Assembly (NCBI GenBank): GCA_016188005.1
Contig: JACPIQ010000056.1
Location: forward strand, 1 to 64,000
DNA length: 64,000 bases
Reading direction: 5' to 3'
From: Candidatus Rokuibacteriota bacterium
Lineage (GTDB): Bacteria; Methylomirabilota; Methylomirabilia; Rokubacteriales; CSP1-6
Shown here: positions 1-64,000 of the stretch, piece by piece
How the letters are laid out: every line of letters starts with the position of its first letter
Numbering within the stretch: position 1 is the stretch's first letter
Notes under the pieces: model-generated
Told to the model about the DNA's origin: nothing
The model's input: the letters and a program-made list of their open reading frames with translations, nothing else
Database searches by the model: none
Position numbers and translations under genes: made by a program

Positions 1-168
1 CCCGAGCCAGCGCGGCGGCTGGCGGTGGGCTTTGACTTGCTCCCGACTCCGTAGTAACTACGCTCCTCGGGCGAGAATCGCGCGTGATTTCAGCCCGTTT
101 CCCGAAGCGCCCACCAGCTCCGGGGTAAACTCACGCTAGGCATCCGCGTCGCCGACGGCGGCCTGGAG
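1..168. other. Left-edge stretch with palindromic element, no firm gene
   Basis: No complete gene is visible. One plus-strand frame is open from base 2 to a TAG at 137-139 and could be the 3' end of something outside the window, but its composition is not protein-like. The stretch 39-75 can fold: CCCGA (42-46) pairs with TCGGG (67-71) and CGTAGT (50-55) pairs with ACTACG (57-62) around a single A. Further out, GCTGG/GGTGGGC-like bases near 18-30 are partly complementary to the GCGCCCACCAGC near 108-119. This looks like a dispersed repeat or structured RNA/terminator rather than coding sequence. Confidence 0.35.
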
Positions 169-873
169 CTACCGGTTCAGCAGGGCGTGGAGCTGCCGGG
201 CGAAGGCCGGGCCGGCCCCGGCCTCCTCGTGCTTGAAGTAGACGAAAGCGTCACGCCAGCCCGTCCCGAGCCTCGTGATGGTCCGGCCCCACTCCTCGAG
301 GTCCTTCGCCGTATACCCTTCGTCGCGCAGCCTGAAGTAGCCCCAGTCAGCCGTGGCGACCAGTGGGGTCGTCCCCTTCTCCGTATCCGCCACGCAGAGT
401 GCCGCGTCCCTTGCCCGGAGGCGCTCGTACACATCGTCGGCGAACCAGCTCGGGTGGCGGAACTCGAAGCTGCAGCGGAGCCCCGGCGGGATCTGCGCCA
501 GCAGGGCGCTCAGCCGCTCCCGGTCCTTCTTGAAGGTGGGCGGTAGCTGGAACAGCACGGGACCCAGCTTCGGGCCGAGCTGCGAGGCCGTATCGAGGAA
601 GTACCGGAGCGGCTCGTCCACGTCCTCGAGGCGGGCGTCGTGGGTGATGCGCCGGGGCGCCTTGAGAGCGAAGCAGAAGCCGGCGGGGGTCTCGGCATTC
701 CACCCGGCGACGGTCTTGGCGCTGGGCATCCGGTAGAAGGTGTAGTTGATCTCCACGGTCGAGAAGCGCCCGGCGTAGTAGGACAGCATCTCGCCGGCCG
801 GGAGCTTCTCCGGGTAGAAGCTCCCGCGCCACTCGGGGTAGTTGTAGCCGGACGTCCCTATGCGGATGGCCAT
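169..873 (-). CDS. DUF72 (YecE-like) TIM-barrel protein
   Basis: The 234-residue length is typical of the DUF72/YecE family. The N-terminus carries the family opening IGTSGYNYPEW followed by FYP, then an FYRMPS segment, FALKAPRRITHD near residue 70, SFEFRHPSW near 135 and YFRLRDEGY/YFKHEE near the end, all conserved family blocks. The fold is a TIM barrel; the biochemical role of DUF72 is not established. Start is the ATG at 871-873 (MAIRIGTSG), which fits family N-termini although no strong ribosome binding site precedes it. It stands alone, with Bpa upstream on the same strand after a 69-bp gap. Confidence 0.85.
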   Translation of the reverse strand: MAIRIGTSGYNYPEWRGSFYPEKLPAGEMLSYYAGRFSTVEINYTFYRMPSAKTVAGWNAETPAGFCFALKAPRRITHDARLEDVDEPLRYFLDTASQLGPKLGPVLFQLPPTFKKDRERLSALLAQIPPGLRCSFEFRHPSWFADDVYERLRARDAALCVADTEKGTTPLVATADWGYFRLRDEGYTAKDLEEWGRTITRLGTGWRDAFVYFKHEEAGAGPAFARQLHALLNR

Positions 874-942
874 CGGATCATTCCCCGGGCTCGATGATGC
901 CCGGAGAGCGCGGATCGAAGATCCGCGACGGTCGAGTCCTCC

Positions 943-1398
943 CTATAGATACTGGCCGCCCGGGGTGCGCCCCTCCGGCTCCCCGGTGGACGGCTCCAGC
1001 TTCCCGCCCGGCAGCGCCTGGCGCCGCAGCTCCTCGATCTGGTTCTGAGCCTGCATGTGCTGGGCCCACAGGGCGGCCTGGATGCCGTGCAACAGGCCCT
1101 CGAGCCAGCCGACCAGCTGGGCCTGCGCCACACGGATCTCGGACTCGGACGGCGTTTGCTCGAGCGGGATCGCCAGCGTCTCCAGCTCACGCTGCAGGTT
1201 TTCCGACAGCGCGTCCTTGAGCTCGGTCAGCGAGAGCTCGTAGATCTCGCGCATGCGCTTTTTCCCGGAGTCGTCGAGGGGCGCCTGCCGAACCTCGTCC
1301 AGGAGACCCCGGACCATGGTGGTGATCCGCAGCAGCTTGGCCGGCTGCTGGATGAACTCGTTCCGGTCCGGCTCCTGGGGCTGTGTGCTGTCGTCCAT
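943..1398 (-). CDS. bpa: Bacterial proteasome activator Bpa/PafE (DUF2587)
   Basis: A 151-residue protein matching mycobacterial Bpa/PafE, the ATP-independent ring that opens the 20S proteasome gate. Seen in sequence: TMVRGLLDEVRQAPLD, RMREIYELSLTELKD, the central IRVAQAQLVGWLEG followed by LLHGIQAALWAQ, and a C-terminal GGQYL, the GQYL tail that docks into the alpha-ring pockets. The start is taken at the ATG 1396-1398 (MDDSTQ) because GGAGGG lies 4 nt upstream; a longer frame to 1446 has no such site. By family knowledge it forms a dodecameric ring of helical bundles that accepts partly unfolded substrates. No proteasome subunit gene lies in this window. Outside Actinobacteria the family is known but sparse. 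Confidence 0.9.
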   Translation of the reverse strand: MDDSTQPQEPDRNEFIQQPAKLLRITTMVRGLLDEVRQAPLDDSGKKRMREIYELSLTELKDALSENLQRELETLAIPLEQTPSESEIRVAQAQLVGWLEGLLHGIQAALWAQHMQAQNQIEELRRQALPGGKLEPSTGEPEGRTPGGQYL

Positions 1399-1672
1399 GG
1401 CACCCTCCATCGCAGGGATGATAGGCGTGCGGTGCAGCCTGGTCAACGGGAGACCGAAGGCTCACGGGCTGGCGCCGGGAGGCGTGTAAGTCTTTCGTCC
1501 GGGGCCGGGCAGTTATTTCCCGCCATCCGAAGTCCCGTGCGCGTCCCCACACGAGGTCCGAACCTGATACCCATCACGGCAGGCAGTTAGATCACGCCAG
1601 GGGCGCGTGGCATGCGCAATGCTGACTCCCTCCTCAAGAGCCCGGGCAGGCTCGGCCGGGCCGGAGGAGAAA

Positions 1673-2038
1673 ATGCGAACCCTGCTAGGCATGCTACCGG
1701 CCGTGCTGCTCGTGCTGTTGATGGCCGCGCCCGTGGGCGCGACCGTCGTCGTGATCGAGACCGCCGCAGCCCTGGAGGATCTCTCGGAGCAGTCGGTGGG
1801 CTCGGCGATCACCCGCGCCGTCGAGGCTTCGATCGGCCGCGCGGCGGCCATGGGCCTCTCCAAGATCTGGCTGGATCAGGCCTTCCTGCTCACCGACCGC
1901 GTCGTGGTGCGAATGGTCGCGACCGATGAGGACGCCGACGCCGACGAGGCGGCCGGCACCGCCGAGGCGGTCCCCGGCATGGTGGTGCCGGAGCCCGGAT
2001 GGCTCGAGCGCGCGGCGCAGCCCCCGCAAAGACTCTGA
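1673..2038 (+). CDS. Small secreted hypothetical protein
   Basis: 121 residues. A signal peptide is visible: MRTLL, a hydrophobic core rich in Leu/Val, and a likely cleavage after AAPVGA near residue 24. The mature part has an alternating Ala-rich segment and an acidic patch (DEDADADEA) near residue 85. The ATG at 1673 is preceded by GGAGGAG with good spacing, so the longer frame from 1607 is rejected. Not recognised; probably periplasmic. It is divergent from bpa, with a 274-bp spacer between the two starts. Confidence 0.6.
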   Translation: MRTLLGMLPAVLLVLLMAAPVGATVVVIETAAALEDLSEQSVGSAITRAVEASIGRAAAMGLSKIWLDQAFLLTDRVVVRMVATDEDADADEAAGTAEAVPGMVVPEPGWLERAAQPPQRL

Positions 2039-2458
2039 CGCTGCGCTGCCTGGGCTGCGTCAAGTGCGGACAGACGTGCTCCCCGCTCAGCGCGGCCTCC
2101 CGCGACTGAGCGGGGTCACCATCGAGATGCGCGCCGCCGGAGATCACCTGCAGGTCAAGCTCCGCCCGTGATCCGATTCCCGGCGAAGCGGCGCGCGCGC
2201 CAGCGATGTGCCCGGGATCTGCTGCCCCCGGCTTCCCTGCCCGCTCATGGGTTTCGAGTTCCCAGGTTCACATACTGTCGGTATCCTGGTACCCAGGTGC
2301 AGGCCGACCCGCCGGCCCGCCTCGGGCCGGGGCGCACCCAAGGGATGCCACCCCTCGAGGCGGGGCCTGGACTGGTGTCGGGGCCAGCGGGTCTGCCGAT
2401 CCTTCTGGCTCCCCTGCGACGTGCCGACGGGCGGGATGGGGTTGAAGGAGGCATGGTC
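2039..2458 (+). other. 420-bp gap without a supported gene
   Basis: No frame in this stretch has a convincing start, ribosome binding site and protein-like composition. A short inverted repeat (CCTGG, TAC, CCAGG) sits at 2285-2297. The AAGGAG at 2445-2450 belongs to the following gene. A promoter for the next gene is likely here, but I cannot pick out a clear -35/-10 pair. Confidence 0.4.
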
Positions 2459-3160
2459 ATGGCTGAGATGTGGAGCGATCTGGTCTGGGCAGCTCTGCGG
2501 GACTTCAACGCGCGGCTGGCGGCGGTGCTCCCGAGCGTCCTCGCCATGCTGACCCTGGCGGCCGTCGGGCTCATCCTCGCCTGGGTCGCCGCGCGGCTGC
2601 TGAGACGGCTGGCCCGGGCGGTCGCCTTCGACCATCGCGCCGAGACGTGGGGGCTCGTGGCCGCCCTCGCGCGCGCCGGACTGCGCCGGCCGCCTTCCCA
2701 GCTGCTCTCGCTGATGGCGTTCTGGGGCATCTTCGTCCTCTCCCTGACCCTGGCAGTAGACGCTCTCGCCATCCCGGGCGTCGGCCGGGTCACGGACTTC
2801 GTCTTCGCGTGGGTCCCCAGGGCCCTGGGCGCCGTCCTGATCTTCCTGGTCGGCTGGCTCGTGGCGAACTTCCTCGGCGAGGGCGTGCTGATCACCGCCG
2901 TCAACGCCGGGGTGCCGGAGGCCAGGCTGCTGGCCCGGGCGGTGCGCTGGGGCATCCTCCTCTTCGCGAGCGCCACGGCGGTCACCCACCTCGGCATCGG
3001 CAAGGAAATGGTGCTGGTCGCCTTCGGCATCACCTTCGGCGGGCTGATCCTGGCCCTGGCATTGGCCTTCGGCCTCGGGGGGCGGGCGCTGGCTCGGCAG
3101 ATCCTGGAGCGCCGGCTCCGGCACGAGCCGCACCCGAGCGAGACGCTCACGCATCTGTGA
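2459..3160 (+). CDS. Small mechanosensitive-channel-like membrane protein (conserved TM helix)
   Basis: 233 residues with about five hydrophobic segments (roughly 20-45, 80-102, 112-135, 160-177 and 188-212). The repeated helix pattern, e.g. LPSVLAMLTLAAVGLILAW and AFGITFGGLILALALAFGL followed by GGRAL, resembles the conserved TM helix repeats of small MscS-related proteins (PF05552 type) that lack the large cytoplasmic beta domain. Start ATG 2459 has AAGGAG eight bases upstream; the ATG at 2453 is too close to it. A role in osmotic response would fit with the trehalose genes directly downstream (66 bp to treY), but that link is inference. Confidence 0.7.
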   Translation: MAEMWSDLVWAALRDFNARLAAVLPSVLAMLTLAAVGLILAWVAARLLRRLARAVAFDHRAETWGLVAALARAGLRRPPSQLLSLMAFWGIFVLSLTLAVDALAIPGVGRVTDFVFAWVPRALGAVLIFLVGWLVANFLGEGVLITAVNAGVPEARLLARAVRWGILLFASATAVTHLGIGKEMVLVAFGITFGGLILALALAFGLGGRALARQILERRLRHEPHPSETLTHL

Positions 3161-3226
3161 GGGCCCGGCCGGGTGGACCGGCGACAGCGGCCCGGGACCC
3201 GGTGGCGCCATGGTGACGACAGCCTC

Positions 3227-6200
3227 ATGAGCGACGTCGACGCCCTCCTCCAGGAGATCGTGGAGGCGCTCGCGCGTCCGCGGCGCGCGACCTACCGGCT
3301 CCAGCTCGGCCCGACGCTTTCCTTCGAGGACGTCGGGGCGCTAGCGCCATACCTGTCCTCGCTGGGCGTGAGCGAGGCCTACCTCTCCCCCTGCTTCAGA
3401 TGCGGATCGGGCAGCTCTCACGGGTACGACATCACCGACCACAACGCGTTCAACCCCGAGATCGGGACCGAGGCCACCTTCGATCAGATGGCCCGGACCC
3501 TGGCGAAGCACGGGATCGGCGTCATCCTGGACGTCGTCCCGAACCATATGGGCATCTCCGGCGACGCCAATCCCTGGTGGCTCGACGTGCTGGAGAACGG
3601 CCCCGCCTCCCCCTACGCGCGGTTCTTCGACATCGACTGGGCGCCGGTGAAGCCGGAGCTGCGCAACAAGGTCCTGCTGCCGGTGCTGCCGGACCAGTAC
3701 GGGCGCGTCCTCGAGTCCCAGCAGCTCCAGCTCGAGTTTTCCGAGGGCGCCTTCTTCGTGCGCTACGCCGGGTCGCGCCTGCCCGTGGCGCCGGACTCCT
3801 ACGCGCAGGTGCTGACCCACCGCGCGGAAGCGCTCGGCGCACGCCTCGGTCCCGAGCACCCACAGCTGCGGCAGTTCCAGAGCATCCTCACTGCTCTGGA
3901 CCATCTCCCGCCGCAGACGGAAGTCGATCCGGCGCGCCTGGAGGAGCGGCTCCGGGAGAAGGAGATCGTCAAGCAGCGGCTGGCGGCGCTCGTCAAGGAA
4001 TCCCCCGAGATCCACGAGTTCATCGACGACAACGTCCGGCGCTTCAACGGGACACCGGGAGACCCGGCGAGCTTCGACCTCCTGGAACGGCTGCTCGCGG
4101 GGCAGGCCTACCGGCTGGCCGACTGGCGGGTGGCCGGCGACGAGGTCAACTACCGGCGCTTCTTCGACGTGAACCATCTCGCCGCCATCCGGACGGAGCT
4201 CCCCGAGGTCTTCGACGCCATCCACAAGCTGATCCTCCGGCTGGTGGGCGAAGGCACGGTGACCGGCCTCAGGGTGGACCACCCGGACGGGCTCCACGCC
4301 CCGGGCGAGTACTTCCGCCGGCTGCAGGAAGGCGCGGTGGTTCACACCGCCCGCCGCCTGGCTCCGGACGTGGTCGGCGAGGGCACGGAGGTGCTGCTGG
4401 CGCGGTACCGGGAGCTGGCGAGACCGGACCCGGCCACCGCCCTGGCCCGCCCGCTCTGGGTCGTCGCCGAGAAGATCCGCATGGCCGACGAGGGCCTGCC
4501 CGAGTGGTGGCGCCTCGCGGGCACCACGGGGTACGACTTCCTCGCGTCGGTCAACGGGTTGTTCGTGGACCGGGGCAACTCGCGCCAGATGACGGCGCTC
4601 TATGCGCGGGTCGCCGGGAGCGCGCCGCCCATGGCCGATGTCGTCCACTCCGCCAAGCGGCTGATCATGCAGCTCTCCATGGCGAGCGAGGTGAACCGCC
4701 TCGGACACCAGCTCGACCGGCTCTCCGAGACCAACCGGCACACCCGGGACTTCACGCTGCACAGCCTGATCCGGGCGGTGCGCGAGGTCATCGCCTGCTT
4801 CCCCGTGTACCGGACGTACATCGGCGACGAGGGGCTCGAGGTGAGCGCGCGCGACCGCGCCTTCGTCGAGCGCGCCGTGGCGGACGCCAAGCGGCGCAAC
4901 CCCACCGTGAACGTGTCCATCTTCGACTTCATCCGCGACACCCTGCTGCTGCGCAACCCCCCGGACGCCGGCGAAGAGGATCGGACGAGGCGGCGTCACT
5001 TCGTGATGCGGTTCCAGCAGACCAGCGGGCCCGTGACGGCCAAGGGGATCGAGGACACGGCGTTCTACGTCTACAACCGCCTCGTCTCGCTGAACGAGGT
5101 GGGCGGTGACCCGGGGCGGTTCGGCGAGCCGGTCGTGGCGTTCCACGAGAAGAACGCGAAGCGCCTGGCGCGCTGGCCCCAGTCGCTCCTGTGCACCTCG
5201 ACGCACGACACCAAGCGGGGCGAGGACGTCCGCGCGCGCATCAACGTGCTGTCGGAGATCCCCGTCGAGTGGGCCGCGTGCGTCCGCCGCTGGCGGGTCA
5301 TCGCGCGGCGGTGGAAGCGGGAGGTGGACGGGCAGGCGGCGCCCGACCGCAACGACGAGTACCTCCTGTACCAGACGCTCGTCGGCGCGTGGCCGGTGGA
5401 GCCGCACGCGGACCTCCAGGCGTTCACCGCCCGGATCTGCGCGTACATGGAGAAGGCCGCCAAGGAGGCCAAGCGCAAGACGAGCTGGACCAATCCAAGC
5501 CCGGCGTACGATGCGGCGCTGCGGGACTTCGTCACGGGGCTCCTGGCGGCCGGCGGGCCTTTCCTCGCCAGCCTCCTGCCGTTCCAGCGACGGGTCGCCC
5601 TCTATGGGGCCGGCAACTCCCTCGCCCAGACCCTGCTCAAGCTCGGCGCGCCCGGGGTGCCGGACTTCTATCAGGGCTCCGAGCTCTGGGACCTCTCGCT
5701 GGTGGACCCCGACAACCGGCGTCCCGTGGACTTCGCCCGGCGCCGGACGCTGCTGGCCTCCCTCGGCGCCCTCCTCGAGGCGCGCAGCGGCGATCTGGCA
5801 GCGCTGTGCGCCGAGCTCCTCGAGAGCTGGGCCGACGGGCGGCTGAAGCTCTACCTGATCCAGCGCGGGCTGGCATTGAGACAGGAACGCCCACGCCTCT
5901 TCGAGACCGGCGCCTACCGGCCGCTGGAGGCCGGCGGCGCGCGCGCCGAGCACCTGGTCGGCTTCGCGCGCGTGGGTGCCGGCGGCGCGGTGGTCGTGGC
6001 AGTGCCGAGGCTCATGGCGCGGCTGACCGGCTTCTCGGGCGCGCTCCCGCTCGGCGCGGATGCGTGGGGCGACACCTGGCTATCGCTCGGAAGCGAGCAC
6101 CTGGCAGGGCGCTACCGCGACCGGCTCACGGGCCGGGCGCTCGACACCGACCGTCGCGACGGCGTGCCGACGCTGCCGGCGAGCACGGTCTTCGCCGGCT

Positions 6201-6241
6201 TCCCGGTGGCGCTGCTCGAGCAGGAGGCGGCGACCCCGTGA
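3227..6241 (+). CDS. treY: Maltooligosyl trehalose synthase TreY
   Basis: GH13 intramolecular transglucosylase that converts the reducing-end alpha-1,4 bond of maltodextrin into the alpha,alpha-1,1 bond of a trehalosyl end, the first step of the TreYZ route. About 1004 residues, somewhat long for TreY. Visible motifs: ATYRLQLGPTLSFED at the N-terminus, VPNHMG, the nucleophile segment GLRVDHPDGL (Asp351), the acid/base segment VVAEKIRM (Glu415) with TGYDF just after, GIEDTAFYVYNRL, TSTHDTKRGEDVRAR and GAPGVPDFYQGSELWDLSLV. The start was placed at ATG 3227 (MSDVDALLQE); an upstream ATG at 3173 would add 18 non-conserved residues. Its stop overlaps the GTG of treZ, so the two are translationally coupled. 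Confidence 0.95.
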   Translation: MSDVDALLQEIVEALARPRRATYRLQLGPTLSFEDVGALAPYLSSLGVSEAYLSPCFRCGSGSSHGYDITDHNAFNPEIGTEATFDQMARTLAKHGIGVILDVVPNHMGISGDANPWWLDVLENGPASPYARFFDIDWAPVKPELRNKVLLPVLPDQYGRVLESQQLQLEFSEGAFFVRYAGSRLPVAPDSYAQVLTHRAEALGARLGPEHPQLRQFQSILTALDHLPPQTEVDPARLEERLREKEIVKQRLAALVKESPEIHEFIDDNVRRFNGTPGDPASFDLLERLLAGQAYRLADWRVAGDEVNYRRFFDVNHLAAIRTELPEVFDAIHKLILRLVGEGTVTGLRVDHPDGLHAPGEYFRRLQEGAVVHTARRLAPDVVGEGTEVLLARYRELARPDPATALARPLWVVAEKIRMADEGLPEWWRLAGTTGYDFLASVNGLFVDRGNSRQMTALYARVAGSAPPMADVVHSAKRLIMQLSMASEVNRLGHQLDRLSETNRHTRDFTLHSLIRAVREVIACFPVYRTYIGDEGLEVSARDRAFVERAVADAKRRNPTVNVSIFDFIRDTLLLRNPPDAGEEDRTRRRHFVMRFQQTSGPVTAKGIEDTAFYVYNRLVSLNEVGGDPGRFGEPVVAFHEKNAKRLARWPQSLLCTSTHDTKRGEDVRARINVLSEIPVEWAACVRRWRVIARRWKREVDGQAAPDRNDEYLLYQTLVGAWPVEPHADLQAFTARICAYMEKAAKEAKRKTSWTNPSPAYDAALRDFVTGLLAAGGPFLASLLPFQRRVALYGAGNSLAQTLLKLGAPGVPDFYQGSELWDLSLVDPDNRRPVDFARRRTLLASLGALLEARSGDLAALCAELLESWADGRLKLYLIQRGLALRQERPRLFETGAYRPLEAGGARAEHLVGFARVGAGGAVVVAVPRLMARLTGFSGALPLGADAWGDTWLSLGSEHLAGRYRDRLTGRALDTDRRDGVPTLPASTVFAGFPVALLEQEAATP

Positions 6242-8070
6242 GCCTTGCGGTCCGGAGCATCCACCGCATGCCGTTCGGCGCCGAGGTCCAGGGCGACGCC
6301 ACCCGGTTCCGGCTCTGGGCGCCCGGCGCGCGCAGCGTGGAGCTGTGGCTGGAGGACGAGAAGCGGGCGCTGGCCATGCCGCGCGATCCCGAGGGCTGGG
6401 CGGAGCTGACCGTGCGGGAGACCCCGGCCGGCACGCGGTACCGCTTCCGGATCGACGGCGAGCTCCTCGTGCCGGATCCGGCCTCCCGCTGCCAGCCCGA
6501 CGGCGTGCACGGACCGAGCGAGGTCGTGGACCCGTTCGCCTACCGCTGGTCCGATACCGGCTGGGACGGCATTCCCGCCGAGCGGCTGATCTTCTACGAG
6601 GTCCACGTGGGCGCCTTCACCCGTGGGGGGAGCTTCGCCGCGCTCGCGGAGCGTCTCGACCACCTGGCCTCCCTCGGGGTCACCGCCCTCGAGCTGATGC
6701 CCGTGGGCGAGTTCCCCGGTCGCCGGGGATGGGGCTATGACGGCGTCCTCCCCTTCGCCCCCGAGGCCCGCTACGGGCGGCCCGACGAGCTCAAGGCGCT
6801 CGTCGACGCTGCCCACGCGCGCGGCCTCGCCGTGGTCCTGGACGTCGTCTACAACCACTTCGGGCCCGAGGGGAACTACCTGCACCCCTACGCGCCCGCC
6901 TTCTTCAATCCGCGCCACCGGACACCCTGGGGCGACGCGATCAATTTCGATGGCGCGGGCTCGGCGGTCGTGCGGGCCTTCGTGGTGCACAACGCCGTCC
7001 ACTGGCTCGAGGAGTACCACATGGACGGGCTGCGCCTGGACGCCGTCCACGCCATCGGCGACGACTCACCCTCCCACGTCCTCGTGGAGCTGGCCCGGGC
7101 CGTGGCCGAAGGTCCCGGCAGCGAGCGGCGCATCCACCTGGTGCTCGAGAACGACGGCAACGAGGCCCGCTACCTCGCCCGGCACGGCGCCCGGCCGCTC
7201 TACCAGGCCCAGTGGAACGACGACCTGCACCACGCCCTGCACGTCCTGCTGACGGGGGAGCGGGGCGGCTACTACGCCGACTACCAGCCCGCCCAGTCGG
7301 CGCTCGGCCGCGCTCTCACGGAGGGCTTCGTCTACCAGGGCGACCACTCGGGCTACCGTGGGCGGCGGCGCGGGGAGCCGAGCCGGGATCTGCCGCCCAC
7401 CGCCTTCGTCGGCTTTCTCCAGAACCACGACCAGGTGGGCAACCGCGCCTTCGGCGAGCGCGTCACGGCGCTCGCGCCGCCCGAGGCCGTACGGGCGGCC
7501 ACGGCCGTGCTCCTCCTCGCGCCGGAACTCCCGCTCCTCTTCATGGGGCAGGAGTGGGGAGCCGTCCAGCCCTTCCTCTTCTTCAGCGACCTGGGCCCCG
7601 ATCTCGGCCCGGCCGTCGCCCACGGGCGGCGGCGGGAGTTCGCCCGCTTCCCCGAGTTCGCCGACCCCGTGGCTCGCGAGCGCATCCCCGATCCCCAGGC
7701 CCCGGAGACCTTCGAGCGGTCGGTGCTCGACTGGAGCGCCGCTGACCGACCGGAGGGCCGCGACTGGCTCGACTTCCATCGCGCCTTGCTCCGCATCCGG
7801 CACGCTGAGATCGCCCCGCTGCTCACGGGAGAGCCGGTGCCGCGGACGGGCTGGAGCAGGCTCGGGAAGGCGGGCGTCGAGATCGAGTGGGCCTTTGACG
7901 GCCGGAGGGTGCTGCGGCTGATCGTCAACCTCGGCCCGGAGCCCGTCCCTCACCCGGGCCCGCCGCCGGAGTGGGGACGCCAGCTCTACGCGCTCGGCCT
8001 GGGTGCCCCGGGGGTGCCGGAGCTCCCGCCCTGGGGCGTGGGCTGGTATCTCGCGGAGCGGGAGCGATGA
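6238..8070 (+). CDS. treZ: Malto-oligosyltrehalose trehalohydrolase TreZ
   Basis: GH13 hydrolase that releases trehalose from the maltooligosyl-trehalose made by TreY. 610 residues. The GTG at 6238 lies in a GTGA overlap with the treY stop; the frame is open much further upstream, but that part is a shadow of treY. An N-terminal CBM48-like domain (FRLWAPGARSVELWL) is followed by the GH13 barrel: FYEVHVGAFT, VVYNHFGPEGNYLH, nucleophile GLRLDAVHAI (Asp268), acid/base LVLENDGNEARYL (Glu304) and FLQNHDQVGNRAFGER. The last 85 bp overlap, tail to tail, the 3' end of glgM on the other strand, so there is no room for a terminator between the two. Confidence 0.95.
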   Translation: MSLAVRSIHRMPFGAEVQGDATRFRLWAPGARSVELWLEDEKRALAMPRDPEGWAELTVRETPAGTRYRFRIDGELLVPDPASRCQPDGVHGPSEVVDPFAYRWSDTGWDGIPAERLIFYEVHVGAFTRGGSFAALAERLDHLASLGVTALELMPVGEFPGRRGWGYDGVLPFAPEARYGRPDELKALVDAAHARGLAVVLDVVYNHFGPEGNYLHPYAPAFFNPRHRTPWGDAINFDGAGSAVVRAFVVHNAVHWLEEYHMDGLRLDAVHAIGDDSPSHVLVELARAVAEGPGSERRIHLVLENDGNEARYLARHGARPLYQAQWNDDLHHALHVLLTGERGGYYADYQPAQSALGRALTEGFVYQGDHSGYRGRRRGEPSRDLPPTAFVGFLQNHDQVGNRAFGERVTALAPPEAVRAATAVLLLAPELPLLFMGQEWGAVQPFLFFSDLGPDLGPAVAHGRRREFARFPEFADPVARERIPDPQAPETFERSVLDWSAADRPEGRDWLDFHRALLRIRHAEIAPLLTGEPVPRTGWSRLGKAGVEIEWAFDGRRVLRLIVNLGPEPVPHPGPPPEWGRQLYALGLGAPGVPELPPWGVGWYLAERER

Positions 8071-9215
8071 GCCTCGATCGCCTCCTGGTAGACGCCGAGG
8101 GTCAGCCCGGCGATGCGCGCCCAGCTGAAATGCTCCTCGACGCGGCGGCGGCCGGCGCGCCCGAAGGCGGCGGCGCGCCCGGGATCGCCGAGCACGGCGT
8201 TGACGGCGGTCGCCAGCGCCACGGGGTCCGCGGGGGGCACGAGCCACCCGGTCTCGTCGTGGACGACGACCTCGCGGATGCCCCCGACCCTCGTGGCGAC
8301 GACCGGGGCGGCGCAGGCCATCGCCTCCAGGTTGATCAGCCCGAACGGCTCGTAGACCGACGGACAGACGAAGACCGCGGCGTGGCTGTAGAGCTGCACC
8401 AGCTCCTCCCGCGGGAGCATGGCGTTGACCCAGCGCACCCGAGGGTGACCCGCCACGGCGGTACGCAGCCGCGACTCCAGCTCCGCGGTGTCCGGGGTGG
8501 CGGCGCAGAGGACGAGCTGGACCTCCACGGGGAGCCTCGTCGCGGCCTCGAGGAGATGGAAGATCCCCTTCTGCTCGCTGATGCGCCCCACGAACAGGAC
8601 GTAGGGGGGGCGGACGCCGTGGTGGGCCAGCGCCTCGCGGCGGTCAGTGCGGCGGAAGGCCGTGGCATCGACCCCGTTGTGAATGACCCGGACGCGCTCC
8701 GCGTCCACAGAGAAATGGGCGAGGACATCCTCCCGCATCCCGGCCGAGACGGCGATCACGCGCTCGGCCTGCTCCACGGCCCCACGCTCGGCCCAGCTCG
8801 ACAGCGCGTATCCGGGCCCGAGCTGCTCCTCCTTCCAGGGCCGGAGGGGCTCGAGGCTGTGGAGCGTGACCACCAGCGGGATGTCGAACAGCGCGCGGAC
8901 GAGCAGGCCGCCCAGTGCCACGTACCAGGTATGCGAGTGCACGACGTCCGCGACGACCGGGTCGCACGCCATGGCCAGGTTCACCGAGAGGGCCTGGAGC
9001 GCCGGCGCGTGCCGGGCCTCGGCGGTCCCGGCCAGCCGCTCCCACGGAGCATAGCCGCGAACGCGGAGCGCGGGCTCGTCGCGATCGGCCTCGCCGAAGC
9101 AGCGCACCTCGACCGTGGCCCGGCCGGCCAGCGCCCGGGTCAGGTGGTCGACGACCACCCCGGCGCCACCGTAGACGTGAGGCGGGTACTCCCGCGTGAG
9201 CATCAGGATCTTCAC
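7986..9215 (-). CDS. glgM: GT4 glycogen synthase/maltose-1-phosphate synthase GlgM
   Basis: A GT-B retaining glycosyltransferase of the actinobacterial GlgA/GlgM type, which joins ADP-glucose and glucose-1-phosphate into maltose-1-phosphate, the substrate of GlgE. 409 residues. Seen: KILMLTREYPPHVYGGAGVV at the N-terminus, VVHSHTWY, HSLEPLRPWKEEQLG, the nucleotide-binding FVGRISEQKG (Arg and Lys both kept), and the EX7E motif in YEPFGLINLEAMAC. Start is GTG 9213-9215, with GGGAG/GGAG just upstream. The C-terminal ~28 residues, rich in Ser/Pro/Gly after YQEAIEAH, are read antisense to treZ and look like a run-on tail. Divergent from the DUF5752 operon across only 46 bp. GlgM rather than plain GlgA is favoured by glgE being present. 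Confidence 0.85.
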   Translation of the reverse strand: MKILMLTREYPPHVYGGAGVVVDHLTRALAGRATVEVRCFGEADRDEPALRVRGYAPWERLAGTAEARHAPALQALSVNLAMACDPVVADVVHSHTWYVALGGLLVRALFDIPLVVTLHSLEPLRPWKEEQLGPGYALSSWAERGAVEQAERVIAVSAGMREDVLAHFSVDAERVRVIHNGVDATAFRRTDRREALAHHGVRPPYVLFVGRISEQKGIFHLLEAATRLPVEVQLVLCAATPDTAELESRLRTAVAGHPRVRWVNAMLPREELVQLYSHAAVFVCPSVYEPFGLINLEAMACAAPVVATRVGGIREVVVHDETGWLVPPADPVALATAVNAVLGDPGRAAAFGRAGRRRVEEHFSWARIAGLTLGVYQEAIEAHRSRSARYQPTPQGGSSGTPGAPRPSA

Positions 9216-9261
9216 GGCTCCGCTCCCGTCAAGGGTACTGTATCCGAGGGGGACCCCCGCC

Positions 9262-9921
9262 ATGGCCGCTGCTGAGTCGTTCGTGTTCCAGGGGTGCGTC
9301 CAGGTCTGCGAGCTCGTCTCCTGCGACGCGCACGACCTGCGCGAGCTCCTGGAGCAGATCCGGCGCGTGCCGGCCGAGTCCATCTTCTGTCACACGTCCG
9401 TCCTGCTGGTGCACCGTCCCCCGCTGCTGGACGCCTACCCCAACGACTTCGCGCTGTGGACGGACGTCGAGCTCCGCGATCGGCGGCTCACCGAGCGTCT
9501 CGCCGCCATCGATCCATTCCAGCTCGGATCCATCGAGGCCGTGCGGGCCGAGCTGGTCTCGACGATCGAGCACCATCTGCAGCAGCTGCCGGCGGCGCCG
9601 CCCCGAGCGGGACAGCCGTTCCAGTTCCTACAGTACCACCTCGTGCCGGTCCCCACCGGGCACCAGGCCCGGACCCTCCGGGAGTTCCGGGATGCCCTGG
9701 CCGAGGTGGACGTGAGCGCCCTCTTCTTCCACACCGTCGAGGCGCGCTACCGGCTCGGTCGCGGCCGGGGCGACTTCGCCGAGTGGATCGACACCGCGCT
9801 CGGGCGGCACGAGCTGGCCGAGCGTCTGGGCCACATCGATCCCTACGCGGGCACGCTGGAGCGGGTCCGGGAGCGGCATCTCATCGCGCTGAACCGGGCC
9901 CTGGAGGAGGGGGACCAATAG
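9262..9921 (+). CDS. DUF5752 family protein with internal duplication
   Basis: 219 residues, cytosolic. Two homologous halves are visible: residues ~7-106 (RELLEQIRRV, FCHT, NDFALWTD, ERLAAIDP) and ~120-214 (REFRDALAEV, FFHT, GDFAEWID, ERLGHIDP). The pattern Phe-x-His-Thr, then a Phe-Ala-x-Trp segment and an Arg-Leu...Ile-Asp-Pro segment, repeats in order. Start at ATG 9262 (MAAAESF) after a G-rich site; its TAG overlaps the GTG of the TreT-like gene by one base, so the two are coupled. Function unknown. First gene of the operon that continues to maltokinase; this placement suggests a role in alpha-glucan or trehalose metabolism. Confidence 0.75.
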   Translation: MAAAESFVFQGCVQVCELVSCDAHDLRELLEQIRRVPAESIFCHTSVLLVHRPPLLDAYPNDFALWTDVELRDRRLTERLAAIDPFQLGSIEAVRAELVSTIEHHLQQLPAAPPRAGQPFQFLQYHLVPVPTGHQARTLREFRDALAEVDVSALFFHTVEARYRLGRGRGDFAEWIDTALGRHELAERLGHIDPYAGTLERVRERHLIALNRALEEGDQ

Positions 9922-11120
9922 TGCCGAACGGGCTCGCCGTCAAGCTGGACGACTACCGGGCGGTGGCCCCGCGCGGCTCCGTGGACTTCCTGCTGCGCAT
10001 CGCCGAGCGGCTGCGAGGGCGCCGTCTGGTCGAGGTGAGCGAGTCCCGGTACGGCGGCGGCGCCGTCGAGATGCTGAAGCGGCTCGTCCCGATCCTCAAC
10101 GACCTGGGCATCGAGACGAGCTGGGAGGTGGTCATCGGCACCGCCGACTTCGACGCCACCGTCCGCGCCGTCGCCAAGGGCCTCGCGGGCATCGAACAGG
10201 TGGTCACCGAGGCGATGCTCGAGCGCCTCCACGCCACGTGCGCCGGCAATGCGCGGCGCCTCCCGCTCGACGCCGATCTCGTGATGGTCCACGACACGGC
10301 GGCGCTGCTGCTCGTGGAGGGACGGCCGGCGGCCGGGCGCTGGGTGTGGCGCTACCACGGCGACCTCTCGTCGCCGCAGCCACAGCTGTGGAACGCCCTG
10401 CGGCCGGTCGTCGAGAAGTACGACGCCGTGGTCTTCTCCATCGCGAAGTTCGCCGCACCGCTGACCACGCGGCGCTTCCTCATCGCGCCCTCGATCGACC
10501 CGCTCTCCGAGCGCAACCGCGAGATGTCGCGCGCCGAGCAGGGCCGGCACCTGGAGCGGCTCGGTGTCCGTGCGGACAAGCCGATCCTCCTGCAGGTGGG
10601 CCCCTTCGAGCGCCTCCAGGATCCGCTCGGGGTGGTGAACGCGTACCGCCTCGTGCAGAAGCACCACGACGTGCGGCTGGTGCTCGCCGGCCCGGCGCCG
10701 GGGCCGGGAGGCGTGCTGGCGGAGGCGCAGGAGGCGGCGAGCCAGGACCCCGACATCACGGTGGTCGTCCTGCCCCCGGACCCGCAGCAGGAGCTCAACG
10801 CGCTCGAGCGGGCCGCGACGATCGTGCTGCAGAAGCCGCTCATGACGGACTTCGGCGCCGACGTGGCGGCCGCCATGTGGAAAGGCAAGCCGGTCGTCGG
10901 CAGCCTGGCCGGCGGCATCCCCTCCCAGATCGTGTCCCGGGTCACGGGATATACGGTGGAGACCGTCGAAGGCGCGGCGTTCCGCATCCGACACCTGCTG
11001 AACAACCCGGAGATGATCGGCCGCATGGGAGCGGCCGGCCGCGAGTACGTGCGGCGCAACTTTCTCATCACGCGACACCTGGGCGACTACCTGGCGCTGC
11101 TCGCCCACCTGTCCGCCTGA
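9921..11120 (+). CDS. TreT-like GT4 protein lacking catalytic residues
   Basis: 399 residues, GT-B fold, clearly related to trehalose glycosyltransferring synthase TreT: VKLDDYRAVAP at the start, SRYGGGAVEMLKRLVPILND near 42-60, RYHGDLSSPQ near 144, QDPLGVVNAYRLV near 233, and MWKGKPVVGSLAGGIPSQI near 319. True TreT, as I know the family, has an RFDPWKD nucleotide-binding segment and REGFGLT followed by TEAMWK (the EX7E motif). Here these read GPFERLQD (~227-234) and MTDFGADVAAAMWK (~308-320): the Arg, the Lys and both Glu are gone. A catalytically inactive or re-purposed paralogue is therefore likely. GTG start at 9921 is fused to the DUF5752 stop (TAGTG). Confidence 0.75.
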   Translation: MPNGLAVKLDDYRAVAPRGSVDFLLRIAERLRGRRLVEVSESRYGGGAVEMLKRLVPILNDLGIETSWEVVIGTADFDATVRAVAKGLAGIEQVVTEAMLERLHATCAGNARRLPLDADLVMVHDTAALLLVEGRPAAGRWVWRYHGDLSSPQPQLWNALRPVVEKYDAVVFSIAKFAAPLTTRRFLIAPSIDPLSERNREMSRAEQGRHLERLGVRADKPILLQVGPFERLQDPLGVVNAYRLVQKHHDVRLVLAGPAPGPGGVLAEAQEAASQDPDITVVVLPPDPQQELNALERAATIVLQKPLMTDFGADVAAAMWKGKPVVGSLAGGIPSQIVSRVTGYTVETVEGAAFRIRHLLNNPEMIGRMGAAGREYVRRNFLITRHLGDYLALLAHLSA

Positions 11121-11135
11121 GGGGCGCCGCAGGCC

Positions 11136-12374
11136 ATGGAGCGCACGCTGCTGACGGAGGAGGCGCAAGCCGAGATCGAGCGCATCGGCTCGGCGGACCT
11201 CGTGATCGGCGTGCCGACGACGGCGGCGACTCCGGGCCTCGCTGGCGTGGCCGCCGCCGTGCGCGCCGGGCTGGAGGCGCACTTCTCCGGCCATTCGTCC
11301 GCCGTCATCCACGTCGACCAGGCGCCCTCCGAGGAGGCGGGAGCGCTCCTCGCCCAGGGGCTCGGGGACGTGCCGGTCGTCCGGGCCCGCCCCGCCCACC
11401 CGAGCGCGGGCCCGCCGCTCCAGCTCGGGCGGGACGAGGCCGTCCGCACCACCCTCGCCGCCGCGCGCGCGCTGGGCGCACGGAGCATCGTCCTGCTCAA
11501 CGCCGAGATCGTCGGCCTCACCGCCGACTGGGTGCGCGGCCTGGCCGGCCCCGTGCTGAAGGACGACTACGGGATGGTGCTGCCGGTCTACCAGGCGAGC
11601 CGCTACGAGGGGACGCTGACCCACGCCCTGGTGGTCCCCCTGACGCGGGCGCTGTTCGGGAAGCGACTCGCCCGGCCGCTGGCGGAGGAGTTCGGCTGCT
11701 CGGCGATCGCGGTCGCCGGCTTCCTGGAGCAGGACGTCTGGGAGACCGACCTCGCCCGCAACGGCATCGAGTTCTGGCTGCCGGCCGCGGCCGTCGCGCA
11801 GGAGCTCACGATCGGCGAGGCCACGCTCGGCCCCCGGCGCATCCCCGCCCCGGCGCGGCCGGCGCCGCTCGGCGCCATCGTGGGGCGCACGGCCGGGTCC
11901 CTGTTCGCCATCGCCGAGCGGTACGAGACCCTCTGGCTCGAGCGGCACGGCTCCGAAGCGGTCCCGTGCTTCGGGCCGCGCCCCGAGCCACAGCTCGACA
12001 CCGCCCCCGACCCGGAACGGATGCTGGTCGGCTTTCGCCAGGGCGTGCGTGACCTCTTCCCGGTATGGGAACGCATCCTGGCCCCGGAGAACCTGAGCGA
12101 GGTGCTGGCGCTCAGCGACGCCGCGGTCGATGAGTTCCGCTTCTCCGACCGGCTCTGGGCTGGTGTCGTGTACGATTTCCTGCTGGCCTATCGGGCACGC
12201 GTCGTCTACCGGAGCCACGTCGCCCAGTCCCTCGCGCCGCTCTACCTGGGCCGCGTGGCCGCGGTGATCTTCGAGACCCTGAACCGGCCGCCCTCCGCCG
12301 TGACCGAGGTGACCGAGCGCCTCTGCCGCGAGTTCGAGGAGCGCAAGCCGTACCTGGTGGACCGCTGGCGATGA
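11136..12374 (+). CDS. GT81/GGS-like GT-A protein with altered DXD motif
   Basis: 412 residues. The layout follows glucosylglycerate/glucosyl-3-phosphoglycerate synthase-like GT-A proteins: ADLVIGVPTTAAT at the N-terminus, a nucleotide-binding half, then RYEGTLTH followed by VVPLTRALFGKR and PLAEEFGCSAIA. In active relatives I expect a DGGSTDG-like loop near residue 60, a DSD (metal-binding DXD), KYDGTITN, and a GGDFG segment. Here the loop reads HVDQAPSEEAG, DSD is NAE (122-124), and GGDFG is AEEFG (183-187). The metal site is therefore probably lost. It lies 15 bp after the TreT-like gene, and its stop overlaps the glgE ATG (ATGA). Confidence 0.7.
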   Translation: MERTLLTEEAQAEIERIGSADLVIGVPTTAATPGLAGVAAAVRAGLEAHFSGHSSAVIHVDQAPSEEAGALLAQGLGDVPVVRARPAHPSAGPPLQLGRDEAVRTTLAAARALGARSIVLLNAEIVGLTADWVRGLAGPVLKDDYGMVLPVYQASRYEGTLTHALVVPLTRALFGKRLARPLAEEFGCSAIAVAGFLEQDVWETDLARNGIEFWLPAAAVAQELTIGEATLGPRRIPAPARPAPLGAIVGRTAGSLFAIAERYETLWLERHGSEAVPCFGPRPEPQLDTAPDPERMLVGFRQGVRDLFPVWERILAPENLSEVLALSDAAVDEFRFSDRLWAGVVYDFLLAYRARVVYRSHVAQSLAPLYLGRVAAVIFETLNRPPSAVTEVTERLCREFEERKPYLVDRWR

Positions 12375-14371
12375 TCCCGCCGCCCCCGAGGAGAGAACGG
12401 GAGGGCTCCATCGTGATCGAGCACGTACAACCGGCCGTGGACGACGGCCGGTACCCGTGCAAGCGCGAGGTCGGGGATCACCTGGAGGTCTCGGCCGACA
12501 TCTTCAAGGAAGGGCACGACGTCCTCGAGGCGGTGGTCCTCTACCGGAGCAGCGAGGAGCCGGGCTGGAGCGAGGTGCCCATGCGCCCGCTCGACAACGA
12601 CCGCTGGAGCGGGCACTTCCCGCTCGAGCGGAACACGCGCTACCTCTTCACGGTCGAGGCGTGGACGGACGTCTTCGGCTCGTGGGTGGAGGAGATGGGG
12701 CGCCGCCTCGCCGGCGGGCAGACCGATCTCGGGAGCGAGCTGCTGGAGGGGCGAGAGCTCATGCGCCAGGCGGCGGCCCGGGCGCCGGCGGCGGACGCGG
12801 CACCGCTACGCCTGGCGCTGGAGCGGTACGACACCCTCGCCGCGCAGGCGGAGCGCCTCGACCTGCTCCTCGACCCGGGTCTCCGCCGGGCCGTCTCCCG
12901 GGCCCAGGCGCGGAAGGACCGGACCCGCCACGACCGCGCGCTCGAGGTGGTCGTGGACCGGGTGCGCGCGCGCTGGGGCGCCTGGTACGAGCTGTTTCCG
13001 CGCTCGCAGGGGACCATCCCCGGGCGGCACGGCACCTTCGACGACTGCGTCCAACGGCTGCCCGACATCCAGCGCATGGGCTTCGACGTCGTGTACCTGA
13101 CGCCGATCCACCCGATCGGGCGCACCCACCGGAAGGGCCGGAACAACAGCCTCGTGGCGGACCCCGCCGACCCGGGCAGCCCGTGGGCCATCGGCGGACC
13201 CGAGGGCGGGCACACGGCAGTCCACAAGGAGCTGGGCACCCTCGACGACTTCCGCCGCTTCCTCAAGGCCGCGCGGGGGCTCGGGATCGAGATCGCCATG
13301 GACTTCGCCATCCAGTGCTCACCCGACCACCCGTGGGTGCAGGAGCATCCGGAGTGGTTCTACCAGCGGCCGGATGGCACGATCAAGCACGCGGAAAACC
13401 CCCCGAAGAAATACCAGGACATCTACCCGGTCAATTTCTCGTGCGAGGCGTGGGAATCCCTCTGGGAGGAGCTGCGGCGCGTGGTCCTGTGCTGGGTGGA
13501 GCAAGGCGTCCGCATCTTCCGCGTGGACAACCCGCACACCAAGCCGCTGGACTTCTGGCGATGGCTGATCCGCGAGGTCCAGGACCGCCACCCCGACGTC
13601 GTCTTCCTGGCCGAGGCGTTCACCCGGCCCAAGGTCATGAAGGCCCTCGGCAAGGCCGGGTTCACCCAATCCTACACCTTCTTCACCTGGCGCAACTTCA
13701 AGGAGGAGCTCGCCGAGTACTTCGAGGAGCTCACCCGGTCGGAGATGGCGGAGTACTTCCGCGGCAATCTCTTCTGCAACACCCCCGACATCCTGCCCGA
13801 GATCCTGCAGCGCGGGGGGCCCCCCGCCTTCAAGATGCGGGCGGCGCTCGCCGCGACCCTCTCGCCGCTCTGGGGCATCTACAGCGGATACGAGCTCTGC
13901 GAGGCCGCGGCCGTGCCCGGGACCGAGGAGTACCTCGACTCGGAGAAGTACGAGATCCGCGTGCGGGACTGGGACCGGCCGGGCCACATCAAGGACTACA
14001 TCGCCCAGCTCAACCGGATCCGCCGGGAGAACCCGGCGCTCCACGGGGACCGTAACCTGCGCTTCTACGAGGCCGACAGCCCGCACATCCTCTTCTACGG
14101 CAAGATGACCGAGACGCGGGATAATGTGGTCCTGGTGGCCGTGAACCTGGATCCCTTCGCCGCCCACGAGGCGACACTGCACCTGCCGCTGGATGACCTG
14201 GGCTTCGCGCCCGAGGAGACCTACGAGCTCCACGACCTCCTCTCGGACAGCCGCCAGCTCTGCCGCGGGCCGCGACAGACCGTGACCCTGGATCCCCGGG
14301 TGTCCCCCGCCCGCGTCTACCGGCTGGAGCGGTGGCGGCGGCGCGAGCGCGACTTCCAGTACTTCTACTAG
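12371..14371 (+). CDS. glgE: Alpha-1,4-glucan:maltose-1-phosphate maltosyltransferase GlgE
   Basis: GH13_3 enzyme that extends alpha-1,4-glucan with maltosyl units from maltose-1-phosphate. 666 residues, the usual GlgE length. N-terminal Ig-like domain (VEPAVDDGRYPCKREVGD-like start, EVSADIFKEGHD), helical insert, then the barrel: YELFPRS, VYLTPIHPIGRTHRKGRNN, MDFAIQCSPDHPWV, nucleophile IFRVDNPHTKPLDFW (Asp386), acid/base VVFLAEAFTRPKVM (Glu415), GFTQSYTFFTWR, then a C-terminal beta domain. The ATG at 12371 lies in an ATGA overlap with the preceding stop; treS follows after 6 bp. With treS, maltokinase and glgM all nearby, the full GlgE pathway is encoded here. Confidence 0.95.
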   Translation: MIPPPPRREREGSIVIEHVQPAVDDGRYPCKREVGDHLEVSADIFKEGHDVLEAVVLYRSSEEPGWSEVPMRPLDNDRWSGHFPLERNTRYLFTVEAWTDVFGSWVEEMGRRLAGGQTDLGSELLEGRELMRQAAARAPAADAAPLRLALERYDTLAAQAERLDLLLDPGLRRAVSRAQARKDRTRHDRALEVVVDRVRARWGAWYELFPRSQGTIPGRHGTFDDCVQRLPDIQRMGFDVVYLTPIHPIGRTHRKGRNNSLVADPADPGSPWAIGGPEGGHTAVHKELGTLDDFRRFLKAARGLGIEIAMDFAIQCSPDHPWVQEHPEWFYQRPDGTIKHAENPPKKYQDIYPVNFSCEAWESLWEELRRVVLCWVEQGVRIFRVDNPHTKPLDFWRWLIREVQDRHPDVVFLAEAFTRPKVMKALGKAGFTQSYTFFTWRNFKEELAEYFEELTRSEMAEYFRGNLFCNTPDILPEILQRGGPPAFKMRAALAATLSPLWGIYSGYELCEAAAVPGTEEYLDSEKYEIRVRDWDRPGHIKDYIAQLNRIRRENPALHGDRNLRFYEADSPHILFYGKMTETRDNVVLVAVNLDPFAAHEATLHLPLDDLGFAPEETYELHDLLSDSRQLCRGPRQTVTLDPRVSPARVYRLERWRRRERDFQYFY

Positions 14372-14377
14372 CGCGCC

Positions 14378-16057
14378 ATGACGGTCGGCGACGGGCTCTG
14401 GCACAAGGACGCGGTCTTCTACGAGGTGCACGTCCGCGCCTTCAAGGACGGCAACGACGACGGCATCGGCGACTTCGTCGGCCTGACGAGCCAGCTCGAC
14501 TACCTCAAGGAAGTCGGCGTCGACTGCCTGTGGCTGCTCCCCTTCTTCAAGTCTCCGCTCCGCGACGACGGCTACGATGTCTCCGACTACCGCGCGATCC
14601 ACCCCGACTACGGCACGATGGACCACTTCGAGCGGTTCCTCGACGCCGCCCATGGCCGGGGCATCCGGGTGATCGCGGATCTCGTGATGAACCACACCTC
14701 GGACCAGCACGCCTGGTTCCAGGAGGCGCGCCGCGCGCCCGACTCCCCCTACCGCGGCTACTACGTGTGGAGCGACACCGATCGCGCCAACCGCGAGGCG
14801 CGCATCATCTTCGTGGACGCGGAGGCGTCGAACTGGTCCTGGGACCCGGTCGCGAAGGCGTACTACTGGCACCGGTTCTTCCACCATCAACCCGACCTGA
14901 ACTACGACAACCCGGCCGTCAGGCAGGAGATGCTGGACGTCATGGCCTTCTGGCTCGACAAGGGGCTGGACGGCTTCCGCTGCGACGCCGTGCCCTATCT
15001 CTTCGAGCGCGAAGGGACGACCTGCGAGAATCTGCCCGAGACCCACGCCTTGCTCAAGGACATCCGCCGGTGGATGGACACCCGCTACACGGGACGGATC
15101 CTGCTGGCCGAGGCGAATCAGTGGCCGACGGACGTACGCGCCTACTTCGGCGACGCGGACGAGTTCCACATGGCGTTCCACTTCCCGCTGATGCCGCGCA
15201 TCTTCCTGGCCGTGCGCCACGCCGACCGCCGGCCCATCACCGACATCTTCATCCACACTCCCGAGATCCCCGCCGCCTGCCAGTGGGGCCTCTTCCTCCG
15301 CAACCACGACGAGCTGACGCTCGAGATGGTGAGCGAGGACGAACGCCGTCACCTCTACTACGCCTATGGTGACGACCCGAGGATGCGATTGAATCTCGGG
15401 ATCCGGCGCCGGCTGGCGCCGCTGCTCGACAACGATCGGCGGAAGATCGAGCTGCTCACGGCCCTGCTCTTCACCTTGCCGGGCAGCCCGATCCTCTACT
15501 ACGGCGACGAGATGGGCATGGGCGACAACATTTACCTCGGCGACCGCAACGGCGTCCGCACGCCCATGCAGTGGACCGGCGACCGCAACGCGGGCTTCTC
15601 CCACGCTGACACCGCGCGACTCTACCTGCCCCTCATCGTGGATCCCGTCTACGGCTACCAGGCCATCAACGTCGAGGCGCAGCTCCGCACGCCCTCCTCG
15701 CTGCTGAAGTGGATGAAGCGCATCATCGCGGTCCGCAAGAAGACCCGCGTGTTCGGGCGCGGGAGCTTGCATTTCCTGCGCCCGGCCAACGAGAGCGTCC
15801 TGGCCCACGTGCGGTCGTACGAGGGGGAGACCGTCCTCGCCGTGCACAACCTCTCGAGCGCGGCGCAGCCCGTCGAGCTGGACCTGCGCCCCTGGAAGGG
15901 CTACATGCCGATCGAGATGCTCGGCGAGAGCCGGTTCCCCACCATCGGCGAGCTGCCGTACTTCATCAGCCTCGCGCCGTACGGCTACTACTGGTTCCGG
16001 CTCCAGTCGCCGTCGCCCGATCAGCTCTTCTATGGCATCGAGTTCGCCCCGCTCTAG
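14378..16057 (+). CDS. treS: Trehalose synthase TreS (maltose/trehalose isomerase)
   Basis: GH13_16 enzyme interconverting maltose and trehalose. 559 residues. Motifs: [20 protein letters not shown] at the start, [31 protein letters not shown], nucleophile [16 protein letters not shown] (Asp203), acid/base LLAEANQWP (Glu245), [29 protein letters not shown] and [15 protein letters not shown]. In this pathway it supplies maltose to the maltokinase encoded immediately downstream; the two genes overlap by 26 bp, replacing the TreS-Mak fusion seen in many bacteria. Start ATG 14378 lies 6 bp after glgE. Confidence 0.95.
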
Positions 16058-17576
16058 CGCCGCCGCGGTCGTGCAGTACCTGGCGGGGCCCGGCGCGACG
16101 GGGCTCCGTGCCTTCGTCGAGCGCCAGCGCTGGTTCGCCGCCAAGGCGCGTGGCCTCGGGGTGGTGCGCGTGGAGGACTGGGCCGCGCTCCGCGCCGAGC
16201 CCCCGCTCGTCCTGCTGCTGGTCCGCGCGGATGACGATCGCTACTACGTGCCGGTGACGGTCGGGCGCTCGCCAGCGGGCGGCGACCGGACGATCGGCCC
16301 GGTCGGCGCCGAGATGCTCTACGACGCGCACTGGGACCCGGACTTCGGCCGCTGGCTCCTGAAGGCGATCTCCTCCCGCCGCACGCTGCCGGGGACCAGG
16401 GGGGTCTTCCGCTGCGCGGCGATGGAGCCGTGGGGCGGCCCGTCGGGGGACGAGATGGAGACCCTGCCGGCCACCCCCCACGCCGGGGAGCAGAGCAACA
16501 CGTCGATCGTCTTCGACCGGCGCCTGATCCTCAAGTCCGTCCGGCGACTGCAGGCAGGCACCAATCCGGAGTTCGAGATGCTGCACTTCCTGGGGGGCCG
16601 CGCACGCTTCCCCCACGCGCCGCGGCTCGCGGGCTGGGTGGAGTATGCCGGCGACGGCGAGGCGACGACACTCGCGCTCCTCCAGCAGTTCGTCGTCAAC
16701 ACCGGGGATGGCTGGACGCATGCCCTGGCGCGCCTCGGCCGCCTCTGCGACGCGCTCGATGCCGAGCCCGCGACACCCGGCGAGGTCGAGCCGCGCATGG
16801 CCACGCTCGGCGCCGATCTCCTCGCCGAGATCCACCAGCTGGGCGCCGTGACCGGCGGGCTCCACGCGGCGCTCGCCTCGGATCCGTCGCTGCCGGACTT
16901 CCGTCCCGAGGCGATCACCCCCGCGGATGCCAGCCGCTGGGGGCGCGGCATCGTGCAGGATCTCGAGCGCCTGGCGGCCGACCTGGAGGCGGCCTCCTCA
17001 CGGCCTCCCGAGGGGGACCGGGCGGCGCTCGCCCAGCTCCTCGGCGGGCGCGGGCGTATTGAGCGGGCCGCGGAGGAGCTGTGCCTCCTCGCCGACGGCA
17101 TGACGCACAAGATCCGCTGCCACGGCGACTACCACCTGGGACAGGTGCTCAAGACCGCCGAGAGCTTCGTCGTCATCGACTTCGAGGGGGAGCCGGCCCG
17201 CTCCCTGGCGGAGCGGCGCGCCAAGCACTGCCCGCTGCGGGACGTGGCCGGGATGCTCCGGTCCTTCGACTATGCGGCCCATACCACGCTCCTGGCCCGG
17301 CCCTTGGACCGGCGGGAGCGGCTGCGCCCCTGGCTCCAGGTGTGGGAGCGGCTGGCCGCCCGCGACTTCATCGAGGGCTACGTGCCGGCGGCCGGGAAGA
17401 GCCCGGTCCGCCTCCTGCCGCCTTCCGCGGAGGGGGTCCGGCGGGCCTGCGCGGCCTTCGAGCTCGAGAAGGCGTGCTACGAGCTCCGCTACGAGCTCAA
17501 CAACCGGCCGGATTGGACCTTCATTCCCCTGGCCGGCATCTCGCGTATTTTGGGAGCGACGCGCGGAGACCGCTGA
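16032..17576 (+). CDS. mak: Maltokinase (Mak/Pep2-like)
   Basis: 514-residue kinase that phosphorylates maltose at C1 with ATP, giving maltose-1-phosphate for GlgE. The N-terminal cap contains [12 protein letters not shown], the [11 protein letters not shown] segment (~155) and [10 protein letters not shown] with the ATP-binding Lys. The phosphotransferase core has the catalytic loop [12 protein letters not shown] (Asp366) and the metal-binding VVIDFEGEP (Asp383), then [15 protein letters not shown]. These are characteristic of Mak and of the C-terminal half of TreS-Mak fusions. It overlaps the end of treS by 26 bp and is the last gene of the operon; the next gene is on the opposite strand. 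Confidence 0.92.
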
Positions 17577-17658
17577 CAGCCAGGAGTTCGACTCCGACGG
17601 GCGCCGCGCCGTTCTCGCACGGCGGGACCGGATGGCGACCCGGCCGATGAGAGGACCA

Positions 17659-18630
17659 TCAGCGGAAGATGGGCACCTCGAATCGACGCCCATGGACGGC
17701 GACGCGCACCCGCAGATCCCCCGTGGACCCATCGCCGGCCGGGTCCCTGCCGCGGTACGCTCCGGGCTCTGAAACCGGGCTGAGGGGGACCTCCCGCCGT
17801 GTTCCGTCGGAGAGCACCGTGAGGAGGGAAACGCTGGCAGCCTCCACGGGCTGGCCGTCGGCGTCCCGCACGCGCGCGGTGTAGACGATGCTCCGGCTGG
17901 CGCCTTGCCCTTCGCGCCGGCTGGCGAGTTCGACGCTGGGCAGCCCCGGGAAGACGGGCCCACGATCGACGGGGCCTTCGAGGACCGGGCCCGCCGATGC
18001 CCCGGGAGCCGCTGTGGCGAGCCGTCCCGGAAGCGAGGGACCCGGCACGCTCGGGACCCTGCTCCCTGGCGCGGGTGCTGGCGAGACGCGTGTCTCCCCG
18101 CCGGACGCGGCGGCGGGGGCCGACGGATCGGCGGGGGCGGCTTCCGGCAAGGCGGCGGTGAGCGGCGGATCGGCGGGGGCGGGGGCGGCCTCCGGCATGG
18201 GCGCCGGCGTGATCGCCCGGGACGGGTCCGCCACCTCCCGCGGCGGCCCGAGCGCCACGGCGCCCAGCGCGACGATGGCTACGCCGAGGACTGCCAGCGC
18301 CAGCATCAGCGGCCATCGGACGACCTCCCGGAGGCGCTCGGCCTCGGGTTCCCGCGCCACCACCAGCACTCGCTCACGAGCGAGGGACCGCTGCGGCGGC
18401 TCTGGCAGACAGACGTACGGCTGTGTGCGCAGGGTCGCCTCGACCTCTTGCCGGTTCCGACGCTCGAGGCCCGTCGACCGGGCCACGCTGTCGGGCGCGC
18501 CGGGCTCCCGGCGCCGGTCCAGGACGACCTCCATCTCGCCGGGCGGGGAGGCGTCCGGGGCCAGGGCAACCATCAGGTAGCCCGCCAGCAGCGGATGATC
18601 GCGCGATACGATGCAGATATATCGGGCCAT
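17659..18630 (-). CDS. Membrane-anchored protein with Pro/Ala-rich linker and Ig-like C-terminus
   Basis: 323 residues, not recognised by name. N-terminal ~95 residues look like a small cytoplasmic domain (ARYICIVSRDHPLLAGYLMV). One TM helix follows at ~108-126 (PLMLALAVLGVAIVALGAVA), then a low-complexity Pro/Ala/Gly linker to ~220, and an extracytoplasmic domain near the end (IVYTARVRDADGQPVEAASV) with an Ig-like/YtkA-FixH-like pattern. GGAGG nine bases before the ATG at 18628-18630 supports the start. The linker contains a 17-bp direct repeat (18124-18140 and 18166-18182). It converges with the maltokinase gene across 82 bp. Confidence 0.55.
   Translation of the reverse strand: MARYICIVSRDHPLLAGYLMVALAPDASPPGEMEVVLDRRREPGAPDSVARSTGLERRNRQEVEATLRTQPYVCLPEPPQRSLARERVLVVAREPEAERLREVVRWPLMLALAVLGVAIVALGAVALGPPREVADPSRAITPAPMPEAAPAPADPPLTAALPEAAPADPSAPAAASGGETRVSPAPAPGSRVPSVPGPSLPGRLATAAPGASAGPVLEGPVDRGPVFPGLPSVELASRREGQGASRSIVYTARVRDADGQPVEAASVSLLTVLSDGTRREVPLSPVSEPGAYRGRDPAGDGSTGDLRVRVAVHGRRFEVPIFR
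18124..18182. repeat. Direct repeat in linker-coding sequence
   Basis: The 17-bp string CGGATCGGCGGGGGCGG occurs at 18124-18140 and again at 18166-18182, a 42-bp period. It encodes the Pro-Ala-Asp-Pro repeats of the low-complexity linker and probably arose by slippage. Confidence 0.7.
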
Positions 18631-18676
18631 GGGCGGCGGCCTCCGTTCAGGCGTCGGTCGACCTCGGACCGCTCGA

Positions 18677-18946
18677 CTAGCGGCCTGGCATGACCTGAAT
18701 GTTCGTCACGACCTTGCTGCCGTTCTTGTCCTCGTAGCTCACCTTCACGGTCGAGCCGGGCTTGAGGTCGTGGTGGCTCATGCCGCTCGCGAGGGTCAGC
18801 TTCGTCCCGTCCTCGAGGGTCAGGAGGCCGGCCGCCGGATCGACACTCTGGACCTTGCCCTGGATCTCGGCCGCCCCGGCCACAGCGGTCAGGATGACGA
18901 GTGACGCGATGGCAAGCATCAACGCGGTACTCAGGAGCTTCCGCAT
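18677..18946 (-). CDS. DUF1344 periplasmic protein, copy 1
   Basis: 89 residues. Signal peptide MRKLLSTALM...AVAGAA, then the DUF1344 core: EIQGKVQSVDPAAGLLTLED, GTKLTLASG, LKPGSTVKVSYEDKNGSKVV. A perfect AGGAGG lies eight bases before the ATG 18944-18946, so the longer upstream frame is not used. DUF1344 proteins are small exported beta-rich (OB-like) proteins of unknown role. Two more members occur in the next 5 kb, with weaker similarity. Divergent from the protease lipoprotein gene. Confidence 0.85.
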   Translation of the reverse strand: MRKLLSTALMLAIASLVILTAVAGAAEIQGKVQSVDPAAGLLTLEDGTKLTLASGMSHHDLKPGSTVKVSYEDKNGSKVVTNIQVMPGR

Positions 18947-19248
18947 CGGATTCACCTCCTTCCTGGTCAGGGCGCGCGCTGGCGCCCCGAACCGGTGGAA
19001 TGGGGCAGTCGCGTTGCCGACGACACCAGGCAACCGCGATGCCAGGTGGGGATCGTGCGCCAACGCGCGTTGTGGCCGGCAGATGCGCGACGCGCGACGG
19101 CGCGTGCGGGGGCGGAGGTCCGAGGACCGGGAAGGAGTTACACGTCCGGCTCTGTAAGTCCTACCCGGCTGAGGCGGGGCCGCCTGGTGTCGCGCTGGCG
19201 CGTTGCGCAGCGGGGTATGATCATGATGAGGTCTCATTGGAGGTCAAG
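18947..19248. other. 302-bp divergent spacer
   Basis: Contains the leader of the DUF1344 gene to the left and of the protease gene to the right. TATGAT at 19215-19220 could be a -10 box for the protease gene, but no good -35 lies 16-18 bp upstream. Several GCGCG-rich short palindromes are present. No gene is supported. Confidence 0.35.
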
Positions 19249-20040
19249 ATGCCTCGGATGGCAAGCCTCGGGTGGGTCGTGCTGGTCGGTGGGGTGGCGC
19301 TGGGCGGCGTCGCAGGCTGCAGCCTGAGCCGGCTCTGGGAGCCGACGCGCGAGCAGATCCTCGAGCGGATCCTGCCGTCCTCCGTGCAGATCGTGATCGA
19401 GCAGCGGGAAGGGCGGCGCGTCCGCGCCGGCTCGGGGGTGGCCGTCGGCGTGAAACACTCCCCCCGGGGAGCGGACTGCCTCGTGCTGACCAGTGGCCAC
19501 ACGCTGTCCGGTCTCGTCGATCGCGGCGACGTCTACGCGCTCTTCGGGCGCCACAATGGCGCGGGGACCAAGCTACCGGCGGCGGTGCTGGCACATTACG
19601 ATACGCCGGAGCTCGATGTGGCCGTCCTCAGCGTGGGGACCGACCGGTGCGCGCCCGCCCGGGCGGCGTGGCCGCCGACACTCGGGGAGGCGGTCTGGGT
19701 CGTGGCCTTCCCCTGGGGCGGGTACATGACCCTGGCCACCGGCGTGGTGAGTCAGGTCCAGCTCGGGGAGACGCAGGACGGCGGGCGGCCATCGCGCTTC
19801 ATGATCGATGCCCTCGTTGCGTATGGCGCGAGCGGGAGCGGCGTCTATCAGGCGAGCACGGGGCGGCTGCTCGGCATCGTCGAAGGCTATGGCACGGCGC
19901 GGGTCGCCGGGGGGGGCGGTCCCTCCGGCTGGTACATCGACGTGCCCATGCCGGGGCAGACCTTCGTCACGCCCGTCACCGATGTCGAACGTTACCTGCG
20001 GAAAGCTGGCCACCTGGACCTGCTGCTCCGGGACGACTGA
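19249..20040 (+). CDS. Trypsin-like serine protease lipoprotein
   Basis: 263 residues. The signal ends in a lipobox (GGVAGC, Cys24), so it should be anchored to a membrane on the periplasmic face. The chymotrypsin-fold catalytic residues can be placed: His in VLTSGHTL (~84), Asp in PELDVAVLSV (~124), and Ser in YGASGSGVYQ (~195). No PDZ domain follows, unlike DegP. GGAGG lies five bases upstream of ATG 19249, which decides the start over a longer open frame. Likely an envelope protease or a protease-fold sensor; the substrate is unknown. Confidence 0.75.
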   Translation: MPRMASLGWVVLVGGVALGGVAGCSLSRLWEPTREQILERILPSSVQIVIEQREGRRVRAGSGVAVGVKHSPRGADCLVLTSGHTLSGLVDRGDVYALFGRHNGAGTKLPAAVLAHYDTPELDVAVLSVGTDRCAPARAAWPPTLGEAVWVVAFPWGGYMTLATGVVSQVQLGETQDGGRPSRFMIDALVAYGASGSGVYQASTGRLLGIVEGYGTARVAGGGGPSGWYIDVPMPGQTFVTPVTDVERYLRKAGHLDLLLRDD

Positions 20041-20085
20041 GGCGGCCGGCGCGGGCGCTTCCATCGCCGCGCGCAGCACGGCGCA

Positions 20086-21114
20086 TCAATCCCTCCCGGC
20101 CCACGCGGCCCGAGCCGGAACCGCTATGCTGATGCTCTCCCTATGCAGGCGGTGGAGGATCCGCTTGCGCAGCTCGTGCTGTACCCGGTACTGGTCCACG
20201 AACGTCTCGACGTGGTAGCCGACCGTGAAGTCCAGGGAGTACTCACCGAAACCCGGAATGAGACTCACGGATGGAGCGGGGACGGCGAGCAGTCCGGGAA
20301 CGTGCCCGACCGCTCGGGTTGCCTCATCGAGGAGCAGCGCTTCCACGTGGTCGGCATCCACCGAGTACTCCACGCTGACCTTCAGGCCCATCCCCACCCG
20401 GGGCTCGGGGAGGGCGTAGTTCGTGATGGTCGCCCGCGCCACCGCCTGGTTCGGCACGATGATGACGTTGTTCGCGAGCGACCGGATGCGCGTGGAGCGC
20501 CAGCCGACGTCGATCACGAATCCCTCGCCGTTGTCGCCCACCTTGACGTAATCGCCGACCCGGATCGGCCGGTCGGCGAGGAGATGGACGCCGGCGAACA
20601 CGTTCGCCAGCGTGTCCTGGAGGGCCAGGGCGGCCGCCAGCCCCCCGACGCCGAGGGCCGTGAGGATGGGCGTGATCTGGATCCCCAGAGTCGACAGGAG
20701 CACCAGGACGCCCACGATGACCACCGTGGCGCGGGTGATGGTCTGCGCGAGACCGGTCACGGAGCCCCCGAGTGCCCCGCGCTCGACGGCCCGGCCCGCG
20801 AGGCGTCCGGCGAGCCCGGCCACCGCGAGCGTGATCGACAGGATCACGGCGATCTCGAGGAACAGGCGGAGATGGTCGTGCCATCGAGTGGGCAGGGGCG
20901 AGATCTCCTCGAGGACCTCGTTCCCGACGTAGAGGCCCAGGAGGGCGCACCACCAGAGCGATGGCACTCGGATCGCGTCGGCGCCGGCGCTCAGCAGCTC
21001 CGCCTGCGGCGTCCACCGGCGGGTGCCCGCGAGGATGATCCGGCGCAGCGCGAGGGCTGTCACGGTCGCCGCGATGAACGCGCTCGCGGCCCAGAATGCC
21101 GGCCACAGGTTCAT
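20086..21114 (-). CDS. Mechanosensitive ion channel, MscS family
   Basis: 342 residues. Several N-terminal TM helices precede the pore-lining helix and the start of the beta domain: LGVGGLAAALALQDTLANVF, then GVHLLADRPIRVGDYV, GEGFVIDVGWRSTRI, and NNVIIVPNQAV, all MscS hallmarks. Releases solutes on hypo-osmotic shock. Its ATG overlaps the stop of the FBP aldolase/phosphatase gene (ATGA), so it is translated from that transcript. Confidence 0.9.
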   Translation of the reverse strand: MNLWPAFWAASAFIAATVTALALRRIILAGTRRWTPQAELLSAGADAIRVPSLWWCALLGLYVGNEVLEEISPLPTRWHDHLRLFLEIAVILSITLAVAGLAGRLAGRAVERGALGGSVTGLAQTITRATVVIVGVLVLLSTLGIQITPILTALGVGGLAAALALQDTLANVFAGVHLLADRPIRVGDYVKVGDNGEGFVIDVGWRSTRIRSLANNVIIVPNQAVARATITNYALPEPRVGMGLKVSVEYSVDADHVEALLLDEATRAVGHVPGLLAVPAPSVSLIPGFGEYSLDFTVGYHVETFVDQYRVQHELRKRILHRLHRESISIAVPARAAWAGRD

Positions 21115-22343
21115 TCAGCTCCCTCTCTCGTGACCCGCCTTGCTAGCGCCGGTCCGGCGGCGCCTCGCGTCCCTGCCGTCACCACCTCGCGCTTGGCCTG
21201 GCCGGGCTCCCGGCGCATGACGAACTCCAGGTCGAGAATGGCGAGCGCGTCCACGAGGCCGGTGTAGCTCAGCTCGGCGTGGGAGGCCATGGTGGGTCCC
21301 ACGAAGCCCTGGCGCCTCCACTCGTCGGACTTCTGCTGCACTTTCAGCCTCGTGGCGTCCCATGCCGGGTTGCCGAAGATGTCGAGGTATTCACGGCTGA
21401 AGGTTCCGCCCGGATCCATGGAGAATGCCAGGCACGAGACGAGGGGAAGGCAGTAGGGGCCCGCCACGGCGGTGTTGGCCGCGACGGGCATGATGGGCAT
21501 CACGTGAGAGCCCCGACAGTCGCCGGTGACGAAGTGGCCCAGGGTGTAGGGCTCTACGAGCTCCTCCGGCGCGGGGAAGATGCCCTGGGTCCGCACGATG
21601 GCCACCGGGTCGTCCTTGCCCGTGTACTTGCCCGCGATGTTGTGCAGCCGCGTGGCCGACGCCGACACGATTTGCTCGTCCGGCTTGTGGCGCGAGTGGA
21701 TGGACTCGATGGCGAAGCGGTCGGCGTCCTGCAGCAAGCTCGCGACGTCCCATATCCGCTCCGGGACATCCAGCCGGATGACGCGGTCGCCGTCGTGGCC
21801 CTTGTGGTCCATGTCGATGATGGTCACCGTGAATCCCTTGTGCAGTTTGGGGCTCAGCAACAGGCCGCCGTTGTGCATGGGGTCGCAGAAGACGGTGTAG
21901 AGGGGATAGTTGTAGGCGCCGGGTCCGCACTTGTCGGCGGCGAAGACCAGGAAGGCCTCGGCGGGCCGCTCGGGGCTCGCGGGATCACGCTCGAACTCGA
22001 TCTCGGCCACCGCCGGGCCGGCTCCGCGCACGTTTCCCGAAGGGGCATTCACGAGCAGGTCCTGCCCCGCTCCGTACATGCCCGCCCGGCGGGCCTCGTC
22101 AGTGGCCGCGAGGAAGCTGTCCCAGGCGAACCGGTGGACCTCGACCGCCCCGACGCCCCGCCGGTGACTCATGATGATCGCGATGTCATCACCCGTGTGG
22201 GTGACCAGCCCGTCGATCACGAGCTGGCTGCGGCTCGCCGCGCGGAGCCGGTCGCGCACCGCCTCGAGCATGCGCTCGGACGGCTTCGTATGCCCACCGA
22301 TCGACCCTACGTCAGCCTTGATGACCGACAGCGTGATCTTCAC
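21111..22343 (-). CDS. fbp: Archaeal-type bifunctional FBP aldolase/phosphatase (FBPA/P)
   Basis: 410 residues, class V fructose-1,6-bisphosphatase that both condenses triose phosphates and dephosphorylates FBP, giving a one-way gluconeogenic step. Family key residues are in the expected places: Asp11 and His18 (KADVGSIGGHTKPS), Asp52/Asp53 (HTGDDIAII), and the KYTGKDDP segment with Tyr240, the Schiff-base Lys243 and Asp244/Asp245. A ~35-residue C-terminal tail beyond the conserved core is rich in Arg/Ala. GTG start at 22341-22343 with AAGGAGG seven bases upstream. Common in archaea and deep-branching bacteria. Overlaps the MscS gene (ATGA). Confidence 0.93.
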   Translation of the reverse strand: MKITLSVIKADVGSIGGHTKPSERMLEAVRDRLRAASRSQLVIDGLVTHTGDDIAIIMSHRRGVGAVEVHRFAWDSFLAATDEARRAGMYGAGQDLLVNAPSGNVRGAGPAVAEIEFERDPASPERPAEAFLVFAADKCGPGAYNYPLYTVFCDPMHNGGLLLSPKLHKGFTVTIIDMDHKGHDGDRVIRLDVPERIWDVASLLQDADRFAIESIHSRHKPDEQIVSASATRLHNIAGKYTGKDDPVAIVRTQGIFPAPEELVEPYTLGHFVTGDCRGSHVMPIMPVAANTAVAGPYCLPLVSCLAFSMDPGGTFSREYLDIFGNPAWDATRLKVQQKSDEWRRQGFVGPTMASHAELSYTGLVDALAILDLEFVMRREPGQAKREVVTAGTRGAAGPALARRVTREGAE

Positions 22344-22394
22344 TGGGGGCCTCCTTCGGTGCGCGACCGGCGGCCGCGGCAGCTACGAGCGGAT

Positions 22395-22748
22395 CTACCT
22401 CTTCGGCTCCGCCTCCTTGCCGGCAGGCGGCATCTGGCGCGAAGGCGCCTGCTCCGTGCCCGGCTTCATGGAGTCCTTGGCCGCCTGCACCTGGATTGCG
22501 GTCACCATCTTCTGGCCGCCCTGATCCTGGAAGGTCGCTTTCACGCTGGCGCCGGGCTTGAGCTCCTGGCGCGCGACCTTGAGCGTGGCCGGGATCACGA
22601 GCTGGGTGCCGTCCTCGAGGGTGACCAGACGCCCCGCGGGGTCCACGCTCTTGATCTTGCCCTCGATGTCCGCGGCCCACGCCGGTGCCGAGACCAGAAC
22701 GAGCGCCGCGACGAGGCCCAGGGCTGTCACACTCCATCGTCTCCACAT
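22395..22748 (-). CDS. DUF1344-like periplasmic protein, copy 2
   Basis: 117 residues. Signal peptide with cleavage near APAWA-AD, then ADIEGKIKSVDPAGRLVTLE, GTQLVIPAT, LKPGASVKATFQDQGGQKMV and a hydrophilic Pro/Lys-rich tail absent in copy 1. GGGAGG upstream of the ATG at 22746-22748. Same strand as the FBP gene, 51 bp upstream of its GTG, so it may share its transcript. Confidence 0.8.
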   Translation of the reverse strand: MWRRWSVTALGLVAALVLVSAPAWAADIEGKIKSVDPAGRLVTLEDGTQLVIPATLKVARQELKPGASVKATFQDQGGQKMVTAIQVQAAKDSMKPGTEQAPSRQMPPAGKEAEPKR

Positions 22749-22969
22749 GGTCGTTTCCTCCCTATCTTGCTGGTTGGTTCGCGTTCCGGCCGAATGCCGA
22801 ACATCCCTGGGGGCCCGTACAGCAAGGGTCCTGCCAGGGCCCGCCGCGCTGTGCTAGCCCCAAGCAAGTCCGGGCGATAGGGGGAACGAGGCGGGAGACT
22901 GGTGGAGGACAGGGCGACAGCGGGCGGGAGATCTTACACCTTCCCGGAAATACTTACTTGCAGGAACGT

Positions 22970-22999
22970 GGGGGGCGAGCGGTCCACCGCCCGCCCCCC
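22970..22999 (-). terminator. Strong GC hairpin after DUF1344-like copy 3
   Basis: A 14-bp stem (22970-22983 pairing with 22986-22999) with one mismatch and a 2-nt loop lies 15 bp past the end of DUF1344-like copy 3 in its direction of transcription. It lacks a clear T tract, so it may act as a weak terminator or as an RNA 3'-end stabiliser. The rest of the 266-bp gap (22749-23014) shows no gene. Confidence 0.45.
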
Positions 23000-23014
23000 C
23001 TCCCGGGCACCAGA

Positions 23015-23410
23015 CTACTGCGCCTTCGGACGCGGCTGGGGAGCCGCCTCCGGAGGGGGCGCCATCACTTCGATCCGCTTCGCGACGCTCTTGCCTTCCC
23101 GCACCTCGTAGGAGGCTTTGACCTTGGCTCCCTCGCGGATATCTGCGAGCGACGCCTGCCGGCCTTCCAGCTGGATCTGCGTCTCGTCTGTCACCGCGAG
23201 GGTCCTGCCGAAGATGCCCCAGAAACCGGTAGAGAACTGCACCGTTCGTGATGCCGTGTCGATCTTCTTCACGGTCCCTTCCAGCTCGCCCAGCACGGGC
23301 TTCGCAGGTGGACCCTGCTGCGGCGCCGGCTGTAACTGGGCGTGTACGGGCGCCGAGGCAACCACCAGGACCGCCACAACCGAGACCAGGATCATCAGGC
23401 GACGGAGCAT
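23015..23410 (-). CDS. DUF1344-like periplasmic protein, copy 3
   Basis: 131 residues. Signal peptide MLRRLMILVS...APVHAQ; a Pro/Gln-rich linker (residues 27-40); then a core like copies 1 and 2 (LGELEGTVKKIDTASRTVQF, TDETQIQLEG, REGAKVKASYEVREGKSVAK) and a Pro-rich tail. The core is more diverged and carries an insertion (STGFWGIFGRT). AGGAGG upstream of ATG 23408-23410 fixes the start, although the frame is open further upstream inside the permease gene. Role unknown. Confidence 0.75.
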   Translation of the reverse strand: MLRRLMILVSVVAVLVVASAPVHAQLQPAPQQGPPAKPVLGELEGTVKKIDTASRTVQFSTGFWGIFGRTLAVTDETQIQLEGRQASLADIREGAKVKASYEVREGKSVAKRIEVMAPPPEAAPQPRPKAQ

Positions 23411-23550
23411 GATCAGTCCTCCTTTTCTGCCGTCCGTGAGCGCGGCCGCATCTTGCTGTCCCCTGGGAACGCAACGTTCCCCTCTCTCTGCGCAGCAACT
23501 CGCGTGCCAGCCTCGCGCGGAGGCCTTCTGCACATGCGCCGCCTCAAACC

Positions 23551-24321
23551 TCACTCCGGACGGCGGGAGCCGGCGCCCGGAAGCGCGCATGGGGCCTGGC
23601 CCGCGCGGAGCGCGCCGAGGGCGACGGGCTCGCCCTCGACCATCACGGACGCGGGACCGGCCGTGAAGCGCTCGGCCCGCGCCAGCCGGCGCTCCAGGAT
23701 CCGGCTCAGCAGGGAGAGGGAGTAGCAGCAGACGAAGTAGACGATCGCGACGAAGGTGTAGATCTCGTACGAGCGGTAGACGCGGTTGTTCACGTTGTTG
23801 GCCGCCCGGAAGAATTCGGTGACACCGATGATGTAGGCGAGCGAGGTGCCCATGAACAGAGCGACGAAGCGGTTGACCAGCGCCGGCACCATGTTCTTGA
23901 TGGCCTGGGGCAGGATGACGAACCGCATGGCCCGGAGGTAGGTCAACCCACAGGCGCGCGCCGCCTCCATCTGGCCTCGAGGCACCGACTGGATGCCGGC
24001 GCGGATGACCTCGGCCATGTAGCTGGTGTTGAAGGCGATGAGCGCCAGGAGCGCGGCCTTCAGGGGCGTGGTGGGCTGGCCGGTGAGCACCGGCAGCAGG
24101 AAGAAGACCCAGAAGATCACCATGATCAGGGGTATGGTCCGCATGACGTCGACGTAGAGGATGGCGGGCCACCGCAGCCACCGGTAGGGCGACAACCGCA
24201 AGATGGCGAAGGCAGTGCCGGCGGCGAAGCTGCCGACCATGCTGATGGAGGCCAGGATCACCGTCCACTGGAGCCCGGACAGCATGTAGGGCAGGTTCTC
24301 GACGATCACCCCGACGTCCAC
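23551..24321 (-). CDS. Polar amino-acid ABC transporter permease (GltK-like)
   Basis: 256 residues, His/Glu/Gln/Arg/opine-type permease. Several TM helices and the EAA loop that docks on the ATPase: YMAEVIRAGIQSVPRGQMEA followed by ARACGL and VILPQAIKNMVPAL. GTG start at 24319-24321, one base after the stop of the partner permease. A ~35-residue C-terminal tail after the last helix is unusually long (VEGEPVALGALRAGQ), probably a run-on. Last gene of the operon that starts at the GntR regulator. Confidence 0.9.
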   Translation of the reverse strand: MDVGVIVENLPYMLSGLQWTVILASISMVGSFAAGTAFAILRLSPYRWLRWPAILYVDVMRTIPLIMVIFWVFFLLPVLTGQPTTPLKAALLALIAFNTSYMAEVIRAGIQSVPRGQMEAARACGLTYLRAMRFVILPQAIKNMVPALVNRFVALFMGTSLAYIIGVTEFFRAANNVNNRVYRSYEIYTFVAIVYFVCCYSLSLLSRILERRLARAERFTAGPASVMVEGEPVALGALRAGQAPCALPGAGSRRPE

Positions 24322-24322
24322 G

Positions 24323-24979
24323 CTAGCCGATCCTCAGGTCGAGCCGGAGCGCGCGCTCGAGCCGATTCATGCCGAGCACGATCGTGAAGGCGAGCACGAC
24401 ATAGAGCAGGGTGATGGCGGTCGCGGCCTCGAACCCGCGGAAGGTCTGGGACTCGATCTGCTGGGTCTGGAACGTCAGCTCGGTCAGGCTGATGGTCATG
24501 GCGATGGAGGAGTTCTTGATGACGTTGATGAACTCGATGGCGAGCGCCGGCACGATCCGCATGAGGGCCTGGGGGAAGATGACGTGGCGGACCACCTGGT
24601 AGGCGGTCATTCCGAAGGACCGCGCGGCCTCGAACTGGGTGCCGGGAATCGATTGGATCCCGGCGCGCACCACCTCGCCGATGTAGGCACTGGTATAGGC
24701 CGTGAGCCCGAGCAGGGCCGCTGGCCAGGTTTCCAGCCCGACGGCGAAGTACCAGAAGAAGAGCTGCACGATCAGGGGGATGTTGCGGAAGAACTCGACG
24801 TAGGCGGTGAGGGCCCGGCGGAGCCACACGACCTCCGAGCTGCGGCCGAGCCCGACCAGGCTACCCAGGACGAGGCTCGCGGCCATGGCCGCGGCCGACA
24901 GCTCGACGGTCAGGACCAGGCCGTTCCAGAGCAGGTGGCGATAGGTGAGGAGGACGCTCCAGTCGAACTGGTACGCCAT
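24323..24979 (-). CDS. Polar amino-acid ABC transporter permease (GltJ-like)
   Basis: 218 residues, same family as the downstream permease. EAA loop: YIGEVVRAGIQSIPGTQFEA followed by ARSFGM and VIFPQALMRIVPALAIEF. Paired with the GltK-like gene as the heterodimeric membrane channel of an amino-acid importer; the spacing between the two genes is one base. Confidence 0.92.
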   Translation of the reverse strand: MAYQFDWSVLLTYRHLLWNGLVLTVELSAAAMAASLVLGSLVGLGRSSEVVWLRRALTAYVEFFRNIPLIVQLFFWYFAVGLETWPAALLGLTAYTSAYIGEVVRAGIQSIPGTQFEAARSFGMTAYQVVRHVIFPQALMRIVPALAIEFINVIKNSSIAMTISLTELTFQTQQIESQTFRGFEAATAITLLYVVLAFTIVLGMNRLERALRLDLRIG

Positions 24980-25013
24980 CGTCCTGCCGCTGCCGGCCCT
25001 GCCTCAGCCGGGC

Positions 25014-25820
25014 CTAGAGCTTCCAGGGGTAGATCTTGAGCTCCCGATCGGGGTCCACGCCGAAGTGCTTGCGGTGGAGCGCCTTGTAAGTGCCGTCCTC
25101 CCACATCTCGATGAGGGTGAAGTTGATGAAATCGCGCCATGCCGAGTCGTTTTCCCTGACGGCGATGCCCATCGGCGCTTTCGCGGTGGCACCCGGGATC
25201 ACCTGGAGCTCGGGGTGGTCCTTGGCGAAGACATAGAGCGGGACGTCGTCATCGACGTAGGCGTCGGCCTTGCCCTGCTTGACGGCCAGGACGGCCTGGG
25301 GCTTGTCCTGGAACACGAGGACCTTGGCCTTGGGCTGCTCCTGGAGGACCTTTTTCTCCCACGGGGTGCCCTGCGTGAACGTGACGGTCCTTCCGGCCAG
25401 GCTGGCGTAGCCCGTGATGCGCGAGCCCTTCTTGATGAGGAAGCTGCCGCCGCTCACGAAGTACGGGATCGTGAAATCGACCACCTTCTCGCGCTCGAGC
25501 GTGATCGTGAAGCTCGCGGCCAGGACGTCGACGGTGCTGTTCTGGAGCATCGGGATCCGGTTCGCCGAGGTCACCGGCCGCAGGTCCGACTGGACGCCGA
25601 GCTTCTTCGCCAGGTACTGCATGATGTCGATGTCGAACCCGACGACCTTGCCATCCTTGTCGGTGTAGCCGAAGGGCGGGTAGTCGGCCTTGACCCCCGC
25701 GACGAGGGTGCCGCGCTTCTTCACGACCTCGAGCGTGGATTCGGCGGCCGCGAGACCGGTCGCGGTCAGCAGTGTCACCACGGCGAGAGCCATCACGGCG
25801 AGAATGTGGGAACGCTTCAT
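25014..25820 (-). CDS. Amino-acid ABC transporter substrate-binding protein
   Basis: 268 residues, SBP_bac_3 family. Signal peptide 1-26 (ending LAAAES), then the family opening TLEVVKKRGTLVAGVKADYPPFGY, VGFDIDIMQYLAKKLGV, MLQNSTVDVLAASFTITLER followed by EKVVDFTIPYF, and DAYVDDDVPL. Start ATG 25818-25820 after AAAGGAGGAG. Binds a polar amino acid in the periplasm and delivers it to the two permeases; the ligand cannot be read from sequence. The adjacent aminotransferase hints that the ligand is its substrate. Confidence 0.92.
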   Translation of the reverse strand: MKRSHILAVMALAVVTLLTATGLAAAESTLEVVKKRGTLVAGVKADYPPFGYTDKDGKVVGFDIDIMQYLAKKLGVQSDLRPVTSANRIPMLQNSTVDVLAASFTITLEREKVVDFTIPYFVSGGSFLIKKGSRITGYASLAGRTVTFTQGTPWEKKVLQEQPKAKVLVFQDKPQAVLAVKQGKADAYVDDDVPLYVFAKDHPELQVIPGATAKAPMGIAVRENDSAWRDFINFTLIEMWEDGTYKALHRKHFGVDPDRELKIYPWKL

Positions 25821-25845
25821 GACTCCTCCTTTGTGAGCGGTTGCC

Positions 25846-26574
25846 TCAGTGCACCAGGATCTTGCTGAGGAACGCCTGGACGCGCGGATTCGTCGTCCGC
25901 GCGAAGAAGCCAGCGGACGGGGCGTCCTCCGCCACGCGGCCCCCATCGAGGAACACCACGCGGCCGGCCACCCGCCGCGCGAAGCCCATCTCATGGGTGA
26001 CCACCAGCATGGTCATGCCCTCCCGGGCCAGTCCCACGATGACCTCGAGAACCTCGTCGATCATCTCGGGGTCGAGCGCGGAGGTGGGCTCATCGAACAG
26101 GATGATCTTCGGCTCCATGGCCAGCGCGCGCGCGATGGCCACGCGCTGCTGCTGCCCGCCGGAGAGCTGGCTCGGGTAGGCCTCCGCCTTGTCGGGGATC
26201 CCGACCTTGGCGAGGAGCCCGCGGGCGTCCTGCACGGCCCGCGCCCGGGGCTGGCGCCGGACGATCACGGGCGCCAGGGCGATGTTGTCGAGGGCCGTCA
26301 TGTGCGGGTACAGGTTGAAGGCCTGGAAGACCATGCCGATCGAGGCGCGGAGCCGCAGGAGGTCCGTGCCGCGCGCATCGAGGGGGACGCCATCGACGAT
26401 CACGCGGCCCCGCTGCACGGGCTCGAGCCCGTTGACGCAGCGGAGCAGGGTGCTCTTGCCCGAGCCGGAAGGGCCGCAGACCACCACCACCTCGCCGGCC
26501 CGCACCTCGAGGTCGATGCCAGCGAGGACGGGCCGCGTCCCGTACCACTTGCTGACGCCCTGAAACTCGATCAT
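25846..26574 (-). CDS. Amino-acid ABC transporter ATP-binding protein (GlnQ-like)
   Basis: 242 residues. Walker A GPSGSGKSTLLR, signature LSGGQQQRVAIARAL, Walker B IILFDEPTSALDPE and switch His in LVVTHEMGFA are all intact. Energises the import system encoded downstream. Its ATG overlaps the stop of the aminotransferase gene (ATGA). Confidence 0.94.
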   Translation of the reverse strand: MIEFQGVSKWYGTRPVLAGIDLEVRAGEVVVVCGPSGSGKSTLLRCVNGLEPVQRGRVIVDGVPLDARGTDLLRLRASIGMVFQAFNLYPHMTALDNIALAPVIVRRQPRARAVQDARGLLAKVGIPDKAEAYPSQLSGGQQQRVAIARALAMEPKIILFDEPTSALDPEMIDEVLEVIVGLAREGMTMLVVTHEMGFARRVAGRVVFLDGGRVAEDAPSAGFFARTTNPRVQAFLSKILVH

Positions 26575-27932
26575 CGCGCCCCGGCGAGGGTGTCGAGTGT
26601 CGCGGTGATGGCCGCGTCGAGGATCTCCGCGGCGCGGTCCATCTGCTCCTCGGTGGTGTAGAAGGGCGGCACGAACCGGAGCACGCTGCCGTTCCGGCGC
26701 AGGCTGAAGAGGAGCCCCCGCGCGAGGCAGTGCTGGGTGATCCCCCGCCCCGCCTCGAAGTGGGGCGCCTTCCCCTCCCGGTCCCGCACCAGCTCGATCC
26801 CCTGGATGAGGCCGCGCCCGCGGACGTCGCCGATGATCTCGTGCTTCGCCGCGAGGGCCTCCAGCCGGGTCTTCCAGCTCTTGCCCACGCGCTGGGCCCG
26901 GTCGGGGAGGCTGTCCTCGACGATGAGGGTCAGGCTCGCCAGGCCCGCGTGGCAGGCGATGGGATCGTTGGTGTGCGAGTGCCCGATGACGAGGCCGCGC
27001 GAGGAGACCACATCCTCGATCTCCGGGGTGGTCACGACGCCGCTGATCTCCAGCCCCCCGCCGAAGTGCTTGGAGAGGGTCAGGATGTCGGGGATGACGC
27101 CCTCCTGCTCGCAGGCGAACATGGTGCCGAGCTTGCCGAGGCCCGTCTGGGCCTCATCGAAGATCAGGAGCATGCCGCGGTCGTGGCAGGCGGTCCTGAC
27201 CGCCCCGAGCCACCCCGGCGGCGGCTCGATGACGCCCCCCGCGCTGAAGAGCGGCTCGGTGATGACCGCCGCGAGGTTGCCCGTTGACTGGGCGTCCAGC
27301 AGCTCCATGCTGCCCTTGAGGCAGGCCAGCTCGCAGGAGGGGAACGTCTGGTTGACGGGGCAGCGGTAGCAGTACGGCGCCATCATCGCGTAGCTGCCCG
27401 GGATCATGGGCCCGTAGCCCGCGTGCCAGCCGGCGAAGGTCAGGGCGCGCGAGGCCTCGGAGAAGCCGTGGAAGCTCACGTGCGGGCTCGCCACCTCGAA
27501 GCCGCCCGTGTACTTCTTGGCGATGGTCACGGCCGCCTCGTTCGAATCGCTGCCCGAGCCGAGGAACATGGACTTCTTCAGGGGGCGGGGAACCACGGTG
27601 CCCAGGCGCTCCGCCAGCGCGATCTCGGCGACGTTGAAATAGCTGCTGCTGGCGTGGATCAAGGTGTCGCAGCTCTCCTTGATGGCCTCGACGATCCGGG
27701 GATTGTTGTGGCCGAGCGCGGCGCACATCTGCCCCGAGTTGAAGTCGAGGTAATCCTTGCCGTTGACGTCCGTGACGACCGAGCCCCGGCCGCGCTCGAA
27801 GACGGGGCCGGCGATGGTGCGCTTGTCCATGCGGCCGCGGAAGCTGTACTCGTTGGCCTTGGCGAGCAGCTCGGCCTCGCGGGGACTGCTCGGGGCGACG
27901 CTGGCGTCCGGGTGAACGTGTGGGATACTCAT
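26571..27932 (-). CDS. Class III PLP aminotransferase (dialkylglycine decarboxylase-like)
   Basis: 453 residues. PLP lysine Lys288 in LTLSKHFGGGLE; the upstream Asp in LLIFDEAQTGLGK; GSGSDSNEAAVTIAKKYTG as phosphate-binding region. A Cys-containing insertion around 188-204 (CYRC, then CELAC: C188, C191, C200, C204) could bind a metal or form a disulfide. Start ATG 27930-27932 with AAGGAG upstream; the frame is open further into the regulator gene but that is a shadow. Operon context with an amino-acid importer suggests breakdown of the imported amino acid; whether it transaminates, decarboxylates or racemises is open. Confidence 0.88.
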   Translation of the reverse strand: MSIPHVHPDASVAPSSPREAELLAKANEYSFRGRMDKRTIAGPVFERGRGSVVTDVNGKDYLDFNSGQMCAALGHNNPRIVEAIKESCDTLIHASSSYFNVAEIALAERLGTVVPRPLKKSMFLGSGSDSNEAAVTIAKKYTGGFEVASPHVSFHGFSEASRALTFAGWHAGYGPMIPGSYAMMAPYCYRCPVNQTFPSCELACLKGSMELLDAQSTGNLAAVITEPLFSAGGVIEPPPGWLGAVRTACHDRGMLLIFDEAQTGLGKLGTMFACEQEGVIPDILTLSKHFGGGLEISGVVTTPEIEDVVSSRGLVIGHSHTNDPIACHAGLASLTLIVEDSLPDRAQRVGKSWKTRLEALAAKHEIIGDVRGRGLIQGIELVRDREGKAPHFEAGRGITQHCLARGLLFSLRRNGSVLRFVPPFYTTEEQMDRAAEILDAAITATLDTLAGAR

Positions 27933-27946
27933 GCGGGCTCCTTTGC

Positions 27947-28645
27947 TCAGGCGATCTGCGGGTTGTTGGTCAGGAAGTGGTTCAGCTCCGCGAACGCCCG
28001 CTCGGCGCTCTCCCGGGCAGAGCGGCCGGCGGCCGGGGCGTCGCCCCCCTCCAGCGCCCGAAGAATCCGGCGGTGCTCCTCGAGCGAAACCGGCAGGCGG
28101 CCGGGCAGCGACATCGCCATGTGGCGGTAGCGGAGGGTGGCCTTGCCGAGGCTGTCGAGGAGGGCGATCAAGCGGCGATTGGGGCAGGCCTCCCGGATGA
28201 CCGCGTGGAAGCGGATGTTGAGCTCGAAGTAGCTGCGGACGGCGCCCTCGCGGACGGCAGTGGCCATCTGGTCGAGGACGTCCCGCATGCGGCCGCGGGC
28301 GTCGGCGGTCAGGTGCTGCGCGGCCCGGGCCGTGTACAGCTCCTCTAGGTAGGCGAGGATCTCGAAGATGTCGGCGACCTCCCCCGGGGTGATGGCGGCC
28401 ACGTGGACCCCGCGCGTGTCGCTGGCCACCAGGCCCTCGCGCTCGAGCAGCCGGAGGGCCTCGCGGACCGGGGCCCGGCTGACGCGGAAGCGCGCCGCCA
28501 GCTCCAGCTCGACGAGGCGCTCGCGCGGCTTGCGCTCGCCGGCAATGATCTCGGCCTCCAGGCGCGCCGCGATCGCATGGGCGCGGGAGAGCTTGCCCCC
28601 CCGGCGCCCGGTCTGGCTTCTTGTCGCCCGCCGTGTCGCCAGCAT
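27947..28645 (-). CDS. GntR-family transcriptional regulator (FadR/FCD subfamily)
   Basis: About 232 residues. N-terminal winged helix: LEAEIIAGERKPRERLVELE, then FRVSRAPVREALRLLEREGL, DTRGVHVAAIT; then an all-helical FCD domain with its metal-ligand His in ELNIRFHAVI and EEHRRIL. Start taken as ATG 28643-28645; a TTG at 28654 is also possible. No Shine-Dalgarno is obvious. A perfect 12-bp palindrome sits exactly at the start codon, pointing to autoregulation of this operon, which runs through the aminotransferase to the permeases. Confidence 0.88.
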   Translation of the reverse strand: MLATRRATRSQTGRRGGKLSRAHAIAARLEAEIIAGERKPRERLVELELAARFRVSRAPVREALRLLEREGLVASDTRGVHVAAITPGEVADIFEILAYLEELYTARAAQHLTADARGRMRDVLDQMATAVREGAVRSYFELNIRFHAVIREACPNRRLIALLDSLGKATLRYRHMAMSLPGRLPVSLEEHRRILRALEGGDAPAAGRSARESAERAFAELNHFLTNNPQIA

Positions 28646-28655
28646 TGTCGACAAT
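28644..28655. promoter_or_regulatory. GntR/FCD operator-like palindrome
   Basis: ATTGTCGACAAT is a perfect inverted repeat overlapping the first codon of the GntR gene. FCD-subfamily regulators bind TNGTNNNACNA-like sites, and TTGTCGACAA fits that pattern. It would block either transcription start or translation start of the gene. Confidence 0.6.
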
Positions 28656-28819
28656 CGACCCAGCGGGAGTCTGCCCCAGGTCCCATGGCGCCGTCAAGAG
28701 GAATCGGCAGGCGCAGCTGATCGGCGTCTGCCGACGGAGACGCTCGCCAGGACCCCTGACCGATCCGACGGGCATTCGCCAGATCCTGGCCCACCTTCCG
28801 GCCTTCCAGGCCGGTCTGA

Positions 28820-29256
28820 CTCACTGTCGGCGACGTGCTTGAGCACGTGGGTGACGTGGGAGCCGTCATCGCTGAGGTCGCGCGTGTCCTGCTGCCTGGC
28901 GGCATCTTCTTCGTTCGACACCATCAATCGCACCTTTCAGGCCAGGCTCCTCTACATCAAGCTGCTCCAGGAGTGGTCGTGGACGAGCTTCATGCCGCCC
29001 AACCTGCACGGCTGGGACATGTTCATCAAGCCCGAGGAGCTCAGGGCGCAGCTCGCGGCGCACGGGCTCGAAAGCCAGGAGATCGTCGGGATCAGCCCTG
29101 GGTCGAGGAACCCCATCCGTCTGATCCGTACGCTCCGCCGGCGAAAACTGGGCCGGATCAGCTTCGGAGTTCGGCCGCAGCGCCGGGCTCGTGGCGAGCA
29201 AGGATACGTCTGTGGGGTACATGGGCTACGCCCGAAAGCCTGGCGCGGCGGGCTGA
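28820..29256 (+). pseudogene. Decayed UbiG-type methyltransferase (5'-truncated, two frameshifts)
   Basis: Three successive frames give one UbiG-like C-terminal half. Frame one: DVLEHVGDVGAVIAEVARVL followed by LPGGIFF, from 28832. After an extra base near 28913 the next frame gives FDTINRTFQARLLYIKLLQE, SWTSFMPPNLHGWDMFIKPE, ELRAQLAAHGLESQEIVGIS, NPIRLIRTLRRRKLGRISFG. After a second shift near 29166 the next frame gives EFGRSAGLVASKDTSVGYMG followed by YARKPGAAG and a TGA at 29254-29256. UbiG-family proteins have the same order (LEHV, FFxTINRT, F(I/M)KPEEL, YMGYARKP). The SAM-binding N-terminal half is missing upstream of a stop at 28817-28819. The result is non-functional. Confidence 0.8.
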
Positions 29257-29460
29257 GAGGACCCGTCACGACGTCCCGGGGCGCCGGAGCGGCCCGATCA
29301 CCAGCGGGTGCCGAGGCACGCGCCGTCCGGCTCGAGCTGGCCCTGGAGCGCGCGCACGTCGAGACCGCCCAGCCGGGTGACGCGCCCCTGCAGGTCGTCG
29401 CCGACGCCGTGGATCACCGCGCCGGCCGGGCGTCCGCCGCCGAGCGGTGGACCCGATGCT
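29257..29460. other. 204-bp gap between pseudogene and hxlR
   Basis: Neither strand offers a supported start or recognisable domain. It may hold further eroded coding sequence, given the neighbouring pseudogene, but I cannot identify it. Confidence 0.3.
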
Positions 29461-29871
29461 CTAGACCCGAGCGGGGGGTGCCCGCCGCGCCGAGCGAGCC
29501 TTCGGCCGCGGAGGCCTCATCCAGCGACGCCCCCAGCGGTCCACTGCCTCGATCACGCCGTTGAGCGTCCGCCCCTTCTCGGTGAGCTCGTACTCGACCC
29601 AGGGAGGAATGTGCGACACGACGTGGCGGAGCAGCATCCCCTCGGCCTCGAGCGCCGCCAGCCGCTTGCGGAGCGTGCGCGAGTTCACGCCGCCCAGCGC
29701 GTGGGCGAGCTCGTTGAATCGCTTCTTGCCGTCCACGAGCACGCGCAGGACGTGGAGCGTCCACTTCTGCCCGAGCAGGTCCATGGTCGCGACGACTGGA
29801 CAGAAGACGTCCTCGTGGGACTCGCTCGCCGGCGTCGGGCGGGCCGCTTCGCGCGTGTTGGGCTTGCGCAT
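29461..29871 (-). CDS. HxlR-family transcriptional regulator
   Basis: 136 residues, single winged-helix domain: CPVVATMDLLGQKWTLHVLR, then LVDGKKRFNELAHALGGVNS, RTLRKRLAALEAEGMLLR, YELTEKGRTLNGVI. The N-terminal Cys (CPV) is the conserved HxlR/YodB cysteine that in some members senses electrophiles or oxidants. Basic Arg/Pro/Ala-rich tail of ~20 residues. Start ATG 29869-29871 is the best in-frame choice, though no strong ribosome site is seen. Divergent from doxX, which it probably controls. Confidence 0.85.
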   Translation of the reverse strand: MRKPNTREAARPTPASESHEDVFCPVVATMDLLGQKWTLHVLRVLVDGKKRFNELAHALGGVNSRTLRKRLAALEAEGMLLRHVVSHIPPWVEYELTEKGRTLNGVIEAVDRWGRRWMRPPRPKARSARRAPPARV

Positions 29872-29920
29872 CTGACTGGTCTTGGTGTACCACAGCCGGC
29901 CGCCGTCCGGAAACCAGAAG

Positions 29921-29957
29921 ATTGCACTTGACACAGTAGTGCGCAATACATAAGAAT
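29921..29957 (+). promoter_or_regulatory. Promoter/operator candidate between hxlR and doxX
   Basis: TTGACA at 29928-29933 is a consensus -35; TAAGAA (29951-29956), 17 bp later, is a weak -10. The -35 lies inside a partial inverted repeat, ATTGC (29921-29925) and GCAAT (29943-29947), which would suit an HxlR dimer. doxX starts 59 bp downstream. Confidence 0.45.
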
Positions 29958-30015
29958 GCGCAGGAGAAAGACGCGTGCCTGGCAGCGACACCACAACTTC
30001 AAGGAGGCAGTGCCG

Positions 30016-30450
30016 ATGCTCAAGACGACGGTCGCGCCGCTGACCACGTGGGGCCTGTTGCCGCTGCGTCTGGTCGTCGGCCTCGTGTTCCTTGTCCACG
30101 GCGCGCAGAAGCTGTTCCAGTTCGGACTCGGCGGCACGGCCGGATTCCTCGGAAGCCTCGGCGTTCCCGCCCCCACGCTCGCGGCCGTGGTCGTGATCGC
30201 CGTGGAGCTCCTCGGCGGGCTCGCGCTGATCTCCGGCGCCTTCACGCGCGTCGTCGCGCTCGTGCTCGCCGTGCACATGCTGGTCGCGATCGTGCTCGTG
30301 CACCTCACGGCTGGTTTCTTCCTGCCGAAGGGCTACGAGTTCGCGCTGACGCTGCTCGGCGCGAACCTCACGCTGTTCCTCACCGGAGCTGGCGCCGCGT
30401 CGGTGGACGCCGCGCTCGGGCCGCACCCCGGGGCCCGCGCTCGCGGCTGA
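30016..30450 (+). CDS. DoxX family membrane protein
   Basis: 144 residues, four TM helices. The family opening LPLRLVVGLVFLVHGAQKLF and GGTAGFLGSLGVP, VELLGGLALISGAFTR are clear. Bacterial DoxX proteins are often induced by redox or thiol stress under HxlR-type control. AAGGAGG eight bases before ATG 30016 decides the start. Confidence 0.9.
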   Translation: MLKTTVAPLTTWGLLPLRLVVGLVFLVHGAQKLFQFGLGGTAGFLGSLGVPAPTLAAVVVIAVELLGGLALISGAFTRVVALVLAVHMLVAIVLVHLTAGFFLPKGYEFALTLLGANLTLFLTGAGAASVDAALGPHPGARARG

Positions 30451-30502
30451 GCCGTCCCCGGCACTCAGGCGCCGCGGGCGCCACGATCAGAAAGGAGATG
30501 CG

Positions 30503-30688
30503 ATGGCGACGAAGGTGACGATTCTGAAGGACGGACCTCTCATGGTGAAGGGCCAGATCGAGGTCCTCGACCCGCAGGGCCAGCCGATCACCACCAGCAC
30601 CGACACGGCCTACTTCTGTCGTTGCGGCGCGTCCGGCAAGAAGCCGTTCTGCGACGGCGGCCACAAGAAGGTCAGCTTCCAGGGCTGA
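30503..30688 (+). CDS. CDGSH iron-sulfur domain protein
   Basis: 61 residues. The [2Fe-2S] ligand motif CRCGASGKKPFCDGGH (three Cys, one His) matches the CDGSH pattern. Small soluble redox or Fe-S transfer protein. AAAGGAG upstream of the ATG at 30503. 52 bp after doxX on the same strand, so probably co-transcribed in a redox-response unit. Confidence 0.93.
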   Translation: MATKVTILKDGPLMVKGQIEVLDPQGQPITTSTDTAYFCRCGASGKKPFCDGGHKKVSFQG

Positions 30689-30747
30689 GGGCACACCGGG
30701 GCGCTCCCTCTTGACCCCGCCGGGGCCCACGAGGGAGGATGGCAGCC

Positions 30748-31434
30748 ATGCTGTGGCTGGGGATCCTGGCCCTGCTGGCGGCAGGCTGCGCCGGCATGCC
30801 GCCCGAGCAGCACGCGCGCGAGGCCGCCATGTGGGAGGTGGCACAGCGATGCCAGGCGCGCTTCGGAAGCGTCGCCAGCATCGACCAGATCGACGGCCAC
30901 GGGCGCCTCCGCTACACCTGCCACGGCTCCTGTCCGGAGCGGGAGGCCTTCGGGGCCTGCTACGCCGCGGGCGTGCAGGAGGTCCTGCAGTCAGGCGTCG
31001 TCAGCGCATCGGGTCACCTCTCGACGGCCAGCCGCGCCGTGCGGCGCACCGAGGTGCCGGTGACCCTGTCCGACAACCGGATCCTGGTCCCCGTGACCCT
31101 CAACGGGAGCCAGACCGTCACTCTCCTGCTGGACACGGGCGCGAGCGCCTCCCTGCTCGACCCTGCCGTGGCCCGCCGGCCGGGCCTCGCGCCGGGCACG
31201 AGGGCGCCAAGCATGAGCGCGGAGCTCGTAGGCGGACGGCGAATCACGATCCCCGTGGCGCGCCTGCGCTCGCTCCGCGTCGGCGAGCTGGCCGTGGAGG
31301 AGCTGGACGTGGGCATCTACGAGGCGGCACCGGGGCGGCCGGACGTGCAGGGGCTCCTTGGGGGAGACTTCCTCCGGAACTTCCGGGTCACCGTCGACCC
31401 CGCGGCGAAGCGGCTCATCCTCGAAGTACCCTGA
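30748..31434 (+). CDS. Retropepsin-like aspartic protease lipoprotein
   Basis: 228 residues. The signal ends in the lipobox LLAAGC. A Cys-containing N-terminal domain (C residues in QRCQARF, YTCHGSCPE, GACYA) precedes an aspartic-protease-like fold with the active-site triplet in LLLDTGASASLLD and a second characteristic VQGLLGGDFLRNFRVTVD. One DTG per chain means it would act as a homodimer. GGGAGG nine bases before ATG 30748; the ATG at 30739 directly abuts that site. Its stop abuts the stop of the facing oxidoreductase gene with no spacer. Confidence 0.8.
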   Translation: MLWLGILALLAAGCAGMPPEQHAREAAMWEVAQRCQARFGSVASIDQIDGHGRLRYTCHGSCPEREAFGACYAAGVQEVLQSGVVSASGHLSTASRAVRRTEVPVTLSDNRILVPVTLNGSQTVTLLLDTGASASLLDPAVARRPGLAPGTRAPSMSAELVGGRRITIPVARLRSLRVGELAVEELDVGIYEAAPGRPDVQGLLGGDFLRNFRVTVDPAAKRLILEVP

Positions 31435-32454
31435 TCAGAAGCGGATGCAGACCTTGCCGAAGTGCCGGCCCGCGGGCAAGGCCGTGATCGCCTCGCCGAC
31501 CTGCTCGAAGGCGAACACGCTGTCGTCGATGGGCGGCCTCGTCTGCCACAGCTCCATGGCGCGCACCATGTCCTCGAAGAGCTCGCGGCTGCCCACGGTG
31601 ACCCCCTGCATGCGGATGTTCTGGGTCACGACGGGGCCCAGCGCCAGGCTGGCGGCCACGCCGGAGAGCACGCCGATCAGCGCGATGGTCCCGCTGCACC
31701 GCACCGCGCGCACGGAGGACTCGAGCGTCCCCGCGCCGCCCACCTCCACGACGAGATCGACGCCGAGCCCCCCCGTCACCTCGCGGGCCACCTTGTGCCA
31801 CTCGGGGGTGTTGCGGTAGTTGACCACGTGGTCGGCGCCCATGGCCTTCAGGCGCTCGAGCTTGGCATCGCTCGACGAGGTGGCCAGCACGCGGGCTCCG
31901 TGCAGCTTGGCGATGAGCAGGGCGAAGAGGGAGACGCCGCCGGTGCCCTGCACGAGGACCACGTCGCCGGCCTTGACACCGCCCTGCGTGACGAGCGCGT
32001 TCCAGGCCGTCACGGCGGCGCAGGGCAGCGTGGCGGCCTCGAGCGCCGTCATGTGCCGGGGCGCGCGGACCACGCCCTCCTGGCGGAGGACCATGTGCTC
32101 CTGCATGACCCCGTCCCGCGGTCCGCCGAGCACCTCCGCCCAGTGCTCCTCCCGGATGGGTCCGCTCGCCCATGTCTGGCCGAAGATGGGGCAGACGAGA
32201 TCGCCGACGCCGACCCGGGTGACGGAGGCGCCCACCGCCACCACCCGGCCCGCGCCATCCGACAGCGGCACCAGCGGCAATGCTCCGCTCCGCCGGCCGT
32301 AGCCGCGCCGGGCCATGATGACGTCGCGGTAGTTCACCGAGGCGGCTTCCATCCGGATCAGCACCTGCCCCGGTCCGGGCTCGGGGCGCGGCCGCTCAGC
32401 CAGCCTGATGTGCTCCGGACTCCACTCGTCCTGGATCTGCATGACCTTCATCAT
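31435..32454 (-). CDS. Zinc-less MDR-family NAD(P)H oxidoreductase (quinone reductase-like)
   Basis: 339 residues. MDR fold with VLIRMEAASVNYRDVIMARR, PLVPLSDGAGRVVAVG, LPCAAVTAWNALV, Rossmann segment VLVQGTGGVSLFALLIAKLH, and DHVVNYRNTPEW. Lacks the Cys/His zinc ligands of true alcohol dehydrogenases, as in the zinc-less subgroup often annotated as NAD(P)-dependent alcohol dehydrogenase. Start at ATG 32452-32454 after GGAGAGGA; the next codon is also ATG. Substrate unknown. Confidence 0.88.
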   Translation of the reverse strand: MMKVMQIQDEWSPEHIRLAERPRPEPGPGQVLIRMEAASVNYRDVIMARRGYGRRSGALPLVPLSDGAGRVVAVGASVTRVGVGDLVCPIFGQTWASGPIREEHWAEVLGGPRDGVMQEHMVLRQEGVVRAPRHMTALEAATLPCAAVTAWNALVTQGGVKAGDVVLVQGTGGVSLFALLIAKLHGARVLATSSSDAKLERLKAMGADHVVNYRNTPEWHKVAREVTGGLGVDLVVEVGGAGTLESSVRAVRCSGTIALIGVLSGVAASLALGPVVTQNIRMQGVTVGSRELFEDMVRAMELWQTRPPIDDSVFAFEQVGEAITALPAGRHFGKVCIRF

Positions 32455-32480
32455 CGTGTCCTCTCCTCTCGCGAACCCCG

Positions 32481-32774
32481 TCACACGATTCGCCCGATCA
32501 CCGTGGCGGCGAACTGCCGCAGGAGCTCCTCCCGCTCGACAAAGCCCTGGCCAGGCACCTGCGGGACCATCACGAGGCGTCGCACGCCGGGAACGCCGGC
32601 GATGGCCCTGGCCCGCTCCGCGACCTCGGCGGGCGTCCCCGCCAGCGCGAAGAGGTCGATGAGGCGCTCGGGGACGAGCCGCCGATGTCGGGCCGCCGCA
32701 CTGGCGTGCTCTAGGACGATGGTCGGCACCGGCTGGTTGCCGAAGATGGCGACGTCGACCTGCAGTCCCGCGCG
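32481..32774 (-). pseudogene. 3' remnant of LLM-class flavin oxidoreductase
   Basis: The frame reads AIFGNQPVPTIVLEHA, VPERLIDLFALAGTPAEVAE, RARAIAGVPGVRRLVMVPQV and ends at 32481. The LIDLFALAGTPAEVAER segment resembles the C-terminal end of luciferase-like monooxygenases (LLM, F420- or FMN-dependent). No N-terminal barrel or start precedes it: the fragment begins where the O-antigen ligase gene ends. It looks 5'-truncated at the edge of the glycan locus. Confidence 0.55.
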
Positions 32775-32776
32775 GC

Positions 32777-33994
32777 TCACCGGGCGCCGCCTGGCGTGTC
32801 CGGCCCGGGGCGGGCGGCGGCGAAGGGCAGCGCCATGAGGGCGCACATGACCAGCGTGACCTCGGAGTCGCCGAAGTTGTACTCCGACAGCCCGGCGCCG
32901 AGGAAACCGACGGCCGCGGCCATGCTGCCCAGGACGAGCGCGCGTCCGGCGTGATCGTCCCGCGGCCGGGCCCGGAGGAGCCCCGCCGCCCGGACGAAGA
33001 AGGCGACCCAGATCCACAGCCACGCTGCCAGCCCCAGCACCCCGCGCTCCACGAGGATCTGCAGCGGCGTGTTGTGCACATGCCCCGTGCGCTTCTTGAA
33101 GGCCTCGGGCAGGGCGAACTCCGCGTAGCGCCGCTTGACCCCCCCCGGCCCCACCCCGAGCCACGGCCGCTCCGCCCACATCCGAATCCCGCTCTGCCAC
33201 ATGTAGCGGCGCTCCTTGACGCCGGCTTCCGCCGGATCGCCCATGGACCGCAGCCGGTAGCCCAGCGGTCCGGGCGCCAGCGCCGCGATGGCGGCCACTG
33301 CGAGGAGGGCCGCGGCGACGACCAGGCGCCGCCGCCGCGCCAGGGCGACGACGGCCATCACACCCAGGGCGAAGCCGAGCCAGGCCCCGCGGGTGTAGGT
33401 GGCTCCGAGTCCGAGCAGCATCGCCAGCCAGGCCAAGCCGCGCCAGGCCCGGCCCGGGCCCACGAGCAGCCGCGGAAGGGCCGCCAGCAGAACCACGTTC
33501 AGCACCCCCGCCAGCGTCATGTAGATGCTGAAGGCCCCGCGCGCGCGATCACAGCGGTGGAAGAACCAGCGGAGCAGCCCGGGGCTCGACGGCTCCCCCG
33601 GGCAGGCGAGGACCTGGACAAGCCCCATGCAGGCGGCGGCGGCCGCCACGAGCGTGAGGGCGGAGAGGAAGCGCTGCGCCGCCGCATCGCCGGCCACGGC
33701 GTCGGCCGTCACCCAGAGTGCCGCCCCCATCAGGAGGCCCCGGGAGGCCGCGAGGCTTGCCCCTGGCTCGGCGGAGAGCGCCGCCGACAGGAGCGTGGCG
33801 GCCGCGAAGGCGCAGAGGGGCCCGACGAGCGGCCACGTCTGGCGCGCGCGAACCGTGGGATCGCGGAGCCGCCAGAGCCAGAGCAGCGTCAGCGCCGCCA
33901 GCGCTGACTGGGAGAGCGTGATCGAGAACCCGAGCCCCAGGACGAACGCCCCGAGCAGGGCACGGCGCACGATGATCACGGGGTGCCGGGGCAA
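32777..33994 (-). CDS. O-antigen ligase/polymerase (Wzy/WaaL family)
   Basis: 405 residues with about 10-12 hydrophobic segments. The large periplasmic loop carries the family signature region: YMWQSGIRMWAERPWLGVGP, GGVKRRYAEF, and HVHNTPLQILVERGVLGLAA, matching the Wzy_C domain (H-x-H-N). Either polymerises undecaprenyl-linked repeat units or ligates glycan to its acceptor. Last gene of the glycan locus, 27 bp after the sugar phosphotransferase. Confidence 0.88.
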   Translation of the reverse strand: MPRHPVIIVRRALLGAFVLGLGFSITLSQSALAALTLLWLWRLRDPTVRARQTWPLVGPLCAFAAATLLSAALSAEPGASLAASRGLLMGAALWVTADAVAGDAAAQRFLSALTLVAAAAACMGLVQVLACPGEPSSPGLLRWFFHRCDRARGAFSIYMTLAGVLNVVLLAALPRLLVGPGRAWRGLAWLAMLLGLGATYTRGAWLGFALGVMAVVALARRRRLVVAAALLAVAAIAALAPGPLGYRLRSMGDPAEAGVKERRYMWQSGIRMWAERPWLGVGPGGVKRRYAEFALPEAFKKRTGHVHNTPLQILVERGVLGLAAWLWIWVAFFVRAAGLLRARPRDDHAGRALVLGSMAAAVGFLGAGLSEYNFGDSEVTLVMCALMALPFAAARPGPDTPGGAR

Positions 33995-34021
33995 ATCACG
34001 AGCCAGTGAGTTGCCCCGGCA

Positions 34022-35419
34022 CTAATAGGCGTTCCGGTCGAAGAGGACGCGCAGCACCGTGAGCCCGATGATCTTGAGGTCGAACCAGAACGACCAGCGC
34101 TCGATGTACTCGAGATCCAGCGCGATCCGCTTCTCGAGGGAGGTGTTGCCACGCAGCCCATTGACCTGGGCCCAGCCCGTGATGCCCGACTTGACCTTGT
34201 GGCGGAGCATGTAGTGGGGCACCGTCTGCCTGAACCGCTCGACGAACACCGGACGCTCGGGCCGCGGCCCCACCACACTCATCTCCCCCCGGAGCACGTT
34301 GAGGAACTGGGGGAGCTCGTCGATGCTGAAGCGCCGGAGCAGGGCCCCGAGCGGGGTCCGCCGCGGGTCGGCCGCCTGAGCCCAGACCGGCCCGGATTCC
34401 TGTTCCGCGGCCACCCGCATCGTGCGGAACTTGAGCATCCCGAAGCGCTGGCCGTCGAGCCCCATGCGCTCCTGGCGGAAGAGGACCGGTCCCCGCGACG
34501 TGACCCGGACCAGGCCCGCGACGGCGAGCAGGACGGGTGACAGGAGCGCCAGCGCGGCCCCGGCGAAGCCGATGTCGAAGGCGCGCTTGGCCACCTGGCT
34601 CCAGCCGTGCAACGGCGAGTCGCGCAGGTGGACGAAGGGGATCCCATCGAACTCCTCCACGCCCCCGCGGAGCGAGGTGAAGCGGAAGAGGTCGGGCACC
34701 ACGTGGATCGCCACGGGCTCGTCGCCAATGGCGTCGAGGAGCCCCGGCAGCCGCGCGTAGTCCTCGTGGGCCAGCGCGAGGATGACGTGATCCACGTCGC
34801 GCGCCCCGAGGATGGCGCCCAGGTCCGCGTAACCGCCGAGCCACGGCACGCCCGCGCGCCCCTCCTTCTGGTCGCCCACGATCCCCATCACCTGGATGCC
34901 CACGTCCGGGCGCGCGCGCAGCCGCTCGATGACCGTGCCCCCCAGCTCGCCGCTGCCCACCACGAGCGCGAAGCGCTGGTTGTAGCCCTGGCGCCGAGCG
35001 AAGCGCAGGGCCTCGCGAAACACGGAGCGGGCGATGGAGACGGCGGCGATGGAGAAGAGCCAGAAGTAGACGATGACCACGCGGGAGTAGTCGTACTCCC
35101 GGAAGAAGAACGTCATGACGGCCACCAGCACCAGGGCCGCCACGGACGAGGCCTTGGCCACGTCGGCCACCTCGGACAGCCGCGAGCCGATGCGCCGGGG
35201 CCGGTAGAGGTCGAAGGCGCGGAAGGAGATACCCCACACGACGAGGATGGGCACCACCATGAGGAGGTAGGGGCCAAGAGGCGGCACCTCCTGGTGGCGC
35301 AGCGGCGGGCCGGCGAGGTAGAAGCGGGTGAGGTAGGCCAGGAACCAGCAGCCGAGGACGACGAGGAGATCCCCTGCCAGCGTGACCTGCTCGAGGAGCC
35401 GCGAGTGGGCCTTCAGCAC
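34022..35419 (-). CDS. Undecaprenyl-phosphate sugar phosphotransferase (WbaP/WcaJ type)
   Basis: 465 residues, polyprenyl glycosylphosphotransferase that puts the first sugar-1-phosphate on undecaprenyl phosphate. Four N-terminal TM helices to ~130, a Rossmann-like region (FALVVGSGELGGTVIERL, ~150), then the catalytic bacterial sugar transferase domain from KRAFDIGFAGAAL (~278): FRQERMGLDGQRFGMLKFRT, DELPQFLNVLRGEMSVVGPR, SGITGWAQVNGLRG, ending DRNAY. GTG start 35417-35419 overlaps the upstream GT4 gene by 7 bp. The sugar is likely glucose, galactose or a HexNAc; sequence alone does not decide. Confidence 0.92.
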   Translation of the reverse strand: MLKAHSRLLEQVTLAGDLLVVLGCWFLAYLTRFYLAGPPLRHQEVPPLGPYLLMVVPILVVWGISFRAFDLYRPRRIGSRLSEVADVAKASSVAALVLVAVMTFFFREYDYSRVVIVYFWLFSIAAVSIARSVFREALRFARRQGYNQRFALVVGSGELGGTVIERLRARPDVGIQVMGIVGDQKEGRAGVPWLGGYADLGAILGARDVDHVILALAHEDYARLPGLLDAIGDEPVAIHVVPDLFRFTSLRGGVEEFDGIPFVHLRDSPLHGWSQVAKRAFDIGFAGAALALLSPVLLAVAGLVRVTSRGPVLFRQERMGLDGQRFGMLKFRTMRVAAEQESGPVWAQAADPRRTPLGALLRRFSIDELPQFLNVLRGEMSVVGPRPERPVFVERFRQTVPHYMLRHKVKSGITGWAQVNGLRGNTSLEKRIALDLEYIERWSFWFDLKIIGLTVLRVLFDRNAY

Positions 35420-36531
35420 GGGAGGCGCTCCGACATCCGCGCCCGGAGGTAGGTCTCGACACGCTCCTTGAAGAGCGGCCGGTCGAAGGCCTCGGCGCGG
35501 CGGCGGAGGGCCTTGGGCTCGAACTGGTGATCCTCCCACTCGAAGCGCTCGATGGCGCCGGCCAGGTCGTCCACCGTCTGGCGCTCGAAGAAGAGGCCCG
35601 TGGGAGGCTCGGGGCCTCCGGGCGGGACGACGGTCTCCAGCACCCCCCCCGCGCCCAGCGCGATGACCGGCCTCCCCGAGGCCATGGCCTCGAGCGGCGT
35701 GATGCCGAAGTCCTCGAGGGTCGGGAAGAGGAGGGCCCGGCAGCGCGCGAGCAGACCCGCCACCTCCGCGTCGTCCCGCCAGCCCAGGAGCTCCACCGTG
35801 GGCCCCGCGAGCCGGCGGAGCCGCGCCTCCTCGGGGCCCGTCCCCACCACCACGAGACGGCGCCCGAGCCGCCCCGCTGCCTCCACGGCCAGGTCCACGC
35901 GCTTGTAGGGCGTCAGCGCGGAGACGACCAGGTAGAAGTCGCCCGGGGGCTCGTCCGGGTGAAAGCGCGCCACGTCCACCGGCGGATAGATCACGTCGGC
36001 GTCGCGGCCATAGGCGCGGCGGATGCGGCCGGCGATGAAACGGGAGATGGCCACGAAATGATGGACGCCGGCAGCCGTGCGCCGGTCCCACCGGCGGAGC
36101 CAGGCTGCGAGCGCCGGCATCAGCGCGCGGGTGACGGGCCCCGCCCGCCGGCCGAAATAGTCGTCGTAGAGATCCCAGACGTAGCGCATGGGCGTGTAGC
36201 AGTAGCAGACGTGGAGCGCCCCCGCCGGGACGCGCACGCCCTTGGCGACGGCGTGGCTTCCAGAGAGGATCAGATCGTAGCCGCGAAGGTCGAGGCTCCG
36301 GATGGCCGCGGGGAAGAGGGGGAGGTACGCGCGGTAGCGCTGGCGCGCCCCGGGCAGCCGCTGGACGAAGGAGGTGACCACGCGGCGGCGCTCGATGATG
36401 GGCGACACCGAGCCCGGGACGTGCAGCAGCGTGAACAGGTCGGCGTCGGGGAAGAGCTCGCAGAACACCTCGAGGCAGCGCTCCCCGCCCCGCATCCCGG
36501 TCAGCCAGTCGTGGATCAGCGCCACTCTCAT
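35413..36531 (-). CDS. GT4 glycosyltransferase (WbaZ-like)
   Basis: 372 residues, GT-B. MRVALIHDWLTGMRGGERCL at the start; YTPMRYVWDLYDDYFG; ALTPYKRVDLAVEAAGRLGR in the nucleotide half; EX7E-type EDFGITPLEAMASGRPVIAL. The N-terminal pattern fits mannosyl/rhamnosyltransferases that use GDP- or dTDP-sugars. Overlaps the phosphotransferase gene, suggesting it adds one of the first sugars after the initiating one. Confidence 0.88.
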   Translation of the reverse strand: MRVALIHDWLTGMRGGERCLEVFCELFPDADLFTLLHVPGSVSPIIERRRVVTSFVQRLPGARQRYRAYLPLFPAAIRSLDLRGYDLILSGSHAVAKGVRVPAGALHVCYCYTPMRYVWDLYDDYFGRRAGPVTRALMPALAAWLRRWDRRTAAGVHHFVAISRFIAGRIRRAYGRDADVIYPPVDVARFHPDEPPGDFYLVVSALTPYKRVDLAVEAAGRLGRRLVVVGTGPEEARLRRLAGPTVELLGWRDDAEVAGLLARCRALLFPTLEDFGITPLEAMASGRPVIALGAGGVLETVVPPGGPEPPTGLFFERQTVDDLAGAIERFEWEDHQFEPKALRRRAEAFDRPLFKERVETYLRARMSERLPC

Positions 36532-36553
36532 GGCCGCCCCCGGGCCCGGGAGC

Positions 36554-37522
36554 TCAGCGCGGCGAAGGAGGGGTCCGCCGGCGCCAGTAGTCGAGGAGGT
36601 CGCTGAGCGTCTGCTCGAAGGGGATCTCCACCTTCCAGCCCGTGGCCTTGTGCATCCTGGAGGGATCGCCCTCGAGCACCATGACGTCGGAGGGGCGGAG
36701 CCGCGCGGGATCGGTCTCGACCTGGATCCCCTTCACCGTGGACTGATCGAGGAGGAAGTCGAGCACCTGCTGGATGGCCCAGGTGCGCCCCGAGCAGAGG
36801 TTGTAGACCTCGCCGGGCTCGCCGTGCTCCAGGAGCAGCCAGTAGCCGCGCACGATGTCGCGCACGTCGGAGTAGTCGCGGCGCGGCTTGAGGTCGCCCA
36901 CGTGGATGACGGCCTCTCGCAGCCCCGCCTCGATCTCGGCCACCTGTTTGGCGAAGTTGGAGGTCACGAAGACATCGCCTCGACGCGGCCCCTCGTGGTT
37001 GAAGGCGCGGCTCCTGATGATGGGCAAGCCGTAGCTCTTGAAGTACTGGTACCCCATCGTATCCTGGGTCACCTTGCTCACGGCGTACGGCGACAGCGGC
37101 CGCAGCGGATTGCTCTCCTTGATGGGGAGCTCCTCCGGGTAGCAGAGGCCGTACTCCTCGCTGCTGCCGACGACGAGGAGGCGGGGGCAGATCTTGAGCC
37201 CCCGGATGGCCTCGAGCAGGTTCACCTGCGAGAGGATGTTGATGCTCAGCGTCTCCGCCGGCGCCTGCCAGGAGGCCCCCACGAAGCTCTGGGCGGCGAG
37301 GTGGACCACGTAGTCGGGCTGGGCGGTCTCCAGGAGCCCGCGCACGGAGGAGAGATCACGCAGGTCCGACTCGATCAGGGTGATCTTCGATCGCAGGTGG
37401 TCGATGTTCTCCGTCTTGCTCCGCCAGCGGGCCGACCCGAACACCTGGGCGCCGCGGGCCAGGGCGAACTCGGTCATGTGGCTGCCGACGAACCCCGTGA
37501 TTCCGGTGATCAGTACTCGCAT
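36554..37522 (-). CDS. GDP-mannose 4,6-dehydratase-like SDR
   Basis: 322 residues, extended SDR. NAD motif TGITGFVGSH (7-15); catalytic SSEEYG (120-125), Tyr146 and Lys150 in SPYAVSK; and the GMD-like blocks FNHEGPRRGDVFVTSNFAKQ and RDYSDVRDIVRGYW. Probably makes GDP-4-keto-6-deoxymannose for rhamnose-, fucose- or perosamine-type sugars; an RMD-type reductase or epimerase role is possible because it is shorter than usual GMD. It is preceded by a possible promoter in the gap after the GT4 gene. Confidence 0.8.
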   Translation of the reverse strand: MRVLITGITGFVGSHMTEFALARGAQVFGSARWRSKTENIDHLRSKITLIESDLRDLSSVRGLLETAQPDYVVHLAAQSFVGASWQAPAETLSINILSQVNLLEAIRGLKICPRLLVVGSSEEYGLCYPEELPIKESNPLRPLSPYAVSKVTQDTMGYQYFKSYGLPIIRSRAFNHEGPRRGDVFVTSNFAKQVAEIEAGLREAVIHVGDLKPRRDYSDVRDIVRGYWLLLEHGEPGEVYNLCSGRTWAIQQVLDFLLDQSTVKGIQVETDPARLRPSDVMVLEGDPSRMHKATGWKVEIPFEQTLSDLLDYWRRRTPPSPR

Positions 37523-37578
37523 CCGTCTCAGTCTCCCGCCGCCCGGGCTGTCGCGAATCTCTGCGCGAAACGACCCGC

Positions 37579-37584
37579 ATTATA
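37579..37584 (-). promoter_or_regulatory. TATAAT -10 candidate before the GMD-like gene
   Basis: A perfect TATAAT on the minus strand overlaps the stop of the upstream GT4 gene, 57 bp before the GMD-like start, in otherwise very GC-rich sequence. No good -35 lies 16-18 bp upstream. Could give an internal promoter for the last four genes of the locus. Confidence 0.35.
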
Positions 37585-38737
37585 ACCTAGACGCGACGCA
37601 GTCGGACGCTGGAAAAGCCCGCAGGACCTCGCGGTAGAGCGTGGCGACCTCGGCCGCCATGCGATCGGCCGAGAAGTGCCTGGCCACGCGCGCCCGCCCC
37701 TCGGCCCCCATGACGCCTCTCCGCGCGTCGTCCCCCAGGAGCGCCCCCACCGCCGCGGCCAGCGCCCGCGGATCCCGCGCCGGCACCAGCAAGCCGGTCA
37801 CGCCCTCCTCGACCACATCGACATGCCCCGGCACCCGGGTGGCGACCACGGGAACCTCGCAGGCCATGGCCTCGAGGAGCGTCAGCGGCAGCCCCTCTCC
37901 GAGCGAGGCGGAGGCGTAGACATCCATGGCGGGCAGGCACCGCGCCGCGTCGGGAATGGCTCCGGCAAAGACCACCCGCCCGTGGACCCCGAGCGCGGCG
38001 GCGCGCGCCCGCAGCTCCCGCTCCCCGCCCCCCTGCCCCACGAGCAGGAGCGCCACCGACGGGAAGCGCGCGGCCAGCGCGGAGAGTCCCTCCAGCAGGA
38101 CGCCGAGCGCCTTCACCGGGTCGAAGCGGGCGATGGTGCCGATCACGAGCGCCCGGGGCGGGAGCCCGAGCGCCTCGCGGGTCAGCGGCCGCTCTCCGGC
38201 GAGGGCCCTCACCCGCGCCAGGTCGATCCCGTTGACGATCACCCGGGAGCGGTTCACGGGTGAGAGCCCGAGCGCTCTCGCCTCGCGCGCCTGACTCTCG
38301 GAGACATGGACGAGGGTGTGTGTGAGGCGCGCCAGCCCACGCTCGAGTGCGAGGTACCCCCAGCGCAGGCCCGGCGGGTACCCCGAGTAGTGCAGACCGT
38401 GAAAGGTGTGGATGGCCGGGATGCCTACCGCGCGGGCGCCGAGCCTGCCGTACAGCCCGGCGCCCTTGCCGTGGGAATGCACCAGCCGGATCCCGTGCCG
38501 GCGGACGAGGCGGACGACCGCGCTCAGGGCGCCCGGCGAGAGCCGGTCGGAGGCCACCTCCACCACGTGGGCTCCGAGCTGTCGAAACGTCTCCACGTAC
38601 GGGCCCCCGCCCGGCGTCCCGACGCTGACGGCGAACTCCGTCCGCGGCAGCCGCGCGATCACGTCGCGGACATGGGCAGGCCCACCGCCGAGCTCCGACG
38701 AGACGAGCAGCTCGAGCACCCGTATCGGGGCTGACAC
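37580..38737 (-). CDS. GT4 glycosyltransferase
   Basis: 385 residues. VLELLVSSELGGGPAHVRDV, VHSHGKGAGLYGRLGARAV, HTFHGLHYSG, nucleotide segment IGTIARFDPVKALGVLLEGL, EX7E-like LGEGLPLTLLEAMACEVPVV. A typical lipopolysaccharide/capsule retaining transferase; donor unknown. GTG start 38735-38737 lies one base after the GT2 stop (TGAGGTG). Confidence 0.88.
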   Translation of the reverse strand: MSAPIRVLELLVSSELGGGPAHVRDVIARLPRTEFAVSVGTPGGGPYVETFRQLGAHVVEVASDRLSPGALSAVVRLVRRHGIRLVHSHGKGAGLYGRLGARAVGIPAIHTFHGLHYSGYPPGLRWGYLALERGLARLTHTLVHVSESQAREARALGLSPVNRSRVIVNGIDLARVRALAGERPLTREALGLPPRALVIGTIARFDPVKALGVLLEGLSALAARFPSVALLLVGQGGGERELRARAAALGVHGRVVFAGAIPDAARCLPAMDVYASASLGEGLPLTLLEAMACEVPVVATRVPGHVDVVEEGVTGLLVPARDPRALAAAVGALLGDDARRGVMGAEGRARVARHFSADRMAAEVATLYREVLRAFPASDCVASRL

Positions 38738-38738
38738 C

Positions 38739-39533
38739 TCAGCGCCCCAGCGCCGCCCGCAGCCCGCGCCGCAGCGCCGCGGGCAGCGCGAGCGCCGCGG
38801 CCGGGCGCAGGGCGTGCACCGCGCAGCGCCAGGGATAGTCGCCGCGGCGGATCGCCTGCCAGCGCACCCGGGCCTCCGTGCGCAGGCGGTCTCCCTCCCG
38901 CTCGATCGAGACCCGGCCGGGCAAGAGCCGCCGGACCACGAGCACATCGCGCAGGTTGGCCATGCGGGTGGCGCGGCTCAGGCGCATCCACAGGTCGTAG
39001 TCCTGGGCCACCGGGAGCGTCTCGTCGTAGCCGCCTGCCCGCTCGCAGAGCCAGCGCCGCAGCATCACCGAGGAGTGGACGAAGGGGTTCTCGCGGATCA
39101 GCGCGCGCCGGAGGGCGGCATCGTCCTCCGGGGGGCGGACCACGCGCACCTCGCGTCCGGCGCCGTCCACCTCACGCGCCGCCGTCCCCAGGAGCCCCAC
39201 CTCCGGGTGGGCGTCGAGGAAGACGCGCTGGCGAGCCAGCCGTTCGGGCAGCGCGAGGTCATCGGCATCGAGCCGGGCCACGAGAGGGGCCCGGGCCAGC
39301 CCCAGCGCCCGGTTCAGCGCGGGCGTGAGCCCCCGGGGCTTCCCGCGCTCCAGCCTGAGCCTCGGATCGGGCACCGCCTCGAGGAGCCCGGGGGTCCCGT
39401 CGGTGGAGCCATCGTCGATCACGATGAGCTCCAGGTCTCCGGCGGTCTGGGTGAGCACGCTCTCGACCGCCTCCCGCACCCAGGGGGCGCCGTCCCGGAC
39501 GGCCATCAGCACCGATACCGCGGGCGCGCTCAC
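38739..39533 (-). CDS. GT2 family glycosyltransferase
   Basis: 264 residues, GT-A inverting transferase. VSVLMAVRDGAPWVREAVES, LIVIDDGSTDGTPGLLE, the metal-binding DXD in VARLDADDLALPERLARQ, and ENPFVHSSVMLRR, AQDYDLWMRLS (catalytic acidic residues). GTG start in a GTGA overlap with the methyltransferase stop upstream. Confidence 0.9.
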   Translation of the reverse strand: MSAPAVSVLMAVRDGAPWVREAVESVLTQTAGDLELIVIDDGSTDGTPGLLEAVPDPRLRLERGKPRGLTPALNRALGLARAPLVARLDADDLALPERLARQRVFLDAHPEVGLLGTAAREVDGAGREVRVVRPPEDDAALRRALIRENPFVHSSVMLRRWLCERAGGYDETLPVAQDYDLWMRLSRATRMANLRDVLVVRRLLPGRVSIEREGDRLRTEARVRWQAIRRGDYPWRCAVHALRPAAALALPAALRRGLRAALGR

Positions 39534-40402
39534 GCCGGGGCCCGCCGGGCCTCCAGGGCCAGCACCCGGGCCCAGTGCCTCACACCGGGCAGCCGTCCGA
39601 AGCGCCGCTCGAGGCGGAAGCGGCGCTCGGCATCCGGGGCGACCCGCCGGGAGCACGGGATCCAGTAGCCCGAGACGCGCACCCCGGTGAAGCCCGCTCC
39701 GCGGCACAGCCGGCCCAGCTCGCCGCGGGTGACGAAGTCGTGGGTCGCCCAGTTGCGCTCGTCGGTCCAGAACTCGCGCGCGTGATAGGTGGCCAGGTAC
39801 TTGCGGAAGAGGCGGGCGGCCCGGAGCAGATTGTGGTGGGGCTCGAGCAGGTAGAGCCGCCCCGCGGGCCTGAGCGCCCGGGCCAGCGTCGCGAAGACCT
39901 CGGGGCGCCGGTGGAAGTGGTGGAGGCTCTGGATGACCAGCGCCGAGTCGAAGGCGCCGGCGGCGACCCCGGCGGCCCAGGTCTCCGCGGTGGCGGTCAC
40001 CACCTCCACGTTGGCCAGCCCCTCCGCCCGGCAGCGCTCGCGCAGCAGGCGCGCGAGGTCGGGGACGGGCTCCACGGCGAGGACGCGCTCGGCCCGGCGG
40101 GCGATGAGCGCCGTGAAGTAGCCGCTGCCGGCCCCGAGCTCCAGTGCGCGGCCATAGCCCTCGGGAGCCCAGTGGGAAGCGACGAGGGGCTGCGCCGGGT
40201 ACTCGTGCTGTTCCGCCTCGGCGTAGCCGTGGATGCTGTCGTAGGCGGCGGCCCTCTCCCCGGAGTAGATCTCCTCGTTGAACGCGCGGTTGATCCGGTC
40301 GAGCCGCTCGCGCGAGGCGGGCGACAGGAGCGCGAGCTTGAGCGGATGGGGCAGCAGCAGGTACAGGAGATAGTTCCGCCGCCCGATCTCGATGCGGATC
40401 AC
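39530..40402 (-). CDS. SAM-dependent methyltransferase (class I) A
   Basis: 290 residues. An N-terminal ~80-residue extension, then SAM motif I ALELGAGSGYFTAL (ELGAGSG at 88-94), acidic loop VLAVEPVPDL, and motif LVIQSLHHFH. Likely O-methylates a sugar of the glycan, from context. GTG start in a GTGA overlap with the next methyltransferase upstream; the two run in tandem. Confidence 0.8.
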   Translation of the reverse strand: MIRIEIGRRNYLLYLLLPHPLKLALLSPASRERLDRINRAFNEEIYSGERAAAYDSIHGYAEAEQHEYPAQPLVASHWAPEGYGRALELGAGSGYFTALIARRAERVLAVEPVPDLARLLRERCRAEGLANVEVVTATAETWAAGVAAGAFDSALVIQSLHHFHRRPEVFATLARALRPAGRLYLLEPHHNLLRAARLFRKYLATYHAREFWTDERNWATHDFVTRGELGRLCRGAGFTGVRVSGYWIPCSRRVAPDAERRFRLERRFGRLPGVRHWARVLALEARRAPA

Positions 40403-41337
40403 CGCTTGCGGAACACGAGGTTGAAGTACGGGAGGGCCAGAGAGGGGCTCTGCCCCGCCGCCGCCAGGAGCGCGCAGCAGATGGCGAAGAGCGGGAGCAC
40501 GGCCCGCCGGGCGCGCGAGCGCGCGGTGTCGCGGAAGAAGCGCCAGCCGTAGCCCGCCGCCTCGGTGGCATCCTCGAGGCCGGCCCCGCCCGTCGAGGGC
40601 AGGCACTCACGGAGCGAGGCGTTGCGCCAGCCCGTCCCGTCCGCCGTGAACTCCTCGTAGGGCACCGCCCGGAACGTGCCGGCCCTGAGAGCCCGCGCGT
40701 AGCGGTACGCGAGCCCAGACGGCAGCCACTGCACCAGCGGCAGCCCCACCGAGTGCGTCTCGAGGGGAAAGAGCCGATTCGGCGTGTCCAGGATGGCGAT
40801 GTGGCCGCCGGGCGCGAGGACGCGGTAGTACTCGTCCACCTGCGCGCGCCGGGTGCGCACCGGCAGGTGCTCGATCACGCCGATGACGAGGACGAGGTCG
40901 AAGGCGCCATCGGCATACGCCAGGCGCTGCGTCTCGTCGTTGCCGAGGAGCGCGACCTCCCGGACCCGGCCGAGACCGAGCTCCTCGACCTTGGCGCGGA
41001 CCATGGCGACGAAGGCGGGATCCGTGTCGAAGGTCGCGATCCGGGCCACCTCGGGCTGCTCGGCCACGTACTCGGTGATGTGGCCGAAGGAGCAGCCGAC
41101 TTCGAGCACGGACAGGCCGCGGGCTCCGCGGCCCCGGAGGTAGCGGAACAGCGGCTCCAGGAAATGGCGGCCCCGGCTCTCCTTGAACGGGAAGTAGAGC
41201 GCCGCGCGGCGGGCCCCCTTGCGCTCGACGAGCATGCGCACGACGCGCTCGCTGTAGGCCGTGCTGTACTCGTGGCCGGCGACGGTGAGCACGCGCCGAT
41301 CGCCGAGGTCGCGGAGCCGGTAGTCGGGTTCGCTCAT
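40399..41337 (-). CDS. SAM-dependent methyltransferase (class I) B
   Basis: 312 residues. Motif I VLEVGCSFGHITEYVA (79-85 EVGCSFG), acidic Asp in IATFDTDPAFV, LVLVIGVIEHLPVRTR and LAPGGHIAILDTPNRLFPLE. A hydrophobic C-terminal segment (LPLFAICCALLAAAGQSPSL) could anchor it to the membrane. The ATG at 41335-41337 follows a 21-bp spacer carrying TATACT, a possible leaderless promoter. Confidence 0.82.
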   Translation of the reverse strand: MSEPDYRLRDLGDRRVLTVAGHEYSTAYSERVVRMLVERKGARRAALYFPFKESRGRHFLEPLFRYLRGRGARGLSVLEVGCSFGHITEYVAEQPEVARIATFDTDPAFVAMVRAKVEELGLGRVREVALLGNDETQRLAYADGAFDLVLVIGVIEHLPVRTRRAQVDEYYRVLAPGGHIAILDTPNRLFPLETHSVGLPLVQWLPSGLAYRYARALRAGTFRAVPYEEFTADGTGWRNASLRECLPSTGGAGLEDATEAAGYGWRFFRDTARSRARRAVLPLFAICCALLAAAGQSPSLALPYFNLVFRKR

Positions 41338-41344
41338 CCCTGGC

Positions 41345-41350
41345 AGTATA
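41345..41350 (-). promoter_or_regulatory. TATACT -10 candidate, leaderless start
   Basis: TATACT on the minus strand ends 7 nt before the ATG of methyltransferase B, so transcription would begin at or next to the start codon (leaderless mRNA). It sits in one of the few non-overlapping junctions of the locus. The -35 region is not convincing. Confidence 0.35.
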
Positions 41351-41358
41351 GCAACGGC

Positions 41359-42186
41359 TCAGCGGCGCGAAGGCTTGACCGCCACGGCGAGGATCATGTG
41401 GGCGAAGAGGCGCAGGGTGGGCGGCGCGTAGAGGAGGCCCCGGAGGATCCGCCCCACGGCGGCACGGACCCCCGGCGGAGGCGCTGGCGCGTGTGGGGGG
41501 CGGTGAGTGACCGGTGCTCCCACCCCTGCGGGGAGCCTGCGCTCCCGCCGCGTGACGCCGCGGAGCGCCTGCCGAAGCATGCGGGCGGGATCGTAGGGAT
41601 GGAAGGAGCGGACCTGGAACCCGCGCGCCTCGAGGAAGCGGCACACCTCGCCCCGCGTGAAGGCGAACTGGTAGAAGTCGCCACCCCGGGCGCGGCTCCG
41701 CCGCGCCTCGCGCGCCAGCCAGGGGCCGAGGAGCCGGCGCGCGCCATTCCAGTACGGGACCGACAGCAGGAGCGTTCCGCCCGGAGCGAGGACGCGGGCC
41801 GCCTCGGCGACGATGGCGTCGGGACCGCCGGGATCGTGCTCGACGACTCCCAGGGAGAGATACGCCCGCACCGCCCCGTCCCGGACGGCGAGCGCGCGAA
41901 GGTCCATCACGGCGAGCGGCGCGCCGGCGCGAACCCCCTGACGGAGCGCCTCGAGGCTCCAGTCGGCGCCGACCGCGGCCCGTCCGCGCGCCCTCAGGAG
42001 CAGCACGTACTGGCCGAGCCCGCAGCCCGCCTCCAGGAAACGGCCGTCGGCGGGCAGGTGGCGCTCGATGAGGCCGGTGAGGGGGGAGCGGACCGCGACA
42101 GCCAGGAGCTCCTCCACGGAGTGCCCGCCCCAGTGCTCGCTCCAGAACGCGGAGGTGGCCGAGCGCGAGTAGTAGGCCAGCGGCAC
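41359..42186 (-). CDS. SAM-dependent methyltransferase (class I) C
   Basis: 275 residues. FLEAGCGLGQYVLLL (52-58 motif I EAGCGLG), VGADWSLEAL, LSLGVVEHDPGGPDAI, LAPGGTLLLSVPYWN. Basic, proline-rich stretch at ~225-245, then a hydrophobic end (LFAHMILAVAVKPSRR). GTG start 42184-42186 lies two bases after the GT4 stop. Confidence 0.8.
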   Translation of the reverse strand: MPLAYYSRSATSAFWSEHWGGHSVEELLAVAVRSPLTGLIERHLPADGRFLEAGCGLGQYVLLLRARGRAAVGADWSLEALRQGVRAGAPLAVMDLRALAVRDGAVRAYLSLGVVEHDPGGPDAIVAEAARVLAPGGTLLLSVPYWNGARRLLGPWLAREARRSRARGGDFYQFAFTRGEVCRFLEARGFQVRSFHPYDPARMLRQALRGVTRRERRLPAGVGAPVTHRPPHAPAPPPGVRAAVGRILRGLLYAPPTLRLFAHMILAVAVKPSRR

Positions 42187-42188
42187 CC

Positions 42189-43337
42189 CTAGCGCCTCCC
42201 CCGCCCCACGTCCTCGAGGAGCGCGATCTCCCGCGCCACGAGGGCCGGGAGACCGTAGCGCTCCTCGATGAGCGCGCGGGCAGCGCTCGCCAGCGAGGCC
42301 GCGAGCCCGGGCTCGGTGAGCACCCGGACGAGGCAGGAGGAGAGCGCCTCTGGGCTCCGCGGATCGAACAGGAGCCCGGTCTTCTCGTGGGTGACGATCG
42401 ACCGATTCCCCTCGCAGTCGGACGCCACGCAGGGCAGCCCGCAGGCCATGGCCTCGAGGAGCACCTTCGGGTGGCCCTCGGTGAACGAGGCCAGGACGAA
42501 CGCGTCGGCCGACGCGTAGATCTCGGGCAGCGTCCTCTGGTCCATCACGCCCAGGAACTGCACGTCAGCGCGAAGCTCCCTTGCCAGAGCCTCGAGCTCG
42601 TCCTTCTGAGGCCCGGCACCAACGGTGACGAGCTGGACCCCGGCTCCGTGCTGGGCCTGGATCGCGGCGCCGGCCGGCTTGGTCGCCCACACCAGCGTCT
42701 CCAGGTTCTTCTCTTCAGACAGGCGCCCGACGTAGAGGATCCGTCGAGGCGCTCCCGGCGGGCGTCCCGCGCGGTCCCCGCGAAAGGCGAAGAGCCCGGT
42801 GTCGACCCCGTTGGGGATCAGCTCCACCCGCCGCGCGCCCAGCGACAGCGCGCGCGCGCGCAGCGCCTCGGTGGTGGCGATCACGGCGGCAGCGCGCCTG
42901 AGCCCCCGGCGCTCCACGACCGCCTTGACCCAGCGCTTCGGGCCCGGGCGGGAGAGGCGGCCATAGGAGAAGCCATAGGTCGTGACATAGGGGATGCCGA
43001 AGCGACGGCGTGCGGCCAGCGCCGGGATCACGCCCGTGATCTGGAACACCCTCAGGACGTCGCACTGGCGGAACTCGGTGGCATGGGCGCGCGTCATCGC
43101 CAGGGCCCGCCGGCCCCGCCACAGGGGTCGTGGGGACGCGAGCACCGTCACGCGCGCCAGCAGCTCCGGATCGTCGGTGAACTCGGCCAGGGATTCCGGC
43201 AGATAGCTGAAGTAGTAGAGACCGTCGAAGGCCCGCGCATAGGGACGCAGGTAGCCGTCGACGAGCCGGGACTGCTGGCCCGTCGTCGCCAGCTCGCGGA
43301 TGCCGCCGCCGAGGGCAGGCAGGAGCCCGACCCGCAT
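42189..43337 (-). CDS. GT4 glycosyltransferase
   Basis: 382 residues. MRVGLLPALGGGIRELATTG, then PYVTTYGFSYGRLSRPGPKR, ELIPNGVDTGLFAF, ILYVGRLSEEKNLETLVWAT with Arg and Lys intact, and EX7E-type SFTEGHPKVLLEAMACGLPC. ATG 43335-43337 overlaps the stop of methyltransferase D by one base (TGATG). Confidence 0.88.
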   Translation of the reverse strand: MRVGLLPALGGGIRELATTGQQSRLVDGYLRPYARAFDGLYYFSYLPESLAEFTDDPELLARVTVLASPRPLWRGRRALAMTRAHATEFRQCDVLRVFQITGVIPALAARRRFGIPYVTTYGFSYGRLSRPGPKRWVKAVVERRGLRRAAAVIATTEALRARALSLGARRVELIPNGVDTGLFAFRGDRAGRPPGAPRRILYVGRLSEEKNLETLVWATKPAGAAIQAQHGAGVQLVTVGAGPQKDELEALARELRADVQFLGVMDQRTLPEIYASADAFVLASFTEGHPKVLLEAMACGLPCVASDCEGNRSIVTHEKTGLLFDPRSPEALSSCLVRVLTEPGLAASLASAARALIEERYGLPALVAREIALLEDVGRGRR

Positions 43338-44125
43338 CAGGGCGCCTTCCTCGCCACCGCGCGGAAGCCCGTGCTCTCCTGCGGCCGGCGCAGCACGGCG
43401 GCTCGCTTCCACCGGCTCAGACGGTCATAGAGCGTCAGCGAGAGTCCCCCGATGGCGTCGATGGCACCCGCCCAGGGCGTGTCCAGCACCACCGGCATGA
43501 GGTCGCCCTCGACCGTGAAGCCGCCCGCGCGGAGCTCGGCCAGGAACTCCGCCCGCGTGTACTCGATCTTGTGATCGGGATCGGAGTAGGCGAACAGCGC
43601 CGCCTCCCGCAGGGTCTGCCGCCAGCGCGTCTCGCGGTTGGGCCCCGAGACCAGCAGGTGCCCATCGTCCTTCAGCACGCGGCGGATCTCGCGGAGCACG
43701 CCCACGCGCGGCGTCAGATGCTCGATCACGTCGAGGAAGAGCGCGGCGTCGAACAGGCGGTCGGGGAAGGGAAAGGGCCCGGTGATGTCCCAGGCGAAGA
43801 CCCGCGCATTGGCGAGGCCCTGCTCGCGGATCCCCCGCGCGGCGATGGGCAGCTGGCCCAGGTCGTAGTCGAAGCCGACGATGGCGCGGCAGCGCGTCGC
43901 CGCGCGCCGGAGATGGGCACCGTTGGCGCAGCCGACATCGAGGACGAGATCCCCGGCGTCCAGGTACGGCAGGTACCAGTCGTGCCACGCATGCCCGACG
44001 AGGTGCTTGGGGTGAATGGGGTACGGGCGCTTCCCCGTCCAGTGCACGAGCCGGACGCCCACGGCCTTGCCACGACGGTTGACGAGGTCCACGGCCCGTA
44101 CCAGGAGTCGCCCGAGCGCGGTCAC
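43337..44125 (-). CDS. SAM-dependent methyltransferase (class I) D
   Basis: 262 residues. HAWHDWYLPYLDAGDLVLDV followed by GCANGAHLRRA (motif I, 63-69), acidic Asp in IVGFDYDLGQL, LFLDVIEHLTPRVGVLREIR, DDGHLLVSGPNRETRWRQ. GTG start within a GTGA overlap with the upstream GT4 gene. Confidence 0.83.
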   Translation of the reverse strand: MTALGRLLVRAVDLVNRRGKAVGVRLVHWTGKRPYPIHPKHLVGHAWHDWYLPYLDAGDLVLDVGCANGAHLRRAATRCRAIVGFDYDLGQLPIAARGIREQGLANARVFAWDITGPFPFPDRLFDAALFLDVIEHLTPRVGVLREIRRVLKDDGHLLVSGPNRETRWRQTLREAALFAYSDPDHKIEYTRAEFLAELRAGGFTVEGDLMPVVLDTPWAGAIDAIGGLSLTLYDRLSRWKRAAVLRRPQESTGFRAVARKAP

Positions 44126-45270
44126 GCGGTCCCCTTCCCGCCGCGGCGGCGCCACGCCTCCAGCGCCCGCTCGTAGACCCGGCGCGTCCCGTCGACACAC
44201 CCCTCCCAGCGGAACAACCTGTCGACCCGCTCGCGGCCGGCGGCCCCGAGCCGTGCCCGCAGCCCGCTGTCCTCGAGCAGGAGAAGCAGCCGCTCCACGA
44301 AGCGGCCCGGTGCCGCCGGGTCGCACAGGAAGCCCGCCTCGCCGTCCCGCACCAGCTCGGGGATCGAGCCCCGGTCCGAGGCCACCACCGGCACGGCCGA
44401 GGACATGGCCTCGGCCACGGTGAGCCCGAACCCCTCCATGGCGGAGGGGAAGACGAAGACGTCGCCGAGGTTGAAGTGCGGGGCCTTCTCGGCGTCCGGA
44501 ACGTAGCCGGTGAACACCACGCTCTCCCCGAGCCCGATCCGCCGCGCGTGTCGGCGCAGCGCCCCGAGGAGCGGGCCGCCTCCCGCCAGGAGGAGCCGCG
44601 CCTCCGGCCGGCGGGCGACCACCGCGCTCCAGACATCGAGGAGGAGGAAGAGGTTCTTCCGCGGCTTGAGGCCGCCGAAGAAGAGCACGGCGGGCCGGCC
44701 GCGGAGCCCGTAGCGCTCCACCAGGTCCGCCCGGCGCGGGCGCGGCGCGAAGACGGGATCGACGCCGTAGTGGACCACCGACACGTGATCGGTCCGCGCC
44801 CCGAGATCCTCGCCGAGCTGCCGCCGGCCGAACTCGCTGCCCACCACCACGGCGTCGGCGCCCTCGACGACGCGCTTCTCGATGAGGGCGTTGAGCGGGC
44901 TCGGGTCCAGGTGATGGTGATGGGCGACCACCGGCACATCCAGTCCGAAGCGGCGCCGCGCCCACAGGGCCGAGGGGCCGATGTACCGCAGGGAGTGGAC
45001 CCGGAGGAGGTCGAAGCCCACGCTGTCCCAGACCCGCTTGACGGCCCGGGGCACCACGGCGGGGGCGACCCACCAGCGCAGCCCCCGGCCCATCGGGAAG
45101 CGGTGGACGGTCCAGTTCTGCGCCTCGGCGGGATACGGTCGGCCCCGTGCCAGGATGATCTCGATCCGGGCCCCGGCGCGGCCGAGCCGGACCAGGAGCT
45201 CCCGCTCGTAGGTTTCTCCCCCCGAGGTCGTCTCGGGGGCCACACCGCAATGAGGCGTGCAGATCCGCAT
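44122..45270 (-). CDS. GT4 glycosyltransferase
   Basis: 382 residues. MRICTPHCGVAPETTSGGET, VPVVAHHHHLDPSPLNALIE, FFGGLKPRKNLFLLLDVWSA (nucleotide site), and MEGFGLTVAEAMSSAVPVVA (EX7E). The start ATG 45268-45270 lies 4 bp after the methyltransferase E stop. A retaining GT-B transferase of the locus; donor unknown. Confidence 0.88.
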   Translation of the reverse strand: MRICTPHCGVAPETTSGGETYERELLVRLGRAGARIEIILARGRPYPAEAQNWTVHRFPMGRGLRWWVAPAVVPRAVKRVWDSVGFDLLRVHSLRYIGPSALWARRRFGLDVPVVAHHHHLDPSPLNALIEKRVVEGADAVVVGSEFGRRQLGEDLGARTDHVSVVHYGVDPVFAPRPRRADLVERYGLRGRPAVLFFGGLKPRKNLFLLLDVWSAVVARRPEARLLLAGGGPLLGALRRHARRIGLGESVVFTGYVPDAEKAPHFNLGDVFVFPSAMEGFGLTVAEAMSSAVPVVASDRGSIPELVRDGEAGFLCDPAAPGRFVERLLLLLEDSGLRARLGAAGRERVDRLFRWEGCVDGTRRVYERALEAWRRRGGKGTA

Positions 45271-45274
45271 GCCG

Positions 45275-45937
45275 TCACCGCTTCCGGGCGATGACGACAT
45301 AGCCGGTCGTGTAGCTGGAGAGAAAGGCCGAGCGGGCCGTCGCCGCGCGGTGGTCGAGCCGGCCCAGGCAGAAGCCCACCGCGAGCACGGGCAGCGCCAG
45401 GAGCGCTCGCAGCGGCCGCGAGGCCACCTGGGCCCCGGCCTGGCGCAGCATGTGGGCGAGGGTGCCGAAGAAGTATCCCTGCTGGGTGACCTGGTCCACG
45501 CGGAGACCGGCGCGCTCGAGAAGCTCCACCAGCCGCCCCCCCGAGAAGCGCTGGCGATCGGCGATGTGATCCACCCGGTGCAGGAGCGGCGCCGAGAGCA
45601 CCAGCTGGCCATCCGGGACGAGGACGCGACTGAACTCGGCCAGCATGGTCTCGTAGCGGTCCACGTACTGTATGACTTCCTGGCACAGGATCCGGTCCAC
45701 CGAGGCTTCCCTGATGGGGAGCGCCTCGGCATCGCCCAGGATGTCCGGCTCGGCCCGCGGGTCGATGTTCAGCAGCACCCAGCGCCTGACGGCGCCCCGG
45801 GGCGGGCGGAAGCGTCCGCGCGGCTGGCGCCGGCCGCCCACGTCCAGCACCACGCCCCTGAAGCTCCCCGCACAGCGCGCGAGCTCGGCGTCCAGGAGGG
45901 TGCGGCGATGGGAGGCTCCGAGGGAGGTGCGGATCAT
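45275..45937 (-). CDS. SAM-dependent methyltransferase-like protein E
   Basis: 220 residues, short. Motif I is atypical, [14 protein letters not shown], with the usual Gly-rich loop altered; then [59 protein letters not shown]. The pattern matches methyltransferase_11-type proteins found in glycan loci. ATG 45935-45937 overlaps the GT4 stop (ATGA). Confidence 0.72.
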
Positions 45938-47232
45938 GACGCCTGCGCCTCGCCCCGCACCTCTCGGTAGAGAGCGAGCATCAGGTCGACGCTCGTCTCG
46001 GCATCCAGCTGCCGCTCGATGTGGCGCCGCGCCTGGGTGCCGAGCGCGCGCCGGAGCGCGTCGTCGGCGAGGAGCCGCGTGATGGCGCGCGCCAGCCCAT
46101 CGGGGTCGCCCCGCTCCACCAGGAGGCCGGTGACGCCGTCCTCGATGAGCTCGGGGGTGCCGCCCACACGGGTGCCGATGACGGGCCGGCCGGCCGTCAT
46201 CGCCTCGACGATCACCCGGCTCAGCGCGTCGGGAATCACCGAGGGTGTCACCACCATGTCGGCCACGGCGTACAGCGCGAGCACCTCGGCATTGGGCAAG
46301 GCCCCCAGCCGGCGGATCCAGGGGGCCCCGCTGGCGCCGGGGAGCTCGCCGTCGCCCACGAAGACGAACAGGGCCTCGGGAACCGTCTCGACCACGCGGG
46401 CGGCGGCCGCCGCCACGTCGGGCGTGCCCTTGCCGGGAGAGAGCTTGCCCACGCAGAGGATGACGGGGTGGCCCGCGAGCCCGTGGGCCCGGCGCAGGGC
46501 GGCGGCCCGCTCCTCGGAGGCGGGCACCAAGACGGGGGGAATGGTGTGGATCGTCCGGACCCGACGCACCCCCTCGAGGAGACCGGAGCGCCGGTAGACG
46601 TCGAGGATCCCGTCGCTCACGCCGACCACGGCGTCGAGCCGCCTGAGCAGGCGCTGCTTGAACGAGGCATCGAGCCAGCCGGCCAGGAAGCCCAGCTTGA
46701 CGCGAAGCCGGCGGCGCCGTCCCGCCCCGTACAGGGCGAAGTACTCCTCGGAGCACTCGCGCCAGAGCTTCCGCACGCCGCAGTCGGCGGGCCGCCTGTC
46801 CCCGTGGTGCAGGCACATGGGCGCCGCGTCGATGAGGCTTCCGTCGCGGATCGTGAGCACCAGCGGCACCCGGGTGAGCGCGCGGGCGATGATGCCGGGC
46901 AGCAGCATGTGCTTGTTCTGGGCGTGCAGGACCTGGGCGCCCTCGGCGCGCGCGATCCGCGCCAGCTGGAGCCCGGCCCAGAGGGCGAAGAGCGGGCTCC
47001 GCAGCACGCGCGGCGGCAGCCCGGGGCGCCCGGGTTCGCGCTTGAGGGGGAACGGGAAGCGCCGCACGCGGACTCCGTCGCGCTCCTCCACGGCCGGGGC
47101 GCCGTAATTGGGCGTGACCACCACGACGCGGAGCCCGCGGCGGGCGAGCGCCCGGGCGAGCGCCTCGGTGCTCCACTCCGCGCCGCCGGGAGCATGCGGC
47201 GGGAAATACTCGTTGGCGAGGCAGACGTTCAT
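45934..47232 (-). CDS. GT4 glycosyltransferase
   Basis: 432 residues. [40 protein letters not shown], an insert with three Cys ([20 protein letters not shown] and ECSEEY) near 140-160, then [20 protein letters not shown] and the EX7E-like [20 protein letters not shown]. The Cys cluster between the lobes occurs in some capsule GTs and may bind metal. ATG 47230-47232 overlaps the deacetylase stop (ATGA). Confidence 0.88.
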
Positions 47233-48038
47233 GCCGTCGCTGCCTCGCGCACCGTGACGTAGCCACCGGCGGGCGCCGCCAGCAGCAGCCGCTCCAGCCA
47301 CGGAAGCCCACCCAGCACCACGTCCCTGTCATGGAAGGCCAGGACGCGCGCGTCGTCGATCGGGGTCAGCCCCTCGGCGGGCGCCCAGCGGAGGGCGCCG
47401 AGACAGGAGAGGTAGCGGAGCCCGGTCTCGGCGGCGGCGGCCAGCGTCTTGCGCGAGAGCACATTGCCGGGGGGCACGAAGGTCTCGACGGCGCGGCCGA
47501 GGAAGTCCTGGAGGATCGCCTGGGCTCGGCGGAGATGCTCGCGGTGGACGGCCTCCGGGAGCCAGTCGTAGAACTCGCGGTGTGCGGCACGGTTCCCCGA
47601 GAACCAGCGGGGGCGGAACCGCCCTCGGTCGAGGAGGCAGTGGGTGTAGCCGTGGTTGGCGACCTCGAGCAGGCCCCGCTCGACCCCCTGGCGCAGGAGC
47701 CGGCTCGCCTCGGGAAACTTCTCCGGGTAGGCCCTGACCGCGCCATCGGCTTCCACCCAGCCGGCGGTGACGGCCACCGTCATGCGGCAACCCCGGGCGG
47801 CGAGCTGCCCGAGCAACGCCTCCCAGTCCGAGGCGGCGAGCTCCCGATACGGCCCCCATCGCTTGATCGGCGGCAGGTACTTGAGGAAGAGGACATTGCC
47901 GGGCAGCGGCAGCGCCATCCCGCCCAGCCTGAGGCGGGTGAGCCCGTACACCTCGTGGCGCTTGGAGGCGGCCCCCACATCGTCCATGCGCAGCGCCATC
48001 GGCGACGCGCTCACCCCGGGGCCGCCTCCCACGCTCAC
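47229..48038 (-). CDS. Polysaccharide deacetylase family protein
   Basis: 269 residues, NodB-like fold. [11 protein letters not shown] (Asp19/Asp20 in motif 1), [11 protein letters not shown] (His129, His133; the H-x3-H zinc motif), [20 protein letters not shown] (motif 3-like), and HDRDVVLGG near the end. Likely removes N-acetyl groups from the glycan or a precursor. The GTG at 48038 gives the GTGA overlap seen throughout this locus; a GTG two codons earlier is possible. Confidence 0.75.
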
Positions 48039-48835
48039 TTCCACGCCAGGATCTCGATGCTCGGCGAGATGCGGAAGAGCCGGTAGTAGCCGCGGATCAT
48101 CGGCCAGAGGGGGCTCCCCGACTCCCGGGCGCGCGTCCCGGACGGGCCCAGCGGGACGATGCGCGTGCCGGCGTCCCGAAGCAGCCGCTCGAGCGGCCCG
48201 CGCAGGAGCGGCGTGAGCGTGTCGACGAAGCGCGTGGGCCGTCCCCGCAGCCGCAGGTAGCAGCGCGCCACGGTCCGCGGCATCCCCGGAAGCCAGAAGA
48301 GCTTGTAATGCCCCTCGTAGCAGGCCAGGGCGCTCGGCGCGTGAAGGTAGAGCGCGCCGCCCGTCCTGACCACGCGTACCATCTCCCGCACGGCCGCGGC
48401 CGCATCGGCGACGTGCTCGAGCGTGGAGAAGCAGTACACGAGGTCGAAAGCACCTGCGCTGAACGGCAGATGCTCCGCCGCTGCCAGGATCGGGCCGCCG
48501 GCTCCCTCGGCCGCCGCCTTGAGCCGGCAGATCTCGACGGCCTCGGGCTCGGTGTCCACGCCCATGGCGGCGGCGCCCGCCCGCCGCGCGATCACGGTGA
48601 ACCCTCCCGTGCCACAGCCCACGTTCAGGATCGCCAGCCCCGCCACCGTGCGCCCGAGGGCCGCCTCGAGCCGATCCAGGTGCATCGCCTCGTGGGTCTC
48701 CTCGTCAAGGCGCGCCTCGACCAGTGCCGCCCAGGCGGGGATGCCGAGGGTGTCACGGTAATAGCGGGTGTAGTACTCGGCGACCCGACGGCGGACGGGC
48801 TCGGGCCATGGGCGCGGGGAGCCGGCCGGGCTCAT
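48035..48835 (-). CDS. SAM-dependent methyltransferase (class I) F
   Basis: 266 residues. ILNVGCGTGGFTVIARRAGA (71-77 motif I), AMGVDTEPEAVEICRLKA, LVYCFSTLEHVADAAAAVRE, VRTGGALYLHAPS and ACYEGHYKLFWLPGMPR. Sixth methyltransferase of the locus. ATG 48833-48835 overlaps the aminotransferase stop (ATGA). Confidence 0.84.
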   Translation of the reverse strand: MSPAGSPRPWPEPVRRRVAEYYTRYYRDTLGIPAWAALVEARLDEETHEAMHLDRLEAALGRTVAGLAILNVGCGTGGFTVIARRAGAAAMGVDTEPEAVEICRLKAAAEGAGGPILAAAEHLPFSAGAFDLVYCFSTLEHVADAAAAVREMVRVVRTGGALYLHAPSALACYEGHYKLFWLPGMPRTVARCYLRLRGRPTRFVDTLTPLLRGPLERLLRDAGTRIVPLGPSGTRARESGSPLWPMIRGYYRLFRISPSIEILAWK

Positions 48836-49998
48836 GGCGAGAGCCGCGAGCGAAGCGCCTCCACGACGGTCACCCGTTCCTCGGGTGTGATCCCCACCGA
48901 GCACGGCAGCGACAGCCCGCGGTCGTAGAGCCGGGTGGCGACGTCCACGCGATAGGCCTGGGCGCCGGCGAAGAGCGGCTGCAGGTGCAGCGGGCGCCAC
49001 AGCGGCCGGGCGCCGATGCCGGCGGCGCTGAGCTCCCGCAGCAGCGCCCGGACATCGGGGCAGCGCCGCTGCGGCAGGAGCGCCGCGGCCATCCAGTAGC
49101 TCGAGCGCGCCCAGGGAGCCTCGACGAACGGGCGCACGCCGTCGATGGCCCCCAGGGCCTCCCGGTAGAAGGCGGCGGTGGCGCGCTTGGACTCGATGAA
49201 GCCGTCGAGCTGCTCGAGCTGGGCCACGCCGAGGGCCGCCTGGATATTGGTGAGGCGGTAGTTGAAGCCCAGCTCCTCGTGGATGTACTCGATGGGGTCG
49301 GTGCGGGCTTGCGTGGTCAGCGTCCGCAGGCGGCCGGCCAGCGCGGCATCCCCGGTCAGCACCATGCCGCCCCCCCCCGTCGTGATGATCTTGTTTCCGT
49401 TGAAGGACAGACAGGCGAGCCGCCCGTCGCCGCCCACGCGGCGGCCCCGATACCGCGCGCCCAGCGCCTCGGCCGCGTCCTCGACGATCGCCAGCGGATA
49501 GCGGCCGGCCACCTCGAGCAGCGGGTCGAGGTCGCAAGGGTGGCCGTAGAGATGCACCGGCAGGAGCGCGCGCACGACGCGGCCGGTGGCGCGGTTGACG
49601 GTGCGCCCGGCCCTCGTGAGGCACTCCCGGGCGAGGAAGTCGGCCACCTTCTGCGGGTCCACCCCCCAGGAGGCCTCCTCCGAGTCGAGGAATACCGGAT
49701 GCGCGCCACAGTAGGCGACGGCATTGGCGGTGGCGATGAAGGTCAGACTGGGGACCAGCACCTCGTCGCCGGGCTCGACGCCGGCGACCCTCAGCGCCAC
49801 GTGGAGCGCGGCGGTGCCATTGACTGTCGCCACGGCGTGGGGAGCGCCCACGTAGCGCGCCACCTCACGCTCGAAGCGCTCGATGAACGGCCCGGCCGAG
49901 GAGACCCAGTTCGTGTCGAGGCACTCCTTGAGGTACCTCCACTCATTGCCCGCGAGCCGGGGCACAGCGTTCGGAATGGGGGGCGTGCGCGGGATCAC
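48832..49998 (-). CDS. DegT/DnrJ/EryC1 sugar aminotransferase, LegC-like
   Basis: 388 residues, PLP enzyme acting on NDP-4-keto sugars. LDTNWVSSAGPFIERFER, LVPSLTFIATANAVAYCGAH, IVEDAAEALGARYRG, and the PLP lysine Lys203 in CLSFNGNKIITTGGGG; this last block and the NWVSSAG segment are typical of LegC-family aminotransferases. In the legionaminic-acid route it would aminate GDP-4-keto-6-deoxy-GlcNAc. GTG start at 49998 overlaps the SDR stop (GTGA). Confidence 0.85.
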   Translation of the reverse strand: MIPRTPPIPNAVPRLAGNEWRYLKECLDTNWVSSAGPFIERFEREVARYVGAPHAVATVNGTAALHVALRVAGVEPGDEVLVPSLTFIATANAVAYCGAHPVFLDSEEASWGVDPQKVADFLARECLTRAGRTVNRATGRVVRALLPVHLYGHPCDLDPLLEVAGRYPLAIVEDAAEALGARYRGRRVGGDGRLACLSFNGNKIITTGGGGMVLTGDAALAGRLRTLTTQARTDPIEYIHEELGFNYRLTNIQAALGVAQLEQLDGFIESKRATAAFYREALGAIDGVRPFVEAPWARSSYWMAAALLPQRRCPDVRALLRELSAAGIGARPLWRPLHLQPLFAGAQAYRVDVATRLYDRGLSLPCSVGITPEERVTVVEALRSRLSP

Positions 49999-50981
49999 GG
50001 CCGGCCTCCGCGTCGCTCCCACCAGGCCCGGTACCAGTCGAAGGTCTCCCCGACCCCTGCCTCGAGCGGCACCTTCGGGGCGAAGCCCGTCAGGGCGCGG
50101 AGCCGCGTCAGGTCGGGACAGCGGCGCTCCACCGAGCCCGGCGGGGCGGGCAGGTGCTGGATGGCGGGCTCGAAGCGGGCCGCCCGCAGGATGATCCGCA
50201 GGAGGTCCTCCATCGTGGTCTCCTCGCCGTCATTGCCGATGTTCACGACCCGTCCCCGGGCGGCCTCGACCGCCACGAGACGGGTCATGGCCTCCACGGC
50301 GTCGGCCACGTGGCAGAAGGCGCGACGCTGCGCGGCGCCGTAGAGGCGGAAGGGGCGCTCCCGCCTGACGGCGCGGAGGGACAGCTCCGGGACGACGTGG
50401 TCGGTGCCCATGCGCGGCCCGTAGACATTGTGGAAGCGGCCGATCACGACGGGAAGACGGCGGGCCCGCGCGGTATGGATCACCGCGGCCTCGCCCAGGA
50501 TCTTGCTGGCGGCGTAGGCGAAGCGCGGGGCGGCCACGTCGGGGACGGAGAGCGGCACATCCTCGGGCGTGGGCACGGGCAGCGCCCCTGCCGTGACGCC
50601 GCCCGCATAGGTCTCGCTGGTGGAGGCGAAGAAGAGCACCTCGCCGCCGCCGGGCAGCCAGTCGAGCACCTCCAGCACGGAGCGTGTGTTGACGCGGATG
50701 ACGCGCGCGGGATCGCTCTCGACGTTCCGGACTCCCACCACGGCCGCCAGCATGTACACCTGCTCCCACTGGCGCGGCAGCGAGCCGAGCGCGCCAGGGC
50801 GCGTGAGATCTGCCTGGACGAGCACGACGTTCGGGCGGGCGCAGAGGGCCTGGAGCTCCGCGTCCCGGCGGCCCCGGGAGAGGTCGTCGACCAGGGTCAG
50901 GGCATGCCCCTCCCCGGCCAGGCGCGAGGCCAGATGGTAGCCGATGAAGCCGGCCCCGCCGAGGACGAGGATTCTAGCCAT
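49995..50981 (-). CDS. NAD-dependent epimerase/dehydratase (extended SDR)
   Basis: 328 residues. GGAGFIGYH (8-16), FASTSETYAG (Ser120-Glu123), Tyr156/Lys160 in YAASK, RFHNVYGPRMGTDHVV and CHVADAVEAM. The S-T-S-E block lacks the Asp-Glu pair of typical 4,6-dehydratases and resembles UDP-glucuronate decarboxylases/epimerases; it could work on the product of the adjacent nucleotide-sugar dehydrogenase. It cannot be assigned with confidence as the missing LegB. Start ATG 50979-50981, overlapping the dehydrogenase stop by 8 bp. Confidence 0.82.
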   Translation of the reverse strand: MARILVLGGAGFIGYHLASRLAGEGHALTLVDDLSRGRRDAELQALCARPNVVLVQADLTRPGALGSLPRQWEQVYMLAAVVGVRNVESDPARVIRVNTRSVLEVLDWLPGGGEVLFFASTSETYAGGVTAGALPVPTPEDVPLSVPDVAAPRFAYAASKILGEAAVIHTARARRLPVVIGRFHNVYGPRMGTDHVVPELSLRAVRRERPFRLYGAAQRRAFCHVADAVEAMTRLVAVEAARGRVVNIGNDGEETTMEDLLRIILRAARFEPAIQHLPAPPGSVERRCPDLTRLRALTGFAPKVPLEAGVGETFDWYRAWWERRGGRP

Positions 50982-52266
50982 AGCCGATCCCCGCATAGCG
51001 GACTCCGGCGGCTCGCGCCGCCTCCTCGCCCAGGATGCGCCAGCAGTCGTAGAGCACGGCCGGACGCCTGAGCGCGCCGAGGAGCTTCGGGAGATCGGCC
51101 CTGGCGTAGTCCGGGTGATTGGTGACGACGAGGACCGCGTCGGCCCCATCGAAGCCCGCCTCGAGCGTCACGGGCGTCGCGCCGAGGCCCGCGATCACGT
51201 CACCCCGGACGAGGAAGTCATGGCCCCGCAGGGCGAGCCCGGCGGCGCGGAACAGGGGGAGCATGGGGACGATGGGCGTTCCCCGCATGTCGTCGGTGGG
51301 CGGCCAGCCCTTGTAGGCCCAGCCGAGGACGCAGAGCCTGGCGCCCTCGGCCCTGCCGCGCGTCTCGCGGATGAGGGCCACCAGCCGCTCCGCCACGTGT
51401 AGCGGGAGCCGCTCGTTGAGGCCGCGGGCCTGGCCGACCAGCCAGGGGGCATACCCCGCCCGCGTCGCGGCACTCAGGAGGATGTAGGGGTCCTTGGACA
51501 GGCACCCGCCGCCCACGAAGCCGGGACTGGCCAGGTCCGGTCGCGGGTAGTCGAGATTGGCGGCCCGGATCACTTCCAGCGGGTCGAGGCGGAAGCGCTC
51601 CGCGATGAGCGCCACCTCGTTGCCATAGGAGTAGATCAGGTCGGTGTGGCAGTTGTTCACCAGCTTCACGAGCTCGGCCGTCTCCAGCGAGGCCACGAGG
51701 ACGACCCGCCGGGTCACGCGGGCGAAGAGCGCCACCGCGCGCTCGCGGCTCTCGGCGTCCAGCCCACCGACCACCTGGGGCAGCTCCTCCAGCTCGCGCA
51801 GGGCCTGGCCCTGGATCGTGCGCTCGGGTGCGAAGGCCAGCCGCGGCCGCGCCCAGCGCGCGCGGAGCTCGGGAAGCACGACCTCCCGTGTGGCCCCCAC
51901 CGGCACCGTGGAGCGCACGATGACGAGCGTGTCCTCCCCGCAGCGCTCCGCGATGTGGCGGGCCGCCAGCCTCAGGTTGCCCAGCTCGGGGGCATGCGTG
52001 TCCGGGCTCACCGGCGTCGACACGCACAGGATGGCGGCGTCGAGCCCCCCGGCTGGCAAGGCCGACCCCACATGGAGACGCTCCCCCAGGAAGCGTCGCA
52101 GCCCTTCCTCCACCCCCGGCTCGAAGAGATGGGGCCGGCCGGCGCCGAGGGCGGCCAGGACATCCGGGGAGGCGTCCATCCCGTGGACCGCGAAGCCCTT
52201 GCGGCACAGCGTCACCGCCAGCGTCAGCCCGACATAGCCCAGGCCGACGACGCCGATCGCGGTCAT
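50974..52266 (-). CDS. Nucleotide-sugar 6-dehydrogenase (UDP-ManNAcA/GlcNAcA DH family)
   Basis: 430 residues. VVGLGYVGLTLAVTLCRKGF (NAD site), IVRSTVPVGATREVV, FAPERTIQGQALREL, Lys201/Asn205 in AELVKLVNNCHTDL, and the catalytic Cys255 in SPGFVGGGCLSKDPYIL. Two-step oxidation of a UDP-HexNAc or UDP-Glc C6 alcohol to the acid. The Cys motif is closer to the WecC/archaeal ManNAc type than to UDP-glucose dehydrogenase. Supplies an acidic sugar to the glycan. Confidence 0.88.
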   Translation of the reverse strand: MTAIGVVGLGYVGLTLAVTLCRKGFAVHGMDASPDVLAALGAGRPHLFEPGVEEGLRRFLGERLHVGSALPAGGLDAAILCVSTPVSPDTHAPELGNLRLAARHIAERCGEDTLVIVRSTVPVGATREVVLPELRARWARPRLAFAPERTIQGQALRELEELPQVVGGLDAESRERAVALFARVTRRVVLVASLETAELVKLVNNCHTDLIYSYGNEVALIAERFRLDPLEVIRAANLDYPRPDLASPGFVGGGCLSKDPYILLSAATRAGYAPWLVGQARGLNERLPLHVAERLVALIRETRGRAEGARLCVLGWAYKGWPPTDDMRGTPIVPMLPLFRAAGLALRGHDFLVRGDVIAGLGATPVTLEAGFDGADAVLVVTNHPDYARADLPKLLGALRRPAVLYDCWRILGEEAARAAGVRYAGIGYG

Positions 52267-52275
52267 CGCGCTCGC

Positions 52276-52356
52276 CTCACCGCCAGGGCGCGCTTCGGCT
52301 CGCACCCCCCCGGGTCCATCGCTCCCCTCACCGCCAGCGCGCGCTTCGGCTCGCAC
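52276..52356. repeat. 30-bp direct repeat between two genes
   Basis: Two copies of a 30-bp unit (52276-52305 and 52327-52356), differing at one base and 51 bp apart, fill the 91-bp gap between the dehydrogenase and nucleotidyltransferase genes. Each ends CGCGCTTCGGCTCGCAC. It looks like a short dispersed intergenic repeat. No promoter or terminator is evident in the gap. Confidence 0.75.
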
Positions 52357-52357
52357 T

Positions 52358-53416
52358 TCAATCCAGCAGGCCTTCGGCCATGTCGCGGTTGGCCTTCTCG
52401 AGGTCGTGGTGGCGGCCGACATCGAGCCAGTACTCGCGGATGAGGTGGGCCGCCACGGGCTTCCCCGCGTCGATGAGCAGGCGGATCAGATCGGTGGCGT
52501 CGAAGTAGCGGCCGGCGGGGATCAGGTCGATCACCGACGGCTCGAGGAGGTAGATCCCCGCGTTGATGGGGAACTCCTTGCGCGGCTTCTCCTCCACGCG
52601 GACCACCCGGTCGCCGCTCAGCGTGAACTCGCCGTAGGGGATGTCCACCTGATGGACCGACACGCCCACCGTCATCGCAGCCCCCCCCTGGCTCCGGTGG
52701 AACTCCCACATGGCCCGGAAGTCGCACCGGGTGAGGATGTCGGCGTTGACGACGAAGAAGGCGTGATCCAGCCGCTCGCGGAGGAGCGGGAGGGCGCCCA
52801 TGGTCCCGAGCGGCCGCGGCTCCTCCGCGTACTCGATGCGCACCCCGAGGCGACTGCCGTCGCCCAGCCGCTCCCGGATCATCCCCGACTTGTGGTGGAC
52901 CGCGATCAGCACCTCCGCGATCCCCGACTGGCGGAGGCGCTCGATGAGGATCTCGACGAGGGGCTTGCCGCCCACGCTGAGGAGGGGCTTGGGGGTGGAC
53001 TCGGTGAGGGGCCGGAGCCGCCGGCCCTCTCCGCCCGCCATGATCACCGCCCGGCAGCGGAGCGGCGGAGGCGGCGCCAGGAGGTCCTCCAGCCTCAGGA
53101 GGTCCACCACCGTCCCGTCGCCGGCGAGGAGCGGAAGGTGCCGGATGGTACGGGCCCGCATGAGGTCCAGCGCCTCGGCCGCCCCGAGCCCGGCCGTCGC
53201 CACCACCGGCGCGCGGTTCATCACCTCGCCAGCGCTGGCCTCCAGGGAGACGCCACGGAGGATGGCCTTGCGGAGATCGCCGTCGGTGAGGAGTCCGAGC
53301 AGGCGGCCGGCGCCGTCCACCACCAGGGCGATCTGCTTCCCGCTGCGGGTGATCCGCTCGATCACCTCGCGCAGGCTCGCCCCCGCGGCCACCAGGACAT
53401 CGCCGATGGGGCTCAT
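52358..53416 (-). CDS. CBS-domain nucleotidyltransferase, PtmE-like
   Basis: 352 residues. Two CBS domains (~1-110: DVLVAAGASLREVIERI, VVDGAGRLLGLLTDGDLRKA, RTIRHLPLLAGDGTVVDLLR) are fused to a sugar-1-phosphate nucleotidyltransferase (MAGGEGRRLRPLTESTPKPL, FVVNADILTRCDF, EEKPRKEFPINAGIYLLEP). This architecture is that of Campylobacter PtmE, which makes GDP-GlcN for legionaminic acid, and differs from RfbA/GlmU. Start is ATG 53416, ten bases after GGAG; ATG 53434 would overlap the LegG-like gene. Confidence 0.88.
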   Translation of the reverse strand: MSPIGDVLVAAGASLREVIERITRSGKQIALVVDGAGRLLGLLTDGDLRKAILRGVSLEASAGEVMNRAPVVATAGLGAAEALDLMRARTIRHLPLLAGDGTVVDLLRLEDLLAPPPPLRCRAVIMAGGEGRRLRPLTESTPKPLLSVGGKPLVEILIERLRQSGIAEVLIAVHHKSGMIRERLGDGSRLGVRIEYAEEPRPLGTMGALPLLRERLDHAFFVVNADILTRCDFRAMWEFHRSQGGAAMTVGVSVHQVDIPYGEFTLSGDRVVRVEEKPRKEFPINAGIYLLEPSVIDLIPAGRYFDATDLIRLLIDAGKPVAAHLIREYWLDVGRHHDLEKANRDMAEGLLD

Positions 53417-53423
53417 CCAGCGC

Positions 53424-54590
53424 TCACTCCGCATCCGCCGACCGCTTCTGGATCAAGCGCGCGTCGAGGGACACCGCCCGGAGCAGCTCCACGATGCGCG
53501 GGGCGGCGCGGCCGTCGCCATAGGGATTGGCGGCCTCACGCAGCCCCGCGCGGAAGCCCGGCGTGAGCGCCGCCTCGACGCCGCGGACGATGTCCTCCCG
53601 GCCGTAGCCGACATCGACGACATTGCGCCCGCGCAGCCGGCCGCGCTGTCGGCTGCCGACATTGACGACGGGCAGCCCGAAGGACGGGGCCTCGATGAGC
53701 CCGCTCGAGGAGTTGCCGACCATGACCGCCGCGTGGGAGAGCAGGGAGAGATAGAGGCGGTCGCCCAGGCTCCTGGCCAGCCGGCAGCGCGGCTGGCGCG
53801 CCGCGAACTCCTCGATCCGGTCGATGATGACTCGCCCGGCGGTGTCGGCATTGGGATAGGTGATCACCAGCGCGCCCTCGATCTTCTCCAGCGCGGCCAA
53901 GAGCTCGTCCACCTGCGCGCCCGCGTCGGCGGACTCGAGGGTCACCGGATGGAAGGTCGCCAGGAGCCAGCGAGCTGCGACGGGAATCCCGAGCGCCCGG
54001 GCGGTGTCCTCTCTGGAGAGGAGCGCGGCGGGCCGGATGCGGTCGAGGCCGGGCGCGCCCACAGCGTGGATCCGCCAGCGCTCCTCCCCCAGCTGCGCGA
54101 TGCGGGTGGCGTGCACCGGCGCGGAGGCCAGGTGCAGATGGGCCAGCTTGCTGATGGCATGGCGGATCTGGTTGTCCATCGCCCCCTCCGATGCCTCGCC
54201 GCCGTGGATGTGGGCGACGGGCAGCGCGAAGGGCAGCGCGGCCACCGCGGCCGCGAGCATCTCGAAGCGGTCGCCGAGCACCACCAGCAGATCCGGGCGA
54301 GTCTCGGTGAAGGCCCGGGCGAAGCCCGCCACGCCCTGGGCGGTGGAGCGCGCGATCCCTTCCGGCGAGTCGTCGGTCTCGCTCATCGGGATCCGCGCCG
54401 CGATGGGCCAGCCGTCGGCCTCGATGGCCCGCACGGTGAGGCCGAAGTCGGCCTCGAGATGCATGCCTGCCACGAGGAGGAGCAGGCTGAGGTCCGGCAC
54501 CCGCCGTATCTCCTCGAGAACGGGCAGGAGGTGGCCCCAGTCCGACCGGCTGACGGAGACCACGCCGAGGGCGCGGGCGGGCGGGGTCAT
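53424..54590 (-). CDS. Hydrolysing NDP-sugar 2-epimerase (LegG/NeuC)
   Basis: 388 residues, GT-B-like fold. VVSVSRSDWGHLLPVLEEIR at the start, LVVLGDRFEMLAAAVAALPF, VAHIHGGEASEGAMDNQIRH, TFHPVTLES, MVGNSSSGLIEAPSFGLPVV. Releases NDP while inverting C2 to give the free mannosamine-type sugar for the NeuB-type synthase. The SRSDWG opening is nearer LegG than sialic-acid NeuC. Its ATG overlaps the LegI/NeuB stop (ATGA). Confidence 0.92.
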   Translation of the reverse strand: MTPPARALGVVSVSRSDWGHLLPVLEEIRRVPDLSLLLLVAGMHLEADFGLTVRAIEADGWPIAARIPMSETDDSPEGIARSTAQGVAGFARAFTETRPDLLVVLGDRFEMLAAAVAALPFALPVAHIHGGEASEGAMDNQIRHAISKLAHLHLASAPVHATRIAQLGEERWRIHAVGAPGLDRIRPAALLSREDTARALGIPVAARWLLATFHPVTLESADAGAQVDELLAALEKIEGALVITYPNADTAGRVIIDRIEEFAARQPRCRLARSLGDRLYLSLLSHAAVMVGNSSSGLIEAPSFGLPVVNVGSRQRGRLRGRNVVDVGYGREDIVRGVEAALTPGFRAGLREAANPYGDGRAAPRIVELLRAVSLDARLIQKRSADAE

Positions 54591-55648
54591 GGCTCGCCCA
54601 GGGTCTCCCAGCCGATCACCTCGTCGGGCGCCACGTCGCGCCTGACGACCCGCCCGAGGGCGCGGGGCAGGTCGGCCGGCGAGATGCCCGTGCCCGGCCG
54701 CTTGATGGCCACGTCGGCGGCCGCCAGCCGCTGGCCGGCCGTGATGGCACGGGCTGCCACCAGGCTCTTGCGGGCGACGCGCCGCGTGTCGGCCTCCGCG
54801 GGCATGGGACGCTTGCGGCCGTCGCCGAGCGCCGCCTCCACGCAGCGGGTGGCGCGCACGAGGGCGGCGAACTCCCCGGGGTCCAGTGACGCGCGGTGAT
54901 CGGGCCCGGGCAACCCCTTGTCGAGGGTCAGATGCTTCTCGATGATGGCCGCCCCGCGGGCCACGGCCGCCACCGCGATCTCGATCCCGCTGGTGTGGTC
55001 GGAGAGCCCCACCGGACAGCCGAAGCGCTGGGAGAGCGTGTCCATGGCGCGGAGATTCATCTCGGCGGCGGGCGCCGGATAGGCGCTCAGGCAGTGCAGC
55101 AGGGCCAGCGGCGCCTCGCCCGCCTCCCGCAGGGCGGCCACGGCCTGCGCGACCTCGTCGAGCGTCGACATGCCGGTGGAGACGATGACGGGCTTGCCCT
55201 TGGCGCCCACGTGGCGGAGGAACGGGAGATTGGTGATCTCCCCCGAGCCCAGCTTGAAGCAGGGCACGCCTAGGCGCTCGAGGAGGTCGGCGCTCGCCGC
55301 GTCGAAGGGCGTCGAGAAGAAGACGAGGCCGCGCTCGGCGCAGCGGTCCCGGATCTCCCGGTGAGCGCCCGCGTCGAGCTCGAGCCGCGCCAGCATCTCG
55401 CCCTGGCTCCCCGCCTCTCCGGTGGCTTCCCGCTGGTAGTTCGCCTTGGGGGCGTCCCGGCTCACGAGCGCCTCCGTGCTGAAGGTCTGGAACTTCACCG
55501 CGTCGGCGCCGGCCTCGGCGGCGGCGTCCACGAGGCGCCGGGCCAGCGCCCGCTCCCCGTTATGGTTGACGCCGGCCTCGGCCACCACGAACACCGGGGC
55601 GCCGGGACCGATGCGCCGGCCGGCGACAGCGAACTCCCGCCCGCTCAT
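54587..55648 (-). CDS. Nonulosonic-acid synthase (LegI/NeuB)
   Basis: 353 residues, TIM barrel plus C-terminal SAF antifreeze-like domain. FVVAEAGVNHNGERALARRL, ADAVKFQTFSTEALVS, FKLGSGEITNLPFLRHV, PVIVSTGMSTLDEVAQAV, GCPVGLSDHTSGIEIAVAAV, IIEKHLTLDKGLPGPDHRAS, then SAF (SLVAARAITAGQRL, RPGTGISP). Condenses PEP with a 2-acetamido (here probably 2,4-diacetamido-6-deoxy) mannose. Overlaps the large GT gene upstream by 4 bp. Confidence 0.93.
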   Translation of the reverse strand: MSGREFAVAGRRIGPGAPVFVVAEAGVNHNGERALARRLVDAAAEAGADAVKFQTFSTEALVSRDAPKANYQREATGEAGSQGEMLARLELDAGAHREIRDRCAERGLVFFSTPFDAASADLLERLGVPCFKLGSGEITNLPFLRHVGAKGKPVIVSTGMSTLDEVAQAVAALREAGEAPLALLHCLSAYPAPAAEMNLRAMDTLSQRFGCPVGLSDHTSGIEIAVAAVARGAAIIEKHLTLDKGLPGPDHRASLDPGEFAALVRATRCVEAALGDGRKRPMPAEADTRRVARKSLVAARAITAGQRLAAADVAIKRPGTGISPADLPRALGRVVRRDVAPDEVIGWETLGEP

Positions 55649-57609
55649 GGCCGCCTCACCTGGCGAAGCTCCTGGCCGATCTCGTCCACCACACCGAGGA
55701 GGCGCTGGCCGAGCGCCCCGTCCACCCGATGGACGTAGCGCGCGGCGAACTTGGCGCCCCGCTCGATGAGGGCCGCGCGCGCCTCGTCATCGGTGAGGAG
55801 CCTCCCGAGGGTGGCGGCCAGGCCGCGCGGGTCCCCCATGTCCACTCGGGCGGCCGCGCCCTCCCCGACGTAGGCGGGCATGTACTCGCCCTCGTAGTCC
55901 TTCCCGGGCGCCTGGACGGCCACCACCGGGCAGCCGAGCGCCATCGCCTCCATGCCGGCCATGGAGGTGACCATCACGGCCGCGTCGGCGGCGCCGAACA
56001 GGCGGTGGATGTCGTAGTCCTTGGTGAACCGGGCATCCGGCCAGCCCCAGCTCCGGACCTGCTCGCCGAGGAGCGTCATGTCCTCGTTCGGATGGACCTT
56101 CACCACCACGTGCAGGGGAGGCAGCAGCGGGAGGCTCTCCAGCACGGTCCGGTAGAAGGCCTGCTTCTCCTCGCTCGAGAAGAGGAGGGACACGTACTTG
56201 GAGACCATCACGAGGAGCGGCCTGTCGGGAGCGAGGCCGAAGTCCCTGAACACCTCCTCGCGGAGCCGCTCCGGCGGCAAGAGCCTCGCGGCATTGGAGC
56301 GGGGATCGCCCACCACCGACACGAGCGCGGGGTCCACCTTCTGCTCCCTGACCAGCCGCACCTTGAGGTCCTCGCCGATGACGAGCATGCGGTCGGCGAT
56401 GTCGAACATCCGCGACTGGTCGCGGCCCATGAGGAGGCTGCCGGAGAAGAGCAGGCAGGGGATGTGACGCTCCCGCGCGGCCAGCGCCAGCGCCCGCTCG
56501 GCGTAGCGCCGATTGCTGGTGACGACCACGGCGACCGGCTGGAGCGCGTCGAGAGCCCGGAAGGCCGCCTCCTGGAAGAGCACGGCCACGAGCAGAGTCC
56601 GCTCCACGGAGTCTCGCAGGAGCGGCCGCGCCACCTCGGCCAGGGAAAGCCCCCGCCACCGGAGCTCCCGCTCGAGGGCGCGCCCGGCGGTGATCCGCCG
56701 CCACATGGCGCGGAAGCTGCGCCGGTAGCGGCGGACGAGACGGGCGGCGGCGGCGCATGGCAGGAAGTCGCTGAGATAGTCCCAGGTCACGCCCGCGGCG
56801 CCGAGCCCCGTCAGCTTGGCCACGAGCTCCGGGTCGACCGCGGGGGAGGCCACGACGTGCGGGTTCCCCCCCGCGGCGCGCACGGCCTCCGCCAGAGGAT
56901 CCACGACGAAGTGATGGCGCGGCCGGCAGGTCGCGAACACGATGCGCCGGCCGGCGGCGGGCGCCCTGGCCCGGCGCGGGCGCCGCGGAAATGTCAGCGC
57001 CGTCCGGAGCCGGAGCCGCTCCTCCCGGGGCTGCAGCGCCCGGTAGGCGCGCGCGTACAGGCGCGCCCCCAGGAAGCGCGGGGCCGCGATCTCGGCGGCG
57101 AGACCCTCGCGCCGTCCCACGAGGCCCGCCAGACGCTCGAGACTCGAGGCCCCGCTCAGCAGGACGAGCCGCGTGGGCCTGGCGTCCTGCCACGCGCGCT
57201 CCACGATCCCGAGCGGCTCGGCGACATCCATCCGAAGGACGATGCCACGGGCCAGGGGGAGGAGATCGGGCAGCCACACGCCGCGGTACGACAGGTCGGG
57301 CTCTGCCTCCGGCTCCGGCCACCAGGCCGAGGTGAGGCGCCGCGTCAGGTCCGCCACCTCCTCGGAGTCGACCTTCAGGGACTCCTCGTCGTAGAAGCGG
57401 ATCGCGACGCCCGCCGGCACGCGGGCGGGGTCCACCAGCTCGCGGGCGCTGAGCAAGGTCACCTGGCCCTCCCGGGCCAGCCTGGCCAGGGCCGTCGCGA
57501 CGCGGTCCCGATAGCGCCTCACGTAGCGACGGTAGGCCGCGCGCACCCACGGACGGCGGAACTCGCCGTGGCTCCGGGTTGACTGGGTGACGAGAAGGAT
57601 CCGGCTCAT
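55645..57609 (-). CDS. Large putative surface-glycan transferase (GT-B/CDP-glycerol-like)
   Basis: 654 residues. An N-terminal region of ~230 residues ([40 protein letters not shown]) with no domain I recognise, then a GT-B-like half: [95 protein letters not shown], and [27 protein letters not shown] and [10 protein letters not shown] resemble polysialyl/CDP-glycerol transferases and the surface carbohydrate proteins found beside NeuB. Sitting inside the nonulosonate genes, it is the best candidate for the transferase that uses the CMP-sugar. ATG 57607-57609 overlaps the acetyltransferase stop. Confidence 0.65.
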
Positions 57610-58250
57610 CGGCTGCCTGGCGGCCGCGCCGGCACACCCATGACGGTCTGGCGGGCGGGCACATCCCGTGTGACCACGGCTCCGGCCGCCACCACCGCCT
57701 GCCTCCCCACGGTGAGACCCGGGAGCACCACGGCCCCGGCACCCAGGAAGGCGCCGGGCTCGATCACGACCGCGCCCGAGAGGATGACGCCGGGGGAGAG
57801 GTAGGCGTGCTCCCCGATCCGGCACTCGTGCTCGGCCAGCACGCCGCTGTAGAGCACGGCGTTGGCGCCGACCTCGACTCCCGCTCCGAGCACGCTCCCT
57901 GCGAAGACCACGGCGCCCGCGCCCACCCGGCACGAGGGAGAGCACGCCGCGCGCGGATGGATGAGGGCCGGCACGGTGACGCCGAGCCCCACGAGCCGCT
58001 GGAACAGCTCGGCCCGCCGGCCGAGCGCGGAATTGCCCACGCCGACCACCCCGGCGTCGAGGCCGCCGGCGCGCGCCAGGGCGTCGGCGGCCACGTCGTC
58101 GCCGATCACGGCCGGGCGGCCTCCCGCAGCTCCTGCCGGCGGCGCCGCCGGGTCGGTGAAGCCGATCACCGTCCACCCGCACGCGGCGGCCAGGTCGGCC
58201 ACGGCGCGCGCGTGCCCGCCCGCTCCCAGGATCAGCAGTCGACCGGCCAC
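57606..58250 (-). CDS. Sugar O/N-acetyltransferase (LegH/NeuD/PglD-like)
   Basis: 214 residues. PglD-like N-terminal domain ([36 protein letters not shown]) and left-handed beta helix hexapeptides ([50 protein letters not shown]), ending [16 protein letters not shown]. In the pathway it would acetylate the 4-amino group left by the LegC-type enzyme. GTG start 58248-58250; 7 bp after the CMP-sugar synthetase. Confidence 0.88.
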
Positions 58251-58257
58251 CGCGTTC

Positions 58258-58986
58258 TCAGCGGCGCGCCGGCGGGATGGGCGCCCGCCCCTCGCGCAGG
58301 ATGAGCTCGGCGAGGAGGAAGTCCCACTCCGTGTCGATATTGACCGAGGCCTCGAACCCCATCACCACCCCCCGATTGTCCTCGCCGAGGATGTGCCCGC
58401 GCCCCATGAGGGTGGCGTAGCGCGTGACGTAGACGGCGCCGGACGGCTGGTAGACGGGCGGCGCGTCCTGGCGCCGGACGAAGGTGTGGCCCGCCGGAAA
58501 GAGCGCCACCGTGCGGTCGCCGTCGAGCGTCTTCATGAAGTAGGGGTGGTACGAGGCCTCGCAGAGCGTCTGCGCGGAGTCGGCGCCGGTCTCGAGCACC
58601 TTCGTGATGGCGCGGTCGATCTCCTCCCCGGCCCGGAACGGCGAGGTCGGCTGCAGCGTCACCACCAGGTCGGGACGCACGCCCGCTGCCCCCTCCAGCC
58701 ACCGGACCGCGTGCTGGAGCACGGGAAGCATGCCCGCCTGGTCGCTGGCAAGCTCGGCGGGGCGCAGGAAGGGCACCTCCGCGCCGTGCTGCCGCGCCTC
58801 CTCCGCGATCTCGGCACTATCGGTGGAGACGACGACGCGGCTGAGCAGGCGCGCCTCCCGGGCCGATGCGATGGCCTGCCCGATCAGCGACAGCGCGCCG
58901 AGCTTCCGCAGGTTCTTCCCCGGCAGCCCCTTGGAGCCGCCGCGGGCGGGGATGACACCGAAGGCGTACGGGCGCGCCGCCGCCAT
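58258..58986 (-). CDS. CMP-nonulosonate cytidylyltransferase (LegF/NeuA)
   Basis: 242 residues. [104 protein letters not shown]. Activates the nonulosonic acid with CTP for transfer. The IPARGGSKG opening and the STDS block are diagnostic of CMP-sugar synthetases. Four bp after the oxidoreductase gene. Confidence 0.93.
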
Positions 58987-58990
58987 CGCG

Positions 58991-59974
58991 CTACACCTGG
59001 ACCCAGCGGCGCTCGACCGAGGCCCTCTGCGCCGCGGCGATCACGCGCATGGTCTTGAGCCCGTCCCAGCCGTCGCAGGCCGGCGTGGCCTCGCCGCGCA
59101 TGCACGCGAGGAAATGCCGGGCCTCCTCGACGTACATGTCGTTGAGCTGGCAGGCGAAGGGGTAGACCTCCCAGCGGTTGGCGGCGGGCTCGAAGAGGCG
59201 GATCTCGTTCTCGAAGCGCCGCCACTGGATCACCCCCTGCTCCCCCATGAGCTCGAAATGGCCGTGCATGTTCCAGGCGAAGAGGTTCATGTGGATGTTG
59301 CCCACCGTCCCCGAAGCGAAGCGGACGGTCAGGTCGGCGATGTCGTCCGTGCTGATCTCAAGGCTCGAGATCCGGTCCACGACCGCGCTGACCTGCGTGA
59401 TCTCGCCGCAGAGCCAGCGCATGTAGTCGATCGCATGGCTCTCGTCGAGCACGCAGCCCCCGCCCTGCGCGCCGTCGGCCATGTAGAAGTTGCGGTAGTC
59501 CTTGCCCGGGTAGCGGATGGTCAGGTGGTAGGCGTACTCGGTGCGCGCGGCGCGCACCGGGCCGATGCGCCCCTCGTCGAGGAGCTGCTTCGCGAAGCGC
59601 ATGGGCGGCCAGTAGCGCCAGTTGTAGGCGGTGAGCACCACGAGTCGCCTGGCATCGCAATGCGTGAGGAGCTCCTCCACGCCCGCCACCGAGTGGGCGA
59701 AGGGCTTCTCGACCATGAGGTGGGCGCCCCGCTCCGCGGCCAGGCGGCCGATGGCCAGGTGGGAGTCGGGTGGCGTGCAGATCGCCACGCCCTGGGCCCC
59801 CTCGAGCGCCGCCTCGACCGTCGGCGCGATGGTCGCGAAGGGGAAGTCCCTCGCAGCCGCCTCCCGCTGGGCCGGCGAGGCGTCGTAGCCGGCGAGGGTC
59901 TCCACGCCCACGGCGCGGAAATTGCCGAGGTGGCGACGGCCGATGGATCCGAGTCCGATGATCGCGAGCTTCAC
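58991..59974 (-). CDS. Gfo/Idh/MocA oxidoreductase (PtmF-like position)
   Basis: 327 residues. LAIIGLGSIGRRHLGNF (Rossmann), ICTPPDSHLAIGRLAAE, LMVEKPFAHSV (the catalytic Lys of the family), GGGCVLDESHAIDYMRWL, NIHMNLFAWNMHGHFELMGE. Lies directly before the CMP-sugar synthetase, as ptmF does near ptmB in Campylobacter, where it helps make the amino-hexose precursor. The exact reaction is not known from sequence. Confidence 0.85.
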   Translation of the reverse strand: MKLAIIGLGSIGRRHLGNFRAVGVETLAGYDASPAQREAAARDFPFATIAPTVEAALEGAQGVAICTPPDSHLAIGRLAAERGAHLMVEKPFAHSVAGVEELLTHCDARRLVVLTAYNWRYWPPMRFAKQLLDEGRIGPVRAARTEYAYHLTIRYPGKDYRNFYMADGAQGGGCVLDESHAIDYMRWLCGEITQVSAVVDRISSLEISTDDIADLTVRFASGTVGNIHMNLFAWNMHGHFELMGEQGVIQWRRFENEIRLFEPAANRWEVYPFACQLNDMYVEEARHFLACMRGEATPACDGWDGLKTMRVIAAAQRASVERRWVQV

Positions 59975-59988
59975 GGGGGCGTGTCTCC

Positions 59989-61542
59989 TCAGCTCCGGGC
60001 GGTGTCGAGCGCGGGCGGGCGGGCCGACGCGAGCGCGGCCCCGGGATCATGGGCGTGCAGCCGGTTCCACTCGGCCTCGTACTGCTCGATGCGGCGGATG
60101 TCACGGAGCACCATGAGCTCCCGGAGCCCGTAGAGCTCGACGGCGTTGAACTTCTTCGAGATCACGGCCGTGACCCGCGTCGCGTCGCCCAGGTCCAGCA
60201 GGAAGGCCTCGAGGTCTCCGTCGTACTGCTCGAGGATGCGCTGCTTGTGGGCGTAGTACCACTCGGTCCCGGGATAGGGCGTGGCGAAGAAGGGCTTCAC
60301 GGCGAGGCCCAGGCGGTTCCAGGCGCGGATGTTGTCCTTGAGGCTGTCGAAGTCCTCGTCGGGAAAGCCCATCATCTGGTTCGGGATGGGGCGGATGCCG
60401 GCCTCGAGCGTCCAGCGCAGCGAGCGCTCGTTGGTCTCGGGGGTGGCGCCCTTGCCGATGGTCTTCATCACCCGCGGCGAGAAGCTCTCGTAGCCGTAGA
60501 CGAGGTGCGAGCACCCCGCGTGCTTGATCGCCCGGAGCACGTCGGGCGAGCAGAGGGTGGCGTGACTCGTGCCGCCCCAGTGGACGCCCGTGCACTTCTC
60601 CGGGTCGTGGGGAACGCCGTCCCGGACGCACCGGGGCTGGAGCCCCTCCTCGATCCACAGGCGCGCGATGTCGGTGAGCCACGTCTTGCCCGAGAACTGG
60701 TGCATGGTCATCAGGTTCTCGTCGAGGAACCCGATGAAGTCCACGCCGAAGCGCTGCCGCGCGTACTTGACGAGGTCCACGACGTAGCGCGGGCTGTGGT
60801 AACGGATCTTGCGGTCGTGGGTGAAGGTGACGTCGTTCTCTCCGCGCTCGTTCGGGGCCTGCTTCATGTCGCCCGCGATACCGAGATGGAAGCAGAAGCG
60901 GCAGATGAGCGAGCAGCCGTAGCTCGCGTTGATGTCGAGCCGCCGCCGCGCGAGCATGCCCTCCTCGGAGAAGAGCGCCATGCTGTTCTTGAAGTACACC
61001 TCGAGCGGGAAGAGCTCCCAGGCCGGGTACGGCAGGCTGTCCAGGTCGGCGATGAGCGGCTGCTCCGGGTTGAGCGTGGTCGTCCCCGAGCGCTCGCGCC
61101 AGACGAGCCCCTTCACCTGGGCCCAGTCGCGGGCGCCGGCGTCCACGCAGCGGAGCAGCTCGGGGAAGGAGACGAAGGCCTCCCCGACCACGCCGACGTC
61201 GACCTCGGGCAGGAAGCGCATGATGTCGTGCGGCATGCTCGTCAGGACGCCCCCGCCCGCCACCACGAGTGCCTGGGGCGCCGCCGCCTTCGCCATGCCC
61301 ACGATCTGCTTGATCGAGCGGTAGGCGGTGGTGATGCCGCCCAGCGCCACCACGTCCCAGCGGTCCGCCCGGAGCACCTGCGCCACCACCGAGTCCGAGG
61401 GGCGCCAGGCATTGTGGTCGTACACCTGCACCTGGTGGCCGTCCCGCACGGCGAGGGCGGCCAGGAGCGCCATGCCGTAGGGCACGTGCCGCGGCTCGTC
61501 CTCCTCGCGCATCACGGGGTTGACGAAGAGCACCTTAGCCAT
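59989..61542 (-). CDS. B12-binding domain radical SAM protein
   Basis: 517 residues. An N-terminal B12-binding-like Rossmann domain (VLFVNPVMREEDEPRHVPYG, DVVALGGITTAYRSIKQIVG, ALVVAGGGVLTSMPHDIMRF, DVGVVGEAFVSFPELLR) precedes a radical SAM barrel with CX3CX2C at Cys210, Cys214, Cys217 (YGCSLICRFC). The usual cobalamin His motif is not obvious. B12-radical SAM proteins often methylate unactivated carbons; here it might C-methylate or rearrange a glycan sugar. ATG 61540-61542 overlaps the DUF115 stop by 8 bp. Confidence 0.88.
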   Translation of the reverse strand: MAKVLFVNPVMREEDEPRHVPYGMALLAALAVRDGHQVQVYDHNAWRPSDSVVAQVLRADRWDVVALGGITTAYRSIKQIVGMAKAAAPQALVVAGGGVLTSMPHDIMRFLPEVDVGVVGEAFVSFPELLRCVDAGARDWAQVKGLVWRERSGTTTLNPEQPLIADLDSLPYPAWELFPLEVYFKNSMALFSEEGMLARRRLDINASYGCSLICRFCFHLGIAGDMKQAPNERGENDVTFTHDRKIRYHSPRYVVDLVKYARQRFGVDFIGFLDENLMTMHQFSGKTWLTDIARLWIEEGLQPRCVRDGVPHDPEKCTGVHWGGTSHATLCSPDVLRAIKHAGCSHLVYGYESFSPRVMKTIGKGATPETNERSLRWTLEAGIRPIPNQMMGFPDEDFDSLKDNIRAWNRLGLAVKPFFATPYPGTEWYYAHKQRILEQYDGDLEAFLLDLGDATRVTAVISKKFNAVELYGLRELMVLRDIRRIEQYEAEWNRLHAHDPGAALASARPPALDTARS

Positions 61543-62584
61543 GTCGCGCATCCTGCGCGCCGGCGCGACGCGCCGGAGAGCCATCGGCGGCTGCAGTGGC
61601 GAGGAACGCCTCGAGCGGCGTCTGCGTGATTCCGGGCCCGAAGAGGAGGCCGCCCTCGGTGCAGTTGTGCGTCTCGCAGTCGGAGCCGGCGGCCAGCTCG
61701 AGAAAGACCTCGCGGAACCAGTGGTAGGCCGGGTCGCTGAACCAGACCTCGCCCGTCGCGGGATGCACGGTGTGCATGAAGGCCTCGGGGTACCGGGCGC
61801 CCAGGAGCTCGACCAGCTCCGGGTAGTACTGGGTCTTCGCATAGGGCGTGCCCGGCGCGTAGCCCAGGTCCATGCCCACCAGCGCGATCCGCCGCTTGCC
61901 GAGCACGGCATGGGTGAGCACCCAGGCCGCCGTCCCCACGTTGCCGCCGCCGTTGAGGCAGGGCAGGCCGTTCATCTCCCAGAGGCGGCGAGAGAGGCTG
62001 CCGGGGCGCTCGTAGTCGTCGGGCATCGGGTTCCACCAGAAGATCTCCAGGCCCGCCCGCTCGCAGCGGTCCACCACCGCGGGCGCGACGGATGTCGCCG
62101 CGGCGACCTTGATCTTCGGGCTGCAGGCGTCCACGAGCTCGATGAGGGCCTGGTTGGCGGCGACCTCGTCCTGGCTGTGCACGGGGTCCATCTCCTGGCG
62201 GCGGAAGTAGTCGTCAGCGGAGGGCGCGGTCAGCCGGGGGTCCCCGAACCAGCGCACGATGCGCTCCGGATGCGGGTCCACGCTCACCACGACGTGCGGG
62301 AGGACGCCGACCCGAAGGCAGGCGCCGAGGGCCCCGTCCACCGCCACGATCGTGCCTGCGAAGCCCGAGGCCCGCAGGCGCTCGAGGCTCCGCCGGCGGG
62401 CCAGGCTGGGCCCGGCCGCCACGACCACCGCGGCGCTCCCGGTCCCGAGGGAGGCCTCGGCGAGCTCGAGGACGGAGCGCACGATACGGGGCCGGTTCCG
62501 CTCGGCATTGGCGAGCCCGACGGCCGCCACGCGCTCGAACGTCGCCGCCTCGAGCGCGCTAGCTATTCGTCGGCCCAGGTCCAT
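61535..62584 (-). CDS. DUF115 (Maf-type) glycosyltransferase-like protein
   Basis: 349 residues. VVVAAGPSLARRRSLERLRA, TIVAVDGALGACLRVGVLPH, VVVSVDPHPERIVRWFG, GGGNVGTAAWVLTHAVLGKR, IALVGMDLGYAPGTPYAKTQ, NCTEGGLLFGPGI. These are the DUF115/MAF_flag10 motifs. Maf proteins transfer pseudaminic or legionaminic acid onto flagellin; the same domain also occurs in archaeal pterin kinase MptE, but the neighbouring nonulosonate genes favour Maf. No flagellar gene is in this window, so the acceptor could be another surface protein. Confidence 0.85.
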   Translation of the reverse strand: MDLGRRIASALEAATFERVAAVGLANAERNRPRIVRSVLELAEASLGTGSAAVVVAAGPSLARRRSLERLRASGFAGTIVAVDGALGACLRVGVLPHVVVSVDPHPERIVRWFGDPRLTAPSADDYFRRQEMDPVHSQDEVAANQALIELVDACSPKIKVAAATSVAPAVVDRCERAGLEIFWWNPMPDDYERPGSLSRRLWEMNGLPCLNGGGNVGTAAWVLTHAVLGKRRIALVGMDLGYAPGTPYAKTQYYPELVELLGARYPEAFMHTVHPATGEVWFSDPAYHWFREVFLELAAGSDCETHNCTEGGLLFGPGITQTPLEAFLATAAADGSPARRAGAQDARHG

Positions 62585-62873
62585 CGCCCACTTCCGGTGG
62601 CTCGCCGCCTCGGGTCCCCATCTCCGCTCGCCTCGCCTCCGGCTCCGGCTCGCCCCCTCGCTCCGCTCGGGACATCCCCATCTCCGCTCGCCTCGCCTCC
62701 GGCTGCGGCTCGCCCTTCCATATCAGCCGCTTCTTGCTCACGAAGCAGATGCTGCCGCCGAGCCGCGAGAGCGCCTTGCGCTCGAACGCGTCGGCAGCGT
62801 CGGCGGTCCCCTCGGCGGCATCGGCCTCGATCTTCGCATCGAGCTCGTAGTTGCCCTTCAGATAGTCGCTCAT
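62559..62873 (-). CDS. Small hypothetical protein with duplicated C-terminal segment
   Basis: 104 residues, starts MSDYLKGNYELDAKIEAD, acidic, then ALSRLGGSICFVSKKRLIW and a repeated GEP(Q/E)PEARRAEMG segment encoded by the 39-bp direct repeat. No known domain. Overlaps the DUF115 start by 26 bp and follows the ABC exporter by 23 bp. The tandem duplication and Glu/Arg bias suggest that the last ~45 residues are low-complexity expansion. Confidence 0.5.
   Translation of the reverse strand: MSDYLKGNYELDAKIEADAAEGTADAADAFERKALSRLGGSICFVSKKRLIWKGEPQPEARRAEMGMSRAERGGEPEPEARRAEMGTRGGEPPEVGDGPGPTNS
62616..62714. repeat. 39-bp in-frame direct repeat
   Basis: Bases 62616-62654 recur at 62676-62714 (60-bp period, one difference in the second half: GGCTCCGGCT versus GGCTGCGGCT). 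The repeat keeps the reading frame of the small hypothetical protein and encodes its duplicated EARRAEMG segment. Confidence 0.75.
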
Positions 62874-62896
62874 GCTGTCCCCCCGGGCCGCGCGGG

Positions 62897-64000
62897 CTAG
62901 GGCCGCGCCGCCGTCTCCCGCTCGGTGAACTGCAGCCGGTAGAGCCGTGCGTACGTCTCGTTGGAGTCGAGCAGCTCGCCGTGGCGGCCGATGGCCTCGA
63001 TGCCTCCCTTGCCGAGGACGATGATCTTGTCCGCGTGGAGCACCGTCGAGAGCCGGTGCGCGATGACGATGGACGTGGTCCCCTCGATGACGCGGTCGAT
63101 GGCCTCCTGCACCAGCCGCTCCGACTCGCTGTCGAGCGAGCTGGTCGCCTCGTCGAGAACGAGGAGGGCGGGGCGGGCCACGATCGCGCGCGCGATGGCG
63201 ATCCGCTGCCGCTGCCCCCCGGACAGGCGGATACCTCGGTCCCCCACCACGGTCTCGTACCCCTCGGGGAACTCCGTGACGAACTCGTGGGCGTTGGCGA
63301 TCGTGGCCGCGCGGACGATGTCGGCCTCCGACAGCCCCTCGCGCCCGTAGGCGATGTTGTCACGGATGCTGGCGTTGAAGAGGAGGGCCTCCTGCGAGAC
63401 CACGCCGAAGAGCCGCCGGTACGCGGCCTGCCGCAGACTCCGCAGGTCGCGGCCGTCGATGGTGATGGCGCCTGCCACCGGGTCGTAGAGACGGAGGATC
63501 AGATCGGCCAGCGTGGACTTGCCCACCCCGCTCGGCCCGACGAGGGCCACGACCTCACCCTTGAGGACCTCGAAGCTCACCCGCTCCAGCACGGGCTCGC
63601 CGCCGTAGTGGAACGACACGTCGCGGAGACGGATCCGGTCCCGGAACGCGCTGATGGACTCCGGCCCGTCCTCGACCGCGGGCCGCTGCGCGAAGAGCTC
63701 GCTCACCCGGGTCGAGGCCGCCAGGGCGGACTGCAGCTGCGTGTAGGCCGACCCCAGGAGCCCGAGCTGCGCCATCAGCGCTCGCCCGACATAGAGGAAG
63801 AGGAAGAAGGTGGGGACAGCCATCCGGCCAGCCAGCAGCTCATAGGCGGCCAGCACGAGGAAGCTCGCCTCCACGACGTAGTTGACCACGCTCCGGGCGG
63901 GCTCTTCCACGTGCTTGTAGACGCCGAACTTCACGTTGAGCCGGACCACGTCGGCCAGGATCCTGGCCGCGCCGGCCCGCTCGAAGGCTTCGGCCCCGAA
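62897..64000 (-). CDS. ABC exporter, MsbA-like (5' end outside window)
   Basis: Only the C-terminal part is present; the frame continues off the right edge. TM segments (VVNYVVEASFLVLAAYELLA, PTFFLFLYVGRALMAQLGLL) and a full nucleotide-binding domain: Walker A GPSGVGKSTLADLILRLYD, signature IRLSGGQRQRIAIARAI, Walker B LLVLDEATSSLDSES, H-loop IVIAHRLSTVLHADK. Type IV exporter fused in one chain, likely flipping a lipid-linked glycan for this locus. Orientation and spacing make it the first known gene of the same transcript. Confidence 0.9.
   Translation of the reverse strand, partial: FGAEAFERAGAARILADVVRLNVKFGVYKHVEEPARSVVNYVVEASFLVLAAYELLAGRMAVPTFFLFLYVGRALMAQLGLLGSAYTQLQSALAASTRVSELFAQRPAVEDGPESISAFRDRIRLRDVSFHYGGEPVLERVSFEVLKGEVVALVGPSGVGKSTLADLILRLYDPVAGAITIDGRDLRSLRQAAYRRLFGVVSQEALLFNASIRDNIAYGREGLSEADIVRAATIANAHEFVTEFPEGYETVVGDRGIRLSGGQRQRIAIARAIVARPALLVLDEATSSLDSESERLVQEAIDRVIEGTTSIVIAHRLSTVLHADKIIVLGKGGIEAIGRHGELLDSNETYARLYRLQFTERETAARP

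Follow-up and report, generated by a model that had tools for sequence, protein, structure and literature searches.

A conserved gene triad encoding two glycosyltransferase-fold proteins without canonical site residues accompanies trehalose-to-glucan enzymes in two bacterial phyla

Two proteins with the predicted folds of sugar transferases are encoded, together with a small DUF5752 partner, directly ahead of a glgE-treS-mak run in the window (the whole 64,000-nucleotide stretch of Candidatus Rokuibacteriota DNA that was analysed), and the loss of the canonical sites from both of them is well supported by the alignments. The same triad travels with the trehalose-to-glucan enzymes in two phyla, so the two site-less glycosyltransferase proteins and their small partner probably control this pathway or hold it together, and do not transfer sugar.

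All genes of the triad operon are on the forward strand. The DUF5752 gene (9262..9921, 219 aa) is followed by that of a TreT-fold protein, pTreT (9921..11120, 399 aa; GT4, GT-B), whose GTG start begins on the final base of the DUF5752 stop codon, and then by pGT (11136..12374, 412 aa), a protein with a mannosylglycerate-synthase (MGS) fold (GT78/GT81-like, GT-A). The stop codon of pGT shares an ATGA overlap with glgE, which starts at 12371. The run continues with the genes for GlgE (12371..14371; PF11896/PF21702), TreS (14378..16057; TIGR02456, 929 bits) and the maltokinase Mak (16032..17576; PF18085/PF01636). The motifs sought in GlgE and TreS are present; motifs were also checked in Mak, which scores 355.7 bits against TIGR02457, below the cut-off of 375. 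The start and stop overlaps suggest coupling, and with the gene coordinates they bear out the first-pass annotation, which had placed three tightly coupled genes ahead of glgE. Divergent from this operon lies the gene of a GlgA/GlgM-like GT4 enzyme (7986..9215, reverse strand, provisional start; TIGR02149, 495 bits), and treY and treZ, another trehalose route, occupy 3173..8070 of the forward strand (TIGR02401 and TIGR02402, above cut-off).

Membership of pTreT in the TreT family is indicated by PF21269 TreT_GT1 (112.9 bits, cut-off 27) and by its match to the TreT structure 6zj4 (E 6.8e-84), onto which the predicted model (pLDDT 84.8) superposes with Z 51.3 over 386 residues at 1.7 A and 36% identity. 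The cut-off of NF041139 (Thermococcales TreT; 775 bits) is not reached by pTreT (251.5 bits), nor by an intact TreT relative (396.8 bits). The absence of the Arg, the Lys and both EX7E glutamates of retaining GT4 enzymes, noticed earlier, is upheld by alignment: codons 228-234 (PFERLQD; 10602..10622, forward) supply P228 and Q233 at the donor-site Arg and Lys, and codons 309-317 (10845..10871, forward) supply T309 and A317 at the two glutamates. The N-domain N-S-T and H residues are missing as well. The lost columns drift (entropy percentiles 0.77 for R, 0.98 for K and 0.85 for the first Glu), 96% of the pair-invariant TreT columns in 346-399 are kept, and a single newly fixed residue (A392) was found in pTreT of Methylomirabilota triads at the thresholds used.

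The pGT model (pLDDT 91.9) has a GT-A fold with an MGS-like C-terminal domain over model residues 22-409. Its layout had been described as GGS/GT81-like, and the relationship of the fold stands; the closest structural match comes from GT78 mannosylglycerate synthase (Z 32.5 across 349 residues), ahead of GT81 GpgS (Z 18.2), and we have accordingly replaced the GT81 label by GT78-like. No Pfam or NCBIfam family is reached above cut-off by the window pGT; among three intact cousins, two reach the cut-off of PF21969 MGS_GT and all pass PF00535. At the K, D, D, D/E and H positions of the site the window protein has R99, N122, E124, E185 and I236. The replacement of DXD by NAE is thus confirmed (N122, E124), and AEEFG does stand where GGDFG was expected, but as a loss of acid this change is weaker than had been supposed since the D/E position, that of the xED-type acid, remains acidic (E185). 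Two losses go beyond the earlier claim, namely site Lys to R99, which is conservative, and His to I236. In a tree of 46 author-selected rows, with the motif columns removed, decayed and intact pGT copies are split by one branch (98/95). In the TreT tree the triads do not group, and a single clade is not rejected (p-AU 0.078).

The small partner is firmly placed in PF19027 by a Pfam profile search (182.4 bits, curated cut-off 23, E 9.4e-54), which returned no further domain in the window protein, and its two-fold internal repeat, also proposed at first reading, is borne out by a half-to-half score of 93 as compared to a maximum of 57 in 1000 shuffles. Its conserved columns are retained equally whether it belongs to a triad or to an intact DUF5752-TreT pair. 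A homologue of known structure, 4cso from T. tenax (E 1.5e-22), is titled "OrfY protein, transcription factor".

For comparisons across relatives, a triad was defined as DUF5752-TreT-pGT with pGT no more than 400 bp downstream of TreT. This rule was tightened, after rows had been inspected, from one that accepted any same-strand pGT within 2.5 kb and had included intact pGT (L138, L204, L240) and intact TreT (L197_8761, L204, L240); rows shorter than 300 aa, among them L006 (= L115) and L025, were excluded from the sets of 56 and 89. The triad recurs in Ca. Rokuibacteriota/Methylomirabilota and in Nitrospirota, in differing gene orders in the two phyla. The pGT site is intact in 0 of 56 triads as compared to 69 of 72 other copies, and none of the 56 (54 of them with a readable TreT N-terminus) keeps an eight-residue TreT signature intact, as compared to 25 of 28 DUF5752-TreT pairs without a downstream pGT, 5/5 standalone TreT proteins and 6zj4. 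The three exceptional pairs are L102 and L103, in which TreT reads PKEE and which lie at contig edges with GlgE, TreS and Mak as neighbours, and L022_15865, a frameshift piece; the exceptional pGT copies outside triads are L039 (= L213), which reads PDTCR and adjoins a fragmentary TreT at the edge of its contig, and L121 and L173, each with one residue changed. Among the short rows, the Rokubacterial fragment L006 has TreT RKEE beside a decayed pGT (DEEQS), and L025 has TreT PHEE. DUF5752 lies upstream in 56/56 triads, although in L146, counted as a triad, it is a 44-residue piece fused to a TreT that lacks its N-terminus; this locus is without TreS, and no match to DUF5752 was returned for its genome. 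TreS, GlgE or Mak is found no more than 7 kb away in 53/56 triads. An assembly artefact is rejected, as contigs as long as 4.1-4.7 Mb also carry triads (among them L225, L226, L234, L244, L251 and L260).

A prediction stated beforehand was correct in 20/20 further loci, in that both proteins were decayed in 16/16 new triads and pGT was intact in 4/4 non-triad loci. These loci, to which the tightened rule was applied, were hand-picked high-ranking matches, many of them from two-match genomes; they are related to the first set but share no identical sequence with it. The counts in the 56 triads and in the further loci dismiss chance or a single-genome oddity, and they sustain the suggestion that two families losing their sites in one operon is more than coincidence. 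The three genes stay together across 56 + 16 triads, and the canonical residues stay absent in the same triads of both phyla, those absent from Nitrospirota TreT being mostly residues other than R, K, E and E. All four of the latter are retained in 13/56 triads, every one from Nitrospirota, and in 9/16 held-out Nitrospirota triads, which leaves room for donor binding or a degree of transfer in those proteins. In Methylomirabilota the second EX7E Glu is retained in 36/40 triads and the second DXD Asp in 34/40, a hint of residual ligand binding.

Among 60 genomes, in raw counts that ignore kinship, TreS is present in 39/42 genomes with a triad vs 1/18 without (39/3/1/17), and GlgE in 38/42 vs 3/18 (38/4/3/15). 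When two TreS fragments beside triads (G054, G060) are counted, the TreS figures become 41/1/1/17, and a GlgE piece in L103 (G056, without a GlgE match in the genome search) brings those for GlgE to 39/3/3/15. Triad presence therefore tracks treS best among the neighbours, slightly better than glgE, with GlgE almost as good. Within the host's order, G010, G046 and G070 have a GlgE match, no TreS match and no triad, and a GlgE match is missing from G063 (94% complete) and G067 (77%), both of which carry the triad and TreS. The earlier interpretation is partly supported: the alignments and the linkage of the three genes, on either of which it could have failed, agree with it, and the GlgE link is weaker than the TreS link. 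The gene immediately upstream of TreT in Nitrospirota is TreS in 15/16 triads of the first set and 16/16 of the second.

Both decayed proteins are under purifying selection. Between the window and L022, dN/dS is 0.118 for DUF5752, 0.152 for pTreT and 0.254 for pGT, as compared to 0.209 for GlgE, 0.159 for TreS, 0.269 for TreY and 0.247 for TreZ; these values, with open frames in the window, argue against pseudogene decay. Against the more distant L023 the triad (0.333, 0.316 and 0.418, in the same order) lies above GlgE (0.275) and TreS (0.174) and below Mak (0.522), and in three other triad pairs dN/dS is 0.07-0.27.

A history consistent with these observations would take as ancestral the DUF5752-TreT pair, which survives intact elsewhere, and would have it joined by an MGS-like protein already without its Lys/Asp/His site. 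In the triad setting the TreT of both phyla would then have lost substrate residues of its N-domain, and that of Methylomirabilota additionally the Arg and Lys, and partly the Glu, of the donor site. The folds would have been kept because the proteins bind one another and TreS (or TreS-Mak), an association that we infer from gene context, and the bound triad would serve as a scaffold or chaperone, or would adjust, as an allosteric subunit, the flux from trehalose through maltose to maltose-1-phosphate. Lost residues, a conserved fold under purifying selection and a linked, active-looking partner together make up the pattern of a pseudoenzyme subunit, and we give an even chance to the reading that the triad, in one of these roles, forms an accessory complex which serves the TreS branch of alpha-glucan metabolism and transfers no sugar. 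More tentatively, the triad with its DUF5752 member might be a bacterial trehalose/glucan switch on TreS that reads sugar-donor or disaccharide levels, spans Nitrospirota and Methylomirabilota and is a prokaryotic counterpart of the regulatory pseudo-TPS subunits that belong to the trehalose synthase of eukaryotes.

Other explanations share parts of this evidence. Nitrospirota pTreT could bind NDP-glucose without transferring it and report donor supply to TreS, the Methylomirabilota protein having moved to another ligand or a structural role; the first Nitrospirota set retains R in 14/16 triads, K in 15/16 and both Glu in 16/16, as compared to S41 in one and T42 and H85 in none (one of the 16 unreadable there), but R has become K in 5 and S in 1 of the 16 held-out triads and the donor site drifts in Methylomirabilota, and we regard this sensing role as unlikely. 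Altered chemistry in pTreT, pGT or both, with other residues, a non-sugar-nucleotide donor or activity only as a heteromer, would accord with the retained folds, the purifying selection and the Glu and Asp kept in most Methylomirabilota triads; residues elsewhere in the fold may take over catalysis, and GT-A enzymes able to work without DXD or the C-terminal His are described (PMC7185993). Against it, many site residues and not single ones are lost, the R, K and first Glu columns are free to vary, and newly fixed residues are few, namely A392 in pTreT and, among the 56 triads at the thresholds used, three in pGT (T28, R99, R156), all conservative, with Lys to Arg in 52/56; retained enzymatic function of this kind seems quite improbable.

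The title of 4cso would favour DUF5752 (OrfY) as a DNA-binding regulator with the transferase-like proteins as effectors or co-regulators, which we consider very doubtful, as in 25 distinct loci DUF5752 accompanies a TreT whose catalytic residues are intact, the protein carries no other Pfam domain, and the basis of the title was not found in the open-access literature. Least credible, and disfavoured, are degenerating remnants of a TreT and glycosylglycerate synthase operon retained only for coupled glgE-treS-mak expression: the overlaps and the missing catalytic residues would fit, but the dN/dS values do not, frames are open in nearly all loci (TreT is broken or cut in L034, L104 and L146), and the same triad persists in varied gene orders.

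Searches of the open-access literature, which are weak evidence of absence, returned no paper on DUF5752; on OrfY, Thermoproteus tenax and trehalose; on the GlgE pathway, pseudoenzymes and trehalose; on Rokubacteria, GlgE and trehalose; or on pseudo-glycosyltransferases with EX7E. The terms used to look for gene neighbours of S. acidocaldarius treT do not occur in the available text of PMC7688234, and that of PMC11046441 makes no mention of Rokubacteria, Nitrospira or DUF. An accessory triad of this kind would matter in several respects: two different glycosyltransferase folds lose their sites jointly in one conserved gene set beside a central carbon-storage route, DUF5752 gains a testable role, these genes may be misnamed when annotated as "trehalose synthase" or "glycosyltransferase", and the passage from active pair to inactive triad would be a natural series of enzymes becoming subunits. 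To our knowledge, few pseudo-glycosyltransferases have been described, most of them from eukaryotes. Examples are COSMC, VldE, which is catalytic, and yeast Tps3/Tsl1; PDB entry 4f9f is titled a pseudo-glycosyltransferase.

Compared with TreT (GT4; 6zj4, 2x6q), pTreT shares the whole predicted fold, the C-terminal region and, with intact pairs, the DUF5752 neighbour, but differs in lacking R, K, EX7E, N-S-T and H and in having TreS and pGT as steady neighbours. pGT shares with MGS (GT78) and GpgS (GT81) a fold that includes the C-terminal helices of MGS, and in the window replaces K76/D100/D102/D192/H217, whose donor-site roles are given in PMC2581804, by R/N/E/E/I. The mycobacterial TreS:Pep2 (trehalose synthase:maltokinase) complex, of 4+4 or 4+2 subunits, is a likeness in that TreS binds a second pathway enzyme, and differs in that the available portion of PMC6509496 mentions no pseudo-GT or DUF5752 subunit. 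The precedent of COSMC (PMC7185993) resembles the triad proteins in being a conserved glycosyltransferase fold without DXD/xED that has an active partner; COSMC, however, acts in humans as chaperone to its own paralogue, whereas the triad comprises two unrelated glycosyltransferase folds decaying jointly beside TreS.

The three genes directly ahead of glgE in the window are, as the first-pass annotation held, densely packed, with overlapping starts and stops. They comprise DUF5752 (9262-9921), a match to both PF19027 and the structure of OrfY (4cso); pTreT (9921-11120), a gene of TreT (GT-B) fold whose GTG start overlaps the DUF5752 stop by one base; and pGT (11136-12374), a gene of mannosylglycerate synthase (MGS, GT-A) fold whose stop is overlapped by the glgE start. 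We refer to this set as a triad, and to DUF5752-TreT without pGT downstream as a pair. Downstream follow glgE, treS and mak, whose products retain the catalytic motifs sought. Just upstream of DUF5752 lies a GlgA/GlgM-like gene in the opposite direction, separated from the operon by a short gap and preceded by treY and treZ; treZ and this gene overlap tail to tail (7986-8070). The internal duplication suspected in DUF5752 was borne out by half-to-half alignment (score 93, against no more than 57 among 1000 shuffled versions), and each half carries a His and a DF..W motif (H44/H157, W66/W175), the same in pairs and triads.

The pTreT model (pLDDT 84.8, with weaker stretches at 1-4, 307-309 and 329-342) matches T. 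uzoniensis TreT with Z 51.3 and 1.7 A over 386 residues at 36% identity. The nearest fold to the pGT model (pLDDT 91.9) is MGS (Z 32.5, 349 residues, C-terminal helical part included), followed by GpgS (Z 18.2), and an MGS-like (GT78) label replaces the GGS/GT81-like one proposed earlier. A profile of decayed and intact pGT members agrees (2y4k match, E 1.7e-6). Among three intact pGT cousins, two reach the PF21969 (MGS_GT) cut-off and all pass PF00535; two triad copies, one from Nitrospirota and one Rokubacterial, fall below both cut-offs.

Within these folds, pTreT has lost the Arg, the Lys and both EX7E Glu, as first noted (P228, Q233, T309 and A317, respectively). PDB entry 2xmp is, by its title, P. 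horikoshii TreT with E326 changed to Ala, and this Ala aligns with the first EX7E position. For GpgS, PMC2581804 describes a conserved donor-sugar network, Asp134-Lys114-Glu232, a metal held by Asp136, and a His258 equivalent in position to MGS His217; the aligned pGT residues in the window are N122, R99 and E185 for the network, E124 at the metal Asp and I236 at the His. The reported NAE in place of DXD (N122, E124) therefore stands, and the supposed loss at AEEFG is a weaker point, an acid being kept there (E185).

Of 60 genomes in the order, 51 gave a TreT-like protein (E 1e-40), and of 95 in the class, 66 gave DUF5752. Counting intact copies as well, pGT-like proteins turned up in 26 of 40 relatives, among them the window's genome. 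Loci were retrieved and annotated, a pGT search across named genomes being limited to its best 80 of 206, and the sample consists of 89 distinct TreT-like proteins of at least 300 aa. Co-occurrence of the three families in other genomes, which the first-pass annotation had wanted checked, proved extensive: 56 of the 89 have pGT directly downstream (40 in Methylomirabilota, 16 in Nitrospirota), and all 56 have DUF5752 upstream, L146 with a 44-residue piece only. TreS, GlgE or Mak lies within 7 kb of 53 triads, the remaining three (L038, L082, L098) having a contig end close by downstream.

The five-residue pGT site (Lys, the two Asp of DXD, D/E and His) is intact in none of the 56 triads versus 69 of 72 other copies. 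The Lys is absent from all 56, with Arg instead in 52; the first Asp is lost in 42, the second (D2) in 22, the D/E in 49 and the His in 55. Similarly, the eight-residue TreT signature, which joins the Arg, Lys and two Glu (RKEE) to an N-domain N-S-T and H (NSTH), is intact in 0/56 triads versus 25/28 pairs, 5/5 standalone TreT proteins and 6zj4; the exceptional pairs are two contig-edge loci beside GlgE-TreS-Mak and one frameshift piece. The R or K is lost in all 40 Methylomirabilota triads, RKEE is kept in 13 of the 16 from Nitrospirota, and NSTH is kept in none of 54 readable triads (the stretch is absent from L034 and L146). The 25 intact pairs share 106 invariant TreT columns, of which 17 (40-42, 48, 54, 81, 82, 85, 86, 126, 227, 228, 230, 233, 258, 314 and 315) are retained in <30% of Methylomirabilota triads. 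In the secondary structure of the model, the first of these 17 occupy the beta1-alpha1 loop, the stretch that follows it and helix 75-88; across TreT 346-399, 96% of pair-invariant columns are kept.

A prediction was written down before 20 further Nitrospirota pGT matches were fetched, a non-random pick of relatives of the first set, although all 20 pGT and 17 TreT proteins are distinct and none is identical to a member of that set. Sixteen were triads, in which TreT had lost NSTH (16/16) and often retained RKEE (9/16), and pGT had lost the Lys and D/E (16/16) and the His (14/16). In the four non-triads pGT was intact, as was the single adjoining TreT.

Several loci depart from the usual arrangement. 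In the Nitrospirota triad L146 (8908-9936) a DUF5752 tail is fused to a TreT without its N-terminus and TreS is absent, through either deletion or misassembly. L022, a close relative, has near its triad a second pair (15087-16957, minus strand) with intact donor motifs (SRFDRFKDP, REGFG...E) in a TreT broken across two frames. In family f9 (L197:4164-9900; L199:6458-14081, minus strand) TreS, a GlgA-like gene and Mak precede the triad, and in L197 an intact pair follows the decayed triad at once.

Between the window and L022 (NG86; seven genes, without Mak and GlgA), dN/dS was 0.118 for DUF5752, 0.152 for pTreT and 0.254 for pGT, compared with 0.209 for GlgE, 0.159 for TreS, 0.269 for TreY and 0.247 for TreZ. 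Three other triad pairs gave 0.121, 0.105 and 0.179 for pTreT and 0.225, 0.149 and 0.268 for pGT; an intact pair gave 0.104 for TreT. In the comparison with L023, which is more distant, the triad (0.333, 0.316 and 0.418, in gene order) is less constrained than GlgE (0.275), TreS (0.174) and TreZ (0.264), straddles TreY (0.341) and lies under Mak (0.522). Because the lost TreT columns vary freely in Methylomirabilota triads (entropy percentiles: R 0.77, K 0.98, E1 0.85; E2 0.37) and newly fixed residues are few at the thresholds used, the pattern at the site looks like loss of function rather than a new active site.

With motif columns taken out, a pGT tree of 46 chosen rows has a single branch (98/95; present in 98% of bootstrap trees) between decayed and intact copies, and the simplest reading is thus that decayed pGT is one ancient family. 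For TreT, Nitrospirota triads form a group (100/100) apart from those of Methylomirabilota, a single clade for both is unrejected (p-AU 0.078), and in a larger quick tree Methylomirabilota triads adjoin intact pairs of the same class. In the order of events favoured here, the pGT site would have decayed first, followed by loss of the TreT N-domain residues, then of the TreT donor site in Methylomirabilota, and finally of EX7E in the window's clade. Intact MGS-like genes lie near pairs in L204, L240, L255 and L138, from Methylomirabilota and Nitrospirota, the TreT of the first three being intact and that of L138 truncated where its contig stops; this proximity suggests an older linked trehalose and glycosylglycerate cluster.

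As to a partner, 42 of 60 genomes of the order have a triad (in G001 and G056 cut by contig ends). Triad and TreS (E 1e-150) occur together in 39, triad alone in 3, TreS alone in 1 and neither in 17 (Fisher 5e-11, uncorrected for kinship); two of the three triad-only genomes have TreS fragments beside the triad, and counting these would give 41/1/1/17. The remaining triad-only case is a 3-kb contig. The figures for GlgE are 38/4/3/15 (Fisher 5e-8, likewise uncorrected), or 39/3/3/15 with a GlgE piece in G056; the difference between TreS and GlgE hangs on a handful of genomes. TreS is directly upstream of TreT in 15/16 Nitrospirota triads of the first set and 16/16 held-out ones. It lies within three annotated genes downstream in 33 of 40 Methylomirabilota triads; the seven exceptions have it as the fourth gene (L095, L104), upstream (L197, L199) or missing from the stretch up to the contig end (L038, L082, L098). 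These counts and positions make TreS, rather than GlgE, the candidate partner, and mycobacterial TreS binds maltokinase (PMC6509496).

On the sequence evidence, the triad proteins are best supported as subunits that transfer no sugar, probably within a complex centred on TreS, in which they may serve as scaffold or chaperone or in allosteric sensing, roles that look alike here. Counted against a non-transferring role are the retention of E2 and D2 in most Methylomirabilota outside the window's clade and the existence of GT-A enzymes that are sometimes active without DXD or the C-terminal His (PMC7185993). A search of the open-access literature found no publication on such a triad. We would place its proteins among the regulatory or structural pseudoenzymes, a known kind. 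That a protein of GT-A fold lacking both DXD and xED can act as a chaperone is shown by COSMC (PMC7185993).

What the first reader, a model, noticed from the sequence alone, without database searches (positions are those of the whole stretch)
38739..48835. Six SAM methyltransferases alternating with glycosyltransferases in one coupled run
Between 38739 and 48835 methyltransferases A-F alternate with a GT2, three GT4 genes and a deacetylase, almost all joined by ATGA/GTGA overlaps. So many distinct methyltransferases suggests a glycan with several O-methyl groups, as in mycobacterial methylated polysaccharides or phase-variable surface sugars. Each GT-MT pair may act on one residue.
Basis: partly seen in the sequence, partly recalled or inferred. 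Interest (0 to 1): 0.6.

Follow-up and report, generated by a model that had tools for sequence, protein, structure and literature searches.

The report
Methylation-rich surface glycan operon in Rokubacteria
A Rokubacteria genome carries one long operon that appears to build a surface sugar chain containing a sialic-acid-like sugar, with six unrelated methyl-adding enzymes embedded among the sugar-adding enzymes; some of them change in step with particular sugar-adding enzymes across species, which makes this a large, modular example of a known kind of locus.

Summary
On the minus strand at 38739-48835 there are six class I SAM methyltransferases (A-F), one GT2, three GT4 and a deacetylase, tightly coupled (6 of 10 internal junctions are 4-base overlaps). 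Strict alternation is overstated, since A, B and C lie side by side. The run is the middle of a ~32-kb operon that also encodes a legionaminic-type nonulosonic acid pathway, a WcaJ-type primer, a Wzy/ligase-family protein and a PglK/MsbA-like ABC exporter. The organism is a Rokubacteria MAG. Relatives keep the gene set but shuffle and swap parts. The six MTs form six deep, separate families, so they are not recent duplicates. A glycan role is supported by this context, by GT2-MT-D in a single reading frame in an Endomicrobia MAG, by MT-D and MT-F having sugar O-methyltransferases (AtmM, RebM) among their nearest solved relatives, and by co-divergence of MT-E with GT4d, MT-D with GT4b/GT4d, and MT-A/MT-C with GT2. 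Tannerella forsythia has a genetically proven smaller counterpart. No sign of phase variation or of a mycobacterial-type system was found. Methyl positions, and whether all six are active, cannot be settled here.

The parts
39530..40402 (-). MT-A, class I SAM methyltransferase (290 aa), RebM-like 'SLHHF' motif; in a minority of relatives, largely alternative to MT-C; co-diverges with GT2 (small sample)
40399..41337 (-). MT-B, class I SAM methyltransferase (312 aa) with a large C-terminal cap poorly matched in the PDB; also found as an orphan gene in six relatives
41359..42186 (-). MT-C, class I SAM methyltransferase (275 aa); co-diverges with GT2
43337..44125 (-). MT-D, class I SAM methyltransferase (262 aa), nearest solved relatives AtmM and RebM; in one frame with a GT2 in an Endomicrobia MAG; co-diverges with GT4b and GT4d
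45275..45937 (-). MT-E, divergent class I SAM methyltransferase (220 aa; GGRRQ motif I, QY in place of EH); co-diverges with GT4d (partial r 0.94)
48035..48835 (-). MT-F, class I SAM methyltransferase (266 aa), nearest solved relative RebM; WbdD also among matches
38739..39533 (-). GT2 glycosyltransferase
42189..43337 (-). GT4b glycosyltransferase
44122..45270 (-). GT4c glycosyltransferase
45934..47232 (-). GT4d glycosyltransferase; swapped together with MT-E and MT-F between species
47229..48038 (-). Polysaccharide deacetylase family (Polysacc_deac_1/DUF2334), no obvious signal peptide by eye
37580..38737 (-). GT4a glycosyltransferase, accessory (absent in many relatives)
36554..37522 (-). 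SDR nucleotide-sugar enzyme (GDP_Man_Dehyd/LegB-like, below equivalog cut-offs)
35413..36531 (-). GT4x glycosyltransferase, conserved across the class
34022..35419 (-). WcaJ-type undecaprenyl-phosphate hexose-1-phosphate transferase (over equivalog cut-off)
32777..33994 (-). Wzy_C family polymerase or O-antigen ligase/oligosaccharyltransferase
48832..49998 (-). LegC-family aminotransferase (over cut-off)
49995..50981 (-). NAD-dependent epimerase/dehydratase
50974..52356 (-). Nucleotide-sugar dehydrogenase (UDP-ManNAc/UDP-Glc dehydrogenase type)
52358..53416 (-). CBS + nucleotidyltransferase (PtmE-like)
53424..54590 (-). UDP-GlcNAc 2-epimerase, NeuC family (over cut-off)
54587..55648 (-). NeuB nonulosonic acid synthase (over cut-off)
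55645..57609 (-). 654-aa protein with a C-terminal GT4-type domain; candidate nonulosonic acid transferase (inferred)
57606..58250 (-). NeuD-family sugar acetyltransferase (over cut-off)
58258..58986 (-). CMP-sugar cytidylyltransferase (PseF/NeuA-like)
58991..59974 (-). GFO/IDH/MocA oxidoreductase
59989..61512 (-). B12-binding radical SAM protein
61535..62584 (-). MptE-like domain protein (weak similarity to PseD/Maf)
62897..64000 (-). ABC exporter, ABC_membrane + ABC_tran, 619 aa in full (continues past the window end); PglK/MsbA-like candidate flippase

Best explanation
The run is the variable middle of one long operon for a surface glycan. A WcaJ-type enzyme starts the chain on undecaprenyl phosphate. 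GT4x, GT4a, GT2 and GT4b/c/d extend it in the cytoplasm. The upstream genes make a CMP-legionaminic-type nonulosonic acid that is probably added as well. An ABC exporter flips the lipid-linked chain, and a Wzy_C-family enzyme polymerises it or transfers it to its carrier. The six methyltransferases methylate sugar residues of this chain on the cytoplasmic side, most probably on hydroxyls and as or after the matching GT adds its residue: MT-E with GT4d, MT-D with GT4b/GT4d, MT-A or MT-C with GT2. Shown by sequence: gene content, coupling, conservation of the set, separate MT families, co-divergence and cassette swapping. Inferred: O-methylation, the acceptor residues, the order of steps and activity of all six.
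For: Operon content: LegC, NeuB, NeuC, NeuD and WcaJ families all over curated cut-offs; Wzy_C and an ABC exporter at the ends. The set is kept in many Rokubacteria relatives and a reduced MT-D/GT4b-d set recurs in Chloroflexi, Endomicrobia and Daviesbacteria MAGs. In the Endomicrobia MAG, GT2 and the MT-D homologue are one 556-aa reading frame. MT-D's best solved relatives are AtmM (1.4e-17) and RebM (6e-17), and MT-F's best is RebM (1e-17). Co-divergence beyond background: MT-E/GT4d r 0.94, MT-D/GT4b 0.78, MT-D/GT4d 0.72-0.74, MT-C/GT2 0.60-0.79, MT-A/GT2 0.73-0.78 (n = 6), whereas MT-E/GT4c, neighbours here, is about -0.1. Cassette swap: window versus same-genus G001 has MT-F 50, GT4d 46, MT-E 42% identity against 73-86% for the flanking genes, while G001 versus another genus (G019) is 66/61/70. 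Precedent: in the T. forsythia cluster, three MTs were shown by knockout and mass spectrometry to place two O-methyl groups on a nonulosonic acid glycan (PMC6120980).
Against: PDB matches cover only the SAM-binding core, and the folds are generic class I, so the chemistry is not proved. MT-A, B, C and E have no sugar-specific match. MT-B occurs as an isolated gene among housekeeping genes in six relatives. MT-E has a degenerate motif. The partial Mantel tests use 6-18 loci and are not tree-based; genes exchanged as one cassette would co-diverge without acting on the same residue. No dedicated Wzx was seen in the part of the operon examined. No expression data or glycan structure exists.
Confidence: 0.78

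Rival explanations
1. The MTs belong to the glycan pathway but do not all O-methylate the chain: some N-methylate amino groups (the deacetylase and nonulosonic acid genes could supply them), methyl-esterify uronic acids (a sugar dehydrogenase is present), or act on nucleotide-activated sugars before transfer.
For: Deacetylase, LegC aminotransferase and nucleotide-sugar dehydrogenase in the same operon. Four of six MTs have no sugar-hydroxyl-specific relatives. The T. forsythia paper states it is unknown whether methylation there occurs on the nucleotide sugar or after transfer.
Against: MT-D and MT-F are nearest to hydroxyl-methylating sugar enzymes; co-divergence with GTs fits action on the growing chain, but precursor genes were not tested in the same way.
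Confidence: 0.35
2. There are fewer methyl groups than MTs: some are inactive, some cooperate on one position, or A and C are alternatives for one site.
For: MtfJ and MtfO of T. forsythia are both needed for one methyl group although unrelated in sequence. MT-E lacks the usual EH motif. MT-A and MT-C are nearly mutually exclusive in relatives (Fisher p 0.007, not corrected for relatedness).
Against: Each family is well conserved with its own invariant residues, so none looks like a decaying gene; the window and G001 carry both A and C.
Confidence: 0.35
3. One or more MTs cap the chain end and control its length, like WbdD of E. coli O9a or Klebsiella O3/O7.
For: WbdD is among MT-F's PDB matches (4e-8); an ABC exporter is present.
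Against: None of the six is fused to a kinase or coiled-coil ruler (220-312 aa each), and the pathway has a Wzy_C protein and a single-polypeptide ABC exporter, not Wzm/Wzt. Six terminators would be pointless.
Confidence: 0.05
4. The MTs act on lipids, proteins or small molecules and are in this operon only by chance.
For: Class I folds are generic; MT-B is isolated among housekeeping genes in some relatives.
Against: Enrichment P about 1.6e-9, conservation across species and phyla next to the same GTs, the GT2-MT frame, co-divergence.
Confidence: 0.06

Closest known systems
Tannerella forsythia general protein O-glycosylation cluster (PMC6120980)
   Same: About 27-kb polycistronic locus with a nonulosonic acid pathway, four GT-B-type GTs plus one GT2, sugar dehydrogenase and 2-epimerase, and several SAM methyltransferases; MTs shown by knockout to methylate sugar residues
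   Different: Three MTs rather than six; its cluster contains an AsnB-like amidotransferase, not seen in the genes scanned here; builds on a Bacteroidetes core glycan of S-layer proteins; the Rokubacteria operon brings its own WcaJ, Wzy_C protein and ABC exporter
Rebeccamycin/AT2433 sugar O-methyltransferases RebM and AtmM
   Same: Nearest solved relatives of MT-D (AtmM, RebM) and MT-F (RebM); same SAM-binding core; MT-A shares the SLHH motif
   Different: Similarity is limited to about 105 residues of the core for MT-D; RebM/AtmM act on a sugar of a small natural product; MT-D, B, C and F have EH where RebM/AtmM have HH
Legionaminic acid (CMP-Leg) pathway
   Same: LegC, NeuB, NeuC, NeuD families over cut-off, PtmE-like CBS-nucleotidyltransferase, cytidylyltransferase
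   Different: No gene reaches the LegB equivalog cut-off; the exact nonulosonic acid is unproved
Klebsiella O3/O7 and E. coli O9a methyltransferase terminators (WbdD, ORF6-O7; PMC11231755)
   Same: Methyltransferases in glycan assembly, sometimes fused with GT modules
   Different: No kinase, coiled-coil ruler or Wzm/Wzt; many MTs
Mycobacterial methylmannose/methylglucose polysaccharides
   Same: Several O-methyl groups on a polysaccharide (from the literature)
   Different: Intracellular polysaccharide with its own small gene set (general knowledge); no mycobacterial methylmannose or methylglucose MT was matched here

Membership tests
Class I SAM-dependent methyltransferases | Methyltransf_11/25 match over gathering score and Rossmann fold | tested here: met
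   All six over the Methyltransf_11 cut-off, MT-E weakest; AF2 models of MT-D and MT-B match class I MTs
RebM/AtmM-type sugar O-methyltransferases | Closest relatives among solved structures are sugar O-MTs | tested here: inconclusive
   Met for MT-D and MT-F, core region only; not for A, B, C, E
RebM/AtmM-type sugar O-methyltransferases | HH pair after motif II | tested here: inconclusive
   HH in MT-A; EH in B, C, D, F; QY or EH in E
Legionaminic-type nonulosonic acid pathway | LegC aminotransferase, NeuB synthase, NeuC epimerase and NeuD over curated cut-offs | tested here: met
   464 vs 420, 451 vs 400, 425 vs 236, 184 vs 161 bits
Legionaminic-type nonulosonic acid pathway | LegB dehydratase equivalog and dedicated CMP-Leg synthase | tested here: inconclusive
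   Two SDRs match LegB below cut-off (158 and 90 vs 475); PseF 145 vs 206
WcaJ/Wzy-type lipid-linked glycan assembly | WcaJ-type primer over cut-off and Wzy_C protein | tested here: met
   488 vs 411 bits; Wzy_C 1e-25
WcaJ/Wzy-type lipid-linked glycan assembly | Wzx flippase in the locus | tested here: not met
   No Wzx match among the operon genes scanned; an ABC_membrane + ABC_tran exporter is present instead
T. forsythia-type O-methylated nonulosonic acid glycan cluster | Nonulosonic acid genes, several GTs and several SAM MTs in one transcription unit | tested here: met
   transcription itself not tested
T. forsythia-type O-methylated nonulosonic acid glycan cluster | Methyl groups on the released glycan | not testable with these tools
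   Needs mass spectrometry or NMR
Recent tandem duplication of one MT | In-cluster MTs are each other's closest relatives | tested here: not met
   Six separate families at SH-aLRT 99-100, scattered among other MTs of the genome; a deep single origin is not rejected (AU p 0.136)
Phase-variable glycan locus | Long homopolymer or short-repeat tracts in coding genes | tested here: not met
   Longest is one C9 in DegT, others 8 or fewer; three GC/CG dinucleotide repeats of 5-7 units
Mycobacterial methylated polysaccharide system | MTs of the mycobacterial methylmannose/methylglucose families | tested here: inconclusive
   Only weak sub-cutoff matches such as MftM 29 vs 200 bits; none named among PDB hits shown; no direct comparison with the mycobacterial enzymes was run

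The most novel reading that the evidence does not exclude
Each added sugar may have its own dedicated methyltransferase, with GT and MT evolving and being exchanged as matched pairs (GT4d/MT-E, GT4b-GT4d/MT-D, GT2/MT-A or MT-C), so that a single chain carries up to six site-specific methyl groups beside a legionaminic-type acid, and swapping a GT-MT cassette changes the surface type of the cell, for instance against phages.
Probability: 0.2. Interest if true: 0.62.

Novelty: new variant of a known kind. Interest (0 to 1): 0.42.

Why it matters
Methylated bacterial glycans are rarely studied and their role is unclear (PMC6120980). This locus is a dense case, in an uncultured soil and groundwater phylum, with enough natural variants to predict which methyltransferase belongs to which glycosyltransferase. 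Such predictions can be tested by expressing the genes in a laboratory strain, and they offer a way to annotate the many generic methyltransferases in glycan loci.

Tried and rejected
PDB sequence searches and Foldseek on AF2 models of MT-D and MT-B gave only generic class I MTs beyond the AtmM/RebM hits; MT-B's cap matched nothing well (TM about 0.4). One AU test (MT-A+B+D) did not finish. Phase variation was rejected. The WbdD-type terminator reading was rejected, and the mycobacterial polysaccharide reading was set aside for lack of any matching gene. Simple adjacency as evidence for GT-MT pairs was rejected because neighbours are permuted between species; co-divergence was used instead. 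Presence/absence tests of MT-E or MT-F with GT4d were not significant (p 0.12). A search of relatives of the Endomicrobia MAG for the GT2-MT frame could not be run, so that fusion rests on one contig. Literature searches for Rokubacteria glycans and RebM catalysis gave nothing useful.
Full report
WHAT IS THERE. The window is part of a 104-kb contig (C56) of a 5.37-Mb, 140-contig MAG. Named relatives that carry the same cluster are Candidatus Rokubacteria/Rokuibacteriota from soil and groundwater. The finding's genes are real: frame plots, ORFs and Pfam agree on eleven minus-strand genes between 38739 and 48835, namely six class I methyltransferases (A-F), one GT2, three GT4 and a polysaccharide deacetylase. 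Six of ten internal junctions are 4-base overlaps; the others are a 1-base overlap and gaps of 2, 4 and 21 bases. MT-A, B and C are consecutive, so the pattern is interspersed rather than strictly alternating.

IS IT MORE THAN CHANCE. The genome has 55 Methyltransf_11 places, so about 0.1 is expected in 10 kb; six has a Poisson probability near 1.6e-9. Two further polysaccharide loci of this genome (contigs C7 and C8, with Wzy_C, sulfotransferase and asparagine-synthase-like genes) are also MT-rich, so MT-rich glycan loci are a trait of the organism.

THE SURROUNDINGS. The run is the middle of a minus-strand operon of about 32 kb. Downstream (lower coordinates) are GT4a, an SDR, GT4x, a WcaJ-type primer over its equivalog cut-off, and a Wzy_C protein. 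Upstream (higher coordinates) are a LegC aminotransferase, an SDR, a nucleotide-sugar dehydrogenase, a PtmE-like CBS-nucleotidyltransferase, NeuC, NeuB, a 654-aa protein with a C-terminal GT domain, NeuD, a cytidylyltransferase, an oxidoreductase, a B12 radical SAM protein, an MptE-like protein and a 619-aa ABC exporter. LegC, NeuB, NeuC, NeuD and WcaJ pass curated cut-offs. This is an assembly line for a lipid-linked glycan with a legionaminic-type nonulosonic acid. No Wzx was found among the genes scanned; the ABC exporter may flip the chain (inference).

COMPARISON. Of the 47 relatives placed in the same family by the search (G001-G047), about fifteen hold a recognisable MT-D/MT-B cluster. 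The outer genes (GT4x, the primer, the SDR) are conserved widely, GT4x even in other families of the class. The inner genes vary: MT-A, MT-C, MT-E, MT-F, the deacetylase and GT4a come and go, and the order is permuted; MT-D lies beside GT4b and GT4c here but beside GT4d in many relatives. MT-A and MT-C are nearly mutually exclusive (not corrected for relatedness). The nonulosonic acid block is itself replaced by a different NeuB type in G037 and G017. MT-B is found outside the cluster, alone among housekeeping genes such as a sigma factor, carboxylase subunits or a peptide transporter, in six genomes, three of which also have the cluster without MT-B in it. Two loci labelled Acidobacteria (L150) and Elusimicrobia (L152) look like misbinned Rokubacteria contigs.

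ORIGIN OF THE METHYLTRANSFERASES. With thirty other MTs of the genome as background, the six form six separate families at SH-aLRT 99-100, joined to different background MTs with weak backbone support. Pairwise similarity among them is low. They are therefore not recent duplicates. A single deep origin is not rejected (AU p 0.136).

ARE THEY GLYCAN ENZYMES. (1) Context and conservation as above. (2) Solved relatives: MT-D is nearest to AtmM (labelled D-glucose O-methyltransferase) and RebM; MT-F nearest to RebM; the rest match generic MTs. These matches cover mainly the SAM-binding core. (3) Distant MT-D homologues in Chloroflexi, Endomicrobia and Daviesbacteria MAGs are flanked by the same kinds of GT4. 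In the Endomicrobia contig L146 an MT-D homologue and a GT2 are one 556-aa reading frame, followed by two fused GT4 domains and, further on, a GT4d-like gene overlapping an MT-E-like gene. One contig only. (4) Co-divergence: correlating pairwise divergence of each MT with each GT, with conserved outer genes as background, gives MT-E/GT4d 0.94, MT-D/GT4b 0.78, MT-D/GT4d 0.72-0.74, MT-C/GT2 0.60-0.79 and MT-A/GT2 0.73-0.78 (n = 6), all rarely or never reached in 300-500 permutations; MT-E/GT4c, adjacent here, gives about -0.1, and MT-D/GT2 about 0. The MT-E/GT4d and MT-D results survive leaving out the most divergent loci. MT-B correlates moderately with GT4b and GT4d, and GT4b with GT4d, so part of this is shared replacement of a block. 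(5) Cassette swap: the window and its same-genus relative G001 share 73-86% identity in the flanking genes but only 50/46/42% in MT-F/GT4d/MT-E, while G001 and the more distant G019 share 66/61/70% there. MT-F, GT4d and MT-E have thus been exchanged together.

HOW IT MOST LIKELY WORKS. The chain is primed by WcaJ on undecaprenyl phosphate, extended by GT4x, GT4a, GT2, GT4b-d, methylated in the cytoplasm during growth, capped or decorated with the nonulosonic acid, exported, and polymerised or transferred by the Wzy_C protein. Everything after gene identity is inference. The nearest tested system is the T. forsythia cluster, in which three MTs add two O-methyl groups and two unrelated MTs are needed for one of them (PMC6120980). 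Six MTs therefore need not mean six methyl groups. MT-E lacks the common EH motif and might be unusual or need a partner.

WHAT IT IS NOT. No phase-variation signal: the longest run is C9 in the aminotransferase gene; by my estimate about two runs of nine or more C are expected by chance in 30 kb of this composition (for the runs). No mycobacterial-type MTs were matched, though those enzymes were not compared directly. No WbdD-type fusion terminator.

LIMITS. MAG data, inferred starts, small samples, non-tree-based co-divergence test, single fusion contig, no transcript or glycan data.

Noticed in passing
59989-62584: B12-binding radical SAM protein and an MptE-like (weakly Maf/PseD-like) protein at the head of the nonulosonic acid genes, conserved in G005; could modify or transfer the nonulosonic acid.
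   Followed up: partly
L146:1909-3579 and L146:3576-5819: Endomicrobia MAG: GT2 and MT-D homologue in one 556-aa frame, and GT4c-like and GT4b-like domains in one 747-aa frame.
   Followed up: partly
L085:16676-17623, L089:12275-13231, L092:1510-2364, L094:1125-2081, L088:1716-2660, L080:9813-10823: MT-B homologues as single genes outside any glycan cluster, next to sigma-70, acyl-CoA carboxylase or peptide ABC transporter genes.
   Followed up: yes
L125-L129 (G000 contigs C7 and C8): Two further MT-rich polysaccharide loci in the same genome; C7 has two more NeuB genes, a sulfotransferase and two Wzy_C proteins, C8 has asparagine-synthase-like proteins, a Wzx-type flippase and Wzy_C.
   Followed up: partly
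L150 and L152: Loci labelled Acidobacteria and Elusimicrobia carry Rokubacteria-like clusters (L152 closely matches Rokubacteria L156 in per-gene similarity), suggesting misbinned contigs.
   Followed up: no
G037 and G017 clusters (L076, L075): The nonulosonic acid block is replaced by one with a different NeuB type (46-49% identity) while the outer glycan genes are kept.
   Followed up: partly
L196:2753-3385 (contig C56 64753-65385): Winged-helix regulator gene (HTH_24) overlapping the start of the ABC exporter gene at the head of the operon.
   Followed up: no
48832-49998, C9 tract at 49370: Longest homopolymer in the operon lies in the LegC aminotransferase gene; at chance level for this composition.
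   Followed up: yes
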